Assembly: GCF_000473225.1 (NCBI RefSeq)
Contig: NZ_KI421509.1
Location: 4,180,336-4,244,335 of the forward strand
From: Sedimentitalea nanhaiensis DSM 24252
Lineage (GTDB): Bacteria; Pseudomonadota; Alphaproteobacteria; Rhodobacterales; Rhodobacteraceae
Reading direction: 5' to 3'
Length of the DNA: 64,000 bases
The notes under the pieces are model-generated. The model did no database searches and was not told the DNA's origin. It saw nothing but the letters and a program-made list of their open reading frames with translations. Numbering within the stretch: position 1 is the stretch's first letter; each line of letters opens with the position of its first letter. This document shows positions 1-64,000 of this stretch, piece after piece. The translations under genes and the position numbers were made by a program.

Positions 1-1551
1 GGCACGCCGCAGATCGACGACGTGATCGAGGGCGCGGATCTGTTCCTCGGAGTGTCCGGTCCCGGCGTGATCACGAAGGAAACCATCAAGACGATGGCCA
101 AGGATCCGGTGATCATGGCGCTGGCCAACCCGACCCCCGAGATCATGCCAGAAGACGCAAAAGCTGCGCGTGAAGATGCGATTATCTGCACCGGACGATC
201 AGATTACCCCAATCAGATCAATAACGTACTGTGTTTTCCCTTTATCTTTCGGGGTGCATTGGATGTGCGCGCGACCCAGATCAACGAGCCCATGAAAGTG
301 GCCTGCGCCCATGCCCTTGCGGAATTGGCGCGCAAGACGTCCTCGGCCGAAGCGGCGATGGCCTATCGCGACGAGCGCATGGTTTTTGGTCGCGATTACC
401 TGATCCCCAAGCCATTCGATCCGCGCCTTCTGGCCACTGTGGCCAGCGCCGTGGCTCAGGCGGCGATCGATTCCGGCGTGGCGAAACGACCGATCAATAT
501 CGAAGAGTATCGCAGCAAACTTGAAGGCAACGTCTTCAAAACTGCGCTGCTGATGCGCCCGGTGTTCGATGCCGCGACACGATTCGAGCGCAAGGTAATC
601 TTTGCCGAAGGCGAGGATATCCGCGTACTGCGCGCCGCCCAGGGCATGATCGAGGAAGGCATCGAGAACCCTATTCTGATCGGGCGCCCTGATGTCATCC
701 AGTCGCGGATCGAAAGAGACGCCTTGCCAATCCGAATAGGCAGCGATTTCGATTTGATCGACCCGACACAGGACGACAGGTATCGTACCTACTGGGAGAC
801 CTATCTGGATCTGACAGAACGCAACGGTGTGTCCCCGGCAAGCGCACAGACCATTATGCGCACAAACACAACTGCCATTGCTGCCATTGCAGTAAGGCTA
901 AACCATGCCGATGCGATGATTTGCGGCACACAGGGCGATTATCGGTGGCATCTGGATCATGCGGTCCAGGTCCTGGGCGGTCTGGACGATGGCCAGGGCG
1001 GCAAGTTGCACCCGATCGGCGCACTGTCTCCAGTGATCCTTGAACAGGGTGTTATCTTTATAGCCGACAGCCAGGTTCACGTCGAACCCGACCCGATCCA
1101 CCTGGCTGAAACCAGCGTTGCGGCCGCGCGCCATATCCGCCGGTTTGGAATCGAACCCAAGATCGCCCTGCTCAGTCATTCCGTGTTCGGCTCGCTGCAC
1201 ACCGGATCCGGCGACAAGATGCGCGAAGCGCTGAGCATTCTAGACGGGATGGACGTGGATTTCGAATACGAAGGTGAAATGCACGCGGACCACGCTTTGA
1301 ATCCGGATCTCCGGCAATCCGTGTTCCGCAATTCCCGACTGACTGGCGCAGCCAATTGTCTGATTTTTTCGAATGTCGATGCTGCGTCCGGCGGGCGCAA
1401 TTTGCTTAAGCAACTGGCCGGAGGAATTGAAATCGGTCCGGTTTTGATGGGGATGGGCAATCGCGTTCAGATTGTAAGCCCTTCTGTCACGCCACGCGGC
1501 CTGGTCAATATCGCCGCTTTGGCGCGCACACCAGTCGCCAGCTATGGCTGA
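1..1551 (+). CDS. maeB: NADP-dependent malic enzyme, MaeB type (5' end missing)
   Basis: The frame is open from base 1, so the gene begins outside the window; 516 codons remain of a protein usually about 750 residues long. The visible start is the end of the malic-enzyme NAD(P)-binding domain (GVSGPGVI, ANPTPEI, TGRSDYPNQ). From about codon 200 comes a C-terminal phosphotransacetylase-like domain (FERKVIFAEGED), as in MaeB-type enzymes, where it is thought to be regulatory rather than catalytic. The enzyme oxidatively decarboxylates malate to pyruvate with NADP reduction in the cytoplasm. Beside PHB and pyruvate dehydrogenase genes, it would supply both NADPH for acetoacetyl-CoA reduction and pyruvate. 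Family call is firm; the regulatory role is family knowledge. Confidence 0.93.
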   Translation, partial: GTPQIDDVIEGADLFLGVSGPGVITKETIKTMAKDPVIMALANPTPEIMPEDAKAAREDAIICTGRSDYPNQINNVLCFPFIFRGALDVRATQINEPMKVACAHALAELARKTSSAEAAMAYRDERMVFGRDYLIPKPFDPRLLATVASAVAQAAIDSGVAKRPINIEEYRSKLEGNVFKTALLMRPVFDAATRFERKVIFAEGEDIRVLRAAQGMIEEGIENPILIGRPDVIQSRIERDALPIRIGSDFDLIDPTQDDRYRTYWETYLDLTERNGVSPASAQTIMRTNTTAIAAIAVRLNHADAMICGTQGDYRWHLDHAVQVLGGLDDGQGGKLHPIGALSPVILEQGVIFIADSQVHVEPDPIHLAETSVAAARHIRRFGIEPKIALLSHSVFGSLHTGSGDKMREALSILDGMDVDFEYEGEMHADHALNPDLRQSVFRNSRLTGAANCLIFSNVDAASGGRNLLKQLAGGIEIGPVLMGMGNRVQIVSPSVTPRGLVNIAALARTPVASYG

Positions 1552-1608
1552 CAAAATCCATCCAAACCGAAACACCGGCGCAGAAATAGAGAATTAAGGA
1601 GCAATGCT

Positions 1609-3504
1609 ATGACCTCATACAAGGACGTATATGCTGAATGGGAGCGCGATCCCGAAGCCTTCTGGATGAACGCTATCAACGACGTGGATTGGTTTACCCG
1701 CCCGACCAAGGCGTTGGATGACAGCAATGCCCCCTATTACCGGTGGTTTTCGGATGCCCGCACAAACACTTGCTGGAACGCTGTGGACCGCCATGTCGAG
1801 GCGGGCAATGGCGATCAGGTCGCGATCATTCACGACAGCCCGGTCACGAACAGCAAAACCAAGATTACCTATGCGGAGTTACAAAACAAGATCGCCAAAT
1901 TGGCGGGTGCCCTGTCCGACCGTGGCGTCACAAAGGGTGACCGCGTGGTCATCTATATGCCGATGGTGCCAGAAGCGCTTGTCGCAATGCTGGCCTGTGC
2001 CCGGCTAGGTGCAGTGCATTCGGTTGTCTTCGGTGGTTTCGCCGCACATGAATTGGCCGTTCGGATTGAAGATGCCAAGCCGAAGGCGGTCATAGCGGCC
2101 TCCTGCGGGATCGAGCCGGGGCGGATCGTCGAATATAAGCCACTCTTGGATGGCGCAATCGACCTTTCGGCGCATAAGCCGGACTTTACCATTATCCTGC
2201 AACGTCCACATGCAAAAGCATCCATGGTTGACGGTCGCGATTTTGATTGGGATGCTGCAACGGAAGAGGCCAAGCCCGCGAAATGTGTACCTGTGCGCGG
2301 AGATGATCCACTTTATATTTTGTACACGTCGGGCACAACTGGGCAGCCCAAAGGCGTTCTGCGCCACAATGCCGGGCACATGGTGGCGCTGTTGTGGACA
2401 ATGAAGAATATCTACAATGTCAAACAGGGTGATGTATTCTGGGCCGCCTCTGATGTGGGCTGGGTCGTGGGCCACAGCTACATCTGCTATGCTCCTTTGC
2501 TGATGGGCTGCACCACGGTTGTGTTCGAAGGCAAACCCGTTGGAACACCTGATCCCGGCACGTTCTGGCGCGTGATCGAGGAACACGACGTCAGAGTGTT
2601 CTTTACCGCGCCAACGGCCCTACGTGCCATCAAACGCGAAGATCCCGAAGCCAAACATGTACATCGGTACGACATCTCGGGCGTACAGGCCTTGTTCCTG
2701 GCTGGTGAACGCGCCGACCCGGATACGATCAACTGGGCCCAGAAGCATCTGAAAAAGCCGGTGATTGACCACTGGTGGCAGACCGAAACCGGGTTTGGCA
2801 TCGCCGCCAATCCGCTGGGGATCGAACAATTGCCAATCAAGCCGGGCTCTCCGGCGGTTCCGATGCCGGGATACAAGATCGACATTCTGGACGAGGGCGG
2901 TCACCCGGTGCCAAACGGTACGCTGGGTGCGATTGCCATCAAATTGCCGCTGCCACCGGGCACATTGCCCGGGCTGTGGAATGCGGATGATCGGTTCAAG
3001 AAATCTTATCTGGATCATTTCCCCGGCTACTACGAGACTGGGGACGCCGGGATCATGGACGAAGACGGCTACCTCTACATCATGGCACGGACGGACGACG
3101 TCATTAACGTGGCGGGCCACCGGTTATCGACGGGTGGAATGGAGGAAGTACTCGCCAGCCACCCGGACGTAGCGGAATGTGCAGTCATCGGCATCGGAGA
3201 CGCCCTGAAAGGTCAGTCGCCCCTGGGGCTGATCTGCCTCAATGCCGGCTGTGACCGTAATCAGTCAGAGATTGAAAAGGAATGCGTGAAACTGATCCGG
3301 CAGGAAATTGGTCCGGTGGCAGCCTTCAAGCAATGTATGGTTGTCAACGCGTTGCCCAAGACACGTTCCGGCAAAATTTTGCGGGCCACCATGGTTTCCA
3401 TTGCCGACGGCACCGACTGGAAAATGCCTGCCACAATCGACGACCCCCAAGTACTTGACCAAATCTCTGGCAAGATCGCCGGATTGGGCACACCAGCACC
3501 CTGA
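1609..3504 (+). CDS. prpE: propionyl-CoA synthetase (AMP-forming)
   Basis: A 631-residue acyl-CoA synthetase of the ANL superfamily, of normal PrpE length. It has an N-terminal ACS-type extension, the AMP-binding loop YTSGTTGQPKG near residue 240, the WWQTETG motif, and the C-terminal catalytic lysine region KTRSGKILR. The stretch around WAASDVGWVVGHSYI is typical of PrpE. It activates propionate (and often acetate) to the CoA ester with release of AMP and pyrophosphate. A good ribosome site (AAGGAG) precedes the ATG. It lies 57 bp after maeB and 29 bp before the thiolase, so co-transcription is likely. An acetate-preferring Acs cannot be excluded from sequence alone. Confidence 0.88.
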   Translation: MTSYKDVYAEWERDPEAFWMNAINDVDWFTRPTKALDDSNAPYYRWFSDARTNTCWNAVDRHVEAGNGDQVAIIHDSPVTNSKTKITYAELQNKIAKLAGALSDRGVTKGDRVVIYMPMVPEALVAMLACARLGAVHSVVFGGFAAHELAVRIEDAKPKAVIAASCGIEPGRIVEYKPLLDGAIDLSAHKPDFTIILQRPHAKASMVDGRDFDWDAATEEAKPAKCVPVRGDDPLYILYTSGTTGQPKGVLRHNAGHMVALLWTMKNIYNVKQGDVFWAASDVGWVVGHSYICYAPLLMGCTTVVFEGKPVGTPDPGTFWRVIEEHDVRVFFTAPTALRAIKREDPEAKHVHRYDISGVQALFLAGERADPDTINWAQKHLKKPVIDHWWQTETGFGIAANPLGIEQLPIKPGSPAVPMPGYKIDILDEGGHPVPNGTLGAIAIKLPLPPGTLPGLWNADDRFKKSYLDHFPGYYETGDAGIMDEDGYLYIMARTDDVINVAGHRLSTGGMEEVLASHPDVAECAVIGIGDALKGQSPLGLICLNAGCDRNQSEIEKECVKLIRQEIGPVAAFKQCMVVNALPKTRSGKILRATMVSIADGTDWKMPATIDDPQVLDQISGKIAGLGTPAP

Positions 3505-3533
3505 CCACAACTGACATTGAAAGAGAAAAGAAC

Positions 3534-4718
3534 ATGACACAAGACGTAGTAATTCTGGACGGTGTGCGCACCGCAATCGGTACATTTGGCGGGTCGCTCG
3601 CAGGCCATGCGCCCACGGCTTTGGCTGCCGCCGTTGCCAAAGAGGCCATGGCTCGCAGCGGGGTGGATCCAAAACAAATCGGGCATTCTGTTTTTGGCCA
3701 TGTGATCAATACTGAAGGCCGGGACATGTACCTTGGTCGGGTCGCGGCGGTCGAGGCTGGTGTTCCCGCCGAAGCGCCCGCGCTTACGGTGAACCGCCTT
3801 TGCGGATCGGGCGCGCAGGCAATCGTCTCATCGGCACAGCATATCATGCTGGGTGACGTCGATTTTGCACTGGCCGGTGGGGCGGAATGCATGTCGCGTT
3901 CGCCTTACTCCAGCCAATCCCCACGCTTTGGTCAGAAAATGGGCGATGTCAGTATGACCGACATGATGGTTGCCGCCCTGAATGACCCGTTTGGGGGCGG
4001 CCACATGGGCGTGACCGCTGAAAATGTCGCATCGGAGTATCAGATCTCTCGCGACGATCAGGATGCCTTTGCCGCCGAAAGCCAGCGCCGCGCCGGTGTG
4101 GCCATCGCAGAAGGCCGGTTCAAATCTCAAATCCTTCCAATCGATGTGAAAGTTCGCCGCGACATGGTGCCCTTTGACACTGATGAACACGCCAAGGCAT
4201 CGACCACGGTCGAAAGTCTGGGCAAACTGCGCCCGGCCTTCCGCAAGGAAGGATCGGTCACGGCCGGCAACGCATCGGGTCTCAATGACGGCGCGGCGGC
4301 GCTTGTGCTGGCCTCGGCGGATGCGGCCGAGAAACAGGGGCTCAAACCACGCGCGCGGCTGTTGGGGTATGCCCATGCTGGCGTGCGCCCTGAAGTGATG
4401 GGTATTGGTCCCATTCCGGCGGTCACGGCCCTATTGACCAAGTTAGGCATGAACGCGAGTGATTTCGACGTGATTGAATCAAACGAAGCCTTTGCCGCTC
4501 AGGCCTGTGCCGTGAACAAGGAACTGGGTTTTGACACCAGCAAGGTAAATCCCAATGGCGGTGCGATCGCACTTGGCCACCCGATCGGAGCCACTGGCGC
4601 GATCATCACGATCAAGGCGTTGAACGAACTGGACCGCGTCAACGGTAAATTCGGTCTGGTGACCATGTGCATTGGTGGTGGCCAGGGCATCGCGCTGGCC
4701 ATTGAACGTCTCAGCTGA
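3534..4718 (+). CDS. phaA: acetyl-CoA C-acetyltransferase (beta-ketothiolase)
   Basis: A thiolase of 394 residues, the standard length for biosynthetic thiolases. The acyl-accepting cysteine lies in NRLCGSGAQA near residue 90. The C-terminal catalytic motifs are GGAIALGHPIG (His) and CIGGGQGIA (Cys). It condenses two acetyl-CoA to acetoacetyl-CoA, or propionyl-CoA with acetyl-CoA, which is the first step of polyhydroxyalkanoate synthesis. The sequence, including the NTEGRDMY segment, resembles BktB-like thiolases, so it may accept longer substrates. It is followed by a hairpin and then the PHA synthase. Confidence 0.9.
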   Translation: MTQDVVILDGVRTAIGTFGGSLAGHAPTALAAAVAKEAMARSGVDPKQIGHSVFGHVINTEGRDMYLGRVAAVEAGVPAEAPALTVNRLCGSGAQAIVSSAQHIMLGDVDFALAGGAECMSRSPYSSQSPRFGQKMGDVSMTDMMVAALNDPFGGGHMGVTAENVASEYQISRDDQDAFAAESQRRAGVAIAEGRFKSQILPIDVKVRRDMVPFDTDEHAKASTTVESLGKLRPAFRKEGSVTAGNASGLNDGAAALVLASADAAEKQGLKPRARLLGYAHAGVRPEVMGIGPIPAVTALLTKLGMNASDFDVIESNEAFAAQACAVNKELGFDTSKVNPNGGAIALGHPIGATGAIITIKALNELDRVNGKFGLVTMCIGGGQGIALAIERLS

Positions 4719-4728
4719 ACCTCCCCCG

Positions 4729-4757
4729 CCCGTTGCCGAATCCTCCCCGGCAACGGG
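4729..4757 (+). promoter_or_regulatory. 10-bp perfect hairpin between phaA and phaC
   Basis: The arms CCCGTTGCCG (4729-4738) and CGGCAACGGG (4748-4757) are exact inverse complements around a 9-nt loop. No T-run follows, so this is not a classical terminator. It could be an mRNA-processing or partial attenuation element separating thiolase from synthase expression. Confidence 0.6.
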
Positions 4758-4809
4758 CCACCTGTCGCCACCCGCACCAATCGCACGATCCAATTCAAAG
4801 GAGCGCACC

Positions 4810-6576
4810 ATGTCCAACCCAGACCTCCAATCAGATCCGTTGAACGAACGGCTTCTGGAGTACTGGAGCCTCATGCAACGTGCTCAGGGATTGTTTTCGC
4901 GAGCCGCCACTTCAACAGCGGCCAAGGTGTCGGGTGGCGATTTTTCTATTGTCGATTCCACCTCGGTGGCGGCGGCCTATGCCAAGGTCGGCATGGCGAT
5001 GGCGACCAGACCCGCCGACCTGATGGCACTCCAACAATCGGCCTTCGGTAAGATGGCCAATATCTGGATGGCCGGCTGGACCGGTACCGCCTCCAAGATC
5101 AAGGACCGCCGTTTCAGGGATGACAGCTGGAATACGGATCCAATCGCGCGGGTGTGCCGCGATGTACATCTGGCGCTGGAAGAAGCCACTCTGGAGATTC
5201 TCAACCAATTTCCTGAAGACTCCAAAGAGCATCTGAGGGTCAAATTCTATACCCGGCAGATCCTGAGCGCTCTGGCGCCGAGCAATTTTCTGACTCTCAA
5301 TCCGCAGGCCCGCAAGAAACTGCTGGATACCGATGGCCAAAGCCTGCTGGACGGGTTCAGCAACCTGTTGGATGATCTCGAGCGCGGTGACGGCCGGCTG
5401 GACATTGCCACCAACGATCCAAAGGCTTTTGTGGTCGGGCGCGATCTGGGCACGACCCCCGGAAAAGTTGTGTTTCAGAACGACATGATGCAGCTGATCC
5501 AGTTCGAACCACGCACAAAAACACAACGCAAGCGTCCGATCCTGTTCGTGCCTGCCTGGATCAACAAATACTACATCATGGACATGCGCGAGAAGAACAG
5601 CCTTGTGCGCTACATGCTGGATCGCGGCCATACAGTCTTCATCATCAGCTGGGTTAATCCGGGTCCTGAGCACGCGGAAAAGAGCTTTGAGCATTACATG
5701 AATGAAGGCCCGCTGGCGGCGATCGATGCAATCGAACTGGCCACGGGTGAAAAGAAGATCAACATCCTCGGGTTCTGTATCGGCGGAATCCTGGTGACGG
5801 CAACGCTGGCGTACCTCGCGGCCAAAGGTGACAATCGCGTCGCTGCGGCAACAACATTGGCAACGATGGTGGATTTCACCGATGTGGGCGAAATCGGTGT
5901 TTTCATCGACGATGAACGGCTGGAAACATTGCGTGATCATATGGCCGAGACCGGCCATCTTGAGGGTTACCACATGCAGGACATGTTCTCGATGATCCGG
6001 GAAAATGATCTGGTCTGGTCGTTCCATGTGATGAACTACCTGATGGGCAACAAACCGCCTGCGTTCGACCTGCTCTATTGGAACTCGGATTCCACCCGTC
6101 TGCCGGCGGCGATGTTGCTGTGGTATCTTGAACAGATTTATCTGCGCAATGCATTGCGCCAGCCCGGCGGATTGGTCCTGAACGGCACGAAAATCGACCT
6201 TGGCAAGATCAAGACACCATGTTTCGTGCTGGCCACAAAGGAAGACCACATCGCGCCCTGGAGGTCCGTCTATCCCACAACCGGGTTGTTGGGCGGCGAC
6301 GTCAAGTTTGTACTCGGCGGTTCCGGGCATATTGCTGGCGTTATCAATCCGCCCGGCGAGCGCGAAAAATACGGCTACTGGATTGGTCGCGATTATCCCG
6401 AATCTCCCGAGGAATGGTTGGAAAAAGCAACCCACGCCAAGGGCTCGTGGTGGCCCACCTGGGCCGATTGGCTGGAAGCCAAGGACCGCGCCAAGCAGGT
6501 CCCCGCCCGGGTGCCGGGTGATGGCAGGCTGGACATAATCGAAGACGCACCCGGTACCTACGTTTTATCGAAATAG
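4810..6576 (+). CDS. phaC: class I poly(R)-hydroxyalkanoic acid synthase
   Basis: The product is 588 residues from the ATG at 4810, chosen because AAAGGAG lies just upstream; the frame is open further upstream but without such a site. The length fits class I PhaC. The lipase-box-like motif GFCIGG puts the catalytic cysteine at residue 323. The triad Asp is in ATKEDHIAP and the His in GGSGHIAGV. The enzyme polymerises (R)-3-hydroxyacyl-CoA on the granule surface. Flanking phaA, phaB and a downstream phasin-like gene confirm the pathway. Confidence 0.95.
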   Translation: MSNPDLQSDPLNERLLEYWSLMQRAQGLFSRAATSTAAKVSGGDFSIVDSTSVAAAYAKVGMAMATRPADLMALQQSAFGKMANIWMAGWTGTASKIKDRRFRDDSWNTDPIARVCRDVHLALEEATLEILNQFPEDSKEHLRVKFYTRQILSALAPSNFLTLNPQARKKLLDTDGQSLLDGFSNLLDDLERGDGRLDIATNDPKAFVVGRDLGTTPGKVVFQNDMMQLIQFEPRTKTQRKRPILFVPAWINKYYIMDMREKNSLVRYMLDRGHTVFIISWVNPGPEHAEKSFEHYMNEGPLAAIDAIELATGEKKINILGFCIGGILVTATLAYLAAKGDNRVAAATTLATMVDFTDVGEIGVFIDDERLETLRDHMAETGHLEGYHMQDMFSMIRENDLVWSFHVMNYLMGNKPPAFDLLYWNSDSTRLPAAMLLWYLEQIYLRNALRQPGGLVLNGTKIDLGKIKTPCFVLATKEDHIAPWRSVYPTTGLLGGDVKFVLGGSGHIAGVINPPGEREKYGYWIGRDYPESPEEWLEKATHAKGSWWPTWADWLEAKDRAKQVPARVPGDGRLDIIEDAPGTYVLSK

Positions 6577-6625
6577 CCCGCAGCAGGGCACGCATAATCG
6601 AAATTGTAATTGAAAGGATACTGAC

Positions 6626-7348
6626 ATGGCTCGAACAGCTCTCGTAACCGGAGGCAGCCGCGGTATCGGCGCCGCCATTTCCACCGCCCTGAAAGCCGCC
6701 GGATACTCGGTTGCCGCGACCTATGCCGGCAATGACGAAGCCGCTGCCAAGTTCACCGAAGAAACCGGCATTAAGACTTACAAGTGGAACGTTGCCGATT
6801 ACGACGAAAGCAAGGCCGGCATCTCACAGGTCGAAGCCGATCTTGGCCCGATCGACGTTGTCGTTGCCAACGCCGGCATCACCCGCGACGCCCCCTTCCA
6901 CAAAATGTCTCCGGAGCAGTGGAAAGAGGTCATCGACACCAACCTGACCGGCGTATTCAACACCGTACATCCGATCTGGCCGGGGATGCGCGAACGCAAG
7001 TTCGGCCGCGTCATCGTGATCAGCTCTGTCAATGGCCAGAAGGGCCAGTTCGCACAGGTCAACTATGCCGCCACCAAGGCCGGCGATCTGGGCATCGTCA
7101 AATCCCTGGCCCAGGAAGGCGCGCGCGCCGGCATCACCGCCAATGCCATTTGCCCAGGTTATATTGGGACGGATATGGTCATGGCCGTGCCGGAAAAGGT
7201 GCGCGAAAGCATCATCGCGCAGATCCCCGCAGGACGTTTGGGCCAACCCGAAGAGATTGCCCGTTGTGTGGTCTTCCTGGCCTCCGACGACTCTGATTTC
7301 ATCAACGGATCCACCATCAGCGCAAACGGAGCCCAGTTCTTCAGCTGA
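6626..7348 (+). CDS. phaB: acetoacetyl-CoA reductase
   Basis: A 240-residue short-chain dehydrogenase. The cofactor loop is TGGSRGIG at residues 8-15, NAG lies near 86, the catalytic Ser is in ISSVNG and the YxxxK is in NYAATKAG. Features such as ANAGITRDAPFHKM and the closing ANGAQFF are those of PhaB/PhbB. It reduces acetoacetyl-CoA to (R)-3-hydroxybutyryl-CoA with NADPH. Ribosome site GAAAGGA precedes the ATG. The placement directly after phaC and before aceE makes this a single carbon-storage run. Confidence 0.93.
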   Translation: MARTALVTGGSRGIGAAISTALKAAGYSVAATYAGNDEAAAKFTEETGIKTYKWNVADYDESKAGISQVEADLGPIDVVVANAGITRDAPFHKMSPEQWKEVIDTNLTGVFNTVHPIWPGMRERKFGRVIVISSVNGQKGQFAQVNYAATKAGDLGIVKSLAQEGARAGITANAICPGYIGTDMVMAVPEKVRESIIAQIPAGRLGQPEEIARCVVFLASDDSDFINGSTISANGAQFFS

Positions 7349-7381
7349 CAGTTCAACCGCTATCCATTCAAAGGAAGACCC

Positions 7382-10036
7382 ATGACCAAGCCGCTGGACG
7401 ATATTGATCCTGTTGAATCCCAGGAGTGGCAGGAAGCGATTGAGGATGTGATTGAGCGCGATGGAGCCAATCGCGCACATTTTCTGTTGGACAAGGCGGT
7501 TCAACAGGCGCGTGCGGCCGGGGCGAACCTGCCGTTTTCGGCGACGACGCCTTATCAGAACACCATACCGGCGGATGATCAGGAGGCGTTTCCCGGCGAT
7601 ATCGAAATGGAATGGCGCATCCGCACCATCAACCGCTGGAACGCGATGGCGACGGTTGTGCGCCGTAATAAAGTGTCCAGCGAATATGGCGGGCATATCG
7701 CGTCCTTTGCCAGTGCGGCGGTGATGTACGATATTGGGCTGAACCATTTCTGGCGCTCCAAATCCGCTATCCACGGCGGCGACCTGGTGTTTTTTCAGGG
7801 ACATGTGATTCCCGGCATCTATGCGCGCAGCTTTATGGAAGGACGCATCAGCGAGGCCGAGCTGGAAAATTTCCGCAGCGAAGTCGACGGCAAGGGTCTG
7901 TCGAGCTATCCGCACCCCTGGCTGATGCCGGATTACTGGCAGTTCCCGACGGTTTCGATGGGGTTGGGGCCGCTGATGGCGATCTATCAGGCGCGGTTCA
8001 TGAAATACATGCACAACCGGGGCCATATCGATATGGGCGACCGCAAGGTCTGGTGTTTTCTCGGCGATGGCGAGATGGACGAACCGGAGAGCCGGGGTGC
8101 GATTGACCTTGCCGCGCGCGAGGGGCTGGACAATCTGATCTTTGTCATCAACTGCAACCTGCAGCGTCTGGACGGTCCGGTGCGCGGCAACCACAAGATC
8201 GTTCAGGAACTCGAAGGCGATTTCCGCGGCGCGGGTTGGAATGTGATCAAACTGCTCTGGGGCAAGGGGTGGGATGAGTTGCTGGAGAAAGACTCCAGCG
8301 GTCGGTTGCGACAGTTGATGGATGAAACGCTGGACGGTGACTATCAGACGTTCAAATCCAAGAATGGCGCTTATATCCGCGAACACTTCTTTGGCAAATA
8401 CCCGGAAACGGCGGCGCTGGTCGAAGACTGGAGCGACGATCAGATCTGGGCCTTGCGCCGCGGCGGGCATGATCCGGAAAAGGTCTATACCGCGTTCAAA
8501 CGGGCGTCTGACAACAAGGGCCAACCCAGCTGCCTGCTGGTCAAGACGGTCAAGGGGCATGGCATGGGGACGGCGGGCGAGGGGCAAAACACCACGCACC
8601 AGCAGAAAAAGCTGAACGAGGAGCAGCTGCGCGCCTTCCGCGACCGGTTCGATATTCCGATCGGCGACGAAGATGTGGGCAAGGCACCGTTCGTGACGCT
8701 GAACAATGCCCAAAAGGCCTATCTTGCGGATCGGCGCAAGGCGTTGGGGGGGGCGTTTCCGCAACGGCAGTCCAAATCGGACAAGCTGGACATTCCGCCG
8801 CTGGAGAAGTTCGAGGTCCAGCTCAAGGGAACCGGGGATCGCGAGATTTCCACCACCATGGCATTTGTGCGCATTCTGACCACGCTGCTGCGCGACAAGA
8901 AGATCGGCAAAAACGTGGTGCCGATCGTGCCGGACGAAAGCCGCACCTTTGGTATGGAAGGCCTGTTCCGCAGTGTCGGCATCTATAATCCGCTGGGGCA
9001 GAAATACACCCCGCAGGACGCCGATCAGATGTCGTTCTACAAAGAAAGCACCGACGGGCAGGTGCTGCAGGAGGGCATCAACGAAGCCGGTGCGATGGCC
9101 GACTGGATTGCGGCGGCAACCGCCTATTCCAACCACGGCGTGCCGATGATCCCGTTCTTTATCTATTACTCGATGTTCGGGTTCCAGCGGATCGGCGATC
9201 TGGCCTGGGCCGCGGGCGACAGCCGGGCGCGCGGGTTCATGTTGGGCGGCACCGCAGGGCGCACCACGCTGAACGGCGAAGGGTTGCAGCACGAGGACGG
9301 GCATTCGCATATCCTCGCGGGTACAATCCCCAACTGCATCAGCTATGACCCGACCTTCCAATACGAAGTAGCGGTGATCGTGCAGCACGGGTTGCAGCGG
9401 ATGTATGTCGATCAGGAGGATGTGTATTTCTACCTGACCCTGATGAACGAGAATTACCGCCACCCGGACATGCCGATGGGGGTCGAGGACGATATCGTCA
9501 AAGGACTGTACCGGTTCCGCGAAACGCCGAAACCCGGCGATCGGCATGTGAACCTGATGGGCTCGGGCACGATCCTGGTGCAGGCGATCAAGGCCGCCGA
9601 GATGCTGGAAGAGGATTTTGACGTGACCAGCGACATCTGGTCGGCAACCTCGCTGAACGAATTGGCGCGCGAAGGGCAGGATTGCCTGCGCTGGAACCGG
9701 TTGAACCCTCTGGAACAAGAGCGGCAACCTTTTGTGACCGGGCAGCTTGCCAAGGCCAAGGGGCCGGTTATCGCGGCCACCGATTATATGAAGAACTATG
9801 CCGAGCAAATCCGGGCGATGGTGCCGAACGACTTTACGGTGCTGGGCACCGATGGGTTCGGACGGTCCGATAGCCGGGTCAATCTGCGACGGTTCTTTGA
9901 AGTGGACGCCAACCATATCGCGGCAGCGGCGATGCAGCGGTTGTATCGCGCCGGCCATGTCAGCCGCGCGGAAATGGAAACCGCCCTGAGCAAGTACAAC
10001 ATTGACGGCACCAAGCCGAACCCCCGGCTGGTCTAA
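7382..10036 (+). CDS. aceE: pyruvate dehydrogenase E1 component, homodimeric type
   Basis: An 884-residue single-chain E1, as in enterobacterial AceE and unlike the split PdhA/PdhB common in alphaproteobacteria. The thiamine-diphosphate motif GDGEMDEPES lies near residue 222, ending in NCNLQ. Other E1 hallmarks are GHGMGTAGEG, the EAGAMADW segment and the C-terminal GTDGFGRSD. It decarboxylates pyruvate and acetylates the lipoyl arm of E2. Start ATG follows AAAGGAAGACCC. The next two genes encode E2 and E3, so the complex is complete here. Confidence 0.95.
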   Translation: MTKPLDDIDPVESQEWQEAIEDVIERDGANRAHFLLDKAVQQARAAGANLPFSATTPYQNTIPADDQEAFPGDIEMEWRIRTINRWNAMATVVRRNKVSSEYGGHIASFASAAVMYDIGLNHFWRSKSAIHGGDLVFFQGHVIPGIYARSFMEGRISEAELENFRSEVDGKGLSSYPHPWLMPDYWQFPTVSMGLGPLMAIYQARFMKYMHNRGHIDMGDRKVWCFLGDGEMDEPESRGAIDLAAREGLDNLIFVINCNLQRLDGPVRGNHKIVQELEGDFRGAGWNVIKLLWGKGWDELLEKDSSGRLRQLMDETLDGDYQTFKSKNGAYIREHFFGKYPETAALVEDWSDDQIWALRRGGHDPEKVYTAFKRASDNKGQPSCLLVKTVKGHGMGTAGEGQNTTHQQKKLNEEQLRAFRDRFDIPIGDEDVGKAPFVTLNNAQKAYLADRRKALGGAFPQRQSKSDKLDIPPLEKFEVQLKGTGDREISTTMAFVRILTTLLRDKKIGKNVVPIVPDESRTFGMEGLFRSVGIYNPLGQKYTPQDADQMSFYKESTDGQVLQEGINEAGAMADWIAAATAYSNHGVPMIPFFIYYSMFGFQRIGDLAWAAGDSRARGFMLGGTAGRTTLNGEGLQHEDGHSHILAGTIPNCISYDPTFQYEVAVIVQHGLQRMYVDQEDVYFYLTLMNENYRHPDMPMGVEDDIVKGLYRFRETPKPGDRHVNLMGSGTILVQAIKAAEMLEEDFDVTSDIWSATSLNELAREGQDCLRWNRLNPLEQERQPFVTGQLAKAKGPVIAATDYMKNYAEQIRAMVPNDFTVLGTDGFGRSDSRVNLRRFFEVDANHIAAAAMQRLYRAGHVSRAEMETALSKYNIDGTKPNPRLV

Positions 10037-10062
10037 GCGCGGGACACGAGGAGACAAGACAG

Positions 10063-11313
10063 ATGGCTATTGAAATAACTGTGCCGGATATTGGCGATTT
10101 CAATGATGTTCCCGTGATCAGCATCCTAGTGAGCGTTGGTGACGTGATTGCAAAAGAAGACCCGTTGATCGAGCTGGAAAGCGACAAGGCAACGATGGAG
10201 GTGCCAAGCCCGGCTGCCGGTAAGGTGGTCGAGATCAAGGTGAGCGAAGGCGATACCGTGTCGATGGGCGACCTGCTGATGTTGGTCGAGGCGGAGGATG
10301 CGGCCGTTGACGCGGCACCTGCACCGGCTGCCGAGAAAGCCGCGGCCCCGGCGGCGGCGGTGGCCCCCGCACCAGCCGCCCCGGCTGTGACCGACGCCGG
10401 ATTTGGCAAGGTCCACGCCAGCCCCTCGGTGCGTGCCTTTGCGCGGCAACTGGATGTCGATCTCAGCAAGGTTAACGGGTCTGGGCGCAAGGGGCGGATC
10501 CTGCGTGAAGACGTGACCAAGGCCCTGAAATCCACCTCTGCCCCGGCCTCCGCCGATGGCGCGGTGCAGGGCGGCATGGGCATCCCACCGATCCCTGCCG
10601 TAGACTTCAGCAAATTCGGCCCCGTCGAAGATGTGGAGATGCCCCGGATCAAGAAACTGTCCGGCCCGGCGCTGCACCGCAGTTGGCTGAACATCCCGCA
10701 TGTCACCCATAACGAAGAAGCCGACATCACCGATCTGGATTTGTACCGGCGCGAGCTGGACGGGCAGGCAAAGCAGGAAGGCTATCGCGTCACCCTGCTG
10801 TCGTTCATGATCAAGGCCTCTGTCTCGGCGCTGAAATCCCATTGGGAGGTGAACAGCTCGATCCACCCCGATGGAGACAAACTGATCAAAAAGGATTTCT
10901 ACAATATCGGCTTTGCGGCAGATACACCGAACGGGCTGATGGTGCCGGTGATCAAGGGGGCGGACCGCAAGGGGATCGTAGAGATCAGCAAAGAGCTGGG
11001 CGAGCTTTCCGCCAAGGCACGTGAAGGCAAGCTGAAAGGCGATGACATGTCGGGGGCGACCTTCACGATTTCGTCGCTTGGCGGCATAGGCGGGACGTCG
11101 TTTACCCCGATCGTCAACGCGCCCGAAGTGGCGATCCTGGGCCTGACACGGTCCAGGATGTCCCCGGTCTGGGACGGTGAAGAGTTCGTGCCGCGCAACA
11201 TGCAGCCGCTGAGCCTGTCTTATGACCACCGCGCCATCGACGGGGCGCTGGCCGCCCGGTTCTGCGCCTCGCTGAAATTCCTGCTCGGCGACGTGCGCCG
11301 GCTGATGCTGTAA
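10063..11313 (+). CDS. aceF: dihydrolipoamide acetyltransferase E2 of pyruvate dehydrogenase
   Basis: A 416-residue E2 with one N-terminal lipoyl domain (lipoyl-lysine K42 in ESDKATMEV), an Ala/Pro-rich linker at about 85-125, a peripheral-subunit-binding domain ([12 protein letters not shown]) and a C-terminal acetyltransferase core ending in the catalytic [10 protein letters not shown]. It transfers the acetyl group from lipoamide to CoA. With a single lipoyl domain it is shorter than the multi-domain E. coli AceF. The gene starts 27 bp after aceE with GAGGAGA as ribosome site. Confidence 0.94.
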
Positions 11314-11326
11314 GGAGGGCGCGGAT

Positions 11327-13069
<1,743 letters not shown>

Positions 13070-13152
13070 GCCACCAGAAACACCGGCACGCCAAACTACG
13101 GTAGTAGGCGGCAGGCAGGCGCAATCCGCGCCAGACAACAAGGAGAAGAGCT

Positions 13153-13362
13153 ATGAGTAACAGCGTATACAAGGTCGTCGAGCTGGTCGGAACGAGTACC
13201 GAATCCTGGGACGATGCCGGACGCGCCGCAATCGAGCGTGCGAGTCAAACCTTGCGTGACTTGCGCATCGCCGAAGTGATTTCTCAGGATATGGTGATCG
13301 AGAATGGCAAGGTCAAAGCGTTTCGTACCAAAGTGAGCGTCTCATTCAAGTTCGAAGGCTAA
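13153..13362 (+). CDS. dodecin, flavin-binding dodecamer
   Basis: A 69-residue protein with the whole dodecin pattern: N-terminal VYKVVELVGTS, the flavin-stacking tryptophan in ESWDDA at about residue 19, and a C-terminal KAFRTKVSVSFKFE strand. Dodecins form hollow dodecamers that store or buffer flavins in the cytoplasm. Position between E3, which needs FAD, and a phasin-like gene suggests flavin buffering near the dehydrogenase, but that link is inference. AAGGAGAAG precedes the ATG. Confidence 0.9.
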   Translation: MSNSVYKVVELVGTSTESWDDAGRAAIERASQTLRDLRIAEVISQDMVIENGKVKAFRTKVSVSFKFEG

Positions 13363-13450
13363 CTCAAACAGCGCGGGGCCTCGCGCCTGCGCGATATGAA
13401 ATCGGTCCCGTGCACGAAATTGCAGCAACATTCAAAACTCAACGAGGGCA

Positions 13451-13894
13451 ATGAAGATGGCGAAAAAAGAACCCACCGACAATTACGCGGAGTTCATGAG
13501 GTTTTTCAGTCCCGCGAATGTCTCCAAAATGTTTGATCCCCAGGCAATGGCGGCACAATTCAGTGTCAAGCCGGGCCAGTTGGACGCGCAGGATACAATC
13601 CAGAAGGCCAGGGATAAATTCGACGCTGCCGCCAAGGCGAACGAAGCTGTGGCCGTGTCCTATCGAGATCTGATGGAAAAACAGATGCGGATTTTCCGTG
13701 ACGTGACTTCGGTGGCTGCAGACCACCAGACGTCTGGCTCGCCCGAAGATATCGCCGCATCCTACCAACAGGCCGTAACCCGCGCCCTCGAAATCATGGC
13801 CGATCTGTCCGAAGCCGCAAGGGATGCAAACAACCAGGCCTACGACGCGATCAAATCGGAAGTGGATAAGACGATAGAGGAACTCAAGGGGTGA
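13451..13894 (+). CDS. phasin family protein (probable PHA granule coat)
   Basis: A 147-residue, helix-rich, Ala/Lys/Asp-rich protein without signal peptide. Its central heptad-like helices (around KARDKFDAAAKANEAVAVSY and MEKQMRIFRDVTS) match the phasin_2 pattern. Phasins coat polyhydroxybutyrate granules and control their size. The call rests on composition, length and the phaA-phaC-phaB genes upstream. The start could be the ATG at 13451 or the one at 13457 (MAKKE); the second lies at a better distance from GAGGG. Confidence 0.72.
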   Translation: MKMAKKEPTDNYAEFMRFFSPANVSKMFDPQAMAAQFSVKPGQLDAQDTIQKARDKFDAAAKANEAVAVSYRDLMEKQMRIFRDVTSVAADHQTSGSPEDIAASYQQAVTRALEIMADLSEAARDANNQAYDAIKSEVDKTIEELKG

Positions 13895-13952
13895 GGACAA
13901 ACACCGCTACCGATGTGGTCGCTTTTCTGAATATGCTGAAGGAGTGAACGAT

Positions 13953-14621
13953 ATGACCAAACCTGCTGTGCTGATTTTGCTTGGTCCTCCTGGGGCTGGC
14001 AAGGGGACGCAGGCGCGGATGCTGGAGGGAGAATTCGGTCTCGTGCAACTGTCTACCGGGGATCTTCTGCGTGCGGCGGTTGCCGCGGGCACCGAGGCTG
14101 GCAAGGCGGCCAAGGCGGTGATGGAAGCCGGTGAACTGGTCAGCGACGACATCGTGATCAACATCCTGCGCGACCGTCTGGCCGAGCCTGACTGCGCCAG
14201 GGGCGTCATCCTCGACGGCTTTCCCCGCACCACGGTTCAGGCTCAGGCGCTGGATGCGCTGCTGGCAGAATCCGGCCAGGGTATCAACGCGGCCATCAGC
14301 CTCGAGGTCGATGACGCCGCGATGGTCACCCGCATTTCCGGCCGCTTTACCTGCGGCGATTGCGGCGAGGGTTATCACGACACGTTCAAGGCCCCTAAAA
14401 TCGCTGAAACCTGCGACAAATGCGGCGGCACCGGGATGAAGCGCCGCGCGGACGATAATGCGGAAACCGTCGCAAGCCGTCTGGTGGCCTATCACGAACA
14501 GACCGCCCCCCTGATCGCCTATTACACGTCCAAAGGCGTGCTGAAATCCATCGATGCGATGGGTGACATCGACGCGATTGCCGCTGAATTGGGCGCGATC
14601 GTGAAACAGGCCACGGCCTGA
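13953..14621 (+). CDS. adk: adenylate kinase with Cys4 zinc lid
   Basis: The product is 222 residues from the ATG at 13953, placed 9 nt after AAGGAG; an in-frame GTG at 13944 would abut that site and is less likely. Visible are the P-loop GPPGAGKGT, the DGFPRT motif and a long-form LID with four zinc-ligand cysteines (CGDC and CDKC). It interconverts ATP + AMP and 2 ADP. Its place between storage genes and an acid symporter, with an AMP-producing acyl-CoA synthetase upstream, suggests it recycles that AMP. Confidence 0.94.
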   Translation: MTKPAVLILLGPPGAGKGTQARMLEGEFGLVQLSTGDLLRAAVAAGTEAGKAAKAVMEAGELVSDDIVINILRDRLAEPDCARGVILDGFPRTTVQAQALDALLAESGQGINAAISLEVDDAAMVTRISGRFTCGDCGEGYHDTFKAPKIAETCDKCGGTGMKRRADDNAETVASRLVAYHEQTAPLIAYYTSKGVLKSIDAMGDIDAIAAELGAIVKQATA

Positions 14622-14634
14622 TTCAAGACAAGAC

Positions 14635-14670
14635 CGGGCGTCGTCTCAATTCAGCGATGCCCGTCATTTT
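14635..14670 (+). terminator. rho-independent terminator after adk
   Basis: A 9-bp stem (14635-14643 with 14655-14663, one G-T wobble) and an 11-nt loop are followed by TCATTTT. It lies between the adk stop and the ribosome site of the next gene. Confidence 0.55.
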
Positions 14671-14694
14671 CCGGAGGAAGAAGGAGGAACCGCC

Positions 14695-14979
14695 ATGGCG
14701 GACCAAACCACTAGCGCCTCAGACACTGCCGAGTCCGACAAGGGCTATTGGGCAGCGAATGTGCGCATAATTCTGATCAGCCTCGTAATTTGGGCGCTGG
14801 TCTCGTTCGGGTTCGGCATTCTGCTGCGCCCGATGTTGTCGGGCATCCGCGTCGGCGGCACCGATCTTGGCTTCTGGTTCGCCCAGCAAGGCTCGATCCT
14901 CGTGTTCCTGGCGCTGATCTTCAACTACGCGTGGCGGATGAACAAGCTCGACGCGCAATTCGGCGTCGAAGAGGAGTAA
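14695..14979 (+). CDS. DUF4212 small subunit of sodium:solute symporter
   Basis: A 94-residue protein with two membrane segments (about 24-46 and 62-83) and the family's charged ends. DUF4212 proteins are encoded immediately before VC_2705-type sodium:solute symporters and are treated as their small subunit. Here the gap to the symporter is 7 bp. No catalytic residues are expected. The start follows GGAGGAACCGCC. Confidence 0.88.
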   Translation: MADQTTSASDTAESDKGYWAANVRIILISLVIWALVSFGFGILLRPMLSGIRVGGTDLGFWFAQQGSILVFLALIFNYAWRMNKLDAQFGVEEE

Positions 14980-14986
14980 ACAGGAC

Positions 14987-16774
14987 ATGGATCAGTTTAC
15001 AATCAACCTGCTGTTTGTCGGCGCGAGTTTTGCGCTGTACATCGGCATCGCAATCTGGGCCCGGGCCGGGTCCACATCGGAATTCTACGCCGCCGGCCGC
15101 GGCGTTCACCCGGTTACCAACGGCATGGCCACCGCGGCTGACTGGATGTCGGCGGCCAGCTTTATCTCGATGGCGGGTCTCATTGCCTTTACTGGCTATG
15201 ACAACTCGACCTACCTGATGGGCTGGACAGGCGGCTATGTTCTGCTCGCCCTTCTGCTGGCCCCCTATCTGCGGAAATTCGGCAAATTCACCGTGTCGGA
15301 ATTCATCGGCGACCGGTTCTATTCGCCGACAGCCCGTCTGGTGGCCGTGATTTGTCTGATCGTGGCCTCGACCACATACGTGATCGGCCAGATGACCGGC
15401 GTCGGCGTGGCCTTTGGACGGTTCCTTGAAATCAGCAATACCTCGGGCCTGCTGATCGGCGCGTGCGTCGTCTTCGCCTATGCGGTGTTCGGTGGCATGA
15501 AGGGGGTGACCTATACCCAGGTGGCGCAATACTGCGTGCTGATCCTGGCCTATACGATCCCGGCCGCGTTCATCAGCCTGCAACTGACCGGTAACCCCGT
15601 TCCGGCCCTGGGCCTGTTCGGCGATCATGTTGCCTCGGGCGAGCCGCTGCTGATGAAACTGGATGCGATCGTGGCGGAACTGGGGTTCAATGAATACACC
15701 ACCCACCACAGCGACACCATCAACATGGTGCTGTTCACGCTGTCGCTGATGATCGGCACCGCCGGTCTGCCGCATGTCATCATGCGCTTTTTCACCGTGC
15801 CGCGGGTTGCGGATGCACGCTGGTCCGCGGGCTGGGCGCTGGTGTTCATCGCCCTGCTGTACCTGACCGCCCCTGCGGTCGGTGCCATGGCGCGTCTGAA
15901 CATCACCGACATGTTCTGGCCAAATGGCACCGATGCCGAAGCGGTTTCGGTCGAGCAGATCAACAGCGATCCTCGCTATGACTGGATGGCCACATGGCAG
16001 AAAACCGGTCTGTTGGGCTGGGAAGACAAAAATGGCGACGGCAAGATCCAGTACTATAACGACAAGGCCGAAAGCATGCAGGCCAAGGCCGCCGAGAAGG
16101 GCTGGGAAGGCAACGAGCTGACCAACTTCAACCGCGACATCCTGGTTCTGGCCAACCCCGAAATCGCCAACCTGCCCAGCTGGGTCATCGGTCTGGTGGC
16201 TGCGGGTGGTCTTGCAGCGGCGCTGTCCACCGCGGCGGGGCTGTTGCTGGCCATCTCTTCCGCTGTCAGCCACGACCTGATCAAGGGGCGGTTCGCTCCG
16301 GACATCTCGGAAAAAGGCGAATTGATGTCTGCACGTGTCGCCATGGCGATCGCGATCGTTGTCGCAACCTACCTGGGTCTCAACCCTCCGGGCTTTGCGG
16401 CGCAGACCGTGGCGCTGGCCTTCGGTCTGGCGGCAGCGTCGATCTTCCCGGCTCTGATGATGGGCATCTTCTCCAAGAAGGTGAACAACACCGGTGCGGT
16501 CGCGGGCATGCTGGCAGGTCTGGTCACGACGCTGATCTACATCTTCCTGCACAAGGGGTGGTTCTTCGTGGCAGGCACCAACAGCTTTACCGATGCAGAT
16601 CCGTTGCTGGGTACGATTCAGTCGACATCGTTCGGCGCGGTCGGTGCGGCAATCAACTTTGCAGTGGCCTATGTCGTGACCGGCATGACCAAGCCTCTGC
16701 CCGAGGATATCATCGAGCTGGTCGAAAGCGTCCGGGTGCCGCGTGGCGCCGGGGCCGCAGCCGCCGACCACTGA
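14987..16774 (+). CDS. sodium:solute symporter, VC_2705/ActP-like (probable acetate or short carboxylate uptake)
   Basis: A 595-residue SSS-family transporter with about 13 hydrophobic segments. The opening region with FYAAGRGVHPVTNGMATAADW and SFISMAGLI is typical of ActP and VC_2705 members. A hydrophilic insert at about residues 320-385 carries an EF-hand-like loop, DKNGDGKI (347-354), whose twelfth position is Asn rather than Glu or Asp. Sodium-driven uptake of acetate, propionate or a similar acid fits the CoA synthetase, thiolase and PHA genes upstream; substrate is inferred. Confidence 0.85.
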   Translation: MDQFTINLLFVGASFALYIGIAIWARAGSTSEFYAAGRGVHPVTNGMATAADWMSAASFISMAGLIAFTGYDNSTYLMGWTGGYVLLALLLAPYLRKFGKFTVSEFIGDRFYSPTARLVAVICLIVASTTYVIGQMTGVGVAFGRFLEISNTSGLLIGACVVFAYAVFGGMKGVTYTQVAQYCVLILAYTIPAAFISLQLTGNPVPALGLFGDHVASGEPLLMKLDAIVAELGFNEYTTHHSDTINMVLFTLSLMIGTAGLPHVIMRFFTVPRVADARWSAGWALVFIALLYLTAPAVGAMARLNITDMFWPNGTDAEAVSVEQINSDPRYDWMATWQKTGLLGWEDKNGDGKIQYYNDKAESMQAKAAEKGWEGNELTNFNRDILVLANPEIANLPSWVIGLVAAGGLAAALSTAAGLLLAISSAVSHDLIKGRFAPDISEKGELMSARVAMAIAIVVATYLGLNPPGFAAQTVALAFGLAAASIFPALMMGIFSKKVNNTGAVAGMLAGLVTTLIYIFLHKGWFFVAGTNSFTDADPLLGTIQSTSFGAVGAAINFAVAYVVTGMTKPLPEDIIELVESVRVPRGAGAAAADH

Positions 16775-16782
16775 TATCGAAC

Positions 16783-16848
16783 GATGCGGGCGGCTCCCCC
16801 CGGTTCCGCCCGCATCCCCGGCCCCGCCATCTCTATGCCGGCGGGGCC
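16783..16848 (+). terminator. two tandem GC-rich hairpins after the symporter
   Basis: Hairpin one has an 11-bp perfect stem (16783-16793 with 16806-16816). Hairpin two has a 9-bp perfect stem (16820-16828 with 16840-16848). Neither is followed by a T-run, so termination may need Rho or the pair may protect the 3' end. They lie 9 bp after the symporter stop. Confidence 0.55.
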
Positions 16849-16860
16849 ACAACTAGGGTA

Positions 16861-16951
16861 TTTCGACTTAAACCTGTATCACCTATCACTGCCTGAAATC
16901 AAAGATTTCAACGCGATAGGTGATACCCGATGACACGATTTAAAGTCGAAA
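16861..16951. repeat. nested palindrome, candidate REP/MITE-like element
   Basis: Three inverted pairs are nested around one centre. The outer TTTCGACTTAAA (16861-16872) pairs with TTTAAAGTCGAAA (16939-16951) with one extra base. The middle GTATCACCTATC (16876-16887) pairs perfectly with 16915-16926. The inner TGAAATC/GATTTCA (16894-16900 and 16904-16910) has a 3-nt loop. Such folding in an intergenic scar suggests a small mobile or extragenic repeat; copy number elsewhere is unknown. Confidence 0.6.
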
Positions 16952-17266
16952 CGCTTTAATATCCACTCTTTGATCCAAAAGGGCGGCGGTCCAATCATTG
17001 TTGCGCATTGCTGGGCACCCGCGCGCTGTAAGCTCAAGGAAAACTTCGACGGCGACGGTTCGTTGAAATCTATGCCATCAAAAAAGACATCCGCAGCCCG
17101 GGCACCGGTATGACGACCTTGACGAATTTGCGTTGCCGATGCTTCCGGCTGTAGGTCAATCGGATCGCGTGACAGAGATCTGCTTTTGCCCCAGGATCAC
17201 AATGCGCGCACATAGATCAGAGGTCGATACGGCGGAAGCTGACAGGAAGGCTGCAAGACAACCGGT
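16952..17266. other. intergenic stretch with no supported gene
   Basis: About 315 bp lie between the nested palindrome and the glpV terminator. Short open frames here have no ribosome site or recognisable family. It may be decayed sequence; nothing further can be supported. Confidence 0.5.
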
Positions 17267-17298
17267 AAAAGGGCCGGGGTGCAATCTGCCCCCCGGCC
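17267..17298 (-). terminator. terminator of the glp operon (minus strand)
   Basis: Reading the minus strand, GGCCGGGG (17291-17298) and CCCCGGCC (17272-17279) form an 8-bp stem around an 11-nt loop and are followed by TTTT, a rho-independent signal just after the glpV stop. Confidence 0.7.
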
Positions 17299-17311
17299 AA
17301 CTGGCAGAGAC

Positions 17312-19033
17312 TTATTGCCAGGATTTGATCAGCTCGTCATAGCTGACGGTTTTGGGTTCTTCGTCTTCGTTGTCAAGTTTGGCAACCGGAGAACCGGGCT
17401 GCGCATACCAGTATTCGGGATCCTGCGGCTCGTTCATCTTCGGGCCGATATCGCCTTGAATACCCGCACGCTCGATCCGCTCCATCACCTTTTCCTGTGC
17501 TTCACAAAGCGCATCCAGGGCTTCCTGGGGCGTTTTTGCACCGGACATGGCATCGCCAATGTTCTGCCACCACAGCTGCGCCAGTTTCGGATAGTCTGGA
17601 ACGTTGGTGCCGGTTGGCGACCAGGCCGTACGGGCCGGCGAGCGGTAGAATTCGATCAGACCGCCAAGCTTGTTGGCGCGCGCCGAGAAGTGGTCCGAGT
17701 TGATCGTCGATTCACGAATGAATGTCAGGCCAACGTCAGCCTTCTTCAAATCCACGGTTTTGGATGTAACAAACTGCGCATAGAGCCAGGCCGCTTTGGC
17801 CCGGTCAACAGGCGTGGATTTCATCAGGGTCCATGACCCGACGTCCTGATAGCCGATCTTCTGACCATCTTTCCAGTAGACACCATGTGGCGAGGGAGCC
17901 ATGCGCCATTTGGGTGTACCGTCCTCGTTCATCACCGGCAGGTCAGGCAGAACCGTCGCTGCGGTAAAGGCGGTGTACCAGAACATCTGCTGGGCGACGT
18001 TGCCTTGCGCCGGGATCGGACCCGCTTCGCCAAAGGTCATGCCGGCAGCGGCTGGCGGCGAATACTTTTTCAGCCATTCGATCGCCTTGGTGACGGCATA
18101 GACTGCGGCCGCGTCATTCGTGGCACCGCCACGCGCAACACAGGACCCGACAGGCTGAGAATTTTCGTTCACCCGGATGCCCCATTCATCGACCGGCAGG
18201 CCGTTCGGCTCGCCCACGTCTCCCATTCCAGCCATCGACATCCACGCGTCGGTGTACCGCCAGCCAAGGCTCGGGTCTTTCTTGCCATAGTCCATGTTGC
18301 CAAAGACGTCGCCATCAACGCCCATGTGGCTCAGGTCGCGACCGGTAAAGAACTCGGCGATGTCTTCATAGGCCGCCCAGTTGACCGGAACGCCAAGATC
18401 ATAACCAAAGGCTTCTTTGAAGTCGGACTTGTTCTTCTCATCGTTGAACCAGTCATAACGGAACCAGTAAAGGTTCGCGAATTGCTGATCGGGCAACTGA
18501 TAGAGTTTGCCATCGGGGGCGGTTGTGAACTGGGTGCCGATGAAGTCAGCCAGATCCAGCGTGGGCGAGGTAACGTCCGCGCCTTCGCCTTCCATCCAGT
18601 CCGTCAGATTGCGGACCTGCTGATAACGCCAGTGAGTGCCGATCAGGTCGGAATCGTTGACATAGCCGTCATAGATGTTCTCGCCCGACTGCATTTGCGT
18701 TTGCAGTTTCTCGACAACGTCACCTTCGCCGATCAAATCATGCGTGACCTTGATGCCGGTGATCGCAGTAAAGGCAGGAGCAAGCACCTGGCTTTCGTAT
18801 TCGTGCGTCGTGATGGTTTCGGAAACCACCTTGATCTCCATGCCCGCCATTGGTGCGGCAGCATCGATGAACCACTGCATCTCGGCTTCCTGCCCGGCGC
18901 GGTCCAGCACGGAAACGCCATCGATCTCACTGTCAAGGAACGCCTTTGCCTCGTCCATTCCGGCAAAGGCCGGTGCCGCAAACAGTGCCAGCATGGCACC
19001 CATTGCGGTTGTCGATCTAAGGGTCAAGTTCAT
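17312..19033 (-). CDS. glpV: glycerol ABC transporter substrate-binding protein
   Basis: A 573-residue periplasmic binding protein with a signal peptide (MNLTLRS...ALFAAPAFAG, cut near residue 26). Its size, sequence and place at the end of a GlpSTPQU run identify GlpV, the large binding protein of the alphaproteobacterial glycerol importer. The ATG at 19033 is preferred over the one at 19039 because GGAGGATGATC places the ribosome site 6 nt before it. It is the last gene of the operon. Whether glycerol or glycerol-3-phosphate is the main ligand cannot be read from sequence. Confidence 0.88.
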   Translation of the reverse strand: MNLTLRSTTAMGAMLALFAAPAFAGMDEAKAFLDSEIDGVSVLDRAGQEAEMQWFIDAAAPMAGMEIKVVSETITTHEYESQVLAPAFTAITGIKVTHDLIGEGDVVEKLQTQMQSGENIYDGYVNDSDLIGTHWRYQQVRNLTDWMEGEGADVTSPTLDLADFIGTQFTTAPDGKLYQLPDQQFANLYWFRYDWFNDEKNKSDFKEAFGYDLGVPVNWAAYEDIAEFFTGRDLSHMGVDGDVFGNMDYGKKDPSLGWRYTDAWMSMAGMGDVGEPNGLPVDEWGIRVNENSQPVGSCVARGGATNDAAAVYAVTKAIEWLKKYSPPAAAGMTFGEAGPIPAQGNVAQQMFWYTAFTAATVLPDLPVMNEDGTPKWRMAPSPHGVYWKDGQKIGYQDVGSWTLMKSTPVDRAKAAWLYAQFVTSKTVDLKKADVGLTFIRESTINSDHFSARANKLGGLIEFYRSPARTAWSPTGTNVPDYPKLAQLWWQNIGDAMSGAKTPQEALDALCEAQEKVMERIERAGIQGDIGPKMNEPQDPEYWYAQPGSPVAKLDNEDEEPKTVSYDELIKSWQ

Positions 19034-19107
19034 GATCATCCTCCCTGGATTTGTTGAACCGTTTTTGTTTGCTGCCCGGGACCATCCCCGAGCACACTCG
19101 TTTTGGT

Positions 19108-19380
19108 CTAGACCCAGCGGAATACCGCTGCGGCATAGACGAGACAGGCCAGCAGCGCATAGGGCTGCGGCCCGATCTCGAGACCCAGCCAGATCAGATT
19201 GATAAAGGCCGAGCCCAACAACGTGATGAACAAGCGATCACCCCGTGTCGTTTCGATCCGAAGGACGCCCATGCGGGGGGTCTCGGGGAATTTGATTGCA
19301 AGTACCGTGAAGGTGATCAGCAGCGCAGCGATCACACCAAAAAACAGTGCGGTGGGCAGTGTCCAGGCCATCCATTCCAT
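19108..19380 (-). CDS. glpU: DUF2160 small membrane protein of the glycerol transporter
   Basis: A 90-residue protein with three predicted membrane segments (about 7-28, 49-66 and 72-88) and the DUF2160 pattern. In rhizobial GlpSTPQUV systems a protein of this type, GlpU, is encoded between the permease GlpQ and binding protein GlpV, exactly as here. Its function is not well established. The start lies 15 bp after the glpQ stop, preceded by AAGGAC. Confidence 0.82.
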   Translation of the reverse strand: MEWMAWTLPTALFFGVIAALLITFTVLAIKFPETPRMGVLRIETTRGDRLFITLLGSAFINLIWLGLEIGPQPYALLACLVYAAAVFRWV

Positions 19381-19395
19381 AGGGTCTGTCCTTTC

Positions 19396-20289
19396 CTAAA
19401 CGCGGCCCAGGGCAAAGCCCTTGGCGATGTAATTGCGTACGAAATAAATCACCAGGGCCCCCGGAACCAGCGTCAGCACACCGGCTGCGGCCAGCACGCC
19501 CCAATCGATGCCCGCAGCCCCCTGGGTCCGGGTCATGATCGCGGCAATGGGTTTGGCGTCTACCGTGGTCAGGGTCCGCGACAGCAGCAATTCCACCCAC
19601 GAGAACATAAAGGTGAAAAAGGCCACCACGCCGATGCCGCTGGCGATCAGCGGGATGAAGATACGGATGAAGAAGCGGGGAAACGAATACCCATCGAGAT
19701 ACGCGGTTTCGTCGATTTCCTTGGGGACACCGCGCATGAACCCCTCGAGGATCCACACCGCCAGCGGCACGTTGAACAGGCAATGCGCCAAAGCCACAGC
19801 GATATGGGTATCGAACAGCCCTACCGAGGAATAAAGCTGAAAGAACGGCAGCGCGAAGACAGCAGGCGGCGCCATACGGTTGGTCAGCAGCCAGAAGAAA
19901 AGATGCTTGTCGCCCATGAACGTATAACGGCTGAAGGCATAGGCTGCGGGCAGCGCGACGCTGAGCGAGATGACGGTGTTCATCACCACGTAGGTCAGCG
20001 AATTCACATAGCCCATGTACCAGCTTGGATCGGTCAGGATCTTGGCATAGTTGGCCAGCGTAATGTCACGGGGCCAAAGCGAGAATGCGCCAAGGATTTC
20101 CGAGTTGGTCTTCAGGCTCATGTTCACCAGCCAATAAATCGGCAACAGCAGGAACAGCAGATAAAGCCCCATGACCACAGCCGAACCGTTGATCCGAAAC
20201 TTTGGTTGCCGGTTCGTTGCGACCTTGGGGGCGGCAGTATTTTCGGCAAGGCCTACCGTGCCAGGAGTTTGGGTATTTGCGTCGGCCAT
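19396..20289 (-). CDS. glpQ: glycerol ABC transporter permease
   Basis: A 297-residue inner-membrane permease with about six segments and the EAA-type loop (EEIDETAYLDG is close: KEIDETAYLDGYSF). The start at 20289 is chosen because its ATG shares one base with the glpP stop (TAATG); the frame runs further upstream inside glpP. The N-terminus has a roughly 50-residue polar extension before the first membrane segment. It pairs with GlpP to form the channel. Confidence 0.9.
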   Translation of the reverse strand: MADANTQTPGTVGLAENTAAPKVATNRQPKFRINGSAVVMGLYLLFLLLPIYWLVNMSLKTNSEILGAFSLWPRDITLANYAKILTDPSWYMGYVNSLTYVVMNTVISLSVALPAAYAFSRYTFMGDKHLFFWLLTNRMAPPAVFALPFFQLYSSVGLFDTHIAVALAHCLFNVPLAVWILEGFMRGVPKEIDETAYLDGYSFPRFFIRIFIPLIASGIGVVAFFTFMFSWVELLLSRTLTTVDAKPIAAIMTRTQGAAGIDWGVLAAAGVLTLVPGALVIYFVRNYIAKGFALGRV

Positions 20290-21161
20290 TACACCCCGTC
20301 CCTTTTGTCGAGATTGGTCATTACGGTGTAGAAGACCCATGAAATCAGCAGGATAACCAAAAAGTACATCAGTGAAAAAGCTGCGGCGGGCCCCAGATCA
20401 AACTGCCCTAGCGCCATTTTGACAAGGTCGATCGAAAGGAAAGTCGTCGCATTTCCCGGCCCCCCGCCGGTTACGACAAACGGCTCTGTATAGATCATGA
20501 AGCTGTCCATGAACCGCAGCAGGATCGCGATCATCAGCACGCCCGCCATCTTGGGCAATTCAATAAAGCGGAACACCTTCCAGCGACTGGCCTGGTCGAT
20601 CTTGGCCGCCTGATAATACGCATCCGGAATCGATTGCAGCCCAGCATAGGCCAGCAGCGCGACCAGCGACGTCCAGTGCCAGACATCCATCACGATAACG
20701 GTGCCCCAGGCTGCAAAAAAGTCCTGGGTATAGTTGTACGAGATGCCCAGCTTGGCGAGGGTGTAGCCTAACAATCCGATGTCGACGCGGCCAAAGATTT
20801 GCCAGATCGTACCGACAACGTTCCACGGCACCAGCAGCGGGAGCGACATCAACACCAGACAGAACGAGGCCCAGAAGCCCTTTTTCGGCATATTGAGCGC
20901 AACAAAGATGCCAAGCGGAATCTCGATCGCCAGGATGATCGTCGAGAACGCCAGTTGCCGCCACAGCGCATTCCACATCCGTTGTGAGTCGAGCATGTCC
21001 TTGAACCATTCCAGCCCGGCCCAGAAAAATACATTGTTACCAAAGGTGTCCTGCACCGAATAATTCACCACGGTCATCAGCGGAATAACCGCCGAAAAGG
21101 CGACAAGCACCAGCACCGGCAGCACAAGGAACCAAGCTTTCTGGTTCACGGTCTTGTTCAT
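20289..21161 (-). CDS. glpP: glycerol ABC transporter permease
   Basis: A 290-residue MalF/UgpA-type permease with six hydrophobic segments and a cytoplasmic coupling loop around AKIDQASRWKVFRFIELP. It overlaps glpT by ATGA at its 5' end and glpQ by one base at its 3' end, implying tight translational coupling. It moves substrate delivered by GlpV across the inner membrane together with GlpQ. Confidence 0.9.
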   Translation of the reverse strand: MNKTVNQKAWFLVLPVLVLVAFSAVIPLMTVVNYSVQDTFGNNVFFWAGLEWFKDMLDSQRMWNALWRQLAFSTIILAIEIPLGIFVALNMPKKGFWASFCLVLMSLPLLVPWNVVGTIWQIFGRVDIGLLGYTLAKLGISYNYTQDFFAAWGTVIVMDVWHWTSLVALLAYAGLQSIPDAYYQAAKIDQASRWKVFRFIELPKMAGVLMIAILLRFMDSFMIYTEPFVVTGGGPGNATTFLSIDLVKMALGQFDLGPAAAFSLMYFLVILLISWVFYTVMTNLDKRDGV

Positions 21162-22246
21162 AATGCGCCCTCCCCTTCAGCGGCCACGCGCCAGTCGTCG
21201 GCATAGACGTTGATACCCTTGGTGTCGAAAATGATATGGTTCACGCCGGTTGAAACATGCGCGTCTTCATCGGTAATCGCGCTGATCTCCTGGCCGGCGA
21301 CATCCAGTCGGATGATCTTGTGACGACCGACATCCTCGATGCGGGTGATCCTGGCCGGCATCCCGGTGCCATCCGTAGACAGGCGCACGAATTCCGGGCG
21401 CACGCCGATCTGCACCTTTCCCTTGATCCGGCCATAGCCAGCCCCCAACGCCACCTGACTGCCGTGGATATTCGCAGTGGTGCCATCGATCTCTGCGTGA
21501 AACAGGTTCATCCCCGGTGAGCCGATGAAGAACCCCACAAAAGTATGGGCCGGGCGCTCGAACAGTTCCTGCGGCGTACCGATCTGCACGACGCGACCAT
21601 CATACATGACGACGACCTTATCGGCAAAGGTCAACGCCTCGGTCTGATCATGGGTCACATAGATCATGGTGTGACCGAATTCCTGATGCAGCGATTTCAG
21701 CTGCGTGCGCAATTCCCATTTCATATGGGGGTCGATGACGGTCAACGGCTCGTCAAACAGCAGCGCGTTGACGTCTTCGCGCACCATGCCGCGGCCCAGC
21801 GAGATCTTCTGCTTGGCGTCCGCAGTCAGGCCACGCGCCTTGCGGTCCAGGTCCGCCTCCATTCCGATCATCGTCGCGATCTGGGCGACGCGTTGCGCGA
21901 TATAGACCGGATCAGCCCCGCGATTGCGCAGCGGAAACGCAAGATTGTCGCGCACGGTCATGGTGTCGTAAACCACCGGAAACTGAAAGACCTGCGCGAT
22001 GTTGCGCTCGGCGGTAGGGTCCTGGGTCACGTCGACATCGTTGAACAGAATGCGTCCCTGTGACGGGTGCAGCAGGCCGGAGATAATATTCAAAAGGGTT
22101 GACTTGCCGCAGCCGGACGCCCCCAGCAAGGCATATGCCTCGCCATCGGCCCAGTCGTGGTTCAACTCCTTGAGGGCGAAATCTTCCTCGGATTTCGGGT
22201 TTGGCAGATAGGAATGTGCCAAGTTATCAAGCGTGATCTTGGCCAT
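21158..22246 (-). CDS. glpT: glycerol ABC transporter ATP-binding protein with degenerate signature motif
   Basis: A 362-residue MalK/UgpC-type ATPase with a C-terminal OB-like regulatory domain. Walker A is GASGCGKST (42-50), Walker B ends in DE (165-166), and the switch histidine is present (VTHDQ, H199). The LSGGQ signature is replaced by LTADA (140-144). The partner GlpS has an intact signature but lacks the histidine, so the pair should form one complete ATP site. Both ends overlap neighbours by ATGA. Confidence 0.9.
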   Translation of the reverse strand: MAKITLDNLAHSYLPNPKSEEDFALKELNHDWADGEAYALLGASGCGKSTLLNIISGLLHPSQGRILFNDVDVTQDPTAERNIAQVFQFPVVYDTMTVRDNLAFPLRNRGADPVYIAQRVAQIATMIGMEADLDRKARGLTADAKQKISLGRGMVREDVNALLFDEPLTVIDPHMKWELRTQLKSLHQEFGHTMIYVTHDQTEALTFADKVVVMYDGRVVQIGTPQELFERPAHTFVGFFIGSPGMNLFHAEIDGTTANIHGSQVALGAGYGRIKGKVQIGVRPEFVRLSTDGTGMPARITRIEDVGRHKIIRLDVAGQEISAITDEDAHVSTGVNHIIFDTKGINVYADDWRVAAEGEGAL

Positions 22247-23334
22247 CAGGAGGCCTCCGCATAAGGGGCTGCAGCGACGAGTTTACCGTCTTTACCAAAA
22301 AAGTAGACATGCGCCGGATCAAGGTGAACCTCGAGCGGCTGGCCCAGTTGCAGACTGTGAACGCCGTGGATCAGCCCGACCCATCTCTGGCCCTGATGAT
22401 CGAGGTGCACGAAGGTCTCCGAGCCGGTAATCTCGGTGACATTCAGCTTCGTCCTGAAGGCAATCGAACTGGCACTCTTGGGCGCAAGCTCCAGGTGGTT
22501 GGGGCGGAAACCGGCGGTGTAAATGCCATTGGCGTGCTGGATCAGCGCATCGGGCACCGGAGCCGACCGACCGTCGCCAAAGGTCATTCTTGTACCGTCC
22601 TTGGTGACAGTCAGGAAATTCATCGGCGGATCAGAGAACACCCGCGCCGTGGTGGCGTCGACCGGACGGCGGTAAACCGAAGGGGTCTGCCCGAACTGCG
22701 TCACCCTGCCCTCCCACAATGTCGCGGTGTTGCCGCCCAACAACAGGGCCTCTTCGGGTTCGGTCGTTGCATAGACAAAGATCGAGCCGGATTTCTCGAA
22801 GATCTTCGGAATTTCCGCCCGCAGTTCCTCGCGCAGTTTATAGTCTAGGTTCGCCAGCGGCTCGTCCAGCAAAACCAATCCGGCGTTCTTTACCAGCGCC
22901 CGCGCCAGTGCGCAGCGCTGTTGCTGGCCGCCCGACAGTTCAAGCGGTTTGCGATCCAGCATCGGCGTCAGCTTCATCAGATCGGCGGTTTCACGCACGG
23001 CCGTGTCGATTTCCGCTTTTGATTTGCCGACCAGTTTCATTGGCGAAGCGATGTTGTCATAGACGGTCATCGACGGGTAATTGATGAACTGCTGGTAGAC
23101 CATCGCAACCTTGCGGTCCTGCACGCGCTGACCTGTCACATCCTCACCGTGCCAGAAAATCTGGCCTGTGTTGGGCACGTCAAGGCCCGCCATCAGGCGC
23201 ATCAGAGAGGTCTTGCCCGATAGCGTCGGCCCAAGCAACACGTTCATGGTGCCGTTCTGCAATTCCAGATCGGTCGGATGAATATGGATCTGACCACCGA
23301 CCGCCTTGGAAACGCCTTTCAGAAGCAAAGTCAT
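22246..23334 (-). CDS. glpS: glycerol ABC transporter ATP-binding protein lacking the switch histidine
   Basis: A 362-residue ATPase of the MalK group. Walker A is GPTLSGKTS (35-43), with Thr-Leu replacing the usual small residues. The signature LSGGQ (133-137) and catalytic Glu (LDEPL, E158) are intact. The switch position reads ATTEPEEA, so T191 stands where His is normal. This defect complements that of GlpT. It overlaps glpD by ATGA at its start and glpT at its end. Confidence 0.9.
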   Translation of the reverse strand: MTLLLKGVSKAVGGQIHIHPTDLELQNGTMNVLLGPTLSGKTSLMRLMAGLDVPNTGQIFWHGEDVTGQRVQDRKVAMVYQQFINYPSMTVYDNIASPMKLVGKSKAEIDTAVRETADLMKLTPMLDRKPLELSGGQQQRCALARALVKNAGLVLLDEPLANLDYKLREELRAEIPKIFEKSGSIFVYATTEPEEALLLGGNTATLWEGRVTQFGQTPSVYRRPVDATTARVFSDPPMNFLTVTKDGTRMTFGDGRSAPVPDALIQHANGIYTAGFRPNHLELAPKSASSIAFRTKLNVTEITGSETFVHLDHQGQRWVGLIHGVHSLQLGQPLEVHLDPAHVYFFGKDGKLVAAAPYAEAS

Positions 23335-24953
23335 GAGTTGGATCCCTGTCGTTGTGCCGCTTCGGCGGCGGTCGCTTGCAAATGCGTCCGCATCCAGTCT
23401 TCAAGTCTTGCTATTTCCCCGCGGCTTAACCGCAGGCCCAGTTTGTTGCGCCGCCAAACAACATCCTCGGCGGTGCGGGCAAATTCGCGTGTCATCAACC
23501 AGATCACTTCGCGCTCGGTGAGGGTGGCGCCGAACGCCTCGCCCAGATCCGCTTCGGTAACCGCCCCGTCCAGAACGTCCCAGCATTCCGTTCCGTAGGC
23601 GCGCACCAAACGCCGCGCCCAAAACGTGTCGAGGAATTCATAGTTGCTCATAAGCTGCGCGATCAACGTCTCGACTCCGGACACTTCAAAGTCGCCACCC
23701 GGCAGCGGCGCCCCGGCGGTCCAGTGTCCCGATGTGCCGGGAAAGAACGTCACGATCTTGTCCATCGCATCCTCGGCCAGCTTGCGATACGTGGTGATCT
23801 TGCCGCCAAAGATATTCAGGATCGGTGCGCCGTCGGTGTCATCTACCTTCAGTGTATAATCGCGCGTCGCCGCCGTGGCGCTGCTGGCCCCGTCGTCATA
23901 AAGCGGTCGCACGCCGGAATAGGTCCATACGATATCGTCCACGCCGATCTTGTCCTTGAAATAACCGTTCGCGAAGTCCACCAGATAACGCTGCTCTTCC
24001 GGCGTACACACGGGCTTGACGTTTGGGTCGTGATGTTCGGCGTCGGTGGTGCCGATCAGTGTGAAATCGGTCTCATAGGGAATGGCGAAGATGATCCGCC
24101 CGTCCGTGCCCTGAAAGAAATAGCACTTGTCGTGATCATAGAGCCGCCGGGTCACGATATGGCTTCCACGTACGAGGCGTACACCCTCATTGGACTTGAC
24201 GTTGACCCTCTGGTGAATGATGTCGCCGACCCAGGGTCCGCCTGCGTTGACCAGCATGCGCGCTTTCAAAACATGGCTTTCGCCGCTGTCCGCGTCGCGC
24301 AATGTGATCTGCCAGTGATCCCCAGCGCGAACGGCCGCCTCGACCTTTGTGCGGACCATGATCCTGGCACCGCGAGCCTTGGCATCACGGGCATTCAGCA
24401 CAACCAGCCGGGAATCTTCGATCCAGCAGTCGGAGTATTCATAGGCTTTCTTGAACCGGTCTTCCAGCGGGGCCCCTTCGGGCGTGCCGGCCAGATCGAC
24501 GGTCTTCGTGGGCGGCAGGATTTCCCGCCCGCCAAGATGATCGTACAGAAACAAGCCGAACCGGATCATCCAGGCCGGACGACGGCCTTTCATCCACGGC
24601 ATGGCAAAACTCAGAATGCGCGATACCGAGGTCTCGCCCTCGAACCGCATGTCAGGGCTGTACGGCAAGACAAACCGCATCGGCCAGCTGATATGCGGCA
24701 TCGCGCGCAGCAATGTCTCGCGCTCGGCGAGCGCATGGCGGACAAGATTGATCTCGAGATATTCCAGATAACGCAGCCCGCCGTGAAATAGCTTGGTTGA
24801 CGCCGACGATGTGGCTGAAGCCAGGTCGTTCATCTCGGCCAGCGCCACCTTAAGCCCACGCCCAGAGGCATCGCGGGCGATGCCGCATCCATTGATGCCG
24901 CCCCCAATGACAAACACGTCAAATGTCTCTGCGCTAGCGGTCGCGTCCGGCAA
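23331..24953 (-). CDS. glpD: aerobic glycerol-3-phosphate dehydrogenase
   Basis: A 540-residue FAD enzyme with the dinucleotide fold GGGINGCG near residue 17, the DAO-family ATSSASTKLFHGG region and a C-terminal GlpD domain. It oxidises glycerol-3-phosphate to dihydroxyacetone phosphate at the inner face of the membrane, passing electrons to quinone. The only start compatible with the fold is TTG at 24953, four bases after GGAGGG, which may keep expression modest. It heads the transporter operon and is divergent from glpR. No glycerol kinase gene is visible in the window. Confidence 0.93.
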   Translation of the reverse strand: MPDATASAETFDVFVIGGGINGCGIARDASGRGLKVALAEMNDLASATSSASTKLFHGGLRYLEYLEINLVRHALAERETLLRAMPHISWPMRFVLPYSPDMRFEGETSVSRILSFAMPWMKGRRPAWMIRFGLFLYDHLGGREILPPTKTVDLAGTPEGAPLEDRFKKAYEYSDCWIEDSRLVVLNARDAKARGARIMVRTKVEAAVRAGDHWQITLRDADSGESHVLKARMLVNAGGPWVGDIIHQRVNVKSNEGVRLVRGSHIVTRRLYDHDKCYFFQGTDGRIIFAIPYETDFTLIGTTDAEHHDPNVKPVCTPEEQRYLVDFANGYFKDKIGVDDIVWTYSGVRPLYDDGASSATAATRDYTLKVDDTDGAPILNIFGGKITTYRKLAEDAMDKIVTFFPGTSGHWTAGAPLPGGDFEVSGVETLIAQLMSNYEFLDTFWARRLVRAYGTECWDVLDGAVTEADLGEAFGATLTEREVIWLMTREFARTAEDVVWRRNKLGLRLSRGEIARLEDWMRTHLQATAAEAAQRQGSNS

Positions 24954-25026
24954 ATGACCCTCCCAGTCACGTAATGATCCTGCGAGTCGTAGGCATAGAT
25001 TGCAGTCCGGGCCTCTTCAAGACAAA

Positions 25027-25122
25027 TTTTCGTTTTCGTTCGTTTTATCGGCATATATACATTTATTGCCCGTAATCTTGAGCTATCTGTCATGAAATTT
25101 TCAATTCGCGCACAAACGAAAA
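25027..25122. promoter_or_regulatory. candidate GlpR operators between glpD and glpR
   Basis: A cluster TTTTCGTTTTCGTTCGTTTT lies at 25027-25046 and an inverted copy of the same word, AAACGAAAA, at 25114-25122. TTTCG-rich repeats are the usual kind of target for DeoR-type GlpR proteins. Their place in the divergent gap fits repression of glpD-glpV and autoregulation. Inference only. Confidence 0.5.
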
Positions 25123-25178
25123 GACAGACTTGCGTTTTGAAGTGCGCTGCGCCCTAATACCGGCCAAGGGGATCAAAT

Positions 25179-25952
25179 ATGTCGCAAACCTTTCGTCATC
25201 CGGAAATTCTTGAAGCCGCACGCAGACAGGGAAAGGTCACGGTCGAAGGCCTTGCCGCGCAGTTTGGCGTGACGCTTCAGACCATCCGGCGCGATCTGAC
25301 GGATCTTGCCGAGGCCGGCAGGCTGGAACGCGTTCACGGCGGGGCAATCCTGCCATCGGGCACCACAAACATATTGTACGAAGAACGTCGCAACCTGAAC
25401 CAGGCCGCCAAGACGGAAATCGCCCGCGCCTGTGCTGCACAGATCCCAGAAGGCAGTTCGGTTTTCCTGAACATCGGCACCAGCACCGAAGCCGTGGCGC
25501 GGGAACTGCTGCATCACCACGATCTTATGGTGGTCACCAATAATATGAACGTCGCCCATATCCTTGCCGCCAACCCGGACTGCCAGATCATCCTGACCGG
25601 CGGCACGCTTCGCAGGCTTGATGGCGGCCTGATCGGAACCCCGACCGTATCGACCATCCGCCAGTTCAAATTCGACATCGCTGTGATTGGCTGTTCTGCA
25701 ATGGACACCGACGGCGATTTGCTCGACTTTGACATTCAAGAGGTCGGCGTCAGCCAAGCCATCATTGCGCAGGCCCGCAAGACGTTCCTGGTTGCGGATC
25801 TATCCAAGTTCAAACGCAATGCCCCTGCACGGATCGCCTCGCTGGCGGAAATCGACAGTTTTTTCACCGACGCACCTCCGCCTGAGAGGCTTTTAGCTGC
25901 GTGCCGGGGCTGGAAGACCAATATTATTGCCGTCTCAGAGCAAGCGCCCTGA
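25179..25952 (+). CDS. glpR: DeoR-family repressor of glycerol metabolism
   Basis: A 257-residue regulator. The N-terminal winged helix carries the DeoR signature (VTVEGLAAQFGVTLQTIRRDL, residues about 20-40; R-R-D in the recognition helix). The rest is a sugar-phosphate isomerase-like sensor domain (IGTSTEAVARELL, TGGTLRR, GCSAMD). GlpR proteins bind glycerol-3-phosphate, which releases them from DNA. It is divergent from glpD over a 225-bp gap with TTTCG repeats. Confidence 0.9.
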   Translation: MSQTFRHPEILEAARRQGKVTVEGLAAQFGVTLQTIRRDLTDLAEAGRLERVHGGAILPSGTTNILYEERRNLNQAAKTEIARACAAQIPEGSSVFLNIGTSTEAVARELLHHHDLMVVTNNMNVAHILAANPDCQIILTGGTLRRLDGGLIGTPTVSTIRQFKFDIAVIGCSAMDTDGDLLDFDIQEVGVSQAIIAQARKTFLVADLSKFKRNAPARIASLAEIDSFFTDAPPPERLLAACRGWKTNIIAVSEQAP

Positions 25953-26350
25953 ATGGAGTGACGCGGAAGGAACCGGCGTCTGAGCGCCCATTTGAAACCT
26001 GTACCGCCCAAGGGCTCCTGTCGATTTTGGTGCACTCAATCAAGGGTGTATGTTACGTCACCCACGCAAATCCGCGCCCGACAATGGCGCAGAGTCCGAA
26101 ACCGGCCAGCCCCCCGCCTATTGGACCATGGGCAGAAACTTCGCACTCGGCCGGTTGCGCCGGGAGAGACATGAAATGTGCGCCGAGATTGCGCGCTCTG
26201 CGCATTTTTCGCTTTGGACCAGACCGCAACCACATCCACGTTTAAGTCCGCCGACGGATGGCCTATATCACCCAAAACCGCCCGGCTGGAACTGCGGGCA
26301 GGTATGACGGCTGCACGGACCCAAGCCACGACCCCAATGGAGTTCTCTGA
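25953..26350. other. intergenic stretch between glpR and kdgK
   Basis: Nearly 400 bp with only weak open frames that show no family features and no ribosome sites. The GGAG immediately before the next ATG belongs to kdgK. No promoter or terminator was convincing. Confidence 0.5.
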
Positions 26351-27280
26351 ATGAGCAGACCCGCAAGACCGTTGCAAAAGATCGCCTGTATCGGCGAGGT
26401 GATGATCGAGCTGGCGACGGGTCCGGACGGGCACAGCACCGTCGGCGTTGCCGGAGACACCTATAATTCTGCCGTCTATATGGCGCGCCTGCTGAAACAG
26501 TGCGAGGTCCGCGTCTCTTATGTGACGGCACTGGGGACCGATCCCTATTCGGAACGGATTCTGGCAGCCATGCGCTCTCACGATCTGGGGACCGATCATG
26601 TCGAGCGGCGCAGCAATCGCGTCCCAGGTCTGTATGCCATCGACACCGACGATGAGGGCGAGCGCAGCTTTACCTATTGGCGGTCAGCCTCGGCGGCACG
26701 CACGCTGTTCACCGAACCTTGCGCCGTTCCGCTTGCGACGCTTTCTGAGTTTGATTTGGTGGTCTTGTCTGGGATTACCATGGCGATCCTGCCAACCGAA
26801 ATGCGTCAGCGGGTGATCAAACAGATCGACCGATTCCGCGCCTCGGGGGGCACATTTGCCTATGACAGCAACCACCGGCCTGCATTGTGGGAAAGCGTTC
26901 AGGCCGCGCGCGAGATCAATACAGCCATGTGGGCGCGAGCCGATATCGCCTTGCCTTCGGTGGATGATGAAATCCGCATTTACGGTGACGTGGACGAGGA
27001 AGCGGTTGTGGCCCGCCTGCAAGACACCGGCGTCCGCTCCGGCGCATTGAAACGCGGGGCGGCGGGGCCGCTTTCGCTGACTGACGGTGCGACGCTGACA
27101 GGTCCAATAGACAGTGTGCGGGTCGTTGACAGCACTTCTGCGGGTGACAGTTTCAACGCCGGATACCTTGTCGGGATCATCCAGGGGCAGGATCCGCAAA
27201 TGGCCATGCGTATGGGCCACGACCTTGCCGCAAAGGTGGTACAGCACCGGGGCGCGATCATCCCCTCTGACGCGATGTGA
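26351..27280 (+). CDS. kdgK: 2-keto-3-deoxygluconate kinase (PfkB family)
   Basis: A 309-residue PfkB-type sugar kinase. The N-terminal part has IGEVMIEL and VAGDTYNSAVYMARL. The phosphoacceptor region is DSTSAGDSFNAGYL near residue 260, with the catalytic Asp in AGDSF. Substrate-contact features such as DSNHRP are typical of KdgK. It would phosphorylate KDG to KDPG for Entner-Doudoroff cleavage. No other uronate or KDG genes are nearby, so it stands alone here; another sugar-acid substrate is possible. Confidence 0.82.
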   Translation: MSRPARPLQKIACIGEVMIELATGPDGHSTVGVAGDTYNSAVYMARLLKQCEVRVSYVTALGTDPYSERILAAMRSHDLGTDHVERRSNRVPGLYAIDTDDEGERSFTYWRSASAARTLFTEPCAVPLATLSEFDLVVLSGITMAILPTEMRQRVIKQIDRFRASGGTFAYDSNHRPALWESVQAAREINTAMWARADIALPSVDDEIRIYGDVDEEAVVARLQDTGVRSGALKRGAAGPLSLTDGATLTGPIDSVRVVDSTSAGDSFNAGYLVGIIQGQDPQMAMRMGHDLAAKVVQHRGAIIPSDAM

Positions 27281-27667
27281 CCCTTTTCACCCACCGATGA
27301 TGCGACGGGCTGACCGCCGCAGCCGACCCGTTTAGGCAAACAATGTAACCGAGCTACCCTGGTCCGTGTTCTCGATCCCTGGCAGGCGGGACTTTATGAA
27401 CGCCCCTGTCAGCGCCTCAAGCAGAACCCGGCCTACCCTTTGACCGGTGGGCGATTGTTCTACAATCACCGATAGGGGACATGTTTGAGATAGGTTCGGC
27501 TACGGCCCGCCCCTATGTTCGTTTGGGGACCTATATACTTAACTAGCCAAAATCTACATTAGAACGAGGGACGTTTCGGGGGACAGATCAGGTGGGATAC
27601 AGGAGATTGGCACCAAGGGTGCTATTGTACCGGTTTGAGACGCAATTTCTGACCCGGCATCTCTGTT
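27281..27667. other. intergenic stretch after kdgK
   Basis: About 390 bp. An imperfect hairpin at about 27304-27332 (ACGGG with CCCGT, short T-run) may end kdgK. The rest shows no supported gene. It lies where the ATPase half of the truncated ABC protein on the minus strand would be expected, but no Walker motifs are found in any frame. Confidence 0.45.
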
Positions 27668-28912
27668 TTAGCTTCCACACTCACCGGGACCGCAACGGGC
27701 GCGCGGTTTGCGTGACGGGATGCAACACATGCTGTCCTCGTCGAAAAACCGACAAATCTCCAGATAGCGAATCCGGGTATCTTCCAGTTGTTGATAGTAA
27801 CGGAACAACTCCTTGACCGGTCCCGAAAAATCCTTGTGTGCGGCCAGAACCGCGATCAGGGCCCCTAAGGATATCCGATCTTCGATCACGAAATACCCAC
27901 CAAGAGAGTAGAACAGGAACGGTGTCAGTGAAGTCAGGAAGTTGTTCAGAGCCTTGATGAAGAATTTCAATCTATGGATCCGGTGCCGGATCAGTTCAAG
28001 CTGTTTCAGACTTTGAGAGACGTCTCTGATATCCGCCAACGATTTGACATCTCCGCGAAACTGGTTGCCCACAATACGGCCAAGGCTTCGCATTTCGCGG
28101 ATGCGATTCCGGCTCAACCGATTCAGATATCTTTGCAACCTTGGCAATAGCAGCAATTGAATTGGCAACACCGTCAATGCGGCCGCACCCAGGATCGGAT
28201 CCTGAACGAACATAAACAACAAGATCGTCGCGAGGGTGCCGCCCTGCACGATCAGAACGGTCAAAACGTCGGCGGCATAGCCACCAATGGGCTCGACCTC
28301 TTGTCCAAGAATTGGAATAATTTCACTGGGGCGGTTCGGGGAACGATCCATTCTCCACTGCCGATAGATCAAAAGCCGCAGGCGTCTCAGAAAACGTTCG
28401 GTAACTCGTCCCTTGTAAACATTCAGGCAATATTTGTTCAGCCCAAGGAGCAATATAACTAACAAATAGAGACCGCTTAACCACAGCAAGAAAGATGTCT
28501 GGGACAGTTCGAACCCGTAAACGGTCACGAGCGATTGTTCTGAGGTCAACGCATTGTTGACGATCTGCTTTGGCAGTTCCAATGCCAGATACAGGATTGG
28601 CATGGTGATCAAACTAAGGACGAAAAGCCAAAATTGCTGTTTCTTCGAAGTGGTCAGAACCAGCCTGAAGAGGTTTTGACCCAGCCAGGGCCGACTTATT
28701 TCGGTGGTCTTGGCCGAAGGGAACGCGCGAGTATGCCGCCGATACGAGAAAGCGGCCCGGATCGACAAATACAGAAGGGTCAGGCCTAACAGCACTGGAG
28801 CAAGCACAAGAATCAGGTGCAGGAGGGGATGCGCCCAACCCGGCAGCGGGTCATCCAATCCGAAGCTCAGAAAGCCCGAGGCTTTATGGGCGAAATTGTG
28901 ATACCAAGACAT
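27668..28912 (-). CDS. ABC exporter membrane domain without ATPase domain (probably truncated)
   Basis: A 414-residue protein: one lone hydrophobic segment at about 28-50, then five or six segments forming an ABC exporter type-1 membrane domain (about 100-385, with RVTERFLRRLRLLIYRQW and a coupling-like RSLADIRDVSQ region). After CRFFDED the sequence turns into a short Cys/Arg/Pro-rich tail that does not resemble an ATPase start. Such domains are normally fused to an ATP-binding domain; here it is missing. It is either a pseudogene truncated at its 3' end or a protein working with an ATPase elsewhere. Substrate unknown. Confidence 0.65.
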   Translation of the reverse strand: MSWYHNFAHKASGFLSFGLDDPLPGWAHPLLHLILVLAPVLLGLTLLYLSIRAAFSYRRHTRAFPSAKTTEISRPWLGQNLFRLVLTTSKKQQFWLFVLSLITMPILYLALELPKQIVNNALTSEQSLVTVYGFELSQTSFLLWLSGLYLLVILLLGLNKYCLNVYKGRVTERFLRRLRLLIYRQWRMDRSPNRPSEIIPILGQEVEPIGGYAADVLTVLIVQGGTLATILLFMFVQDPILGAAALTVLPIQLLLLPRLQRYLNRLSRNRIREMRSLGRIVGNQFRGDVKSLADIRDVSQSLKQLELIRHRIHRLKFFIKALNNFLTSLTPFLFYSLGGYFVIEDRISLGALIAVLAAHKDFSGPVKELFRYYQQLEDTRIRYLEICRFFDEDSMCCIPSRKPRARCGPGECGS

Positions 28913-29082
28913 TTTTCAACTCTGCTCGAGGTTTGAAAGACGGGAGGCACACCGACCAAACGGCACGAAACTGCGACGGCAACGCACCATACAGCCACAT
29001 CGCAGGCCTGATTTCTGCTTTTTTCGAACTGCTAGGTCGCCATAGGAGTATGGGGCCGCTTCGCGCGACCCCATGTCTCGGC

Positions 29083-29367
29083 TTACTTCAACTCGACAAC
29101 CGTCAGCTTGCCATTCACCCGGTCGGCGACGAACTCGATATCTTGCCCTGCGGACAAGTTTTCAAGCATCGCATCGTCTGCAACCCGGAACACCATGGTC
29201 ATTGCAGGCATTTCCAGATCGACGAGTTCCTCGTGAATGATGGTGACCTTTCCAACTTTGTCATCGACTTTTTTGACTGTGCCCTTGGTGAAGGTTCCAG
29301 CCATTGCCATCGAAAGCGTTGCAGCCAGGATCGCTGCCGTCGCGGCACTGATTTCCAAGAGTTTCAT
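29083..29367 (-). CDS. periplasmic copper-binding protein, CusF-like
   Basis: A 94-residue secreted protein with a signal peptide (MKLLEIS...SMAMAG). It has the small OB-type CusF fold with ligand motif H-x12-MPAMTM: His in IIHEEL and the two Met in PAMTM; a Met stands where E. coli CusF has its Trp. CusF proteins carry Cu(I) in the periplasm and hand it to efflux systems. It is the last gene of the copper operon, downstream of the cupredoxin and multicopper oxidase. Confidence 0.82.
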   Translation of the reverse strand: MKLLEISAATAAILAATLSMAMAGTFTKGTVKKVDDKVGKVTIIHEELVDLEMPAMTMVFRVADDAMLENLSAGQDIEFVADRVNGKLTVVELK

Positions 29368-29381
29368 ATCTGATCAGATCC

Positions 29382-29867
29382 TTATGAGCCTTGTTTTCCG
29401 ACATCGAGAGCACCGTGCATGCCAGCTTCGTAATGACCCGCTATCAGGCAGGCGAACTCGAACCGCCCCTCGTTGGAGAAGGTCCAGACGATTTCGGCGG
29501 TTTGACCGGGTGCAAGGCGAGCCGAGTTGGGTTCATCGTGTTCCATATCGAACTTGGCCATCATCGCCTTGTGCTCTGCATTCTCCTCATAGGTGTCCAT
29601 CACGAATTCATGATCGAGTTCGCCTTTGTTGGTGATGACCAACTTGACGGTTTCATCGGGTTCGAAATCCAGTCGTCTGGGTTCAAACAGCATTTCTCCG
29701 TCGTCGGTTTCCATCATCGAGATTTCAATTGTCCGGTCTACGGGATGGTCATTACTGGGGCGGCCGATAGGCATTTCATTTCCCTGCTCGCTGGCATGGG
29801 TGCCGCCTGCAAAAGCCGGCGCGGCCAGTCCCAGCATCAACGTGGTCGTGAGGAGAAGTTTAGTCAT
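29382..29867 (-). CDS. periplasmic cupredoxin
   Basis: A 161-residue protein from the ATG at 29867, which follows AGGA and starts a clear signal peptide (MTKLLLTTTLMLGLAAPAFAG). The mature part is a plastocyanin-like fold with copper ligands His in ELDHEFVM and the closing Cys-His-Met set in FACLIAGHYEAGMHG. It probably shuttles electrons or copper in the periplasm, perhaps to the multicopper oxidase encoded just upstream. The open frame extends further upstream, but that part lacks a start signal. Confidence 0.85.
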   Translation of the reverse strand: MTKLLLTTTLMLGLAAPAFAGGTHASEQGNEMPIGRPSNDHPVDRTIEISMMETDDGEMLFEPRRLDFEPDETVKLVITNKGELDHEFVMDTYEENAEHKAMMAKFDMEHDEPNSARLAPGQTAEIVWTFSNEGRFEFACLIAGHYEAGMHGALDVGKQGS

Positions 29868-29916
29868 GGTTTTTCCTGTTTGTTGGTTTCGGGTTTGGGT
29901 TTTACTCAAGAGGCCG

Positions 29917-31275
29917 TCAGCCTCTTGAGGTGGTCTTAGGTGTGATCCGGGTTTTGGCGTCGTGAACCTGCGCGAATTCGGGCAGTTCTCCGGTCCATTC
30001 ATAGGCCTGCGTTCCCGGTGGGTTTTTGTACCAGCCGGGGTCAGAGTAATCATCGGGGTCAATGCCCTCGCGAACCTTCACCACCGAGAACATGCCGCCC
30101 ATTTCGATCGGACCATAGGGCCCCCAGCCGGACATCATCGGCACCGTGTTGTCAGGCAGAGGCATCTCCATCACGCCCATATCAGCCATTCCGGCGGTGC
30201 CCATCGGCATATATTCGGGCTGCAATTCACGGATCTGTTTGGTCAGTTTGCGTTTGTCGACACCGATAAAGGTGGGCACGTCATGGCCCATCGCATTCAT
30301 CGTGTGATGCGATTTGTGGCAGTGAATCGCCCAGTCCCCCAGATGCTCGGCATCGAATTCATAGGCCCGCATTCCGCCGACAGGGATGTCGACCGACACC
30401 TCGGGCCATTGCGCCTCGGGTGGCACCCAGCCCCCATCCGTACACGTGACCTTGAAATCATAGCCATGCATGTGGATCGGGTGATTTGTCATCGTCAGGT
30501 TGCCAACCCGCACCCGCACCCGATCGCCCTGGTTGACCACCAGCGGGTCGATGTCCGGAAAGATCCGACCGTTCCATGTCCACAGGTTGAAGTCGGTCAT
30601 GGTCATGATGCGCGGCACATAAGTGCCCGGATCGATGTCAAACGCGTTCAGCATGATCAGGAAATCGCGATCCACCGGCATGAAGGCGGGATCTTTGGGA
30701 TGCACGATGAACATGCCCATCATCCCCATCGCCATCTGCACCATTTCATCGGCGTGCGGGTGGTACATGAAAGTCCCGGATTTGATCAGATCGAATTCAT
30801 AAACATAGGTTTTGCCGGGTGGGATGCCGGGATGGCTCAGGCCACCTACACCGTCCATCCCCGATGGCAGGATCATGCCATGCCAGTGGACAGTGGTGTG
30901 TTCCGGCAGCTTGTTGGTGACAAAAATCCGCACTCTGTCGCCTTCCACCGCTTCGATGGTTGGGCCAATGGACTGACCGTTATAGCCCCAGAGATGCGCG
31001 ATCATCCCCTCGGCCAGTTCGCGCTCGACCGGTTCGGCAACCAGATGGAATTCCTTGACCCCGTTGTTCATGCGGTGCGGCAGGGTCCAGCCATTGAGCG
31101 TGACCACCGGAGTGTAATCCGGCCCACTATTGGGGCGCGGCGACACTTGTGTGGCAGCAGTATCCATGATCGCCGCTTCGGGCAGTCCCATGTTGGTGGT
31201 CTGCCCCCAGGCCTTGGAGGAAACCAATGCCGCACCTGCGGCTCCAGCCCCCAGCATTTGACGTCTGTTCATCAT
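29917..31275 (-). CDS. multicopper oxidase (CopA/laccase-like)
   Basis: A 452-residue exported oxidase from ATG 31275. The N-terminus MMNRRQMLGAGAAGAA looks like a Tat signal. All four copper-ligand motifs are present: HWHG, HPHAD, HPIHMHG and HCHKSHHTMNAMGH. Met-rich patches (MVQMAMGMMGM) suit Cu(I) oxidation. The likely role is periplasmic oxidation of Cu(I) to less toxic Cu(II). It lies 13 bp after the TolC-like gene and 49 bp before the cupredoxin. A general phenol oxidase function remains possible. Confidence 0.88.
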   Translation of the reverse strand: MMNRRQMLGAGAAGAALVSSKAWGQTTNMGLPEAAIMDTAATQVSPRPNSGPDYTPVVTLNGWTLPHRMNNGVKEFHLVAEPVERELAEGMIAHLWGYNGQSIGPTIEAVEGDRVRIFVTNKLPEHTTVHWHGMILPSGMDGVGGLSHPGIPPGKTYVYEFDLIKSGTFMYHPHADEMVQMAMGMMGMFIVHPKDPAFMPVDRDFLIMLNAFDIDPGTYVPRIMTMTDFNLWTWNGRIFPDIDPLVVNQGDRVRVRVGNLTMTNHPIHMHGYDFKVTCTDGGWVPPEAQWPEVSVDIPVGGMRAYEFDAEHLGDWAIHCHKSHHTMNAMGHDVPTFIGVDKRKLTKQIRELQPEYMPMGTAGMADMGVMEMPLPDNTVPMMSGWGPYGPIEMGGMFSVVKVREGIDPDDYSDPGWYKNPPGTQAYEWTGELPEFAQVHDAKTRITPKTTSRG

Positions 31276-31288
31276 TGTCCTAGCCCTT

Positions 31289-32746
31289 TCAATGTCCGGC
31301 GCCGCCGGCGGCAATCGCCATGCGTTCATCACCGCCCATGGCTCCTGACCCGCCGCCATAGATCGCGGCGGTCATGTTTGCCTGCGCCAACCAGAAGTCG
31401 CGTTTCGCATTTGCCGCTTCCAGAGAACTGGCCAGCTTCTCGCGGACATCCGTCAGCAATTCGAAAGTGTTGGTGATCATGCCGTTATAACTCAGCAGCC
31501 CCTCCTCCTCGATCGTTGTGCGCAGCGGCACGACCACGTCCCGATAGTGGCGGGCAATCTGATAGGAGGAATGATAGGAGACCTCTGCGCTGCGGGCCTC
31601 GGACCGCACATTCACGGCCTTTTCCGCCAATGTGTTTGCGGCCTGCATATAGGCCAGTTCAGCCTTGCGCATCCGGGCCTGACCGGTGTCAAAGATTGGA
31701 ATAGCGAACTCCAGCTCGATCTGTGGCCGGGTGCTGGTATCCGTGTTGCCATCTTCGCGCTCACGCTCTGCTTCGAACCCCGCGATCAGTTCCAGATCCG
31801 TCACCAGCCGGGTCTGATCGGTCAGGCCGAATGCTCGGGCCTGCGCCTCCAGTCCGGTCTTGGCAACCTTCAGATCTACCCGGTTGGATAGTGCCGTCGC
31901 CTCGATCGAAGACACCCGCCGCAACGATTTCGGAAGGCTTGGCAAAGCATCAGGCACAAAATAGTTAGTGTCAGTGCCCCAGAGGCCCATCAGCCGGGTC
32001 AGCTTTTCTTTGGCCACAGTCGCCTCCAGTTTTGCCTTGGCAACCTGTCCCGCCAACTCTGCGCCAAAGGCAAACTCGCGCGCCTGACCTGCCTTGTTCA
32101 GCGCCCCGGTCTTGCCCAGTTGCTCGGCCAGTTCGGCACCCGCACCTGCGGCCTCGCTGGCCTTTCGTAAATACCCAAGGGTTTCGAAAGCGCCCACGGC
32201 ATTGATCCACGCCTGCCGGGTCTGATTGGCCAGAGACAGGGTGTCGCTTACAGCATTCAACTGAGCTTGCTGAAATTGTGCGTCGGCAACAGCGATCCGC
32301 TGTTTACGAGTCTTCACATCCAGCAGGTTGAACGCAATCATCGTCTCAAGCGTACGATACAATCCCAATTCGGGCGCCCCGACGCCATAGATCCCCAGAG
32401 AAACGACCGGGTTCTGTGGCGTTGACTGTTGCCAGACCTCCGCTGCCGACAACCCAACATTCGCGTAGGACGCCTGCAGCCCCTTGTTGTTCAGCAAGGC
32501 CACCTGCACAGCGGTGTCCACCGAGATCGTCTTGCCTTGGACCATGCCGCGCACCTCTTTGGTCAGCGCGTCATTTTCTGCCCGTGTCTGTGCGAAAGCC
32601 GTTCGCTTACCTATCGCGCCACTCGTCTGGGTGGACACATCCAGAAACCCGGCCTTGGCGTCGGTGTATTTCGTCGGCACCTGCGGTGTACAGGCCGCCA
32701 GCACAAGTGGTGTGACCAGCAGCACCGGCCATTTCATCTTCGCCAT
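31289..32746 (-). CDS. TolC-family outer membrane lipoprotein
   Basis: A 485-residue protein with a lipoprotein signal (lipobox LVLAAC) and two outer-membrane-efflux-protein repeats rich in long helices (about 75-260 and 285-470). The ATG at 32746 overlaps the stop of the small lipoprotein gene (TGATG). In copper clusters of this kind it may be the outer-membrane exit or a structural partner of the oxidase; no RND pump or membrane-fusion gene is in the window, so the route it serves is unknown. Confidence 0.82.
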   Translation of the reverse strand: MAKMKWPVLLVTPLVLAACTPQVPTKYTDAKAGFLDVSTQTSGAIGKRTAFAQTRAENDALTKEVRGMVQGKTISVDTAVQVALLNNKGLQASYANVGLSAAEVWQQSTPQNPVVSLGIYGVGAPELGLYRTLETMIAFNLLDVKTRKQRIAVADAQFQQAQLNAVSDTLSLANQTRQAWINAVGAFETLGYLRKASEAAGAGAELAEQLGKTGALNKAGQAREFAFGAELAGQVAKAKLEATVAKEKLTRLMGLWGTDTNYFVPDALPSLPKSLRRVSSIEATALSNRVDLKVAKTGLEAQARAFGLTDQTRLVTDLELIAGFEAEREREDGNTDTSTRPQIELEFAIPIFDTGQARMRKAELAYMQAANTLAEKAVNVRSEARSAEVSYHSSYQIARHYRDVVVPLRTTIEEEGLLSYNGMITNTFELLTDVREKLASSLEAANAKRDFWLAQANMTAAIYGGGSGAMGGDERMAIAAGGAGH

Positions 32747-32970
32747 CAATTTGCCTCCGACTGAGCGTCATTCACGCCACGCCACGACACGGGCCCGGTC
32801 GGTGAATGGTTCTGAAAACCTGCAAACGGAGGCTGATAGCCGACATTGGCGGAAGTGATCGAAGGGATGGCAACCGTTTGTTGCGCGCTGATATCGGGAA
32901 GCGGTGTCGGCTCGGGCGAGCACGCACCAAGTGCGAGGACGGATGCCCCCAGCAAAACTGGAATTTTCAT
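32746..32970 (-). CDS. small lipoprotein of unknown function in copper operon
   Basis: A 74-residue protein with a lipobox (LALGAC, Cys at 17). The mature part is short, Pro/Ser-rich and ends in PVSWRGVNDAQSE. No known domain was recognised. It overlaps the TolC-type gene by a few bases, so they are translated together, suggesting a joint role in the envelope. Ribosome site AGGTAAATACCC. Confidence 0.7.
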   Translation of the reverse strand: MKIPVLLGASVLALGACSPEPTPLPDISAQQTVAIPSITSANVGYQPPFAGFQNHSPTGPVSWRGVNDAQSEAN

Positions 32971-33055
32971 GGGTATTTACCTGAGTAGCTATAACAGAGA
33001 TGCCAGCACCACAGCGCCGACAACATCAATCTTCAGGACATTTCTGCCCTATGTC

Positions 33056-33403
33056 TCAGATACTTGGGGGTCGCAAAAACCCGTGCACTTCGCGAGAAGT
33101 CACTGCTTTCAACGGTAGCTCAAAATGTTCGTCCCGTTGAGCAAAGCCAGCCTTCTCAATTGAATCACCAAGAAAGACCGACGAACAGATGGCCGAGCAA
33201 CAGTTCAAGCCACCATTTTGGGCGGCATCGTCCCGGTCAGGCGTTTCACAATCAGTCAACTCGCCTGTCACCTCGTGTTGAACCGAGACACCGTTGGCAA
33301 TGTCGCCTGAATTGCCATCGTGATGGCCCATGGAGGCGCGTACTTCTGACGCCAATGAAATTACAACCATACAAACGGTCACCACCAATATGGCGGTTTG
33401 CAT
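33056..33403 (-). CDS. small secreted His/Cys-rich protein, first in copper operon
   Basis: The 115-residue form starts at ATG 33403 and begins with a hydrophobic export segment (TAILVVTVCMVVISLASEVRA). The mature part has a GHHDG motif, a single CETPD and a dense cluster NCCSAICSS, then a Pro-rich end. His, Cys pairs and the operon context suggest a copper- or metal-binding role; no named family was recognised. The start is uncertain: a longer version beginning at an upstream GTG or ATG up to 33484 is possible. Confidence 0.6.
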   Translation of the reverse strand: MQTAILVVTVCMVVISLASEVRASMGHHDGNSGDIANGVSVQHEVTGELTDCETPDRDDAAQNGGLNCCSAICSSVFLGDSIEKAGFAQRDEHFELPLKAVTSREVHGFLRPPSI

Positions 33404-33589
33404 TAGTTGCTTTATGAAGGCACCTTTTCCCACAGCTGGTTTGTGCCCGCCCTTTTGATACTGGTCAAGTGCTTGGACCACCACTTAGTAAACTTTTGTG
33501 TGACCTGGCGGCATACAGTCACATATCTTTCGCAAAAGCTTATCCCCGCTTGATGGCGCGATCCTTTCGTTGGAATGGAAGAACGCACT

Positions 33590-33901
33590 ATGGAACAAGT
33601 TCGTCATGGGCATCTCGCACGGATACCCGGCAGGCGATTTGCAAGGCGAATCGTTCGAAAGGGGCGAGCTATGATCGCGGCTCTGAGCAAAGGGATCGGG
33701 ATCAACTCCAAGACGGTCGAGGACCGGCAGACCGGGCCGGAGGAGCCGCGAGCAACCGTTCTCAGTGAATCAGATGAGACGATTATCGTTGCAGTTCGAC
33801 AGCATACGCTGCTGCCACCGGATGATTGCCCCTACGCCCTTCAGCCATCGCTTCCACACCTGACACGGTCAGCGCTAGATCGGTGCCTTCAGAGACATGG
33901 T
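33590..33901 (+). pseudogene. IS481-family transposase, N-terminal remnant
   Basis: About 104 codons beginning MEQVRHG, then a helix-turn-helix region (GINSKTVEDR) and LLPPDDCPYALQPSLPHLTRS, as in the start of IS481-type transposases. It stops matching at LQRHG, where an IS5-type fragment begins. The catalytic DDE domain is absent, so it cannot be active. Confidence 0.65.
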
Positions 33902-34556
33902 TATAGCTCTGGACCCAGAGATGATCCGGGATCCGGCAAGCACGGCCTACAGCGATCCTGTAATCCATACATGCCTGGCAATGAAGGCCCTGTCGGGCAG
34001 CGGACAGCACAGGGATAAAAGCCGGGGTGAAGACGAGTGGACCGCAGGCAAGCATGGCGGTCCCAAACGACGCGTTTGGCGCAAAATCCATCTCGGGACC
34101 GACGAGCGCACACTGGAGGTTCGGGCCTTTGAGATCAGGGGGGACCACACTGGCGACGCGCCGGTTCTCGCCGATCTGCCCCGCCAGACCCCAGCCGGCA
34201 AAGAGATCGCACCGTCACCGCTGACGGTGCCTGTGACATACGCAAGTGCCACGATGCAATTGCCCACCGGGGTGCGAATGCCGTTATCCCGCCCGCAAAA
34301 TGCCAACCCGTTCAAAGCCATTACTGCAGGTGAGATGGCCAGAAACGAGGCTCTGCGATCTACGAAATACCTTGGTCGCGCGCACTGGCGAAACTGGAGC
34401 GGGTACCACCGACAAAGCAGGGTCGAGACGAAGATGCGCTGCATGAAACTGCTGGGGCAGCGCCTCATGGCGGGGGGATCAAAGCGTGGATTTTCAACAA
34501 ATGACCGAACTGCGCATCCAAGTTCGAGCGGATTCCATGGCTACTCGCATGGTTAA
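33900..34556 (+). pseudogene. IS5-family transposase, deleted and frameshifted
   Basis: It joins the IS481 fragment. Recognisable pieces are DPEMIRDPA, then (after an internal deletion) KHGGPKRRVWRKIHLGTDE and, later, YLGRAHWRNWSGYHRQSRVETK with KLLGQRLMA. Between GKEIA and NANPFK the matching peptide lies in another frame, and after RLMA the true tail (ELRIQVRA) is again in a different frame. So at least one deletion and two frameshifts are present. Confidence 0.75.
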
Positions 34557-34676
34557 GAGCGCATTTGGCCTAATCTTGACGCCCCCGACACCCTCCCACA
34601 CCATGCGCACAATGGGCATGGTGTGGCCTGCGTGCTGAACGTGTGGGCCGCACGTTCGCAAACCGGCGCGCCAAAA

Positions 34677-35669
34677 TCAGCACTGCGCGGCCGTCACTGC
34701 AATCATGTGAAGAATGTCTTCCGCAGTGCATCCTCTGGACAGATCATTTGCAGGCTGGGCAAGACCCTGCAGGATCGGACCGATCGCGACGGCCCCGCCA
34801 ATTCTCTGGGCGATTTTGTAGGCGACGTTGCCTGTATCCAAGTTTGGAAAGATGAAAACATTCGCACTTCCGCCAACTGTGGAGCCCGGCGCCTTGGCTG
34901 TCGCCACGTCCGGCACAAAGGCCGCATCAAATTGCAACTCTCCGTCGACAATCATGTCAGGTGCCATCTTGCGCAGTATTGCGGTTGCTTCGACAACCTT
35001 CGACACCTTGTCGCCCGCAGCGCTACCGCGTGTTGAAAAGGACAACATCGCCACTTTGGGCGTTTCACCCGTCAGTTGAACCAGAGAGGCGGCCGATGCA
35101 TGGGCGATTTCAGCCATCTCTGACGCGCTTGGATCAATGACCAGACCCGCATCCGAAAAGACGAGTGCCCCCTTCTTCTCGTGATGGTCCTTGCAGAGCA
35201 GCATCAAGAAAAAGCTCGACACCATTTTGGCATCCGCGGCAGTGCCGATCACCTGTATCGCATTGCGGACGATTTCGGCAGTTGTGGTCGTGGCTCCGCC
35301 CAGCGTGCCATCCGCATACCCAAGTTTGACGAGAAGAGCGGCATAGACATGCGGGTTCAGAATGGCTGCAGACGCAGCTTCGAGTGTGACCCCCTTGTGT
35401 TTGCGCAGTTCATGATAAGCGGCGCTCATTTCGGAATGGTGCAGCGTTTCTTTGGGATCATGCACTTCGATCCGGTCAAGGTTCTGTCCCCCCGAAAGTG
35501 CAAGCTCCCTTGCGACGGTTTCTCGGTTGCCAACCAGAACGATGCGCGCGACGTTTTGTTTGGCTGCTTCTATCGCGGCGGCGACCACACGCGGATCTTC
35601 ACCTTCGCTTAGTACGATCTTGCGATCCGAGCGGGCAGCATTTGCCAGAATAATTTCCAGAGGCTTCAT
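34677..35669 (-). CDS. pta: phosphate acetyltransferase
   Basis: A 330-residue single-domain Pta of the short type. It has IVLSEGEDPRV at the N-terminus, the YADGTLGGATTTTAEIVR region and the closing PANDLSRGC. It converts acetyl phosphate plus CoA to acetyl-CoA and phosphate. In taurine degraders this enzyme uses the acetyl phosphate made by Xsc, and its gene lies in the same cluster, as here. It is separated from xsc by the exporter and cupin genes. GGAG precedes the ATG. Confidence 0.94.
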   Translation of the reverse strand: MKPLEIILANAARSDRKIVLSEGEDPRVVAAAIEAAKQNVARIVLVGNRETVARELALSGGQNLDRIEVHDPKETLHHSEMSAAYHELRKHKGVTLEAASAAILNPHVYAALLVKLGYADGTLGGATTTTAEIVRNAIQVIGTAADAKMVSSFFLMLLCKDHHEKKGALVFSDAGLVIDPSASEMAEIAHASAASLVQLTGETPKVAMLSFSTRGSAAGDKVSKVVEATAILRKMAPDMIVDGELQFDAAFVPDVATAKAPGSTVGGSANVFIFPNLDTGNVAYKIAQRIGGAVAIGPILQGLAQPANDLSRGCTAEDILHMIAVTAAQC

Positions 35670-35716
35670 TGTCGTGCTCCGTTGAGTGAGGGGTATTCCG
35701 GTCTTGAGAAATGACT

Positions 35717-36082
35717 TTAGATGGCACTGTAGTCCCTGATTACAAAATGCTTGGTCGTCGTCTCAAGAACGTGCCAGAAGCCGTGAAAGCCGTTTGGAAT
35801 CAAAAAACTGTCACCCTTCCGAAATTCTTGTTCTGTACCGTCTTCCGAGATCAGTTTGACATGCCCGCTGAGCAGGACGCAGAATTCATCGCGGTTCGCA
35901 AACGCGCGCCATTTGCCCGGGGTGCTGGTCCATGTTCCGGCTATCAAAGCCCCGTCGGCACTTGTGAACCGCAGTTCGGTCGTGTGATGCGGATCGCCTT
36001 GCACAACTCGGTCGGGCAGGTCAGCAAGACGGCGGTGTGCAGATGTGACGGTGTCAGCGAAATCAACAACAGGTTTGGTCAT
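35717..36082 (-). CDS. small cupin-domain protein in taurine cluster
   Basis: A 121-residue protein from ATG 36082 (5 bases after GGAGGGG; an ATG at 36094 would overlap that site). It has a single cupin barrel of the DUF861/EutQ-like kind: GTWTSTPGKWRAF, EFCVLLSGHVKLISEDG and FRKGDSFLIPNGFHGFW. Only some of the usual metal ligands (Glu, His) are evident. It lies between pta and the exporter. Function unknown; a sensor or a sulfite/acetyl-phosphate-related activity are guesses. Confidence 0.75.
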   Translation of the reverse strand: MTKPVVDFADTVTSAHRRLADLPDRVVQGDPHHTTELRFTSADGALIAGTWTSTPGKWRAFANRDEFCVLLSGHVKLISEDGTEQEFRKGDSFLIPNGFHGFWHVLETTTKHFVIRDYSAI

Positions 36083-36097
36083 GAGCCCCTCCATGTT

Positions 36098-37138
36098 TCA
36101 ATTGGCGAAATAAGTGATGCCGAACAGAATGAACCCGGCGATGAATACGGTTTCAGCGACAATCAGTATGATTGCCTGACCGCCGACATCCACGATGGTC
36201 TTGAGCGAGGTTTTCATGCCCACCGCTGCGATGGAAATCAGCAAGGACCATTTCGAGACATCCGACAGAAATGTCTGCATCACTGTGGGGATCAATCCGG
36301 CTGAATTGATTGCGGCCAGAAGCAAAAACATGATCACAAAGAACGGCATGAGCGGGGGACGTTTTCCGCCGACCGCCTCGTCGTTCTCGGCATAAGTACG
36401 AATAACCAGGGCGAAGACCAAAACGACGGGAGCCAACATCGTCACGCGGATCAGTTTGACCAGTGTTGCGGTCTCGCCTGTCTCATCGCTTACTGAGAAC
36501 CCGGCACCGACCACCTGCGCCACATCGTGGATGGTGCCACCCAGGAAAACGCCGGTTTGCAGATCATCCAATTGCATGGTCTGGGTGATCACCGGATAGA
36601 TGATCATCGCCAGTGTGCTAAGGACTGTGACGCTGAGGACGGTAAAGATCAGGTTGCGCTCGGAATGCTCGTTCTTTGGCAGTACCGCGGCGATGGCCAT
36701 GGCGGCAGAGGCGCCACAGATCGCGACCGAACCGCCGGTCAGCAGCGCAAAGCGCCAGCCTCGGCCCAGCAATTTCGCGCCCAGCAGGCCGAACAGGATG
36801 GTCAGGATGACACCCGCAATGGTCAGGCCGATCAGCTTGGGGCCGAGACCGACCAGCAACTCGACGCTGATCCGCGCGCCCAGCAGGGCGACGCCGATGC
36901 GCAGCACGATGCGAGAGGTAAACGCGATGCCGGAAACACAACGCCCCTCTTCCGCCAGAAAGTGAAAGGCAATGCCCAGCAGCAACGCCATCAGCAGCGC
37001 CGGCGCGCCGTAGTGGTCGGACAGGAATTGCGCGGCCACGGCGACAATGACCGAAACCAGAAATCCATAGCCGTTGTTGAACAGGAACTTTTGCGTCCTG
37101 GCAACATAGCTTTCATTGGCAGCGAGTGCAGTCGACAT
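36098..37138 (-). CDS. YeiH/UPF0324 family exporter (probable sulfite/sulfate export)
   Basis: A 346-residue membrane protein with about ten segments and the family's marks: GVALLGARISVELL, the SVAICGASAAMAIA loop and GGTIHDVAQVVGAG. Members are annotated as putative sulfate exporters. Xsc releases sulfite, and taurine clusters usually hold an exporter, so it likely removes sulfite or sulfate from the cytoplasm, as proposed for TauZ. The gene starts 136 bp after xsc, beyond a terminator, so it may have its own promoter. Confidence 0.82.
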   Translation of the reverse strand: MSTALAANESYVARTQKFLFNNGYGFLVSVIVAVAAQFLSDHYGAPALLMALLLGIAFHFLAEEGRCVSGIAFTSRIVLRIGVALLGARISVELLVGLGPKLIGLTIAGVILTILFGLLGAKLLGRGWRFALLTGGSVAICGASAAMAIAAVLPKNEHSERNLIFTVLSVTVLSTLAMIIYPVITQTMQLDDLQTGVFLGGTIHDVAQVVGAGFSVSDETGETATLVKLIRVTMLAPVVLVFALVIRTYAENDEAVGGKRPPLMPFFVIMFLLLAAINSAGLIPTVMQTFLSDVSKWSLLISIAAVGMKTSLKTIVDVGGQAIILIVAETVFIAGFILFGITYFAN

Positions 37139-37229
37139 TGTGAAAACCTCGAGTCACGGGCCGTGCAGCACGGCAAAGCGAGACAGCCCCGTTCGCCGAC
37201 ATCGCGGTAGACGGGTCCGTCAAAGGGAA

Positions 37230-37263
37230 ATTCAGTCCGGGGCGGCGGTGCTGCCGCCCCGGA
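37230..37263 (-). terminator. hairpin terminator after xsc
   Basis: An 11-bp perfect stem (37253-37263 with 37236-37246, loop of 6) follows the xsc stop on the minus strand; the next bases are TGAATTTCCCTTT, only moderately T-rich. It separates xsc from the exporter gene. Confidence 0.6.
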
Positions 37264-37274
37264 TGCGGTCTGTA

Positions 37275-39056
37275 TCAGTCGACCTGCTGCGGACGCATGT
37301 CGTCCTTGCTGATGCCGGCAACCTGAACCGGCTTCTTCATCGCGTCGCGACGGAAGGGTTCTCCCAGTTCCTGGTTCAGCACGACTTCGATGAATGTGGT
37401 CACACCATCTTCCATCTGCTCCTTGACGGCCGTGTTCAGCACGTCGGTCAGCTGTTCCATCGACGTGGCCTGAACGCCTTTCAGGCCACAGCCCTCGGCG
37501 ATCTTGGCATAGTTCACGTCCAGGTTCAGTTCGGTGCCGACAAAGTTGTCATCATACCACAGGGTCGTGTTGCGCTTTTCCGCACCCCACTGATAATTGC
37601 GGAAGATGATCATGGTGATCGCCGGCCAGTCGCCGCGGCCACAGGCGGTCATCTCGTTCATCGAGATCCCGAAGGCACCGTCGCCGGCAAAACCGACAAC
37701 CGGCACATCAGGGCAGCCGATCTTGGCCCCCAGAATCGCGGGCAGACCATAACCACAGGGGCCAAACAGGCCCGGTGCCAGATATTTGCGGCCCGCTTCA
37801 AACGACGGATAGGCATTGCCGATGGCGCAGTTGTTGCCGATATCGGACGAGATGATGGCGTCCTTGGGCAGCGCCGACATGATCGCACGCCAGGCCTGGC
37901 GGGGCGACATGCGGTCGGGCTGGCGGTTACGCGCGCGCTCGTTCCAGGTGATGCCCTCGTCGTTGTCATCCTCGTGATCCATCGAGCTGAGTTCCTGTGC
38001 CCAACGCGATTTGGTCAGGGCGATCAGCTCTTTGCGCTCCTTGCGGCCCTTGTCGCCTGCACCGTCAGCCAGTTGTTCCAACAACTGCGTGGCAACCAGT
38101 TTTGCATCACCCTGAATAGCCACATCAACCTTTTTGGTCAGACCGATCCGATCGGAATTGATGTCGACCTGAATGATCTTGGCATTCTGCGGCCAATAGT
38201 TGATGCCATAGCCAGGCAAGGTCGAAAACGGGTTCAGGCGGTTGCCGAGAGCCAACACCACGTCGGCCTTCTGGATCAGCTCCATCGCCGCCTTACTGCC
38301 GTTATAGCCCAGCGGGCCTACGGCCAGAGGGTGGCTGCCCGGAAAGGCGTCATTGTGCTGATAGCCACAGGCCACCGGCGCATCCAGCGCCTCGGCCAGC
38401 TTGGCGCTGGCATCGATGGCACCGGCCAGGATCACACCGGCACCGTTCAGGATTACGGGAAATTCGGCCTGGGACAACAGTTTTGCGGCATCGGCAACAG
38501 CCTTCGCGCCACCGGCCGGACGTTCCAGGCGGATGATCTGGGGCAGCTCGATATCGATGACCTGGGTCCAGTAATCGCGCGGGATGTTGATCTGGGCCGG
38601 GGCGGACCCGCGCCATGCTTTTTCAATCACCCGGTTCAGGACCTCGACCATGCGCGAAGGATCACGCACTTCTTCCTGATAGCAGACCATGTCCTCGAAC
38701 AGTTTCATCTGTTCGATCTCCTGGAACCCGCCCTGACCGATGGTTTTGTTGGCCGCCTGAGGCGTCACCAGCAACATCGGCGTGTGGTTCCAATAGGCGG
38801 TTTTGATCGGAGTCACGAAGTTCGTGATGCCGGGGCCGTTTTGAGCGATTGCCATCGACATCTTGCCGGACGCGCGGGTGTAGCCATCCGCGATCATCCC
38901 ACCGGATGTTTCGTGTGCACAGTCCCAGAACTTGATCCCCGCAGCCGGGAACAGATCGGAAATCGGCATCATCGCGGACCCGATAATGCCAAAGGCATTG
39001 TCGATACCGTGCATCTGCAGAACTTTGACAAAGGCCTCTTCTGTCGTCATTTTCAT
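37275..39056 (-). CDS. xsc: sulfoacetaldehyde acetyltransferase
   Basis: A 593-residue thiamine-diphosphate enzyme, the normal Xsc length. It carries the cofactor Glu region (DCAHETSGGMIADGY), the central domain, and the C-terminal binding motif GDGAFGISMNEM with NYQW. It cleaves sulfoacetaldehyde in the presence of phosphate to acetyl phosphate and sulfite. Neighbours tauXY make its substrate and pta uses its product. Start ATG follows AGGAAAAACACC. Confidence 0.95.
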   Translation of the reverse strand: MKMTTEEAFVKVLQMHGIDNAFGIIGSAMMPISDLFPAAGIKFWDCAHETSGGMIADGYTRASGKMSMAIAQNGPGITNFVTPIKTAYWNHTPMLLVTPQAANKTIGQGGFQEIEQMKLFEDMVCYQEEVRDPSRMVEVLNRVIEKAWRGSAPAQINIPRDYWTQVIDIELPQIIRLERPAGGAKAVADAAKLLSQAEFPVILNGAGVILAGAIDASAKLAEALDAPVACGYQHNDAFPGSHPLAVGPLGYNGSKAAMELIQKADVVLALGNRLNPFSTLPGYGINYWPQNAKIIQVDINSDRIGLTKKVDVAIQGDAKLVATQLLEQLADGAGDKGRKERKELIALTKSRWAQELSSMDHEDDNDEGITWNERARNRQPDRMSPRQAWRAIMSALPKDAIISSDIGNNCAIGNAYPSFEAGRKYLAPGLFGPCGYGLPAILGAKIGCPDVPVVGFAGDGAFGISMNEMTACGRGDWPAITMIIFRNYQWGAEKRNTTLWYDDNFVGTELNLDVNYAKIAEGCGLKGVQATSMEQLTDVLNTAVKEQMEDGVTTFIEVVLNQELGEPFRRDAMKKPVQVAGISKDDMRPQQVD

Positions 39057-39080
39057 GGTGTTTTTCCTATCGTTAGAGTG

Positions 39081-40481
39081 TCAGAGAATTTCGTCGCGAA
39101 GGTAGTAGTAGGGATACATCATCCGTTGACCCAACCGGCGGAAGGGCGTCAGGACGCCGTGGCTTGGAAGCGGCGAGGTAAAGATGGGGAGGTCGAGTTC
39201 CTTTCCCTCGCCGGCGACCAACTGCGCCAGACGCTTGCCGGCCTGGGCGGAATACATCACGCCGTTGCCGCCATAGCCCAAGGCGTAGAAGATCGTTTGT
39301 TTCTTGTCCGGCTGGAAGATGCGCGGCATCATGTCATGACTGACATCCACCCATCCCCACCAGGAATAATCAAGGTCAATGCCGGTCAGCGCAGGGAACT
39401 TGCGGTAGAGCCCCTTTTGCAGAAGCGCCAGGTGCTTCGGGTTTTCGGCATCTGGCCCGGTGATCGCACTCCGGCTCCCGATTTGAACCCTGTCGTCGGG
39501 CAGAAAGCGGTAATAGTGCCGCAGCGTGCGCGTATCGGTCAGCGGTGATTTCACCTGAAACCCACACGCGGCCTTCTCCTCTTCGGTCAACGGACGTGTC
39601 ACGATCGAGTTCGACAGGATCGGCATCAGCCGGTGCTTGGTCTTTTCGTTCAATCCCGGAGGGGTATAGCCCGCTGTCGCCAAAGCCACCGCACGCGCGC
39701 GCACAGTGCCGCCGGGTGTTGTGAGGTGATGCACACCGTCCTTGATCTTCCAGCCCATGACGGGGCTGGCTGTATGGATTTTTGCACCCAGTTTACGCGC
39801 CAGGCGCACATAGCTGAACGCCAGCTTCGCCGCATGAATGCAGGTGCCATCCGGCTCCCACATCGCACCGAATGCCTCTTGATCGCGGACGTGGTTTTCG
39901 TGCAGTTCTTCGCGTCCGATAATCCGAGAGCCATAGCCGAACACCTCGTTCAGCAATGCGCTTTCTTTTTCAAGCTTCGGCATCACCCTTTCGCGGTGCG
40001 CCAGATAATAATGCCCACCGGTTTGCGGATCGCAATCAATGTCATCGGAAGCGATCAGGTCGTTGAAAAGCTCAAACGCCTCGGCCACTTCGGCGTGCAT
40101 CTTCTTGGCGACATCGACGCCCCAGCGTTGGATCCACTGCGATCGCTTGAGGCGGCCGGAAGAGATCTGCGCCTGCCCGCCGTTGCGCGTAGAGCAGCCC
40201 CACGCGACCGTGTTGGCCTCCAGAACGGTCGCCTTGATCCCATGCTCTTTGGCCAGATGGATGGCCGTCGACAGACCGGTATAGCCCGATCCAATCACCA
40301 CAACATCCACGTCCATGTCACCGGACACAGGACCGTCATCTTCTGGCGGAGCGCCTGCAGTCCCAATCCAGTAAGTTGGCGCAAAATCCCGGTTGTGACC
40401 GGGGCCCGCGTCTATGATCGGATCATAGCGCGGGTCGTAGCTGGCCTTGGGCCAGTGGCGGGGTCGTTTTGAATCAGGCAT
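39081..40481 (-). CDS. tauY: taurine dehydrogenase, large (FAD) subunit
   Basis: A 466-residue DAO-family FAD oxidoreductase with the dinucleotide fold VVVIGSGYTGLS near residue 60 and a C-terminal GYGGNGVMYSAQAGK. Context fixes the function: directly between the small subunit gene and xsc. The TauXY complex oxidatively deaminates taurine to sulfoacetaldehyde and ammonia, passing electrons to the respiratory chain. No taurine:pyruvate aminotransferase gene is in the cluster, in keeping with the dehydrogenase route. Confidence 0.88.
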   Translation of the reverse strand: MPDSKRPRHWPKASYDPRYDPIIDAGPGHNRDFAPTYWIGTAGAPPEDDGPVSGDMDVDVVVIGSGYTGLSTAIHLAKEHGIKATVLEANTVAWGCSTRNGGQAQISSGRLKRSQWIQRWGVDVAKKMHAEVAEAFELFNDLIASDDIDCDPQTGGHYYLAHRERVMPKLEKESALLNEVFGYGSRIIGREELHENHVRDQEAFGAMWEPDGTCIHAAKLAFSYVRLARKLGAKIHTASPVMGWKIKDGVHHLTTPGGTVRARAVALATAGYTPPGLNEKTKHRLMPILSNSIVTRPLTEEEKAACGFQVKSPLTDTRTLRHYYRFLPDDRVQIGSRSAITGPDAENPKHLALLQKGLYRKFPALTGIDLDYSWWGWVDVSHDMMPRIFQPDKKQTIFYALGYGGNGVMYSAQAGKRLAQLVAGEGKELDLPIFTSPLPSHGVLTPFRRLGQRMMYPYYYLRDEIL

Positions 40482-40508
40482 CGAAATGCTCCGTAAACCG
40501 GGTGAAAA

Positions 40509-40895
40509 CTATGCTTTGAATGGCGGCCGGGATTTGCGCAGCGCCTGCTTTACGATGATCTTGCCATCGCGCAGAGTGAACAGGTCAGCGCCCTGCGCCT
40601 CGATACGCATTCCGTCTGCTCCGGTGCCGGAGAACGTCCATTCCGAAACCGCGCGATCCCCATGCACAAAGTGACTATGGTGATCCCAATGCGCGTCTTT
40701 CATACCCGCCCAAACGCCGGAAAACGCTTTGGCAATTGCTTCGGCACCTTCGATCTTGGCACCATATGCGTGGTCACCGCCGACCGCATAAAAAACGCAA
40801 TCGTCTGCAAAGTGGGTCATGACCGCATCAACGTCGTGACGGTTGAACGCGTCAAAGGTGTCTGCAAGATCTTGTGGAGTTAGAGTCTTAGACAT
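40509..40895 (-). CDS. tauX: taurine dehydrogenase, small subunit (SnoaL-like)
   Basis: A 128-residue SnoaL/NTF2-like protein (DTFDAFNRHDVDAVMTHFAD at the start; FTLRDGKI near the end). Small subunits of this type accompany TauY in Paracoccus and relatives. No cofactor motif is visible; it probably shapes or stabilises the complex. The gene precedes tauY by 27 bp, with AAGGAGA before its ATG. Confidence 0.85.
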   Translation of the reverse strand: MSKTLTPQDLADTFDAFNRHDVDAVMTHFADDCVFYAVGGDHAYGAKIEGAEAIAKAFSGVWAGMKDAHWDHHSHFVHGDRAVSEWTFSGTGADGMRIEAQGADLFTLRDGKIIVKQALRKSRPPFKA

Positions 40896-40915
40896 GTAGT
40901 GTCTCCTTATCTGAG

Positions 40916-41425
40916 CTATTTGTCGGTGTTGTAACCGTCGTCCTTGTAGGGAACGATGAGTGTCGGGATGTCGGCACGCCGGAGCACCCGTTTTGCCACT
41001 GTGCCGAGGAACGTGTGAGTAAAGCCGTGGTCGTGTGCGCCCAGAACGATCAGATCGCAGTCCAGCTCACGTGCTCGCCGCAGGATTGCCTCTGCTGGGT
41101 AGCCCTCGATGATTTCGATGGATGTGACCTGGTCGCGAATTTTCGCGTCGTTCCCGGTTAAGGATCCCCAGAACCGTTCCTGACGTTCAGCCAGCAATTT
41201 GTGGACCATTTCTCCGCGACGTTCGGTGGCCTGTTTGCGCGATTCCTCGTTCAGCACGAACATCTCAAGAGCCACCCGCGCGTCATCAGACAAAGGTTCG
41301 CTCACATGCAGAACGTGGATCTCGGCTCCGGTGACCTGGGCCAGGCTTGCAGCATGTCTGAGCGCATAGGTAGAGTTCTGCGACAGGTCTGTTGCAAATA
41401 GAATATTGCGGATTGTCGGTTTCAT
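40916..41425 (-). CDS. universal stress protein associated with TRAP transporter (TeaD-like)
   Basis: A 169-residue UspA-domain protein (ILFATDLSQNSTYALRHAASLA at the start; ATP-binding-type glycines LGAHDHGFTHTFLG...). Usp proteins encoded after TRAP large subunits, such as TeaD of Halomonas, bind ATP and modulate transport. Here it lies 21 bp after the large permease gene and before tauX. Confidence 0.85.
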   Translation of the reverse strand: MKPTIRNILFATDLSQNSTYALRHAASLAQVTGAEIHVLHVSEPLSDDARVALEMFVLNEESRKQATERRGEMVHKLLAERQERFWGSLTGNDAKIRDQVTSIEIIEGYPAEAILRRARELDCDLIVLGAHDHGFTHTFLGTVAKRVLRRADIPTLIVPYKDDGYNTDK

Positions 41426-41446
41426 GAAACCATCCCTTCTGTTGGA

Positions 41447-42787
41447 TCAGTAGCCGAACATCCGCGGAAGCCAGAGCGACAGCTCGGGAAAGAACGCGAT
41501 GATGAAGATGGCCGTGGTGTTGATTGCAGCAAACGGTAGAGCGCGGACGGAGATGTTCTCGATCGAGATGTTCGAGATGCCAGACGCGATGAACAGGTTC
41601 TCTCCCAGCGGCGGGGTCTGGAAACCGATTCCCAGTGTGCAGATCATGACCACACCGAAGTGAACTGGGTCGATCCCCATGTTGTATGCCACCGGTAGCA
41701 TGACCGGCACCAGGATCAGGATCGCCGCCAGCGTTTCCATGAACATGCCGACAAACAGCAGGAAGAAGATAATCAGCGCCCAGATGACATAGATGCTATC
41801 AGTCAGCGACAGCATTCCATCCGCAATGATTGCAGGGATCTGGTTCTCCACCAGCAGCCGGCCGAAAACGGTGGCGGTAAACAGGATCAACAGCACCCGC
41901 CCCGATAGCCATGTTGTGGTTTCAAGGGCACGGTTCATCGTTTCAAAGTTCAGTTCGCGGTAGATGAAAATCCCCACAAAAAGCGTATAGAATATGGCGA
42001 CGATCGCTGCTTCTGTGGGCGTAAAGAAGCCCGAGTAAATACCGCCCAAAATGACGACCGGTGCCATGAGCGACCAAAACCCACGGTAGAGTTCGCATAG
42101 GATATTGCGAGCGGACCAACCATCGGAATTGCCGGTGTAGCCATGCCTTTTGCACATGATCCAATTCATGATCAGCAAGCTGCCCGCAATGACGAAGGCC
42201 GGGATGAAGCCTGCAATAAACAGCTTGGAAATCGAGACAGTCTGAAATGTGCCATATTTCTCGACTGCCTCAGCCGGGGCCATCATGCCCAAAGCCGCGA
42301 TACCAAATATCACCATCGGAATCGAAGGTGGAATAACGATGCCCAGACCACCGGCGGATGCCGTGACAGCCGACGCATAGCCACGGTCATAGCCGCGCTT
42401 GATCATTGCCGGTATCATCAACATACCGACAGCTGCGGTCGTCGCCGGACCCGAGCCGGAAATCGCGCCAAAGAACAGACAGCCCATCACGGTCGCGGCA
42501 GAAAGTCCGCCTGTAAATGGCCCCGCCATGCTTTCCGCGACATTGATCAGGCGTTTTGAAATGCCTGCCGCTTCCATGAGCGCCCCGGCAAGAATGAATG
42601 CAGGCAATGCCATCAGCGGAAAGGATCCGACGGACGTAAACGCGATCTGGACGAACTTGATCGGATTGTCGCCCAGGTACAGGAATGAGATTAGCGATGA
42701 GACCCCCAACGCCACGGTGATCGGTGCGCCCAGAACCAATAGGCCCAGAAAGCTGCCGAACAGGATTGTTACGATTTCATTTTCCAT
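41447..42787 (-). CDS. tauM: TRAP transporter large permease (taurine)
   Basis: A 446-residue DctM-family protein with about twelve membrane segments and the hallmark loops (ALPAFILAGALMEAAGISKRL, SGSGPATTAAVGMLMIP, GIVIPPSIPMV). It is the ion-coupled channel of the importer. Neighbouring DctQ and DctP genes complete the system; taurine is assigned from the degradation genes downstream. Confidence 0.92.
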   Translation of the reverse strand: MENEIVTILFGSFLGLLVLGAPITVALGVSSLISFLYLGDNPIKFVQIAFTSVGSFPLMALPAFILAGALMEAAGISKRLINVAESMAGPFTGGLSAATVMGCLFFGAISGSGPATTAAVGMLMIPAMIKRGYDRGYASAVTASAGGLGIVIPPSIPMVIFGIAALGMMAPAEAVEKYGTFQTVSISKLFIAGFIPAFVIAGSLLIMNWIMCKRHGYTGNSDGWSARNILCELYRGFWSLMAPVVILGGIYSGFFTPTEAAIVAIFYTLFVGIFIYRELNFETMNRALETTTWLSGRVLLILFTATVFGRLLVENQIPAIIADGMLSLTDSIYVIWALIIFFLLFVGMFMETLAAILILVPVMLPVAYNMGIDPVHFGVVMICTLGIGFQTPPLGENLFIASGISNISIENISVRALPFAAINTTAIFIIAFFPELSLWLPRMFGY

Positions 42788-42807
42788 GGAAGTGTTCCCC
42801 AGCGCGC

Positions 42808-43338
42808 TCAGGCATCTTTGTCGGATTTGAAGTCATCAAGGTCGATCTTGTCTGGATCACGCACATCAACGTCTTTGACCAGCTTGAGGTAGTTCACCTG
42901 AAGAATGCGGATCGTCATTAACGTGAAGGCAATCGGCAGCACCATGTAGATCCATTTCATCTCGATCCCGAGGGTCTGAGACTTCCAAAACTTGTTCATC
43001 TTGTTGAAGACAAAGTCGTAGGCGAGGTAGACAAAATAGATGTTGAAAAATATCCAGAAGAGATCGGCAAACCCTTCAATCCATTTTATCCACCCGCGCG
43101 GCAGCATGCCGAATTGGAAGGTTACCCGATTGTGGGCACTCATCTTGGCCGCGTAGCTGGCCCCGAAGAAAACGAACCACACAAACATGTAGACAGAGAG
43201 TTCTTCTATCCATGAGAACGAGTGATCAAAGACTTCGCGTGAGATGATCTGCGTAAATAGAAGCGCCACAAACATCACGAGCAAAGCGCGACAGATATAG
43301 CTTTCGATATTGTTCAGGGCGTTCCAAAAACTTGTCAT
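42808..43338 (-). CDS. tauL: TRAP transporter small permease (taurine)
   Basis: A 176-residue DctQ-family protein with four membrane segments (about 15-35, 48-66, 90-108 and 135-153). It pairs with the large permease TauM. Ribosome site GGAGGAGG precedes the ATG; the gap to tauM is 20 bp. Confidence 0.9.
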   Translation of the reverse strand: MTSFWNALNNIESYICRALLVMFVALLFTQIISREVFDHSFSWIEELSVYMFVWFVFFGASYAAKMSAHNRVTFQFGMLPRGWIKWIEGFADLFWIFFNIYFVYLAYDFVFNKMNKFWKSQTLGIEMKWIYMVLPIAFTLMTIRILQVNYLKLVKDVDVRDPDKIDLDDFKSDKDA

Positions 43339-43399
43339 TCCAGTGCCTCCTCCCAGGTTGGTAAAGCGCGCGGAACGCGCGCTTCTGTTCTGTCGTGTT

Positions 43400-44407
43400 T
43401 CAGTTGACAGGATCGCGACCCAGCGCGGTCAGCACATCGTTCAGCTTTTCGACACCGCCGATGGGCTCGTAAAACTGAGGCCAAACAGCTTCGGTCGCCA
43501 GCTTGATGAATTCGGCTTCATTATCTGCTGGATCGGAGATCTCCATCCCGCGTGAAACCAACTCTGCCTTGATGGTCTCTTCCTCGTTGCGCAGAAATTG
43601 TACCGAGAAATCGGTCGCAGATTTGCCAGCCGCCAGGACGGCCGCCTGATCTTCAGACGAAAGGCCCTGGAAAACCGCTTCAGAGACAACCAGCGGTTCG
43701 ATCGAGAACAGATAGCGCAGGTTTGTGATGTATGTCTGAACTTCGTCGAACTTCATCGCATATACGGTGATATAAGGGTTGTCCTGACCGTCCACGACTT
43801 TCTGCTGCAGACCTGTAAAGGTTTCCGACCACGCCATCGGCGTCGGGTTGACACCCCAAGCCTTGTAAGTGGCGATCATGATTTCGTTCGGTGGAACCCG
43901 GATCACCAGGCCCTCAAGATCAGCTACGGTTTTGACCGGACGGGCAGAGTTGGTGAGGACGCGAAAGCCGGAATAGGCCCAGCCGATGATCCGCACGCCA
44001 GCGTCACGCACAGTATTTTCGACCATCTCCTGACCGATCGGACCCTGTGTTACGGTAATGGCGTCTTCAAGGCTCAGGATCACGTAAGGCAGCGTCAGGG
44101 TGCCAACGGACGGCGAAAATGGCGTGATATTGTTGATGGCCAGAATCGAAAAATCCAGAGTACCAATGGACAGATCGTTCACAGTTGCCTGCTCGTCGCC
44201 GAGTTGTCCGTTCAAAAACAAGGATGCCGTGTGATCCGTGGTTTCCTCAAGCGCTGCGATGAACGCCTTGCCCAATGCCTCCTGAGTGCCACCGGCACCG
44301 TCGCCGACCGCGATATTGAAACTGTCAGCCTGGGCCGCACACATGCTGAGCAATACCGATGCCGCAGCGGCTGTTGTGACGGCGTTGAACCGTGAAAAGA
44401 TTGTCAT
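43400..44407 (-). CDS. tauK: TRAP transporter substrate-binding protein (taurine)
   Basis: A 335-residue TAXI/DctP-type extracytoplasmic binding protein with a signal peptide (MTIFSRF...SMCAAQAD). The ATG at 44407 is used since GGAGGACTTC is 5 nt before it. Sequence such as GDGAGGTQEALGKAF and the SGFRVLTNSARPVK arginine strand fits TRAP binding proteins. First gene of the taurine operon and divergent from tauR. Confidence 0.88.
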   Translation of the reverse strand: MTIFSRFNAVTTAAAASVLLSMCAAQADSFNIAVGDGAGGTQEALGKAFIAALEETTDHTASLFLNGQLGDEQATVNDLSIGTLDFSILAINNITPFSPSVGTLTLPYVILSLEDAITVTQGPIGQEMVENTVRDAGVRIIGWAYSGFRVLTNSARPVKTVADLEGLVIRVPPNEIMIATYKAWGVNPTPMAWSETFTGLQQKVVDGQDNPYITVYAMKFDEVQTYITNLRYLFSIEPLVVSEAVFQGLSSEDQAAVLAAGKSATDFSVQFLRNEEETIKAELVSRGMEISDPADNEAEFIKLATEAVWPQFYEPIGGVEKLNDVLTALGRDPVN

Positions 44408-44517
44408 GAAGTCCTCCAATTGTTGCCTGCGCTTGAGCGCACTGCCTGTGGGGAATTCTCCTCGTCCGCCCCCAAGCTGACTGCTCGATAGGTGGATTCG
44501 TTAACGTAGCGTTAGGG

Positions 44518-44546
44518 CCAGATCTATTATTGACTTAGACCAGATC
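44518..44546. promoter_or_regulatory. candidate TauR-binding direct repeats
   Basis: CCAGATC occurs at 44518-44524 and again at 44540-44546, 22 bp apart (two helical turns), within the longer pattern G(G/A)CCAGATC. MocR-type regulators commonly bind direct repeats. A TTGACT -35-like box (44530-44535) sits between them, 17 bp before CACAAT. Confidence 0.5.
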
Positions 44547-44565
44547 GGACAACACAATCCGAATA

Positions 44566-46050
44566 ATGCCCAAAGTTCGCATCGCCCCAGAAATTTTCTT
44601 TCTCGACCGCACCTCGGGGCGGCCGCTGCAGTCGCAAATAAGAGAAATCGTTGTGGCGTCGATCTTATCGGCGCAGGCTTTGCCCGGTGCCTTGATGCCA
44701 TCTTCCCGCAAGCTGGCCGAACATCTCGGCGTCGCACGAATGACTGTGTCGCTGGCCTATCAAGAGCTGGTGGACCAGGGTTATCTTGAGACGCAGAGCC
44801 GAAGCGGATATTTGGTCGCCCATACCGATGCCGTTCCGCGCCTGTCTGCCGATGGCGTCGGCAAACCCAGTGAAAACAGCGAAGCCTGGAGAAATGTCGT
44901 CTCGGAATCTCTCCAGGACCGTCGGCGAATTGTTAAGCCCAAGAACTGGCGCAGCTTGCCTTATCCCTTTGTTTTCGGCGAGATGGACGCAACTATCTTC
45001 AACCATACGGCTTGGCGGGGATGCGCGCGTCAAGCGATGGGGACCCGCGACTTCGATGCCATGGCAAGCAACGACGCCACCGATGACCCCCTGCTTGTCA
45101 ATTATGTTCTGTCCCGGATGCTGCCGCGTCGAGGAATAGCGGCACGCCCAGAACAAATACTGATAACGGTTGGTGCCCAAAACGCAATCTGGCTGGCTGT
45201 CGAACTCTTAACCCGCGCGCCCCTAAAAGCGGTCTGTGAAAACCCGGGTTATCCGGACACCTTGCAGGCGCTGCGCTGGTGCGGTGCGCAAGTCTCGATG
45301 GTGGATGTAGACGACCAGGGATTGCCACCCGAGAAAATACCGGAAGAAACTCAGGCTGTTTTCGTGACACCGAGTCACCATGCGCCGACCGGGGCAACGA
45401 TGTCTCGCATGCGTCGCACGCAGCTTCTTGAGCAGGCTCAAGCCCGCGACATGGTTATCATTGAGGACGATTACGAATTCGAAATGAGTTTCCTCGAGCC
45501 ACCAAGTCCGGCCTTGAAGGCAACAGATACCAACCAACGTGTCCTATACGCGGGCAGTTTCTCCAAAGCGCTGTTTCCTGGACTCCGGCTGGGATATCTA
45601 GTCGGACCAGCGCACGTGATCGCCGAAGCCAAAGAACTTCGCTCAATGATCTTGCGTAATCCACCGGGGCATCTTCAACGAACAGCGGCATACTTTCTGG
45701 CGCAGGGGCACTATGACTTGCTCATTCGCGACATGCGCCGTCAATTTGCGCGGCGCCGCAAAGTGATGGTTGACGCTCTTGGAAAGACAAACCTCGAGAT
45801 TGCAGGTGCCGCCCAATTCGGTGGCAGCAGCCTTTGGGTCAAGGCCCCAGCAGGCATCGATACGGAAAACCTCGCCACCAAGCTTATTGACGACGGAGTG
45901 GTTATCGAGCCGGGCGCTCCCTTTTTTGGTGGTGGCAATGTGCCGACAGAATATTTCAGACTCGGCTATTCATCGATTCCAATTGAGCAGATCGAGACAG
46001 GAGTTCGTCTGATTTATGATAGAATTCTGGATGAATCCGCCTCCGGTTGA
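44566..46050 (+). CDS. tauR: MocR-family regulator of taurine utilisation
   Basis: A 494-residue GntR/aminotransferase fusion. The N-terminal winged helix (about 15-80) contains MPSSRKLAEHLGVARMTVSLAY. The fold-type I aminotransferase domain holds the PLP lysine in AGSFSKALFPGLRLGY (near residue 335) and the Asp in IIEDDYE. TauR activates taurine genes in Rhodobacter. No ribosome site precedes the ATG, and a possible -10 lies 8 nt upstream, so the mRNA may be leaderless. Confidence 0.88.
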   Translation: MPKVRIAPEIFFLDRTSGRPLQSQIREIVVASILSAQALPGALMPSSRKLAEHLGVARMTVSLAYQELVDQGYLETQSRSGYLVAHTDAVPRLSADGVGKPSENSEAWRNVVSESLQDRRRIVKPKNWRSLPYPFVFGEMDATIFNHTAWRGCARQAMGTRDFDAMASNDATDDPLLVNYVLSRMLPRRGIAARPEQILITVGAQNAIWLAVELLTRAPLKAVCENPGYPDTLQALRWCGAQVSMVDVDDQGLPPEKIPEETQAVFVTPSHHAPTGATMSRMRRTQLLEQAQARDMVIIEDDYEFEMSFLEPPSPALKATDTNQRVLYAGSFSKALFPGLRLGYLVGPAHVIAEAKELRSMILRNPPGHLQRTAAYFLAQGHYDLLIRDMRRQFARRRKVMVDALGKTNLEIAGAAQFGGSSLWVKAPAGIDTENLATKLIDDGVVIEPGAPFFGGGNVPTEYFRLGYSSIPIEQIETGVRLIYDRILDESASG

Positions 46051-46398
46051 AAAACGGTGGCTGTTGATTGCACGCCAGTGGGTGGCTCCAAACGGCGCAT
46101 CCACTGCCGTGCAGACCAGGGCTGCGCCGCAGGACCTATGCTGGCGAACTGCGGCAAGAGGAACGCAACGGAGACCGCTCCGCCACGACGTCGACCGTCG
46201 CGCGGGCTCCAGTGTATTCGCCACGGCCTGCGCCTTGGCAACATCCGACCAACGCCGGTGACCTGACGCATAGATCTCGAAATCCAGCGGTTGCGAACCG
46301 CATATGTCGCGCAGATTGCGAAATCCACTCCGCATCGTGAGATGGGCAAGACCTCGCGGCACGAGCATGCCGCTACAACCCGGGGTCGCGACTGCACT
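46051..46398. other. decayed sequence between tauR and cyclase remnant
   Basis: No intact gene. On the minus strand a stretch reading through FRNLRDICGSQPLDFEIY has a protein-like look but no recognised family and runs into the cyclase remnant without stop. Probably part of the same scar. Confidence 0.4.
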
Positions 46399-47248
46399 TA
46401 CAAATCTAAGCGCGCTGCCGGTTCCGTTATTGATTTTTGGGGACGGTGCGACAAGGACTGTTCCAGCGGGTGGGAGTTGATCGAGGTTGGCCAGACACTG
46501 AAGACCGTACTTGCCGGCACCATGCAGAAAGTGTGCGCGGGGTATGGAGGAACATACTGCGCCCCTGCCCTGCATCCGTCCCGGCTGTCTCGGTGCCAAA
46601 ACCACGAATATCGCCCTCGTCGGTCAAGAACCGGATCCCCTCTGGCGTGGGGCCAGATGAATCTGGCCCGTCTTCTCTCATGTCGAAGCACTCGGAACCA
46701 GAGCGTTCGGACCAAGCAGTCCGCATCAAGACCCAGACGCCCGCTGGAATTCCTCCATTCACAGTTTCCCGGAGTTTGATAAAATTTGGCGTGAATGCAA
46801 AATCACCATTCGTTGCCGCGCCCGCCGAGCAATCAATAACCACGACCGGGCCGACAAAGCCCTCAACGGGAATTTCATCGACCGACCCATTGGGCAGATC
46901 GCGCCGGGAAATCCAGTGCGACGGCGCATCGAAATGTGTGCCGGTTTGCTCTGACAGAGTGATGTTGTGCCACTCACACGCAAGGCCGCGATGATCATGT
47001 GAGCTGATCTCGTCCATGCGAAAGCGGGCACATTTCCCAAATTTCTGCGGCAGGATAATCACGGGGAAATCCGGGGCCAACGTATGGGTCAGATCGAAGA
47101 TTTTACAGCACCCAAAGCGGTGCCAGCCGCAAGCTTTTCGAGATTTCTCATGTGCCTTCGCTCCCAAATACCATTTCCCGTGCTGGCATTTTTGGATCCC
47201 GCCGCCAGCGGGCGCGCAGATCTTTGGCGATATCACGGCACCACACAT
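46399..47248 (-). pseudogene. cyclase/kynurenine-formamidase-like hydrolase, frameshifted
   Basis: The recognisable part starts near CKIFDLTHTLAPDFPV and includes TGTHFDAPSHW, the metal-site core (a Gln stands where the first His is usual). After GTDAGQG the peptide goes wrong, while the expected sequence HFLHGAGKYGLQCLANLDQLP continues in another frame; the shift lies in a C-run at about 46560. The normal stop after GTGSALR is also missing. A sequencing slip in the C-run could explain the shift but not the lost end. Confidence 0.65.
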
Positions 47249-47639
47249 CTCCAGCCCGCCCCGCAGACCTTCACTGACGTAGTGTCAGTGCCGGTGATGC
47301 GCCGGACACGCCCTTTCCCGCCACCGACCTCTCCGACGACGTGAAATCAGTGATCGCCGAAGGCCAACTGCCCCCCCTGCGCCCGATGCTCCGATCAACA
47401 TGGTCATGCGGCTGTACTGGCCCGAGAACGCCGCTCTGGACGGGGACTGGCCGCCGCCCAGAATATCGGTTGCCAGATAAGCCCGCCGCAAGAAAAGGGC
47501 GCGAGAAAAAATGGTGCAGACCTTCAAGAACGTCTCTCTCATCTGCGTAACCGTTTGGCCTGCACGCACTGATGCCGCTTGGGCGGGTGGCCAACAGCTG
47601 GAACGACACCGACGCCGGATTCAGAGAAGACCCGAAAGA
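47249..47639. other. scar between cyclase and IS5 remnants
   Basis: No intact gene. One minus-strand frame includes LRRAYLATDILGGGQ, faintly like the end of serine recombinases; this is too weak to name. Confidence 0.35.
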
Positions 47640-48081
47640 GGTGCCGTTCGCCGCGGCGCCTGTCGTATTTACCGGCGTCTTGCGCAACTTGCGCCCGGGA
47701 ATGCAGGGCTTTGTGCCCTCGTCCGTAAGGGTCTCTCGGAGCAAATCCACGTCATTTCCTCTGTCAGCGAGGAGCCGCTCGGCCTTTGGCTGGCCGTTGA
47801 TCAAGGCAGCAGCGCCGGTATGATCGCTCAGGTGACCTGCGGTGATGACGAAACGGATCGGAGGTCCGCAGATGTCTGTGACCGCGTGCAGTCTGATGTT
47901 CATGCCGCCCTTGGCACGGCCACCCTCTCGGGACACTGCTGCGCGATGCCCTGCCGGGCAGTAGATTTCCGTATTGCAGCCCTGACGGCGTGCGTGGTCG
48001 TGGCACAACCATGACGAACCTGTCCCATAGTGCGTCCTTCCAGGCCCGAGAAAGGGTCGCACCATCAAACAATGGGGTCAT
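47640..48081 (-). pseudogene. IS5-family (IS427-type) transposase remnant
   Basis: Reading the minus strand, FDGATLSRAWKDALWDRF, then in a shifted frame GGRAKGGMNIRLHAVTDICG, ITAGHLSDHTGAAALI, LLADRGNDVDLLR and CIPGRKLRKTPV are clear IS427-type blocks. The catalytic region is interrupted by frameshifts and the C-terminal part decays, so it is inactive. It borders the TetR/AtuA-like gene block. Confidence 0.75.
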
Positions 48082-48102
48082 ACAGCCAACAGTCAGGCTG
48101 AA

Positions 48103-48753
48103 TCACTGATCAGGTTCAGGCTGGCGACGCCGCATATGAGGCGCAACCAGTTTCGCGAAGCGGCTTATCATCTTCTGTGCGGCTTCGGGATCGGATGTAA
48201 ACCGCTCCTGAAGGTGCAAACTGCGCAAAAATACCCGACAGATCGCCCAGAGTTCAACCACATCTTCGTCAGTGCCATTGGTCGATTGATAGACACGAAG
48301 AATGTCTTGATTGATGTCATCATTGTATTTCTTGAGAACCGGCTCGACCTTGTCGCGCAACTTCTTGTCCGTCCGCGCTGTCACCAGTATCTCGACCATG
48401 GCCCGACCCTCAGGCCGGTCCACTACCTTGGACCACAAGCTTAGAAGATCGTTTTCCATTGAAACGCCGCGCGCAACTGTGTTGCGGCGCGCCGCGTTTT
48501 GGCTTTTGCCCGTCCGCGTTGGAGCAAGAAGGCGCGACAGAGTGTCCGCCATCAAATCCTCTTTGGTCGCGAATTGGTGCATCAATGCCCCGCGCGAAAC
48601 CTCGGCACGCTCCTGCACACGCTGGATGCTCGTCTCGGAATATCCCATGTCATCAAGACAACTCACTGCGGCGTCACAAACCCGGCGGCGGGTATCCTCA
48701 CTGCGCTGTTCCTGACGATTTGGAGGGGGATTTGAAGATGTACGTTCGGTCAT
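48103..48753 (-). CDS. TetR-family transcriptional regulator
   Basis: A 216-residue regulator. The N-terminal helix-turn-helix reads RRRVCDAAVSCLDDMGYSE then TSIQRVQERAEVSRGALMHQF (about 25-65). The C-terminal ligand domain is not of a recognised subgroup. It is divergent from the AtuA-like gene across an 87-bp gap containing inverted repeats, so it probably controls the acyl-CoA pathway, with a CoA ester or acid as effector. A GTG start at 48762 is an alternative. Confidence 0.85.
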   Translation of the reverse strand: MTERTSSNPPPNRQEQRSEDTRRRVCDAAVSCLDDMGYSETSIQRVQERAEVSRGALMHQFATKEDLMADTLSRLLAPTRTGKSQNAARRNTVARGVSMENDLLSLWSKVVDRPEGRAMVEILVTARTDKKLRDKVEPVLKKYNDDINQDILRVYQSTNGTDEDVVELWAICRVFLRSLHLQERFTSDPEAAQKMISRFAKLVAPHMRRRQPEPDQ

Positions 48754-48782
48754 GCTGGGCACTCTGAGATTGCAGTTGCGTT

Positions 48783-48825
48783 TCGTATATTACGATACTA
48801 AAGAAACAGACTATACGGTTTGTAT
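48783..48825. promoter_or_regulatory. candidate TetR operators
   Basis: Two inverted repeats lie in the divergent gap: TCGTA-TAT-TACGA at 48783-48795 and ATAC-GGTTT-GTAT at 48813-48825. A weak promoter (TTGCAG at 48770, GATACT at 48794) for the rightward operon would overlap the first. Confidence 0.5.
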
Positions 48826-48840
48826 GTGGGACTGGAAAAC

Positions 48841-50628
48841 ATGTCGCGTATTTTTAAAGTCGGCGGTGCTAGCGGTTTTTGGGGTGAAGCGCCATCCGCC
48901 ACAGCGCAGCTTCTGTCATGTGATGTTGACGTTATCGTATATGATTATCTCGCTGAAATCACGATGTCCATTCTCGCACGGGCCAAGGCGCGCAACCCTG
49001 AAATGGGGTATGCTCCCGACTTTTTGAGCGCCGCCATCGGCCCAAATCTAGACGCCATCTCAGCCAAGGGCGTCAAGATTATCTCCAACGCAGGCGGCCT
49101 GAACCCAATGGCTTGCGGTACGAAGTTACGCACCATGATCGCGGATGCCGGGCTTTCGCTGAAGGTTGCCGTTGTGACTGGCGATGATCTGACAGACCGC
49201 TTGCAGGACTATGCAGATTCAGGTGTGACCGAAATGTTCTCCGGCGCTCCATTTCCGGCAATCGAAACCATCGCCTCTGCCAACGCCTATCTGGGCGCAT
49301 TCCCCATCACCGAAGCTTTGGCACAGGGCGCAGACATTGTCATAACAGGACGCTGCGTGGACAGCGCAGTCACGCTGGGGGCATGTATTCATGCCTTCGG
49401 GTGGACGCCGACTGACTATGACAGGCTGTCGGGCGGTGCGCTCGCCGGTCACATTCTGGAATGTGGCCCTCAGGCCACCGGCGGCAACTTCACCGATTGG
49501 GAGGATGTCGGTGAAGGAATGGAAACGATCGGCTATCCGATTGCTGAAATCGCGAGCGACGGATCATTCGTCGTGACCAAACCCGAGGGCACCGATGGTA
49601 TCGTCAACATCGGTACCGTGAGCGAGCAGATGTTGTATGAAATCGGCGATCCACAGGCCTATCCGCTGCCCGATGTAATCTGCGATTTCTCGACCGTCCG
49701 CATCACGCAGGAGGCACCCAATCGGGTGAAAGTAACCAACGCCACCGGGCATGCGGCACCCGACGGGTATAAGGTCAGCATGACCTACCAGGATGGATTT
49801 CGCGGTATCCAGTTGTTTGGTTATTATGGTGCAGATGCGCCGCGCAAAGCGCGCATGTTCGCAAAGGCGACATTGAACCGTGCCACTGCTACTCTCGCCC
49901 GCGCCGGTTTCGATGGGTTTACCGACACCAATGTCGAAATTCTCGGAACCGAAAGTCAATTTGGAGACCTGGCGCGCCGGGAAGACACGCGCGAAGTAAC
50001 GCTTAAGATCGCGGTAAGCCATCCCGACAAAGCGGGCCCAGCGGCGATGTTCAAAGAGGCGGTCGGCCTTGCGCTTGCCTGCCCGCCCGGACTTTGCGGT
50101 CTGGGTGGCGGTCTGGGCAAACCGTCTCCGGTGGTGCGCCTATTCTCGTTTATCGCGTCAAAAGAGACCATCGACGTCGCGGTAAACCTTGACGACCGTG
50201 AAATACCCGTGGCGATTGCCTCTGGCGCGCCGTTCGATGCTGCCTCGTTGCCGCGCCCCACTGCTCCTGCCATTTCCGAACCGGGCCAGATCGAGGTGAC
50301 CTTGCAGCAATTGGCCTGGGTCCGCTCCGGCGACAAGGGAAACAAGGCAAACGTTGGCGTGATAGCACGCAACCCGCATTATCTGCCCTATATCTGGGAC
50401 GCGCTGAATGACACAACCCTGCAAGCCCATTACGGCCATGTTGTTAAGGGCCGCATTGAGAAATTTCTGCTGCCCGAAAGCCATGCCATTAACTTTCTGA
50501 TGCACGATGCCTTAGCTGGGGGCGGCATAGCCAGCCTACGCAACGATCCGCAGGCCAAGGGTTTCTCGCAACTGCTTCTGGATTGTCCAGTGCGCATACC
50601 CGAAAGCATGACCAAGGAGCTAAAATGA
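48841..50628 (+). CDS. AtuA-like protein (DUF1446 family)
   Basis: A 595-residue protein from ATG 48841. The N-terminal DUF1446 domain (about 5-450: GGASGFWGEAP, SNAGGLNPMACGTKL, DIVITGRCVDSA) is followed by a C-terminal AtuA-type domain (about 485-590: LAWVRSGDKGNKANVGVIA). AtuA is encoded in terpene-utilisation (atu) operons of Pseudomonas, but its reaction is not established. Its stop overlaps the carboxyltransferase start (ATGA), which ties it closely to the carboxylase. Confidence 0.85.
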   Translation: MSRIFKVGGASGFWGEAPSATAQLLSCDVDVIVYDYLAEITMSILARAKARNPEMGYAPDFLSAAIGPNLDAISAKGVKIISNAGGLNPMACGTKLRTMIADAGLSLKVAVVTGDDLTDRLQDYADSGVTEMFSGAPFPAIETIASANAYLGAFPITEALAQGADIVITGRCVDSAVTLGACIHAFGWTPTDYDRLSGGALAGHILECGPQATGGNFTDWEDVGEGMETIGYPIAEIASDGSFVVTKPEGTDGIVNIGTVSEQMLYEIGDPQAYPLPDVICDFSTVRITQEAPNRVKVTNATGHAAPDGYKVSMTYQDGFRGIQLFGYYGADAPRKARMFAKATLNRATATLARAGFDGFTDTNVEILGTESQFGDLARREDTREVTLKIAVSHPDKAGPAAMFKEAVGLALACPPGLCGLGGGLGKPSPVVRLFSFIASKETIDVAVNLDDREIPVAIASGAPFDAASLPRPTAPAISEPGQIEVTLQQLAWVRSGDKGNKANVGVIARNPHYLPYIWDALNDTTLQAHYGHVVKGRIEKFLLPESHAINFLMHDALAGGGIASLRNDPQAKGFSQLLLDCPVRIPESMTKELK

Positions 50629-52247
50629 CTGTTTATGCGTCCCGTTTGTCATCGGCATCGGCCGATTTCACCGAAAACCGCACCGATATGCTGGTATTGG
50701 TGGACCGCCTCCGCAGTATCGAGGATCGCGCCCGAGCGCGCTCAGAGCAACGGCGCGAACGGTTCGAGGCACGCTGTCAGCTGACCCCACGCGACCGTCT
50801 GGCGAAATTGCTCGATCCGGGCATGCCATGGCAGGAGATTTACAATCTGGCCAGCTATCTGGTCGATGATCCAGATCCTGAAACCTCGGTGCCGGGGGCG
50901 TCAATGATCACCGGGATTGGTTTTGTCGGCGGCGTCCGCTCGCTGGTGGTTGTCGATGACAGTGGTATCAACGCCGGGGCCGTGACCACCAAATCGGTGG
51001 AAAAGGCTTTGGGGTGTTTAAAAATCGCGCAGCGCCAGAAGCTGCCGTTCATCCATCTGGTCGAAAGTGCCGGTGCCAACCTGATGGATTATACCGTCGA
51101 GTTATGGGCTCACGGCGGCGGCATGTTTCAGGGTCTGGCAAAGCTCTCGGCGATGGGTATTCCGGTGATCACCGTCCTGCATGGGCCGTCAACAGCGGGT
51201 GGCGCGTATCAGCCCGGCCTGTCAGACTATGTGATCGGTGTGCGCAAGAATGGCATGGCCGCATTGGCAGGGGCCGCACTGGTGCGCGCCGCCACTGGCG
51301 AAATTGCGACAGATGCCGAACTGGGCGGCGCCGAAATGCACGCCACGACCACCGGGTTGGTTGAATATCTGGCCGATGATGACGCCCATGGCATCGAAAT
51401 GGCGCGCGATTTGATGACGCGCCTCGGCTGGAACCGCGCGATGAAGCGCTCGGCCAGTACCAGCTTCAATGAACCGCTTTATGATCCCGACGAGATCGCA
51501 GGGATTGTACCGGTCAATTACCGCAAGCCCTATGAAATGCGCGAACTGGCCGCCCGTCTTGTCGATGGCTCGGACTTTACTGATTTCAAATCGCGCTACG
51601 GCGTCTCCACGACCTGTCTTCAGGCGCGAATCCACGGGCACAATTGTGGAATTATCGGCAATAACGGCCCCATCGACCCGGATGGCGCGACCAAGGCCGC
51701 ACATTTCATTCAACTCTGCGATCAATCGGATATTCCTCTTATTTTTCTTTCTAATACAACCGGGTACATGGTTGGGTCCGAGTATGAACATGCCGGGATG
51801 ATCAAACACGGTGCCAAGATGATCCAAGCGGTCACCAACGTATCGGTGCCGAAAATCGCGCTTTATATCGGCGCCAGCTTCGGTGCCGGGAATTACGGTA
51901 TGTGTGGCTATGCTTATGAACCTGATTTTCTGTTTACCTGGCCAAACGCCTTGACCGGCGTGATGGGGGGGGAGCAAGCCGCAACCACAATGGATCAAGT
52001 CGCCCGCGCCGGGGCTGCACGGCGCGGCATCGATGTCGCCGAAGATAAACTCAAGGCCCAGCGTGACCGTATAACCAAGCACTTCGATATACAGTCCGAC
52101 GCATTCTATACATCCGGGCGCATGCTCGACATGGGAATGATCGATCCACGCGATACCCGCCGCGTTCTGGCCTTTGCATTGGACACCACAGCCGAAGCGC
52201 GCGCGCGCGATTTGCGCCCGAATTCCTTTGGTGTGGCGCGAATGTAA
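50625..52247 (+). CDS. acyl-CoA carboxylase carboxyltransferase subunit (MCC/GCC beta-like)
   Basis: A 540-residue carboxyltransferase with the two crotonase-like halves (about 60-285 and 300-520). Typical blocks are GGVRSLVVVDDSGINAGAV, HGPSTAGGAYQPGLSDY, and the C-terminal SNTTGYMVGSEYEHAGMIKHGAKM with GASFGAGNYGMCG. This is the layout of methylcrotonyl-CoA and geranyl-CoA carboxylase beta subunits. The substrate cannot be read by eye. With the next gene it forms a complete biotin-dependent carboxylase. Confidence 0.9.
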   Translation: MTVYASRLSSASADFTENRTDMLVLVDRLRSIEDRARARSEQRRERFEARCQLTPRDRLAKLLDPGMPWQEIYNLASYLVDDPDPETSVPGASMITGIGFVGGVRSLVVVDDSGINAGAVTTKSVEKALGCLKIAQRQKLPFIHLVESAGANLMDYTVELWAHGGGMFQGLAKLSAMGIPVITVLHGPSTAGGAYQPGLSDYVIGVRKNGMAALAGAALVRAATGEIATDAELGGAEMHATTTGLVEYLADDDAHGIEMARDLMTRLGWNRAMKRSASTSFNEPLYDPDEIAGIVPVNYRKPYEMRELAARLVDGSDFTDFKSRYGVSTTCLQARIHGHNCGIIGNNGPIDPDGATKAAHFIQLCDQSDIPLIFLSNTTGYMVGSEYEHAGMIKHGAKMIQAVTNVSVPKIALYIGASFGAGNYGMCGYAYEPDFLFTWPNALTGVMGGEQAATTMDQVARAGAARRGIDVAEDKLKAQRDRITKHFDIQSDAFYTSGRMLDMGMIDPRDTRRVLAFALDTTAEARARDLRPNSFGVARM

Positions 52248-52293
52248 TCCGCCTGCCCGCCATTTTCTCCGATTTTTCGAACGAGGTTCGCTC

Positions 52294-54273
52294 ATGACAC
52301 CAATTCGCAGCCTGCTTGTCGCCAACCGAGGCGAGATCGCCCTGCGCATCATGCGCACGGCCAGACGCCTTGGTATCCGTGTCATTGCCGTTTATTCTGA
52401 TGCCGACGCCCAAGCGCCACATGTCTTGTTTGCCGATGATGCGGTGCGCATAGGCCCCGGCCCCGCCGCCGAAAGCTATCTGCTAGCAGAGCGTATTCTG
52501 GAAGCGGCCCGCACCTCCGGCGCCAATGCAATCCATCCTGGATACGGTTTTCTATCGGAGAACGCCGCTTTTGCGCGCAAGGTGCAAGAGGCCGGGCTGA
52601 TCTTTGTCGGGCCACCGGCGGATGCAATCGACGCCATGGGCGACAAGGCCGAATCCAAACGCAGGATGATTGCTGCAGGCGTACCCTGCGTGCCCGGCTA
52701 TGAAGACGCCGACCAATCCGATGAAAGGTTTCATGCCGCCGCACAGGAAATTGGGTTTCCAGTGATGGTCAAGGCCTCAGCGGGCGGCGGCGGGCGGGGG
52801 ATGCGCTTGGTCAATGCGCCAGAAGAACTGGAAACAGGTCTTCGACTGGCAAGATCCGAGGCGCTGTCAGCCTTCGGGTCCGACATCCTGATCCTTGAAA
52901 AAGCGATCCTGCAACCGCGCCATATCGAGATTCAGATCTTTTCCGATCAGGCAGGCAACACCGTTCACATGGGCGAACGCGATTGTTCCGTACAGCGCCG
53001 CCACCAGAAGGTAATCGAGGAATCCCCTTCCCCTGCCGTTTCGCCCGAAATGCGCGACGCTATGGGTCAAGCCGCTATCGAAGCCGCACGCGCCATCAAT
53101 TACGTTGGTGCGGGCACTGTCGAATTTCTGACAGATGCCTCCGGAGAATTCTATTTTCTTGAAATGAACACCAGACTTCAGGTTGAGCATCCGGTCACTG
53201 AAATGGTCACCGGTCTGGATTTGGTGGCACTGCAGATTGAGGTGGCACAGGGCGCGCCGCTGAACATGACCCAAGAGGACATCACCCTGTCCGGTCATGC
53301 CATCGAGGCCCGGCTCTATGCCGAGGATCCGGGCCAGGATTTTCGGCCCGCGACAGGAAAGATAGCGCTTTGGTCGCCCGCCAGCGGCGAAGGCGTACGC
53401 GTTGACGGCGGAATTGCCAGCGGGCAACAGGTCAGCCCCTTCTACGACCCGATGTTGGCCAAGATTATTGCTTGGGGTGAAAACCGCGAAATCGCACGTC
53501 GTCGCCTGATTGCGGCGCTGGAAGGCAGCCCGTTGCTGGGTGTGACCAGCAATAAACGCTTCTTGACACAGATACTTGAACGCCCCGCCTTTTCGGAAGG
53601 CCGCGCCACCACTGCGTTCATCTCCGAAGAATTCACCCAAGCCGATCTTGACGCCCCCGCGCCGGATGCGCGTGCGCTAGCTGTTGCCGCAGTATTGTTT
53701 TATCGCGGCGAATGTGATGCGGCGCTCGCAGCCAGCCCGGGGATTTCAGAGAAATTGCTGAACTGGTCCAGCACTGGCAATATGCACACGGTGATTGAAT
53801 TCGGCGATGCCGAGCAAGACCATGCTGTCACGGTAACGCCGAGTGGGGCGCAATGTTATGCCGCCAAAGTCGGTGAGATCGAGATCGCAATCGCCATTCA
53901 TGGCACATCGATCTGGATCAACGGGCGCAACGGCGGTGTGTTCTGGGTGCGCGACCACAATGACGTCTATTTGGAGTTGGACGGAAACAACCATTGCTTT
54001 ACCCGCCTGTCGCGGCTGGCCGCGGAAGACGCCTCGGGATCCGCCGGCGACGTGCGCGCACCCATGCATGGGGTTTTGACCGAACTGCATGTGAAACACG
54101 GCCAGAGCGTTCAAGCCGGAGACCGGCTGGCGGTTCTGGAAGCCATGAAGCTACAGCATGAGATCCGAGCCGAGATCGCCGGCAGTGTCAGCGCCATCAT
54201 GGCAACAATCGGGAACCAGATCGGCGCTGGCGACCTGATCCTGGAAATTGAAGCGGTAGACGGTAATGATTGA
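52294..54273 (+). CDS. acyl-CoA carboxylase biotin carboxylase/biotin carrier subunit
   Basis: A 659-residue alpha subunit. The biotin carboxylase domain (about 1-450) starts SLLVANRGEIALRIMRTARRLGI and has the GGGGRGM ATP loop and EMNTRLQVEHPVTE. A carrier domain at the C-terminus holds the biotinylated lysine in EAMKLQHE (K619). It carboxylates biotin with bicarbonate and ATP, then hands CO2 to the beta subunit encoded 46 bp upstream. Its stop overlaps the next gene by 8 bp. Confidence 0.92.
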   Translation: MTPIRSLLVANRGEIALRIMRTARRLGIRVIAVYSDADAQAPHVLFADDAVRIGPGPAAESYLLAERILEAARTSGANAIHPGYGFLSENAAFARKVQEAGLIFVGPPADAIDAMGDKAESKRRMIAAGVPCVPGYEDADQSDERFHAAAQEIGFPVMVKASAGGGGRGMRLVNAPEELETGLRLARSEALSAFGSDILILEKAILQPRHIEIQIFSDQAGNTVHMGERDCSVQRRHQKVIEESPSPAVSPEMRDAMGQAAIEAARAINYVGAGTVEFLTDASGEFYFLEMNTRLQVEHPVTEMVTGLDLVALQIEVAQGAPLNMTQEDITLSGHAIEARLYAEDPGQDFRPATGKIALWSPASGEGVRVDGGIASGQQVSPFYDPMLAKIIAWGENREIARRRLIAALEGSPLLGVTSNKRFLTQILERPAFSEGRATTAFISEEFTQADLDAPAPDARALAVAAVLFYRGECDAALAASPGISEKLLNWSSTGNMHTVIEFGDAEQDHAVTVTPSGAQCYAAKVGEIEIAIAIHGTSIWINGRNGGVFWVRDHNDVYLELDGNNHCFTRLSRLAAEDASGSAGDVRAPMHGVLTELHVKHGQSVQAGDRLAVLEAMKLQHEIRAEIAGSVSAIMATIGNQIGAGDLILEIEAVDGND

Positions 54274-55078
54274 AGCACAGAGCTTTCTTGAGGAATGCAA
54301 CGCGCTGGCCGCTTTGCTACAGCCGCTCGAAGACAAAGATTTTGAGCGCAAAACCCAGTTCAAGGATTGGACCATCAACGATGTGCTGGGCCATCTGCAC
54401 ATTTTCAACCATGCCGCCGAACTTACCCTAGCCTCGCCTGACCGGTTCGGGCCGTTTCTGTCGGGTATTACGGATCTGGTCGCCCAGGGCAAAACCCTGG
54501 TGCAGGCCCAATATGACTGGATCGACACTCTGTCCGGACGGGCGCTGCTGGAAGCCTGGCAAGCGGGCTCTCTGCGGCTGGCTGAGGTTTATCAAACTGC
54601 CGACCCCAAAACACGGGTGAAGTGGGCCGGACCTGACATGTCAGCACGATCCTCGATCACGGCGCGCCAGATGGAAACGTGGGCGCATGGTCAAGAACTG
54701 TTTGACCTGCTTGGCGTGACCCGGACAGATACCGACCGACTGCGCAATATCGCTCATCTGGCCGTGGTCACGATTCCCTTTGCCTTCGCCATCCGCAAGG
54801 AGCCCGCACCCAATCCCCTGCCATATGTTCGCCTGACCGCCCCTTCCGGGGATGTTTGGGAATGGAATACTCCACAACAGGACAACCGCATTGAAGGCAG
54901 CGCAACCGCATTTTGCCAGACGGCAACCCAAGTACGAAACGTCAAGGACACCGATCTGACTGCGCATGGGGCACATGCCAAACGCTGGACCCAAATCGCC
55001 CAGTGTTTTGCCGGAGCCCCCCACGACCCACCCCAACCCAACACGCGCTTCACACAGGAAATCGACGAAAAAGCATGA
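54266..55078 (+). CDS. TIGR03084-family DinB/maleylpyruvate-isomerase-like protein
   Basis: A 270-residue protein of the DinB/mycothiol-dependent isomerase fold. The metal-site histidines appear in GHLHIFNHAAEL and TWAHGQE. Family members occur with AtuA-like and carboxylase genes, but their reaction is unknown. It overlaps the biotin carboxylase gene by 8 bp, so translation is coupled. A role as a metal-dependent isomerase or thiol-adduct enzyme in the same pathway is inferred. Confidence 0.8.
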   Translation: MIEAQSFLEECNALAALLQPLEDKDFERKTQFKDWTINDVLGHLHIFNHAAELTLASPDRFGPFLSGITDLVAQGKTLVQAQYDWIDTLSGRALLEAWQAGSLRLAEVYQTADPKTRVKWAGPDMSARSSITARQMETWAHGQELFDLLGVTRTDTDRLRNIAHLAVVTIPFAFAIRKEPAPNPLPYVRLTAPSGDVWEWNTPQQDNRIEGSATAFCQTATQVRNVKDTDLTAHGAHAKRWTQIAQCFAGAPHDPPQPNTRFTQEIDEKA

Positions 55079-55250
55079 AATCGTTTTCAACGCCGGCAAG
55101 CAACTGACGACGAATTAAAACGCGTCAAACGATCCACAGCTTTCGGAATATTTGGCGTAAATTCCGTTTGCAGAAGGCCCCGAATAAGTGGTGCAAAAGA
55201 TTCTGTCATTTTGGGAATAATAGTCGGGCGCGTTTATCGGGTATCGGAAT

Positions 55251-55274
55251 TACGAAAATACGAAAATACGAAAA
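55251..55274 (+). repeat. three perfect tandem copies of TACGAAAA
   Basis: The 8-mer occurs at 55251-55258, 55259-55266 and 55267-55274, just before the ribosome site of the next gene. It could be slippage-prone or a regulator site. Part of the 215-bp gap 55079-55293, which otherwise shows nothing clear. Confidence 0.7.
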
Positions 55275-55293
55275 GAAGAGCTAGGAGGAACGA

Positions 55294-56949
55294 TTGCAAA
55301 GTTTGAAACACGAAAACAGGCAAACCGTCGCAAGCCTTTTTGAGAAAACGGCAGAGATGGCACCGGATCTCGTCTTTGTCGCGTGGCGCGAGACGCCAGA
55401 TGCGCCGTTTCAAGAGCAGACCTACGGCGCATTTCTCCAGGGGGTTAAAGCACTGCGCGAGCGATATGCCGCCGCCGGCTACGGTGTTGGCATGCGTGTT
55501 GCCCTCCTGATTGGAAATCGTCCCGAATTCTACACGCAATATCTGGCGCTGAATGGCCTGGGCGTTTCAATCGTTCCCCTGAATCCGCAAGCGACGGCTT
55601 CTGAGATGCGCTATGCGATTGATCACTCCGGCGTGGCCATTGTGCTGTTTCACCCTCACCTCTCCGCCCCCCTGGAGGCAGCACTCTCAGCACGCGAGCA
55701 ACCGCTGCCCCGCGTTAACATTACGGCTTTGCCCGATCGCCTACCGGTTTTCAAAGCTCCTGCCAGTCGCCAGGCCGGCACCCGCGATGACGAGGCGGCA
55801 ATTCTTTACACTTCGGGAACCACGAACAAGCCCAAGGGTTGCGTGCTGACCAACCGCTATGTGCTTGAGGCCGGTCATGCCTACGCCAATTGGGGGGGCA
55901 TGCTCTCGCTTCAATACGGCCACGAACGGTTGCTGAACCCCCTGCCCCTTTTTCACATGAACAACCTCGTCGTTACCACAACGGCCATGATCGAGGTCGC
56001 CGGATGCAACGTGATGATCGAGCGGTTTTCGCCAACCCGTTGGTGGCAGGATTGCGGACAGTCGCGCGCAACGATCATCCATTATCTCGGCGTAATGCCA
56101 GCTATGTTGCTGTCGCAACCCGTTAACTCTGCCGAAATCATACCATCCATCCGTATCGGGGTCGGTGCCGGCGTAGACCCGAAACATCACGCCGCATTTG
56201 AGGCACGGTTTGATTTTCCTCTCATCGAGCTTTGGGGCATGACCGAGACTGGCTGCGGCTTCATCGCCAGCGAAGAACCTCGCCATGTCGGGACCCGCGC
56301 CTTTGGGCGCCCCGGCGCACTGTTGCACGCGCGCGTCGTCGATGACAATTTGCGCGACGTCGCTACGGGCCAGGTCGGAGAATTGTTGGTCCAGTCGATT
56401 GGCGATGATCCACGCAAAACTTTCTTTTCCAGATACCTGAACGATCCAGACGCAACCGCAGAAGCATGGCACGGCGACTGGTTCAGAACAGGCGACGTCG
56501 TGCGTCAGGACCAGACCGGCATGCTGTATTTCGTCGACCGCAAAAAGAATATCATCCGGCGCTCGGGCGAGAACATTGCCGCGATGGAGGTCGAAGCCGC
56601 GTTGCAATCTCACCCAGACGTTTCTCAGGTCGCAGTTATTGCCGTACGCGATGAGCTGCGCGATGAAGAGGTTTTTGCCTGTGCCGTCGTCAGAGACGGC
56701 GTCGCACACGACAGCAACACGGCGCGCCGGCTGTTCGACTGGGTTATCGAGCAACTCGCATATTTCAAAGCCCCCGGATACATCTGTTTTCGTCCCGAGT
56801 TGCCCATGACTGGCACGCAGAAGCTTCAAAAGTCATTGATTTTCGCGCGAGGCGAATCCCCGGTGGCGGCAAAGGATACTTTTGATATGCGTCCTCTGAA
56901 ACGCCGATCCCGCACAGGATCCGCCCCCCAAAAAGGAACCGCGCAATGA
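55294..56949 (+). CDS. acyl-CoA synthetase (AMP-forming), ligase 1 of the carboxylase cluster
   Basis: A 551-residue ANL-family ligase resembling CaiC/FadD types. The AMP loop is ILYTSGTTNKPKG (about 170-182), the acceptor block LWGMTETGCGF, then YFVDRKKNIIRRSGENI and a terminal GTQKLQK lysine. It starts at TTG 55294, five bases after AGGAGG; no ATG fits. It would activate an imported acid to its CoA ester. Its stop overlaps the TRAP small subunit start (ATGA). Confidence 0.86.
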   Translation: MQSLKHENRQTVASLFEKTAEMAPDLVFVAWRETPDAPFQEQTYGAFLQGVKALRERYAAAGYGVGMRVALLIGNRPEFYTQYLALNGLGVSIVPLNPQATASEMRYAIDHSGVAIVLFHPHLSAPLEAALSAREQPLPRVNITALPDRLPVFKAPASRQAGTRDDEAAILYTSGTTNKPKGCVLTNRYVLEAGHAYANWGGMLSLQYGHERLLNPLPLFHMNNLVVTTTAMIEVAGCNVMIERFSPTRWWQDCGQSRATIIHYLGVMPAMLLSQPVNSAEIIPSIRIGVGAGVDPKHHAAFEARFDFPLIELWGMTETGCGFIASEEPRHVGTRAFGRPGALLHARVVDDNLRDVATGQVGELLVQSIGDDPRKTFFSRYLNDPDATAEAWHGDWFRTGDVVRQDQTGMLYFVDRKKNIIRRSGENIAAMEVEAALQSHPDVSQVAVIAVRDELRDEEVFACAVVRDGVAHDSNTARRLFDWVIEQLAYFKAPGYICFRPELPMTGTQKLQKSLIFARGESPVAAKDTFDMRPLKRRSRTGSAPQKGTAQ

Positions 56950-57449
56950 ACGCGGTTCTTTCCCTCATAGACCGGATCAGCGCCGTGGTTGGACGCACTG
57001 TGGGCTGGGTAATCGTATTTGTCATGTTTATCGCGGTTTTTGACGTTCTGGCCCGCCGCCTGTTCAACGCACCGGTCGCCTGGGCGTTTGATGTATCGGT
57101 TCAGTTGTTTGCGCTGCATTTCATGCTCGCTTCGGCCTATGCGATGCTAAACAACGAACACGTCTCCATCAACATTTTCACGAACCGCCTGTCGGTGCGT
57201 GCCCGTGCAATCGTGGACATGTTCACCATGGCCGTTCTGTTCTTTCCGTTCGTCATCGTATTGATCATCTATGGGTGGGAGTTTGCCGAACGGTCCTGGG
57301 CGGTGCGCGAAACCAGTTGGGGCATCGTCGCATTGCCTCTTTATTACATCAAAACCGTCATCCCCATAACCGGCGTTTTACTGCTGTTACAGGGCTTTGC
57401 AAGCTTTGTACGCCGCTTTCGGATCGCGCGTACGGGGGTTGAGGCATGA
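56946..57449 (+). CDS. TRAP transporter small permease
   Basis: A 167-residue DctQ-type protein with four membrane segments (about 15-37, 50-68, 92-112 and 134-153). It overlaps both neighbours by ATGA: the ligase upstream and the large permease downstream. This coupling shows that transport and CoA activation are made together. Confidence 0.88.
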   Translation: MNAVLSLIDRISAVVGRTVGWVIVFVMFIAVFDVLARRLFNAPVAWAFDVSVQLFALHFMLASAYAMLNNEHVSINIFTNRLSVRARAIVDMFTMAVLFFPFVIVLIIYGWEFAERSWAVRETSWGIVALPLYYIKTVIPITGVLLLLQGFASFVRRFRIARTGVEA

Positions 57450-58771
57450 GTGCGGAGCTTCTAACGATCCTGATGTTTTCGGGGCTGATCGTCGGACTAT
57501 TCCTGGGGCAACCGCTGGCGTTTGTGCTGGGTGGCTTGGCGGTGATCTTTTCCTATCTCGGGCCGGGGCCAAAAATTCTGGGACTGACGATCAACCGGAT
57601 TTACAGTCAGATGGACAACTACATCCTCATCGCGGTTCCGATGTTTATCCTGATGGCGCGCCTGCTGAGCGCTTCCGGCGTGACCGAAAACATGTTTCAT
57701 GCGCTGCGCCTGATGTTCGGACGGATGCAGGGTGGCCTGACGCTGGCCGTGATCGCAATTTCCGTCGTTCTCGCTGCGACGACCGGCATTATCGGAGCAT
57801 CAATGACCGTGATGGGCGTTCTCGCGCTGCCGTCGATGATGAAATACGGCTATCAAAAAGAACTGAGCTGCGGCGCTATCGCAGCGGGCGGAAGCCTGGG
57901 AATTCTGATTCCGCCGAGTATCATGCTGGTGATCCTTGGCAGCTATGCCCAGATTTCAGTCGGGCAACTGTTTGCTGCCGCCCTAATGCCGGGTTTGATG
58001 CTGGCGACGCTTTATGCGCTTTACGCCGCCATTCTGACCTTCTTCAAACCAGAATACGGCCCGCCGGTATCCGAAGAGGAATTGAGCCGGACCAACCGCA
58101 AGGAAATCACCTTTATGCTGTTGAAGATGGCTGTGCCGCCTATCGTGCTGATCCTCGGGGTTCTCGGGTCAATCTTTGCGGGTTGGGCCACAACAACCGA
58201 GGCAGCATCACTGGGCGCGTTCCTTACCCTTGTGATGGTCATTGTATACGGCAAGTTCTCGTTGAAAATGCTGCATGAAGCGGTTGCGGATACAGCACGG
58301 ACATCGGCCATGGTCCTGTTTGTCGTCGTCGGTGCGACCGCCTTTACCGGTGTGTTTATGGCAATTGGCGGGATGCGCACAGTTGCCGGGTCGCTTGAAG
58401 CGCTGGGGCTGGGTCCGTGGGGGATTTTCCTTTTGATGATGGGGCTGACATTTGTCCTCGGGATGTTCCTGGATTGGCTGGGGATCGTATTGATCTGTCT
58501 GCCGATTTTCCTGCCATTGGCGACACAGGCTGGTTTTGACCCGCTTTGGTTCGTGATGATGATGGCGATCGTCTTGCAGACATCGTTCCTGACCCCTCCA
58601 TTTGGCTATGCCCTGTTCTATCTCGAAGGCGTCGCCCCTCCGGGGGTCACGCTTGGTCATATCTATCGCGGCGTCATGCCATTTGTCGGCCTGATCGTTT
58701 TTGGAGCCGTGCTTTGCGCGATATTCCCGCAGATTATCACATGGCTGCCAACTTTTATCTTCTCGCGCTGA
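57446..58771 (+). CDS. TRAP transporter large permease
   Basis: A 441-residue DctM-family protein with about twelve membrane segments. Hallmarks include YILIAVPMFILMARLLSASG, GIIGASMTVMGVLALPSM, GSLGILIPPSIMLVILG and LGMFLDWLGIVLICLPIFLP. It forms the ion-driven channel with the small subunit. The context points to a carboxylic acid substrate used by the downstream ligases. Confidence 0.92.
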   Translation: MSAELLTILMFSGLIVGLFLGQPLAFVLGGLAVIFSYLGPGPKILGLTINRIYSQMDNYILIAVPMFILMARLLSASGVTENMFHALRLMFGRMQGGLTLAVIAISVVLAATTGIIGASMTVMGVLALPSMMKYGYQKELSCGAIAAGGSLGILIPPSIMLVILGSYAQISVGQLFAAALMPGLMLATLYALYAAILTFFKPEYGPPVSEEELSRTNRKEITFMLLKMAVPPIVLILGVLGSIFAGWATTTEAASLGAFLTLVMVIVYGKFSLKMLHEAVADTARTSAMVLFVVVGATAFTGVFMAIGGMRTVAGSLEALGLGPWGIFLLMMGLTFVLGMFLDWLGIVLICLPIFLPLATQAGFDPLWFVMMMAIVLQTSFLTPPFGYALFYLEGVAPPGVTLGHIYRGVMPFVGLIVFGAVLCAIFPQIITWLPTFIFSR

Positions 58772-58821
58772 TAGTGCGAAAGACCGACGAAGATCCGAAA
58801 AGAAATAATGGGAGTTCGGAA

Positions 58822-59934
58822 ATGAAGACCATAATTGCGAAACAGCTTGTTGCCCTGGGAATTGCTGGAACCATGACGCTTGGTGCCGAAATGGCACTCG
58901 CAAGCGATCCGGTTAATATCCAGATGACAACGACATGGCCCGAAGGCATCAACCTGATCGAGGCCGACAAGCATTTTGTCGAACTCGTCAACAAGCTGGG
59001 CGAAGACGCGATCAACATCGATTTCTTCCCTGGCAACACCATTGTGCCTTCGACTCAGGTGTTTGATGCGGTGCGTTCCGGTGCGACGCAGGCCGCGGCG
59101 GACTGGCCCGGATACTGGGCAGGTACCAACACCGCCTTCTCGCTTTTGGGATCGTTCCCGATGCTGTTTTCGGCGCAAGACTATGTGCTGTGGATCAACG
59201 AATGGGGCGGTGCCGAAATGTTCGACGCGGCTTACGGCGAGTACGGCATCAAGTACCTGCCCTACGCTGTAATCTCGACCGAATCCGGCCTGCGATCAAC
59301 AAAGCCGCTGGCGTCTCTCGACGATCTGAACGGCAAGCGTTTGCGCATGTCAGGCCGCGCACAGGGTGCTATCCTCGCCGAACTCGGTGGTGCACAGGTC
59401 ATGCTTCCCGGGTCAGAAGTCTATCAATCACTGGAACGCGGCGTCGTCGACGCAGCCGAGTTTTCCTCGCCCAGCACCGACTATGGCATGGGGTTTCAGG
59501 AAGTGACACAATACTGGATGGCACCTGGCTGGCACCAGCCCGGTTCGGTTGCCGGTGTTATGATCGCACAGGAGGTCTGGGACGGGCTGTCGGACAAGCA
59601 GCAGTTCATCCTGAAAACCGCCGCACAGGCGACCATGAACTGGTCGATCGGCTACTATGAGCGCACCTCTGCCGAGGCGACCAAAGCGTTCACCGACACG
59701 GGAGTGACCGTCTCGACCCTCAGCGCCGAGGACATGACACGGCTTCAGGAAATGTCGAATGCGAATTTGGTGAAAGAAGCTTGTGACAATCCGTTGTTTG
59801 CCAAGATCACAGTGTCGAAACTGGAATACCTGAAGGAGTACGAACAGTGGCGTGAGATGCAGGGCGAATTCGCTCAGGGCCGTAACCTATCCACGTTTCC
59901 TGACCTTGAAGCCATCCGTGCCTGTGCCGAATAA
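58822..59934 (+). CDS. TRAP transporter substrate-binding protein (TakP-like)
   Basis: A 370-residue DctP-family binding protein from ATG 58822, with a signal peptide (MKTIIAK...GAEMALAS). Blocks such as TTTWPEGINLIEADKHFVE, DWPGYWAGTN and KRLRMSGRAQG with the carboxylate-binding arginine resemble TakP, the 2-oxoacid-binding protein. It follows the permease genes, the reverse of the tau operon order. Substrate is thus likely a monocarboxylate; exact identity unknown. Confidence 0.85.
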   Translation: MKTIIAKQLVALGIAGTMTLGAEMALASDPVNIQMTTTWPEGINLIEADKHFVELVNKLGEDAINIDFFPGNTIVPSTQVFDAVRSGATQAAADWPGYWAGTNTAFSLLGSFPMLFSAQDYVLWINEWGGAEMFDAAYGEYGIKYLPYAVISTESGLRSTKPLASLDDLNGKRLRMSGRAQGAILAELGGAQVMLPGSEVYQSLERGVVDAAEFSSPSTDYGMGFQEVTQYWMAPGWHQPGSVAGVMIAQEVWDGLSDKQQFILKTAAQATMNWSIGYYERTSAEATKAFTDTGVTVSTLSAEDMTRLQEMSNANLVKEACDNPLFAKITVSKLEYLKEYEQWREMQGEFAQGRNLSTFPDLEAIRACAE

Positions 59935-60007
59935 GCGCTGAAAACCAAATCAACAACACGGCTCATCCCGGCAGGTGGGCCGTGTCGCCAACAGAGGATC
60001 GAGGATC

Positions 60008-61567
60008 ATGACTGCACCCAGCATTCCGGGCATATCTCCACAGCTTGCGCTTCAATCAGCAGGCCTGACCATTGGGGCGCTATTTGATATTTCCGTCCGA
60101 CAGTCGCCCCGGCGCATTGCGCTTGAGGATGCAGCCGGCCAAATGACTTATCACGAGTTGGACATCCGCAGCAATCGTCTTGCCAATCACCTCCTGTCGC
60201 GCGGGGTCCAACGCGGCGACCGTATCGCTATCTTGTCCGAAAACCGTCGTGAATACATCGAGATCCTGATCGCCACGGCCAAGATTGGCGTGATCGCCGC
60301 CTGCCAGAACTGGCGCCTGTCCGAAGGCGAGCTGCGCCATTGCCTTGAGTTGGTTACGCCTAAACTGATTTTCACCTCGCCCCGCAACCACGACCTTGGC
60401 GCGAAACACGCCGATATTTGCCCGTTGCAGGAATTTGGTCCCAATTACGAAACCGCGATATCTGCTGAGTCTGAAATTCGCCCGCCCGACCCGTGCCACC
60501 CCGAAGACGGTGTTGTCATTCTTTATACTAGTGGAACCACCGGCCTTCCCAAGGGCGCCCTTATCAGCCACCGCGCCGAAATCGCGCGCACCATGGGGCA
60601 AATGATCGACCTGCCGGTAACCCCCGAAGATGCCTTTGTCGCTTGGGCGCCCCTGTTTCACATGGTTTCGACCGACACCGTGTTTTCGACGCTGATGCAG
60701 GGCGGCACCGTGATTGTCACGGATGGCTTCAACCCCACCGAACTCGCCGAGATCGTAACGTCCAAACAACTGGGCCGCCTGACCCTGATGCCCGGGATGA
60801 TCGAGCCGTTTCTATCCGCGATGAAGGTTCTGGACCGCCCCGTCATAGGAGTGAAATGGGCCGGTGTCATGGCGGATCTGGTCCCGCCCAAACAAATTTC
60901 CGAAGTCACAACCCTGCTGGATGCGCCCTATCTGAACAGTTTCGGATCAACAGAAACCGGGCTCGCACCGGCATCGGGCGGCTTGATCCCGGTCGGCGAA
61001 GTCCCACAATCACTGGACAAGCAACAAAGCTCGCTCTGCCAGATCAGGCTGGTCGATCCCGACGACAATGAGGTTCCGGATGGTGAACCCGGTGAACTGG
61101 TGATCCGCAGCCCGGCATTGTTCAGCGGCTATTGGAATAACGAACAGGCCAATACAAAAGATTTCCGGGGCGGCTGGTTCCACATGGGCGATGTATTCAT
61201 CCGCAACCCCGATCACACGCTCTCCTTTGTCGATCGGCGTAAATACCTGATCAAATCCGGCGGTGAAAACATCTATCCCGCCGAAGTAGAGCGCGTTTTG
61301 CTGTCGAATCCACGTGTGGCAGATGCCGTGGTGATCCGCAAACCCGATGCGCAATGGGGCGAAGTGCCCGTCGCCTATATTGTCCGCAAAGATCACTCGT
61401 TGTCGGAAGACGATCTGTTAGCGCAATGTGCGGGCCGAATTGCAAAATACAAATGGCCCAAAGAGTTCCGCTTTGTCTCTGATGATGAACTGCCCCGCAG
61501 CACCACAGGAAAGATCATTCGCCATGAGCTCGAAAGCCGTATGCTCAAAGAGCAATCAGCAGAATAA
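60008..61567 (+). CDS. acyl-CoA synthetase (AMP-forming), ligase 2 of the carboxylase cluster
   Basis: A 519-residue ANL ligase from ATG 60008 (GAGGATC before it). The AMP loop is ILYTSGTTGLPKG (about 175-187), followed by FGSTETGLAP, YLIKSGGENIYPAEVE and the terminal lysine in RSTTGKIIRHEL. It differs clearly from ligase 1, so the cluster may activate two acids or one acid at two stages. The next gene starts 17 bp later. Confidence 0.88.
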   Translation: MTAPSIPGISPQLALQSAGLTIGALFDISVRQSPRRIALEDAAGQMTYHELDIRSNRLANHLLSRGVQRGDRIAILSENRREYIEILIATAKIGVIAACQNWRLSEGELRHCLELVTPKLIFTSPRNHDLGAKHADICPLQEFGPNYETAISAESEIRPPDPCHPEDGVVILYTSGTTGLPKGALISHRAEIARTMGQMIDLPVTPEDAFVAWAPLFHMVSTDTVFSTLMQGGTVIVTDGFNPTELAEIVTSKQLGRLTLMPGMIEPFLSAMKVLDRPVIGVKWAGVMADLVPPKQISEVTTLLDAPYLNSFGSTETGLAPASGGLIPVGEVPQSLDKQQSSLCQIRLVDPDDNEVPDGEPGELVIRSPALFSGYWNNEQANTKDFRGGWFHMGDVFIRNPDHTLSFVDRRKYLIKSGGENIYPAEVERVLLSNPRVADAVVIRKPDAQWGEVPVAYIVRKDHSLSEDDLLAQCAGRIAKYKWPKEFRFVSDDELPRSTTGKIIRHELESRMLKEQSAE

Positions 61568-61584
61568 TTTGAGGAAACTGCATC

Positions 61585-62391
61585 ATGTCGAAAGTTCTTT
61601 ATCAACTCGATGACAATATCGCCCGCATCACGCTGAACCGGCCTGAAGTTCACAACGCGCTGGACCCAGAAACGCTCTGTTTGCTGGGAGATTTTTTCAC
61701 CGAGATCAGCAAGAATGACGGCGTGGATGTAGTGATCGTTACAGGCACCGGTAAAAAATCTTTTAGCTCCGGCGGCGATCTCGGAACATTTATTCCTTTG
61801 ATGAGCGGAGCTAGAAAACCCGAAAACGAATGGGAATTGCGTTGGCAAAATGAGCCCGGTATTTTTGATCGTGCCATCCTGCGGAATTTCGATGTCGGCA
61901 AACCCGTCATTGCCGCTATCAACGGCTCGGCAATTGCAGGCGGGATGGAGTTTGTGCAAGGAACCGATTTGCGCATCGCTTCCGAAACCGCAAAATTCGG
62001 GGTTCAGGAAGTGAAATGGGGATTGTTCCCAGCCGGGGGGTCATCGGTTCGCCTGCCCCAACAAATGACGATGCCGCGTGCGATGGAGCTATTATTGACA
62101 GGCGAATTGATCGATTCGAAAACGGCACTTGAATGGGGGTTCTTGAACCGTGTGGTTCGCTCCGATCGGGTCCTCGACACAGCCTATGAAATGGCGGGAC
62201 GCATCGCCCGCAACGGTCCAATCGCGGTAAAGGCAGTGCGGGAGTCGGCCTACGCCTGTGTCGGCCTGGAACAACGCGACGCCCTTATCAGAGAATATGA
62301 AATTGCACAGCGGGTATTTAGTTCCGAGGATGCGCGCGAAGGGCCAATGAGCTTTATGGAAAAACGCCCACCCGTGTTTCGCAACAGATAG
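61585..62391 (+). CDS. enoyl-CoA hydratase/isomerase family protein 1
   Basis: A 268-residue crotonase-fold enzyme. The oxyanion-hole segments are SSGGDLGTF and NGSAIAGGMEF. Both Glu residues of classical hydratases appear to be kept: VQEVKWGL and RAMELLLTG. The sequence WGLFPAGGSSVRLP resembles true enoyl-CoA hydratases. It would hydrate the double bond of an enoyl-CoA in the pathway. Confidence 0.86.
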   Translation: MSKVLYQLDDNIARITLNRPEVHNALDPETLCLLGDFFTEISKNDGVDVVIVTGTGKKSFSSGGDLGTFIPLMSGARKPENEWELRWQNEPGIFDRAILRNFDVGKPVIAAINGSAIAGGMEFVQGTDLRIASETAKFGVQEVKWGLFPAGGSSVRLPQQMTMPRAMELLLTGELIDSKTALEWGFLNRVVRSDRVLDTAYEMAGRIARNGPIAVKAVRESAYACVGLEQRDALIREYEIAQRVFSSEDAREGPMSFMEKRPPVFRNR

Positions 62392-62625
62392 GTAAATAGT
62401 GCGCCAAAAACGCCGTAGAACTTGCGATTGGTGAAACTTCTGGTTTCGCATCCAATATGAAGCGCTGATGCGCTGCCTAAAAGACAGGCGGACCAAGATA
62501 AGGGACGAAAATATTGGCTTGTCAGAAAATGTCATCTGATACGGCGCACCGTTCGAACTGATTTTAATCCTTACCAGCCAACCTGACCCAGCGGCCAATA
62601 CGGTTTATCGCCAAAGGAAATTCGC
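62392..62625. other. gap between the two hydratase genes
   Basis: A 234-bp gap without a gene. No terminator was convincing; the second hydratase may have its own promoter here. AAAGGAAATTCGC precedes its ATG. Confidence 0.4.
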
Positions 62626-63426
62626 ATGTCAAAAACGCCCCCCCTGGAAATCGTTAGAGACGCGGGCTGGCTCACCATTTGGTTGAACCGCCCCGAAACG
62701 CGCAACGCATTGTCCCGTGAAATGAGCGCAGCCTTGATGGATACTCTACAAGAGATAGCCGCGGATCGAAGCATTCGCGGTGTCACGCTGCGGGGCAAAG
62801 GTAACACGTTTTGTGCAGGCGGCGATCTCAAGAGTTTCAAGGCTATCGGAAACGGCGATCAGACCGTCGAAGAGGTCACCACTATGAGCCGCGAAGCAGG
62901 CGAGCTGTTTATGGCGGTGAGTACCCTACCACAGATTGTTGTCGTTCTGATCGAAGGCGCGGCAATGGCAGGCGGCTTAGGGTTGGCATGCGCTGCCGAT
63001 ATCGTTGCGAGCACCAGATCTGCCAAATTCGCGCTGACGGAAACCATGATCGGGATCCCACCAGCGCAGATCGCCCCTTATGTTGTGCGTCGTGTCGGGG
63101 CCACGTTGGCGCGGCGGATCATGCTGACCGGGATGCGGTTCCAAGGCCATCAGGCACTGGAGTTTGGTCTTCTCGATCATGTATGCGACGACACTGCCGG
63201 GCTTTTGGCGTTCGAAAGTGAAATTCGTGGGGGGGTCATGCGCTGCGCACCCGGTGCAAATGCCGCAACAAAGGAGGTGCTGCATGCGGTTGAACATATG
63301 GCACCCGACGCGCTCATAGATTTTGCGGCAGAACGGTTCACCACATCACTTCTGGGAACGGAAGGGCGTGAGGGTATTGCGTCCTTTCTTGAAAAACGTG
63401 AACCCTCCTGGGCCCAAGGTCACTGA
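62626..63426 (+). CDS. enoyl-CoA hydratase family protein 2, LiuC/AtuE (glutaconyl-CoA hydratase)-like
   Basis: A 266-residue crotonase-fold enzyme with oxyanion segments CAGGDLKSF and EGAAMAGGLGLAC. The first catalytic Glu is kept (ALTETMIGI). The following stretch IPPAQIAPYVVRRVG replaces the usual PGAGGTQRLP, and Arg-Arg stands at the second Glu site (LARRIMLTG). This pattern is known from methylglutaconyl- and isohexenylglutaconyl-CoA hydratases (LiuC, AtuE). These act right after biotin-dependent carboxylases such as the one encoded upstream. Confidence 0.82.
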   Translation: MSKTPPLEIVRDAGWLTIWLNRPETRNALSREMSAALMDTLQEIAADRSIRGVTLRGKGNTFCAGGDLKSFKAIGNGDQTVEEVTTMSREAGELFMAVSTLPQIVVVLIEGAAMAGGLGLACAADIVASTRSAKFALTETMIGIPPAQIAPYVVRRVGATLARRIMLTGMRFQGHQALEFGLLDHVCDDTAGLLAFESEIRGGVMRCAPGANAATKEVLHAVEHMAPDALIDFAAERFTTSLLGTEGREGIASFLEKREPSWAQGH

Positions 63427-63577
63427 TCGCTCGTAAGCGACGGACGCCCACAGGCGCGTGGAAACCACGTGGAAACTAAAAGAAGTCTTCGACCGCGGCG
63501 GATCGGGCGTTGCCACCGGGGGCGGGCGCCGGATCTTCGGCGGGAAACACGCCTGTATCCACCGGCACTGGGACCGC

Positions 63578-63700
63578 TTGCAGAACTTTTTCCGTGATGG
63601 CCGCATCGAAATTGCCTCCAATGCCGTGGAAGGTCTGATCCGCCCGTTTGCCCTGACAAGAAAGAATGCCCTCTTCGCCAGCCACGATAAAGGCGCGCGA
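63578..63700 (+). pseudogene. IS66-family transposase C-terminal remnant
   Basis: About 40 codons reading LQNFFRDGRIEIASNAVEG then IRPFALTRKNALFASHDKGA, the conserved end of IS66 TnpC transposases. Everything before and after is lost. It closes the gene block on the right; the surrounding 63427-63845 holds no other recognisable gene. Confidence 0.75.
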
Positions 63701-63845
63701 AACAAGTGGCGGGGGGGGCCGGACTGTCCAGACCCGCAATCGCATCGTCAACCAACGCGGGGAATCTGTCATCACCCATACGCCAGTACGCCTGATGGCA
63801 GGGGGTGTGAGACCTGACACATCAACGGCCCACCCGCCCCCTGCC

Positions 63846-64000
63846 TCAGCTGTTACGGGCTGTGCCCGACTGTGCCGCCAAGACCTTGCGCAGATCGGTT
63901 TTCAGAATTTTACCATAGCCGTTCTTTGGCAGTTCCGGCACGAAACGATAGGTCTTCGGCTTTTTGAATGACGCGATGCGGGATTTGCACCAGGCGTCCA
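63846..64000 (-). CDS. acyl-CoA synthetase, C-terminal end only (gene runs off the window)
   Basis: Fifty-one codons on the minus strand with stop TGA at 63846-63848. The sequence includes SRIASFKKPKTYRFV, then LPKNGYGKILKTDLRK, the A10-type catalytic lysine motif at the end of AMP-forming acyl-CoA ligases. Its body lies beyond base 64000. It converges on the hydratase gene across the IS66 remnant. Confidence 0.8.
   Translation of the reverse strand, partial: DAWCKSRIASFKKPKTYRFVPELPKNGYGKILKTDLRKVLAAQSGTARNS

Follow-up and report, generated by a model that had tools for sequence, protein, structure and literature searches.

In Sedimentitalea nanhaiensis DSM 24252, the gene island at positions 48103-63426 of the 64,000-nucleotide stretch of DNA analysed here (the window) is an Atu (acyclic terpene utilisation) cluster in rearranged form, an accessory Atu-type set that carries its own TRAP importer. 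It probably encodes an Atu-type route whose predicted substrate is an unsaturated carboxylic acid of isoprenoid type with a beta-methyl branch. Every gene named in a first-pass annotation of this DNA was found, with open frames. Family scans, which covered the genes of the window from 40916 rightwards, agree with that annotation on a TetR regulator, AtuA, a carboxyltransferase, a biotin carboxylase/carrier protein, a TIGR03084 protein, two acyl-CoA ligases, TRAP Q, M and P components and two crotonases, and its outline of import, CoA activation, carboxylation and hydration is consistent with these families.

The overlapping starts and stops noted earlier are seen between AtuA and the carboxyltransferase (ATGA, 50625-50628), between the biotin carboxylase and the TIGR03084 gene (54266-54273), and, by four bases each, between ligase 1 and DctQ and between DctQ and DctM. 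Elsewhere, gaps of 215 bases upstream of ligase 1 and 234 bases upstream of the last crotonase suggest two or three transcription units. The island is bordered on the left by an IS5-family transposase remnant on the reverse strand (47271..48068; PF01609, with NF033580 below cut-off) and on the right by an IS66 transposase remnant on the forward strand (63458..63817; PF03050, with NF033517 below cut-off). A DNA-level search for the same island on plasmids gave no match. Among four other members of the genus, neither a clean empty site nor a continuous right flank was found, and one retains the left flank up to about 44320.

The only island gene on the reverse strand encodes the TetR-family regulator (48103..48762; PF00440, TetR_N), divergent from AtuA. 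Relatives with 36-47% identity occur in 8 of 37 AtuA stretches of the same order, and the TetR-AtuA gaps of these relatives share a putative operator, AAACAGAnnnnnCGGTyTGTA, whose one exact match in the 64-kb window lies at 48804-48824 on the forward strand. Bound there, the regulator would repress the unit running from AtuA through the carboxylase genes to TIGR03084. The operator was sought upstream of ligase 1, which heads the TRAP/ligase unit, and upstream of crotonase 2, and was absent from both, so that the parts of the island may not all be co-regulated.

The carboxyltransferase beta subunit (50625..52247; PF01039, Carboxyl_trans) is of the GCC/AtuC type and precedes an AtuF-like biotin carboxylase with biotin carrier (52294..54273; PF00289, PF02786, PF02785 and PF00364). 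Its best solved relative is 5ikl, the P. aeruginosa GCC beta subunit, at 565 bits, the next chains scoring 436 and 430. The portion of PMC4673880 consulted gives sequence rules that separate GCC from MCC, namely Gly162 against Phe191 and an insertion in MCC. Our alignment places Gly at the GCC-162 column of the island protein, where MCC has Phe191; the three-residue MCC insertion before that residue is missing, and one extra residue is present slightly upstream. Gly occupies this pocket column in 78 of 95 aligned rows, a count that includes L190_own, almost surely a wrong reading frame. In a tree built by a quick method, in which L076 and L107_3606 are long-branch rows, the island copy belongs to a 46-row clade (support 100). 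This clade and canonical AtuC, proven GCC included, fall together within a 64-row set (support 92) to which the P. aeruginosa MCC does not belong; the island copy lies outside the 12-row canonical clade itself. Family, tree and active-site glycine support a predicted placement nearest to geranyl-CoA carboxylase. For hydration of the carboxylated product, the candidate is crotonase 2 (62626..63426; PF00378, ECH_1), an AtuE-like enzyme in which E139 is invariant among 22 sequences; its best solved relative is 4zu2, a putative isohexenylglutaconyl-CoA hydratase of AtuE type (207.5 bits).

AtuA (48841..50628; PF07287) carries a C-terminal ferredoxin-like domain (PF23544, AtuA_ferredoxin), and we propose it as a 3-hydroxy-3-alkylglutaryl-CoA lyase. 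When its predicted fold was compared with the PDB, the sole match under E 0.001 was 9evf_A (E 9.7e-23, TM 0.58/0.74), from an entry titled "Citramalate lyase - ADP - pyruvate complex", and the second-ranked match, 9evf_B (E 0.006, probability 1.00), is that complex's small chain. An AtuA profile also matched CmlA (E 9.9e-8), and across 60 AtuA sequences the columns common to CmlA include 20 of 38 invariant columns and 49 of 170 variable ones. R170, D173, E206, C207, D218, Y265 and E266 of AtuA stand at such common columns. Both domains of AtuA thus resemble in fold the citramalate lyase CmlA and its small subunit (PDB 9erq, 9evf), from which AtuA differs in being a single fused chain with 17% identity and a proposed CoA-ester substrate; in some loci AtuA and the ferredoxin domain are encoded as split gene pairs. 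A search of one open-licence library for literature since 2016 on citramalate lyase found no paper whose listing pointed to the 9evf structure. The AtuA-like ThnQS has been reported to cut a tertiary hydroxy-acyl-CoA. The first-pass statement that AtuA has no known reaction is therefore out of date, since relatives with reactions exist, while its suggestion of AtuA as a possible enzyme of the last cleavage is now backed by structure and by the published ThnQS statement. These relatives suggest that AtuA may act as a C-C lyase. AtuA need not accompany carboxylation, as some AtuA loci lack an adjoining carboxylase (L100 and L104 in Pelagibacteraceae, L119 in Seohaeicola).

The TIGR03084 protein (54266..55078; 300.8 bits against a cut-off of 247.95) is proposed as a thiol-dependent E/Z isomerase that might serve the carboxylase. 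A sequence profile found no match in the PDB. By fold, the top match is 2nsf/2nsg (E 1.7e-5, TM 0.51/0.56), mycothiol-dependent maleylpyruvate isomerase, which aligns along the full length of the protein. The two proteins share a conserved His/Glu/His set of candidate metal-binding residues, represented here by H43, E137 and H141 (invariant in 23 sequences) and in 2nsf by His52/Glu144/His148, which we take to be its metal ligands; a structure listing for the isomerase names an H52A mutant. Identity is 14-15%, and another thiol and another substrate would be expected for TIGR03084. Of the 31 named loci in the island's carboxyltransferase clade, 18 have the gene, as do 6 of 31 unplaced loci and none of 11 canonical or 7 type-B ones. 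Its distribution also counts against the isomerase idea: TIGR03084 is missing from the stretches of 13 of the 31 island-clade loci (L071, L072, L089 and L111, for example), lies away from AtuA in 7 of 17 AtuA genomes having both, and has no adjoining carboxylase at 35% identity or more in 13 of 16 stretches fetched from AtuA-less genomes (16 of 24 such genomes examined). No mention of TIGR03084 was found in the open-licence literature searched.

The segment between TIGR03084 and crotonase 2 comprises acyl-CoA ligase 1 (ACS1; 55294..56949, with an uncertain TTG start; PF00501, nearest NCBIfam PRK06155 below cut-off), the TRAP small permease DctQ (56946..57449; PF04290), the large permease DctM (57446..58771; PF06808, with TIGR00786 above cut-off), the solute-binding protein DctP (58819..59934; PF03480), acyl-CoA ligase 2 (60008..61567; PF00501, AMP-binding) and crotonase 1 (61585..62391; PF00378, ECH_1), which is EchA19-like, its best match being EchA19, below the NCBIfam cut-off. 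The nearest solved relative of DctP is 7ug8 (E 9.6e-38), named as a ketoacid-binding protein, a likeness unexpected for a terpenoid acid. The neighbours of DctP relatives, compared outside the family scans, gave no substrate lead. TRAP genes near AtuA are not unique to this island, as 4 of 80 named loci, L120 and L117 among them, have a TRAP-subunit match of at least 25% identity.

Could the segment from ligase 1 to crotonase 1 be a separate pathway with different substrates, standing beside a four-gene Atu core? The 215-base gap and the missing TetR operator ahead of ligase 1 fit such a division. Of 284 genomes, 24 have a DctP relative, and just 3 of these (the host, G200 and G204) have AtuA; when 12 stretches holding relatives of DctP or ligase 1 were fetched, none contained AtuA, carboxyltransferase or biotin carboxylase at 25% identity or more. 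On the other hand, the AtuE-like gene lies downstream of the segment, which the Atu set therefore encloses. For ligase 1, 39 of 284 genomes have a relative, and 9 of these 39 also have AtuA (as do 33 of 292 genomes in the search overall); locus L035 has a ligase 1 relative and AtuA in one 20-kb stretch, and in the unrelated locus L120 TRAP genes stand one gene upstream of AtuA. We consider a separate pathway somewhat unlikely.

An alternative for the final step keeps the Atu-type pathway and has a LiuE-type HMG-CoA lyase perform the cleavage in trans, leaving AtuA another job, such as activation or by-product hydrolysis. The first-pass annotation had treated the missing lyase as a clue, and whole-genome searches bear out the absence itself: within C4:4180336-4244335, the window, there is no match to an HMG-CoA-type lyase at E <= 0.001 or to an acyl-CoA dehydrogenase at E <= 1e-40. 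However, HMG-CoA lyases above cut-off lie elsewhere in the host genome, at C4:1341363, near an MCC-like gene at C4:1344301, and at C7:162281, and one is present in 23 of 24 AtuA genomes tested, out of 33, so that absence from the window argues little and was set aside as evidence. The published accounts, in the portions consulted, disagree on the enzyme responsible, AtuA or LiuE; PMC4097962 assigns the cut to LiuE (liuE). That assignment, with the 23 of 24 genomes, implies that cleavage in this pathway may not be the work of AtuA. Against this, the printed products of Atu-type cleavage, again as given in the portion consulted, are acetate and a 3-oxoacyl-CoA, which puts the cut on the side of the free carboxylate, and they differ from the acetyl-CoA and acetoacetate that HMG-CoA lyase yields; the fold of AtuA is a lyase fold; and one AtuA genome with another AtuA arrangement (G139) has no HMG-CoA lyase above cut-off. 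On balance we find cleavage in trans doubtful. An ordinary leucine/isovalerate (Liu) cluster would use the same enzyme classes, a carboxylase and a crotonase, and is highly improbable: the pocket residue is Gly instead of Phe, which led us to reject it, the MCC insertion is missing, and the host has its MCC-like subunit, with Phe in the pocket, near an HMG-CoA lyase elsewhere.

Under the favoured Atu-type reading, the acid would enter through the TRAP transporter and one of the two ligases would form its CoA ester. The TIGR03084 protein might then set the right double-bond geometry, the weakest step of the scheme. The AtuC/AtuF-type carboxylase would gamma-carboxylate the beta-methyl group, as its family, tree position and active-site glycine support, and the AtuE-like crotonase would, by its family, hydrate the product to a 3-hydroxy-3-alkylglutaryl-CoA. 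AtuA, as a single-chain counterpart of citramalate lyase with its two subunits, would cut at the tertiary alcohol to give a 3-oxoacyl-CoA and acetate or an activated acetyl form, for which the fold and the ThnQS report speak, and the 3-oxoacyl-CoA would enter beta-oxidation. The missing acyl-CoA dehydrogenase is real, since the type found in related clusters is absent from the whole host genome (best match 35%), and the acid is for this reason probably alpha,beta-unsaturated at uptake.

A more specific joint proposal, which we put forward tentatively and think unlikely to hold in full, is that TIGR03084 is a thiol-dependent beta-methyl-enoyl-CoA E/Z isomerase feeding the cis isomer to the GCC-type carboxylase, and that AtuA, as a retro-Claisen lyase that uses a nucleotide, would activate the free carboxylate and release 3-oxoacyl-CoA and an acetyl unit. 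If so, natural trans-isoprenoid acids would have a route of wide occurrence, TRAP-coupled in this island and with the acid imported unsaturated. The proposal would explain how trans acids enter a pathway whose GCC-type carboxylase is listed, in the source excerpt consulted, as acting on cis-geranyl-CoA, would resolve the disagreement over AtuA and LiuE in the published portions cited above, and would offer cheap assays for two vaguely named families that co-occur in marine-type proteobacteria.

Compared with the Pseudomonas atuABCDEFGH cluster, represented by P. nitroreducens (L139), the island AtuA is 48%, AtuC 47%, AtuE 44% and AtuF 50% identical. The dmg/atu cluster of another P. nitroreducens strain is discussed in the portion of PMC9973270 consulted. 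In the Pseudomonas cluster as in the island a divergent gene stands ahead of AtuA, in L139 probably a regulator; the island TetR shows little likeness to it, only 20% over 50 residues. AtuB, AtuD and AtuG are absent from the island, and family scans found no dehydrogenase of these kinds within 48103-63426. Unlike the Pseudomonas cluster, the island has TIGR03084, the TRAP genes, two ligases (only 23-24% identical to the L139 ligase) and a second crotonase, with AtuE moved to the end. The earlier idea of a new variant stands as to the rearranged order and added importer, while the pathway itself has a precedent in these genes of 44-50% identity. A tie of such clusters to citronellol, named earlier as contrary evidence, has in part been found. 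Many proteobacteria have genes in the order AtuA-carboxyltransferase-(AtuE)-biotin carboxylase. With TIGR03084 following, this core is shared by Atu-like operons in Rhodobacterales, Halieaceae, Kordiimonas and Hyphomonadaceae, proteobacteria of marine type whose carboxyltransferases are about 59-71% identical to that of the island. Among loci of this clade, 11 of 31 have an acyl-CoA dehydrogenase (at least 45% identity) and 8 of 31 an NMO-family protein, and in one relative (L045) a thiolase, an acyl-CoA dehydrogenase and a large crotonase-containing gene adjoin the cluster. The island has neither the dehydrogenase nor the NMO-family protein and adds, relative to these operons, the TRAP/ligase segment.

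All of the genes named in the first-pass annotation are present at 48103-63426, where a TetR gene on the minus strand is followed by AtuA, the carboxyltransferase (CT), the biotin carboxylase/carrier (BC), TIGR03084, ligase 1, DctQ, DctM, DctP, ligase 2, crotonase 1, and crotonase 2, twelve genes in total. Overlaps join AtuA to CT, BC to TIGR03084, and ligase 1 to DctQ to DctM; gaps of 215 and 234 bases lie 5' of ligase 1 and crotonase 2, respectively. The island, on contig C4 of the 4.95 Mb host genome, is bordered just outside by IS5 and IS66 remnants. AtuA (E <= 1e-50) occurs in one of five genomes of the genus, the host itself, and in 33 of 292 genomes of the order; the island is therefore accessory DNA. 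To its left lie a second complete TRAP transporter (DctM, DctQ, DctP; minus strand, 41447-44419) and, beside it, a universal-stress-type protein (40916-41425); the stretch 39001-44320 is matched, at 73% identity, in a single other member of the genus. A putative cyclase ORF (PF04199, 46427-47248) with an odd N-terminus adjoins the IS5 remnant and may be a decayed gene. To the right, past the IS66 remnant, the minus strand carries another acyl-CoA ligase (3793-5752 of L070, the window's own cluster).

Among solved chains, the CT best matches the beta subunit of Pseudomonas aeruginosa geranyl-CoA carboxylase (GCC), at 565 bits, with the next matches at 436 and 430. PMC4673880 places Gly162 of GCC where methylcrotonyl-CoA carboxylase (MCC) has Phe191, and describes a three-residue insertion in MCC just before that Phe. 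In our alignment the window CT has Gly at the GCC-162 column and lacks the insertion; of the 95 rows, 78 (including one faulty row) have Gly at that column, 12 have Phe, 4 have Ala, and one has Ser. A 95-row tree, built by a quick method and rooted at its midpoint, places the window CT inside a 46-row clade (support 100); this clade and the 12-row clade of canonical AtuC fall together in one 64-row set (support 92), separate from P. aeruginosa MCC. The nearest named relatives in this tree are Leisingera and Phaeobacter rows, and the host is probably a relative of roseobacters. Given the GCC-type match, the pocket Gly, the absent insertion, and the tree position, CT and BC would be expected to gamma-carboxylate a beta-methyl enoyl-CoA of greater size than methylcrotonyl-CoA. 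For crotonase 2, the best solved relative is 4zu2, an AtuE-type putative isohexenylglutaconyl-CoA hydratase; its residue E139 does not vary across 22 sequences (the window's and 21 of 39 available relatives). Crotonase 1 is closer to EchA19 and may have a role in beta-oxidation.

A survey of 37 stretches from the order (L033-L069) and 80 named loci found three recurring carboxylase-bearing AtuA arrangements: canonical, in Pseudomonas, Acinetobacter, and Alcanivorax; marine, AtuA-CT-(AtuE)-BC-(NMO)-TIGR03084, in which an acyl-CoA dehydrogenase gene often stands divergently; and type B, AtuA-BC-BCCP-CT, with a host copy on the 236-kb contig C7. With named loci classed by the CT tree, and those cut by contig ends counted in, the 31 marine-clade loci contained TIGR03084 in 18, a dehydrogenase at >=45% in 11, an NMO protein in 8, and an AtuE-like gene in 22. 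TIGR03084 was seen in 0 of 11 canonical, 0 of 7 type-B, and 6 of 31 unplaced loci. The dehydrogenase of the marine arrangement was not found in the host genome (best match 35%).

The host's second AtuA cluster (L033, C7:182001-202000) has the order AtuA-BC-BCCP-CT. The CT of this cluster shows the pocket Gly and retains the MCC-like insertion, and C7 carries many acyl-CoA dehydrogenases. Some AtuA loci (e.g. L104, L119) have no carboxylase. Pelagibacteraceae loci L100, L104 (10001-20134), and L108 have an AtuE-like hydratase; L100 and L104 have TIGR03084 and no carboxylase, and in L104 ABC importer genes and a FAD-dependent enzyme gene stand at the carboxylase's place. In Seohaeicola saemankumensis (L119:6764-11909), a minimal locus without carboxylase has the AtuA-TIGR03084 pair flanked on both sides by dehydrogenases (acyl-CoA dehydrogenase // AtuA-TIGR03084-dehydrogenase). 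A Rhodospirillaceae MAG (L076:1320-14203) has AtuA and an AtuE-like gene near hydantoinase A/B, a CoA-transferase, and a distant carboxyltransferase. AtuA less than 60% identical occurs in 72 plasmid records, many from Pseudosulfitobacter, Sulfitobacter, and Sagittula.

The proposal that AtuA makes the last cut is plausible. Its predicted model (pLDDT 94.2, from 60 sequences: the window's and 59 of the 80 named loci) has a single PDB match with E < 0.001, 9evf_A ("Citramalate lyase - ADP - pyruvate complex", E 9.7e-23); second in rank is 9evf_B, the small chain of that complex (E 0.006, probability 1.00). The model is consistent with a fusion of two citramalate-lyase-type subunits, and some AtuA relatives have split genes of 442 and 105 residues, the latter product being the Pfam AtuA_ferredoxin domain. 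The AtuA alignment profile matches the citramalate lyase subunit CmlA (E 9.9e-8), with 20 of 38 invariant vs 49 of 170 variable columns common to CmlA. The main rival is that LiuE, the HMG-CoA lyase of the leucine pathway, makes this cut in trans: PMC4097962 attributes it to LiuE, and of 24 AtuA genomes tested (from the 33 in the order), 23, including the host, have an HMG-CoA lyase scoring above the cut-off. PMC4847356 is among the published sources bearing on AtuA's role. According to PMC12016498, citing its authors' unpublished results, the AtuA-like ThnQS cuts a tertiary hydroxy-acyl-CoA to 3-oxoazelaoyl-CoA, by that account the same kind of bond as in the AtuA proposal. We take AtuA as the candidate lyase because of its predicted citramalate-lyase fold and the reported ThnQS cleavage.

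The TIGR03084 model (pLDDT 94.7, from 23 sequences) resembles mycothiol-dependent maleylpyruvate isomerase along its whole length (E 1.7e-5, TM 0.51/0.56), and H43, E137, and H141 are invariant in the 23 sequences. Maleylpyruvate isomerase converts a cis C=C bond to trans with a thiol. Because of this cis/trans shift, and because the carboxylase substrate is listed as cis-geranyl-CoA, we propose that the TIGR03084 protein may be an E/Z isomerase. A related superfamily branch is described in PMC5815605 as having three conserved histidines and metal-dependent activity. TIGR03084 (E <= 1e-20) occurs in 42 of 292 genomes: 17 of the 18 with non-type-B AtuA at least 49% identical, as grouped by eye, compared with 25 of the 274 remaining genomes (Fisher p 2.9e-15, uncorrected for relatedness of genomes). 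Ten of the 17 have it at a distance of roughly 10 kb or less from AtuA, and 7 have it farther away; four of these distant copies were fetched, three (L234-L236) standing beside the same kind of acyl-CoA dehydrogenase and TetR, and the fourth (L237) without them alongside. Among 16 fetched AtuA-negative genomes, three have TIGR03084 after a CT that shares 62-64% identity with that of the window (BC seen in two), and the other 13 have no carboxylase beside it. In these three stretches (L229:6807-10257, L230:5221-10558, L232:5025-10278), AtuA was not seen, and after TIGR03084 comes a beta-keto acid cleavage enzyme (PF05853), by its family assignment a different C-C cutting enzyme next to this CT-TIGR03084 module.

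DctP is closest to 7ug8, named a ketoacid-binding protein; within the order, 24 of 284 genomes, drawn from 7 of 111 genera and including the host, carry relatives 48-51% identical, and three of the 24 also have AtuA. Ligase 1 relatives occur in 39 of 284 genomes, nine with AtuA, and one stretch (L035) holds both within 20 kb. AtuA, CT, and BC were absent from all 12 stretches fetched around relatives of DctP or ligase 1. L120 has TRAP genes one gene upstream of AtuA, and L117 has them past TIGR03084 on the opposite strand. Our choice of solute would be a water-soluble branched unsaturated acid. Two type-B stretches, L060 and L137, carry a ligase 2 relative at 50-53% identity, closer than most.

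The TetR-AtuA gap contains a putative operator, AAACAGACTATACGGTTTGTA, at 48804-48824. The pattern AAACAGAnnnnnCGGTyTGTA has one exact match in the window; it was derived from relatives and the window site jointly, and this match is therefore not independent evidence. The better argument for an operator would be its presence in seven aligned relatives. Allowing up to three mismatches, the window has three sites vs 0.36 expected, the other two at 3673 and 51915, and none 5' of ligase 1 or crotonase 2.

The pathway type, initially called uncharacterised, is instead a relative of acyclic terpene utilization (Atu). New here are a marine-type module that includes TIGR03084, a citramalate-lyase fold in the AtuA model, and an arrangement linked to TRAP genes and free of the dehydrogenase.
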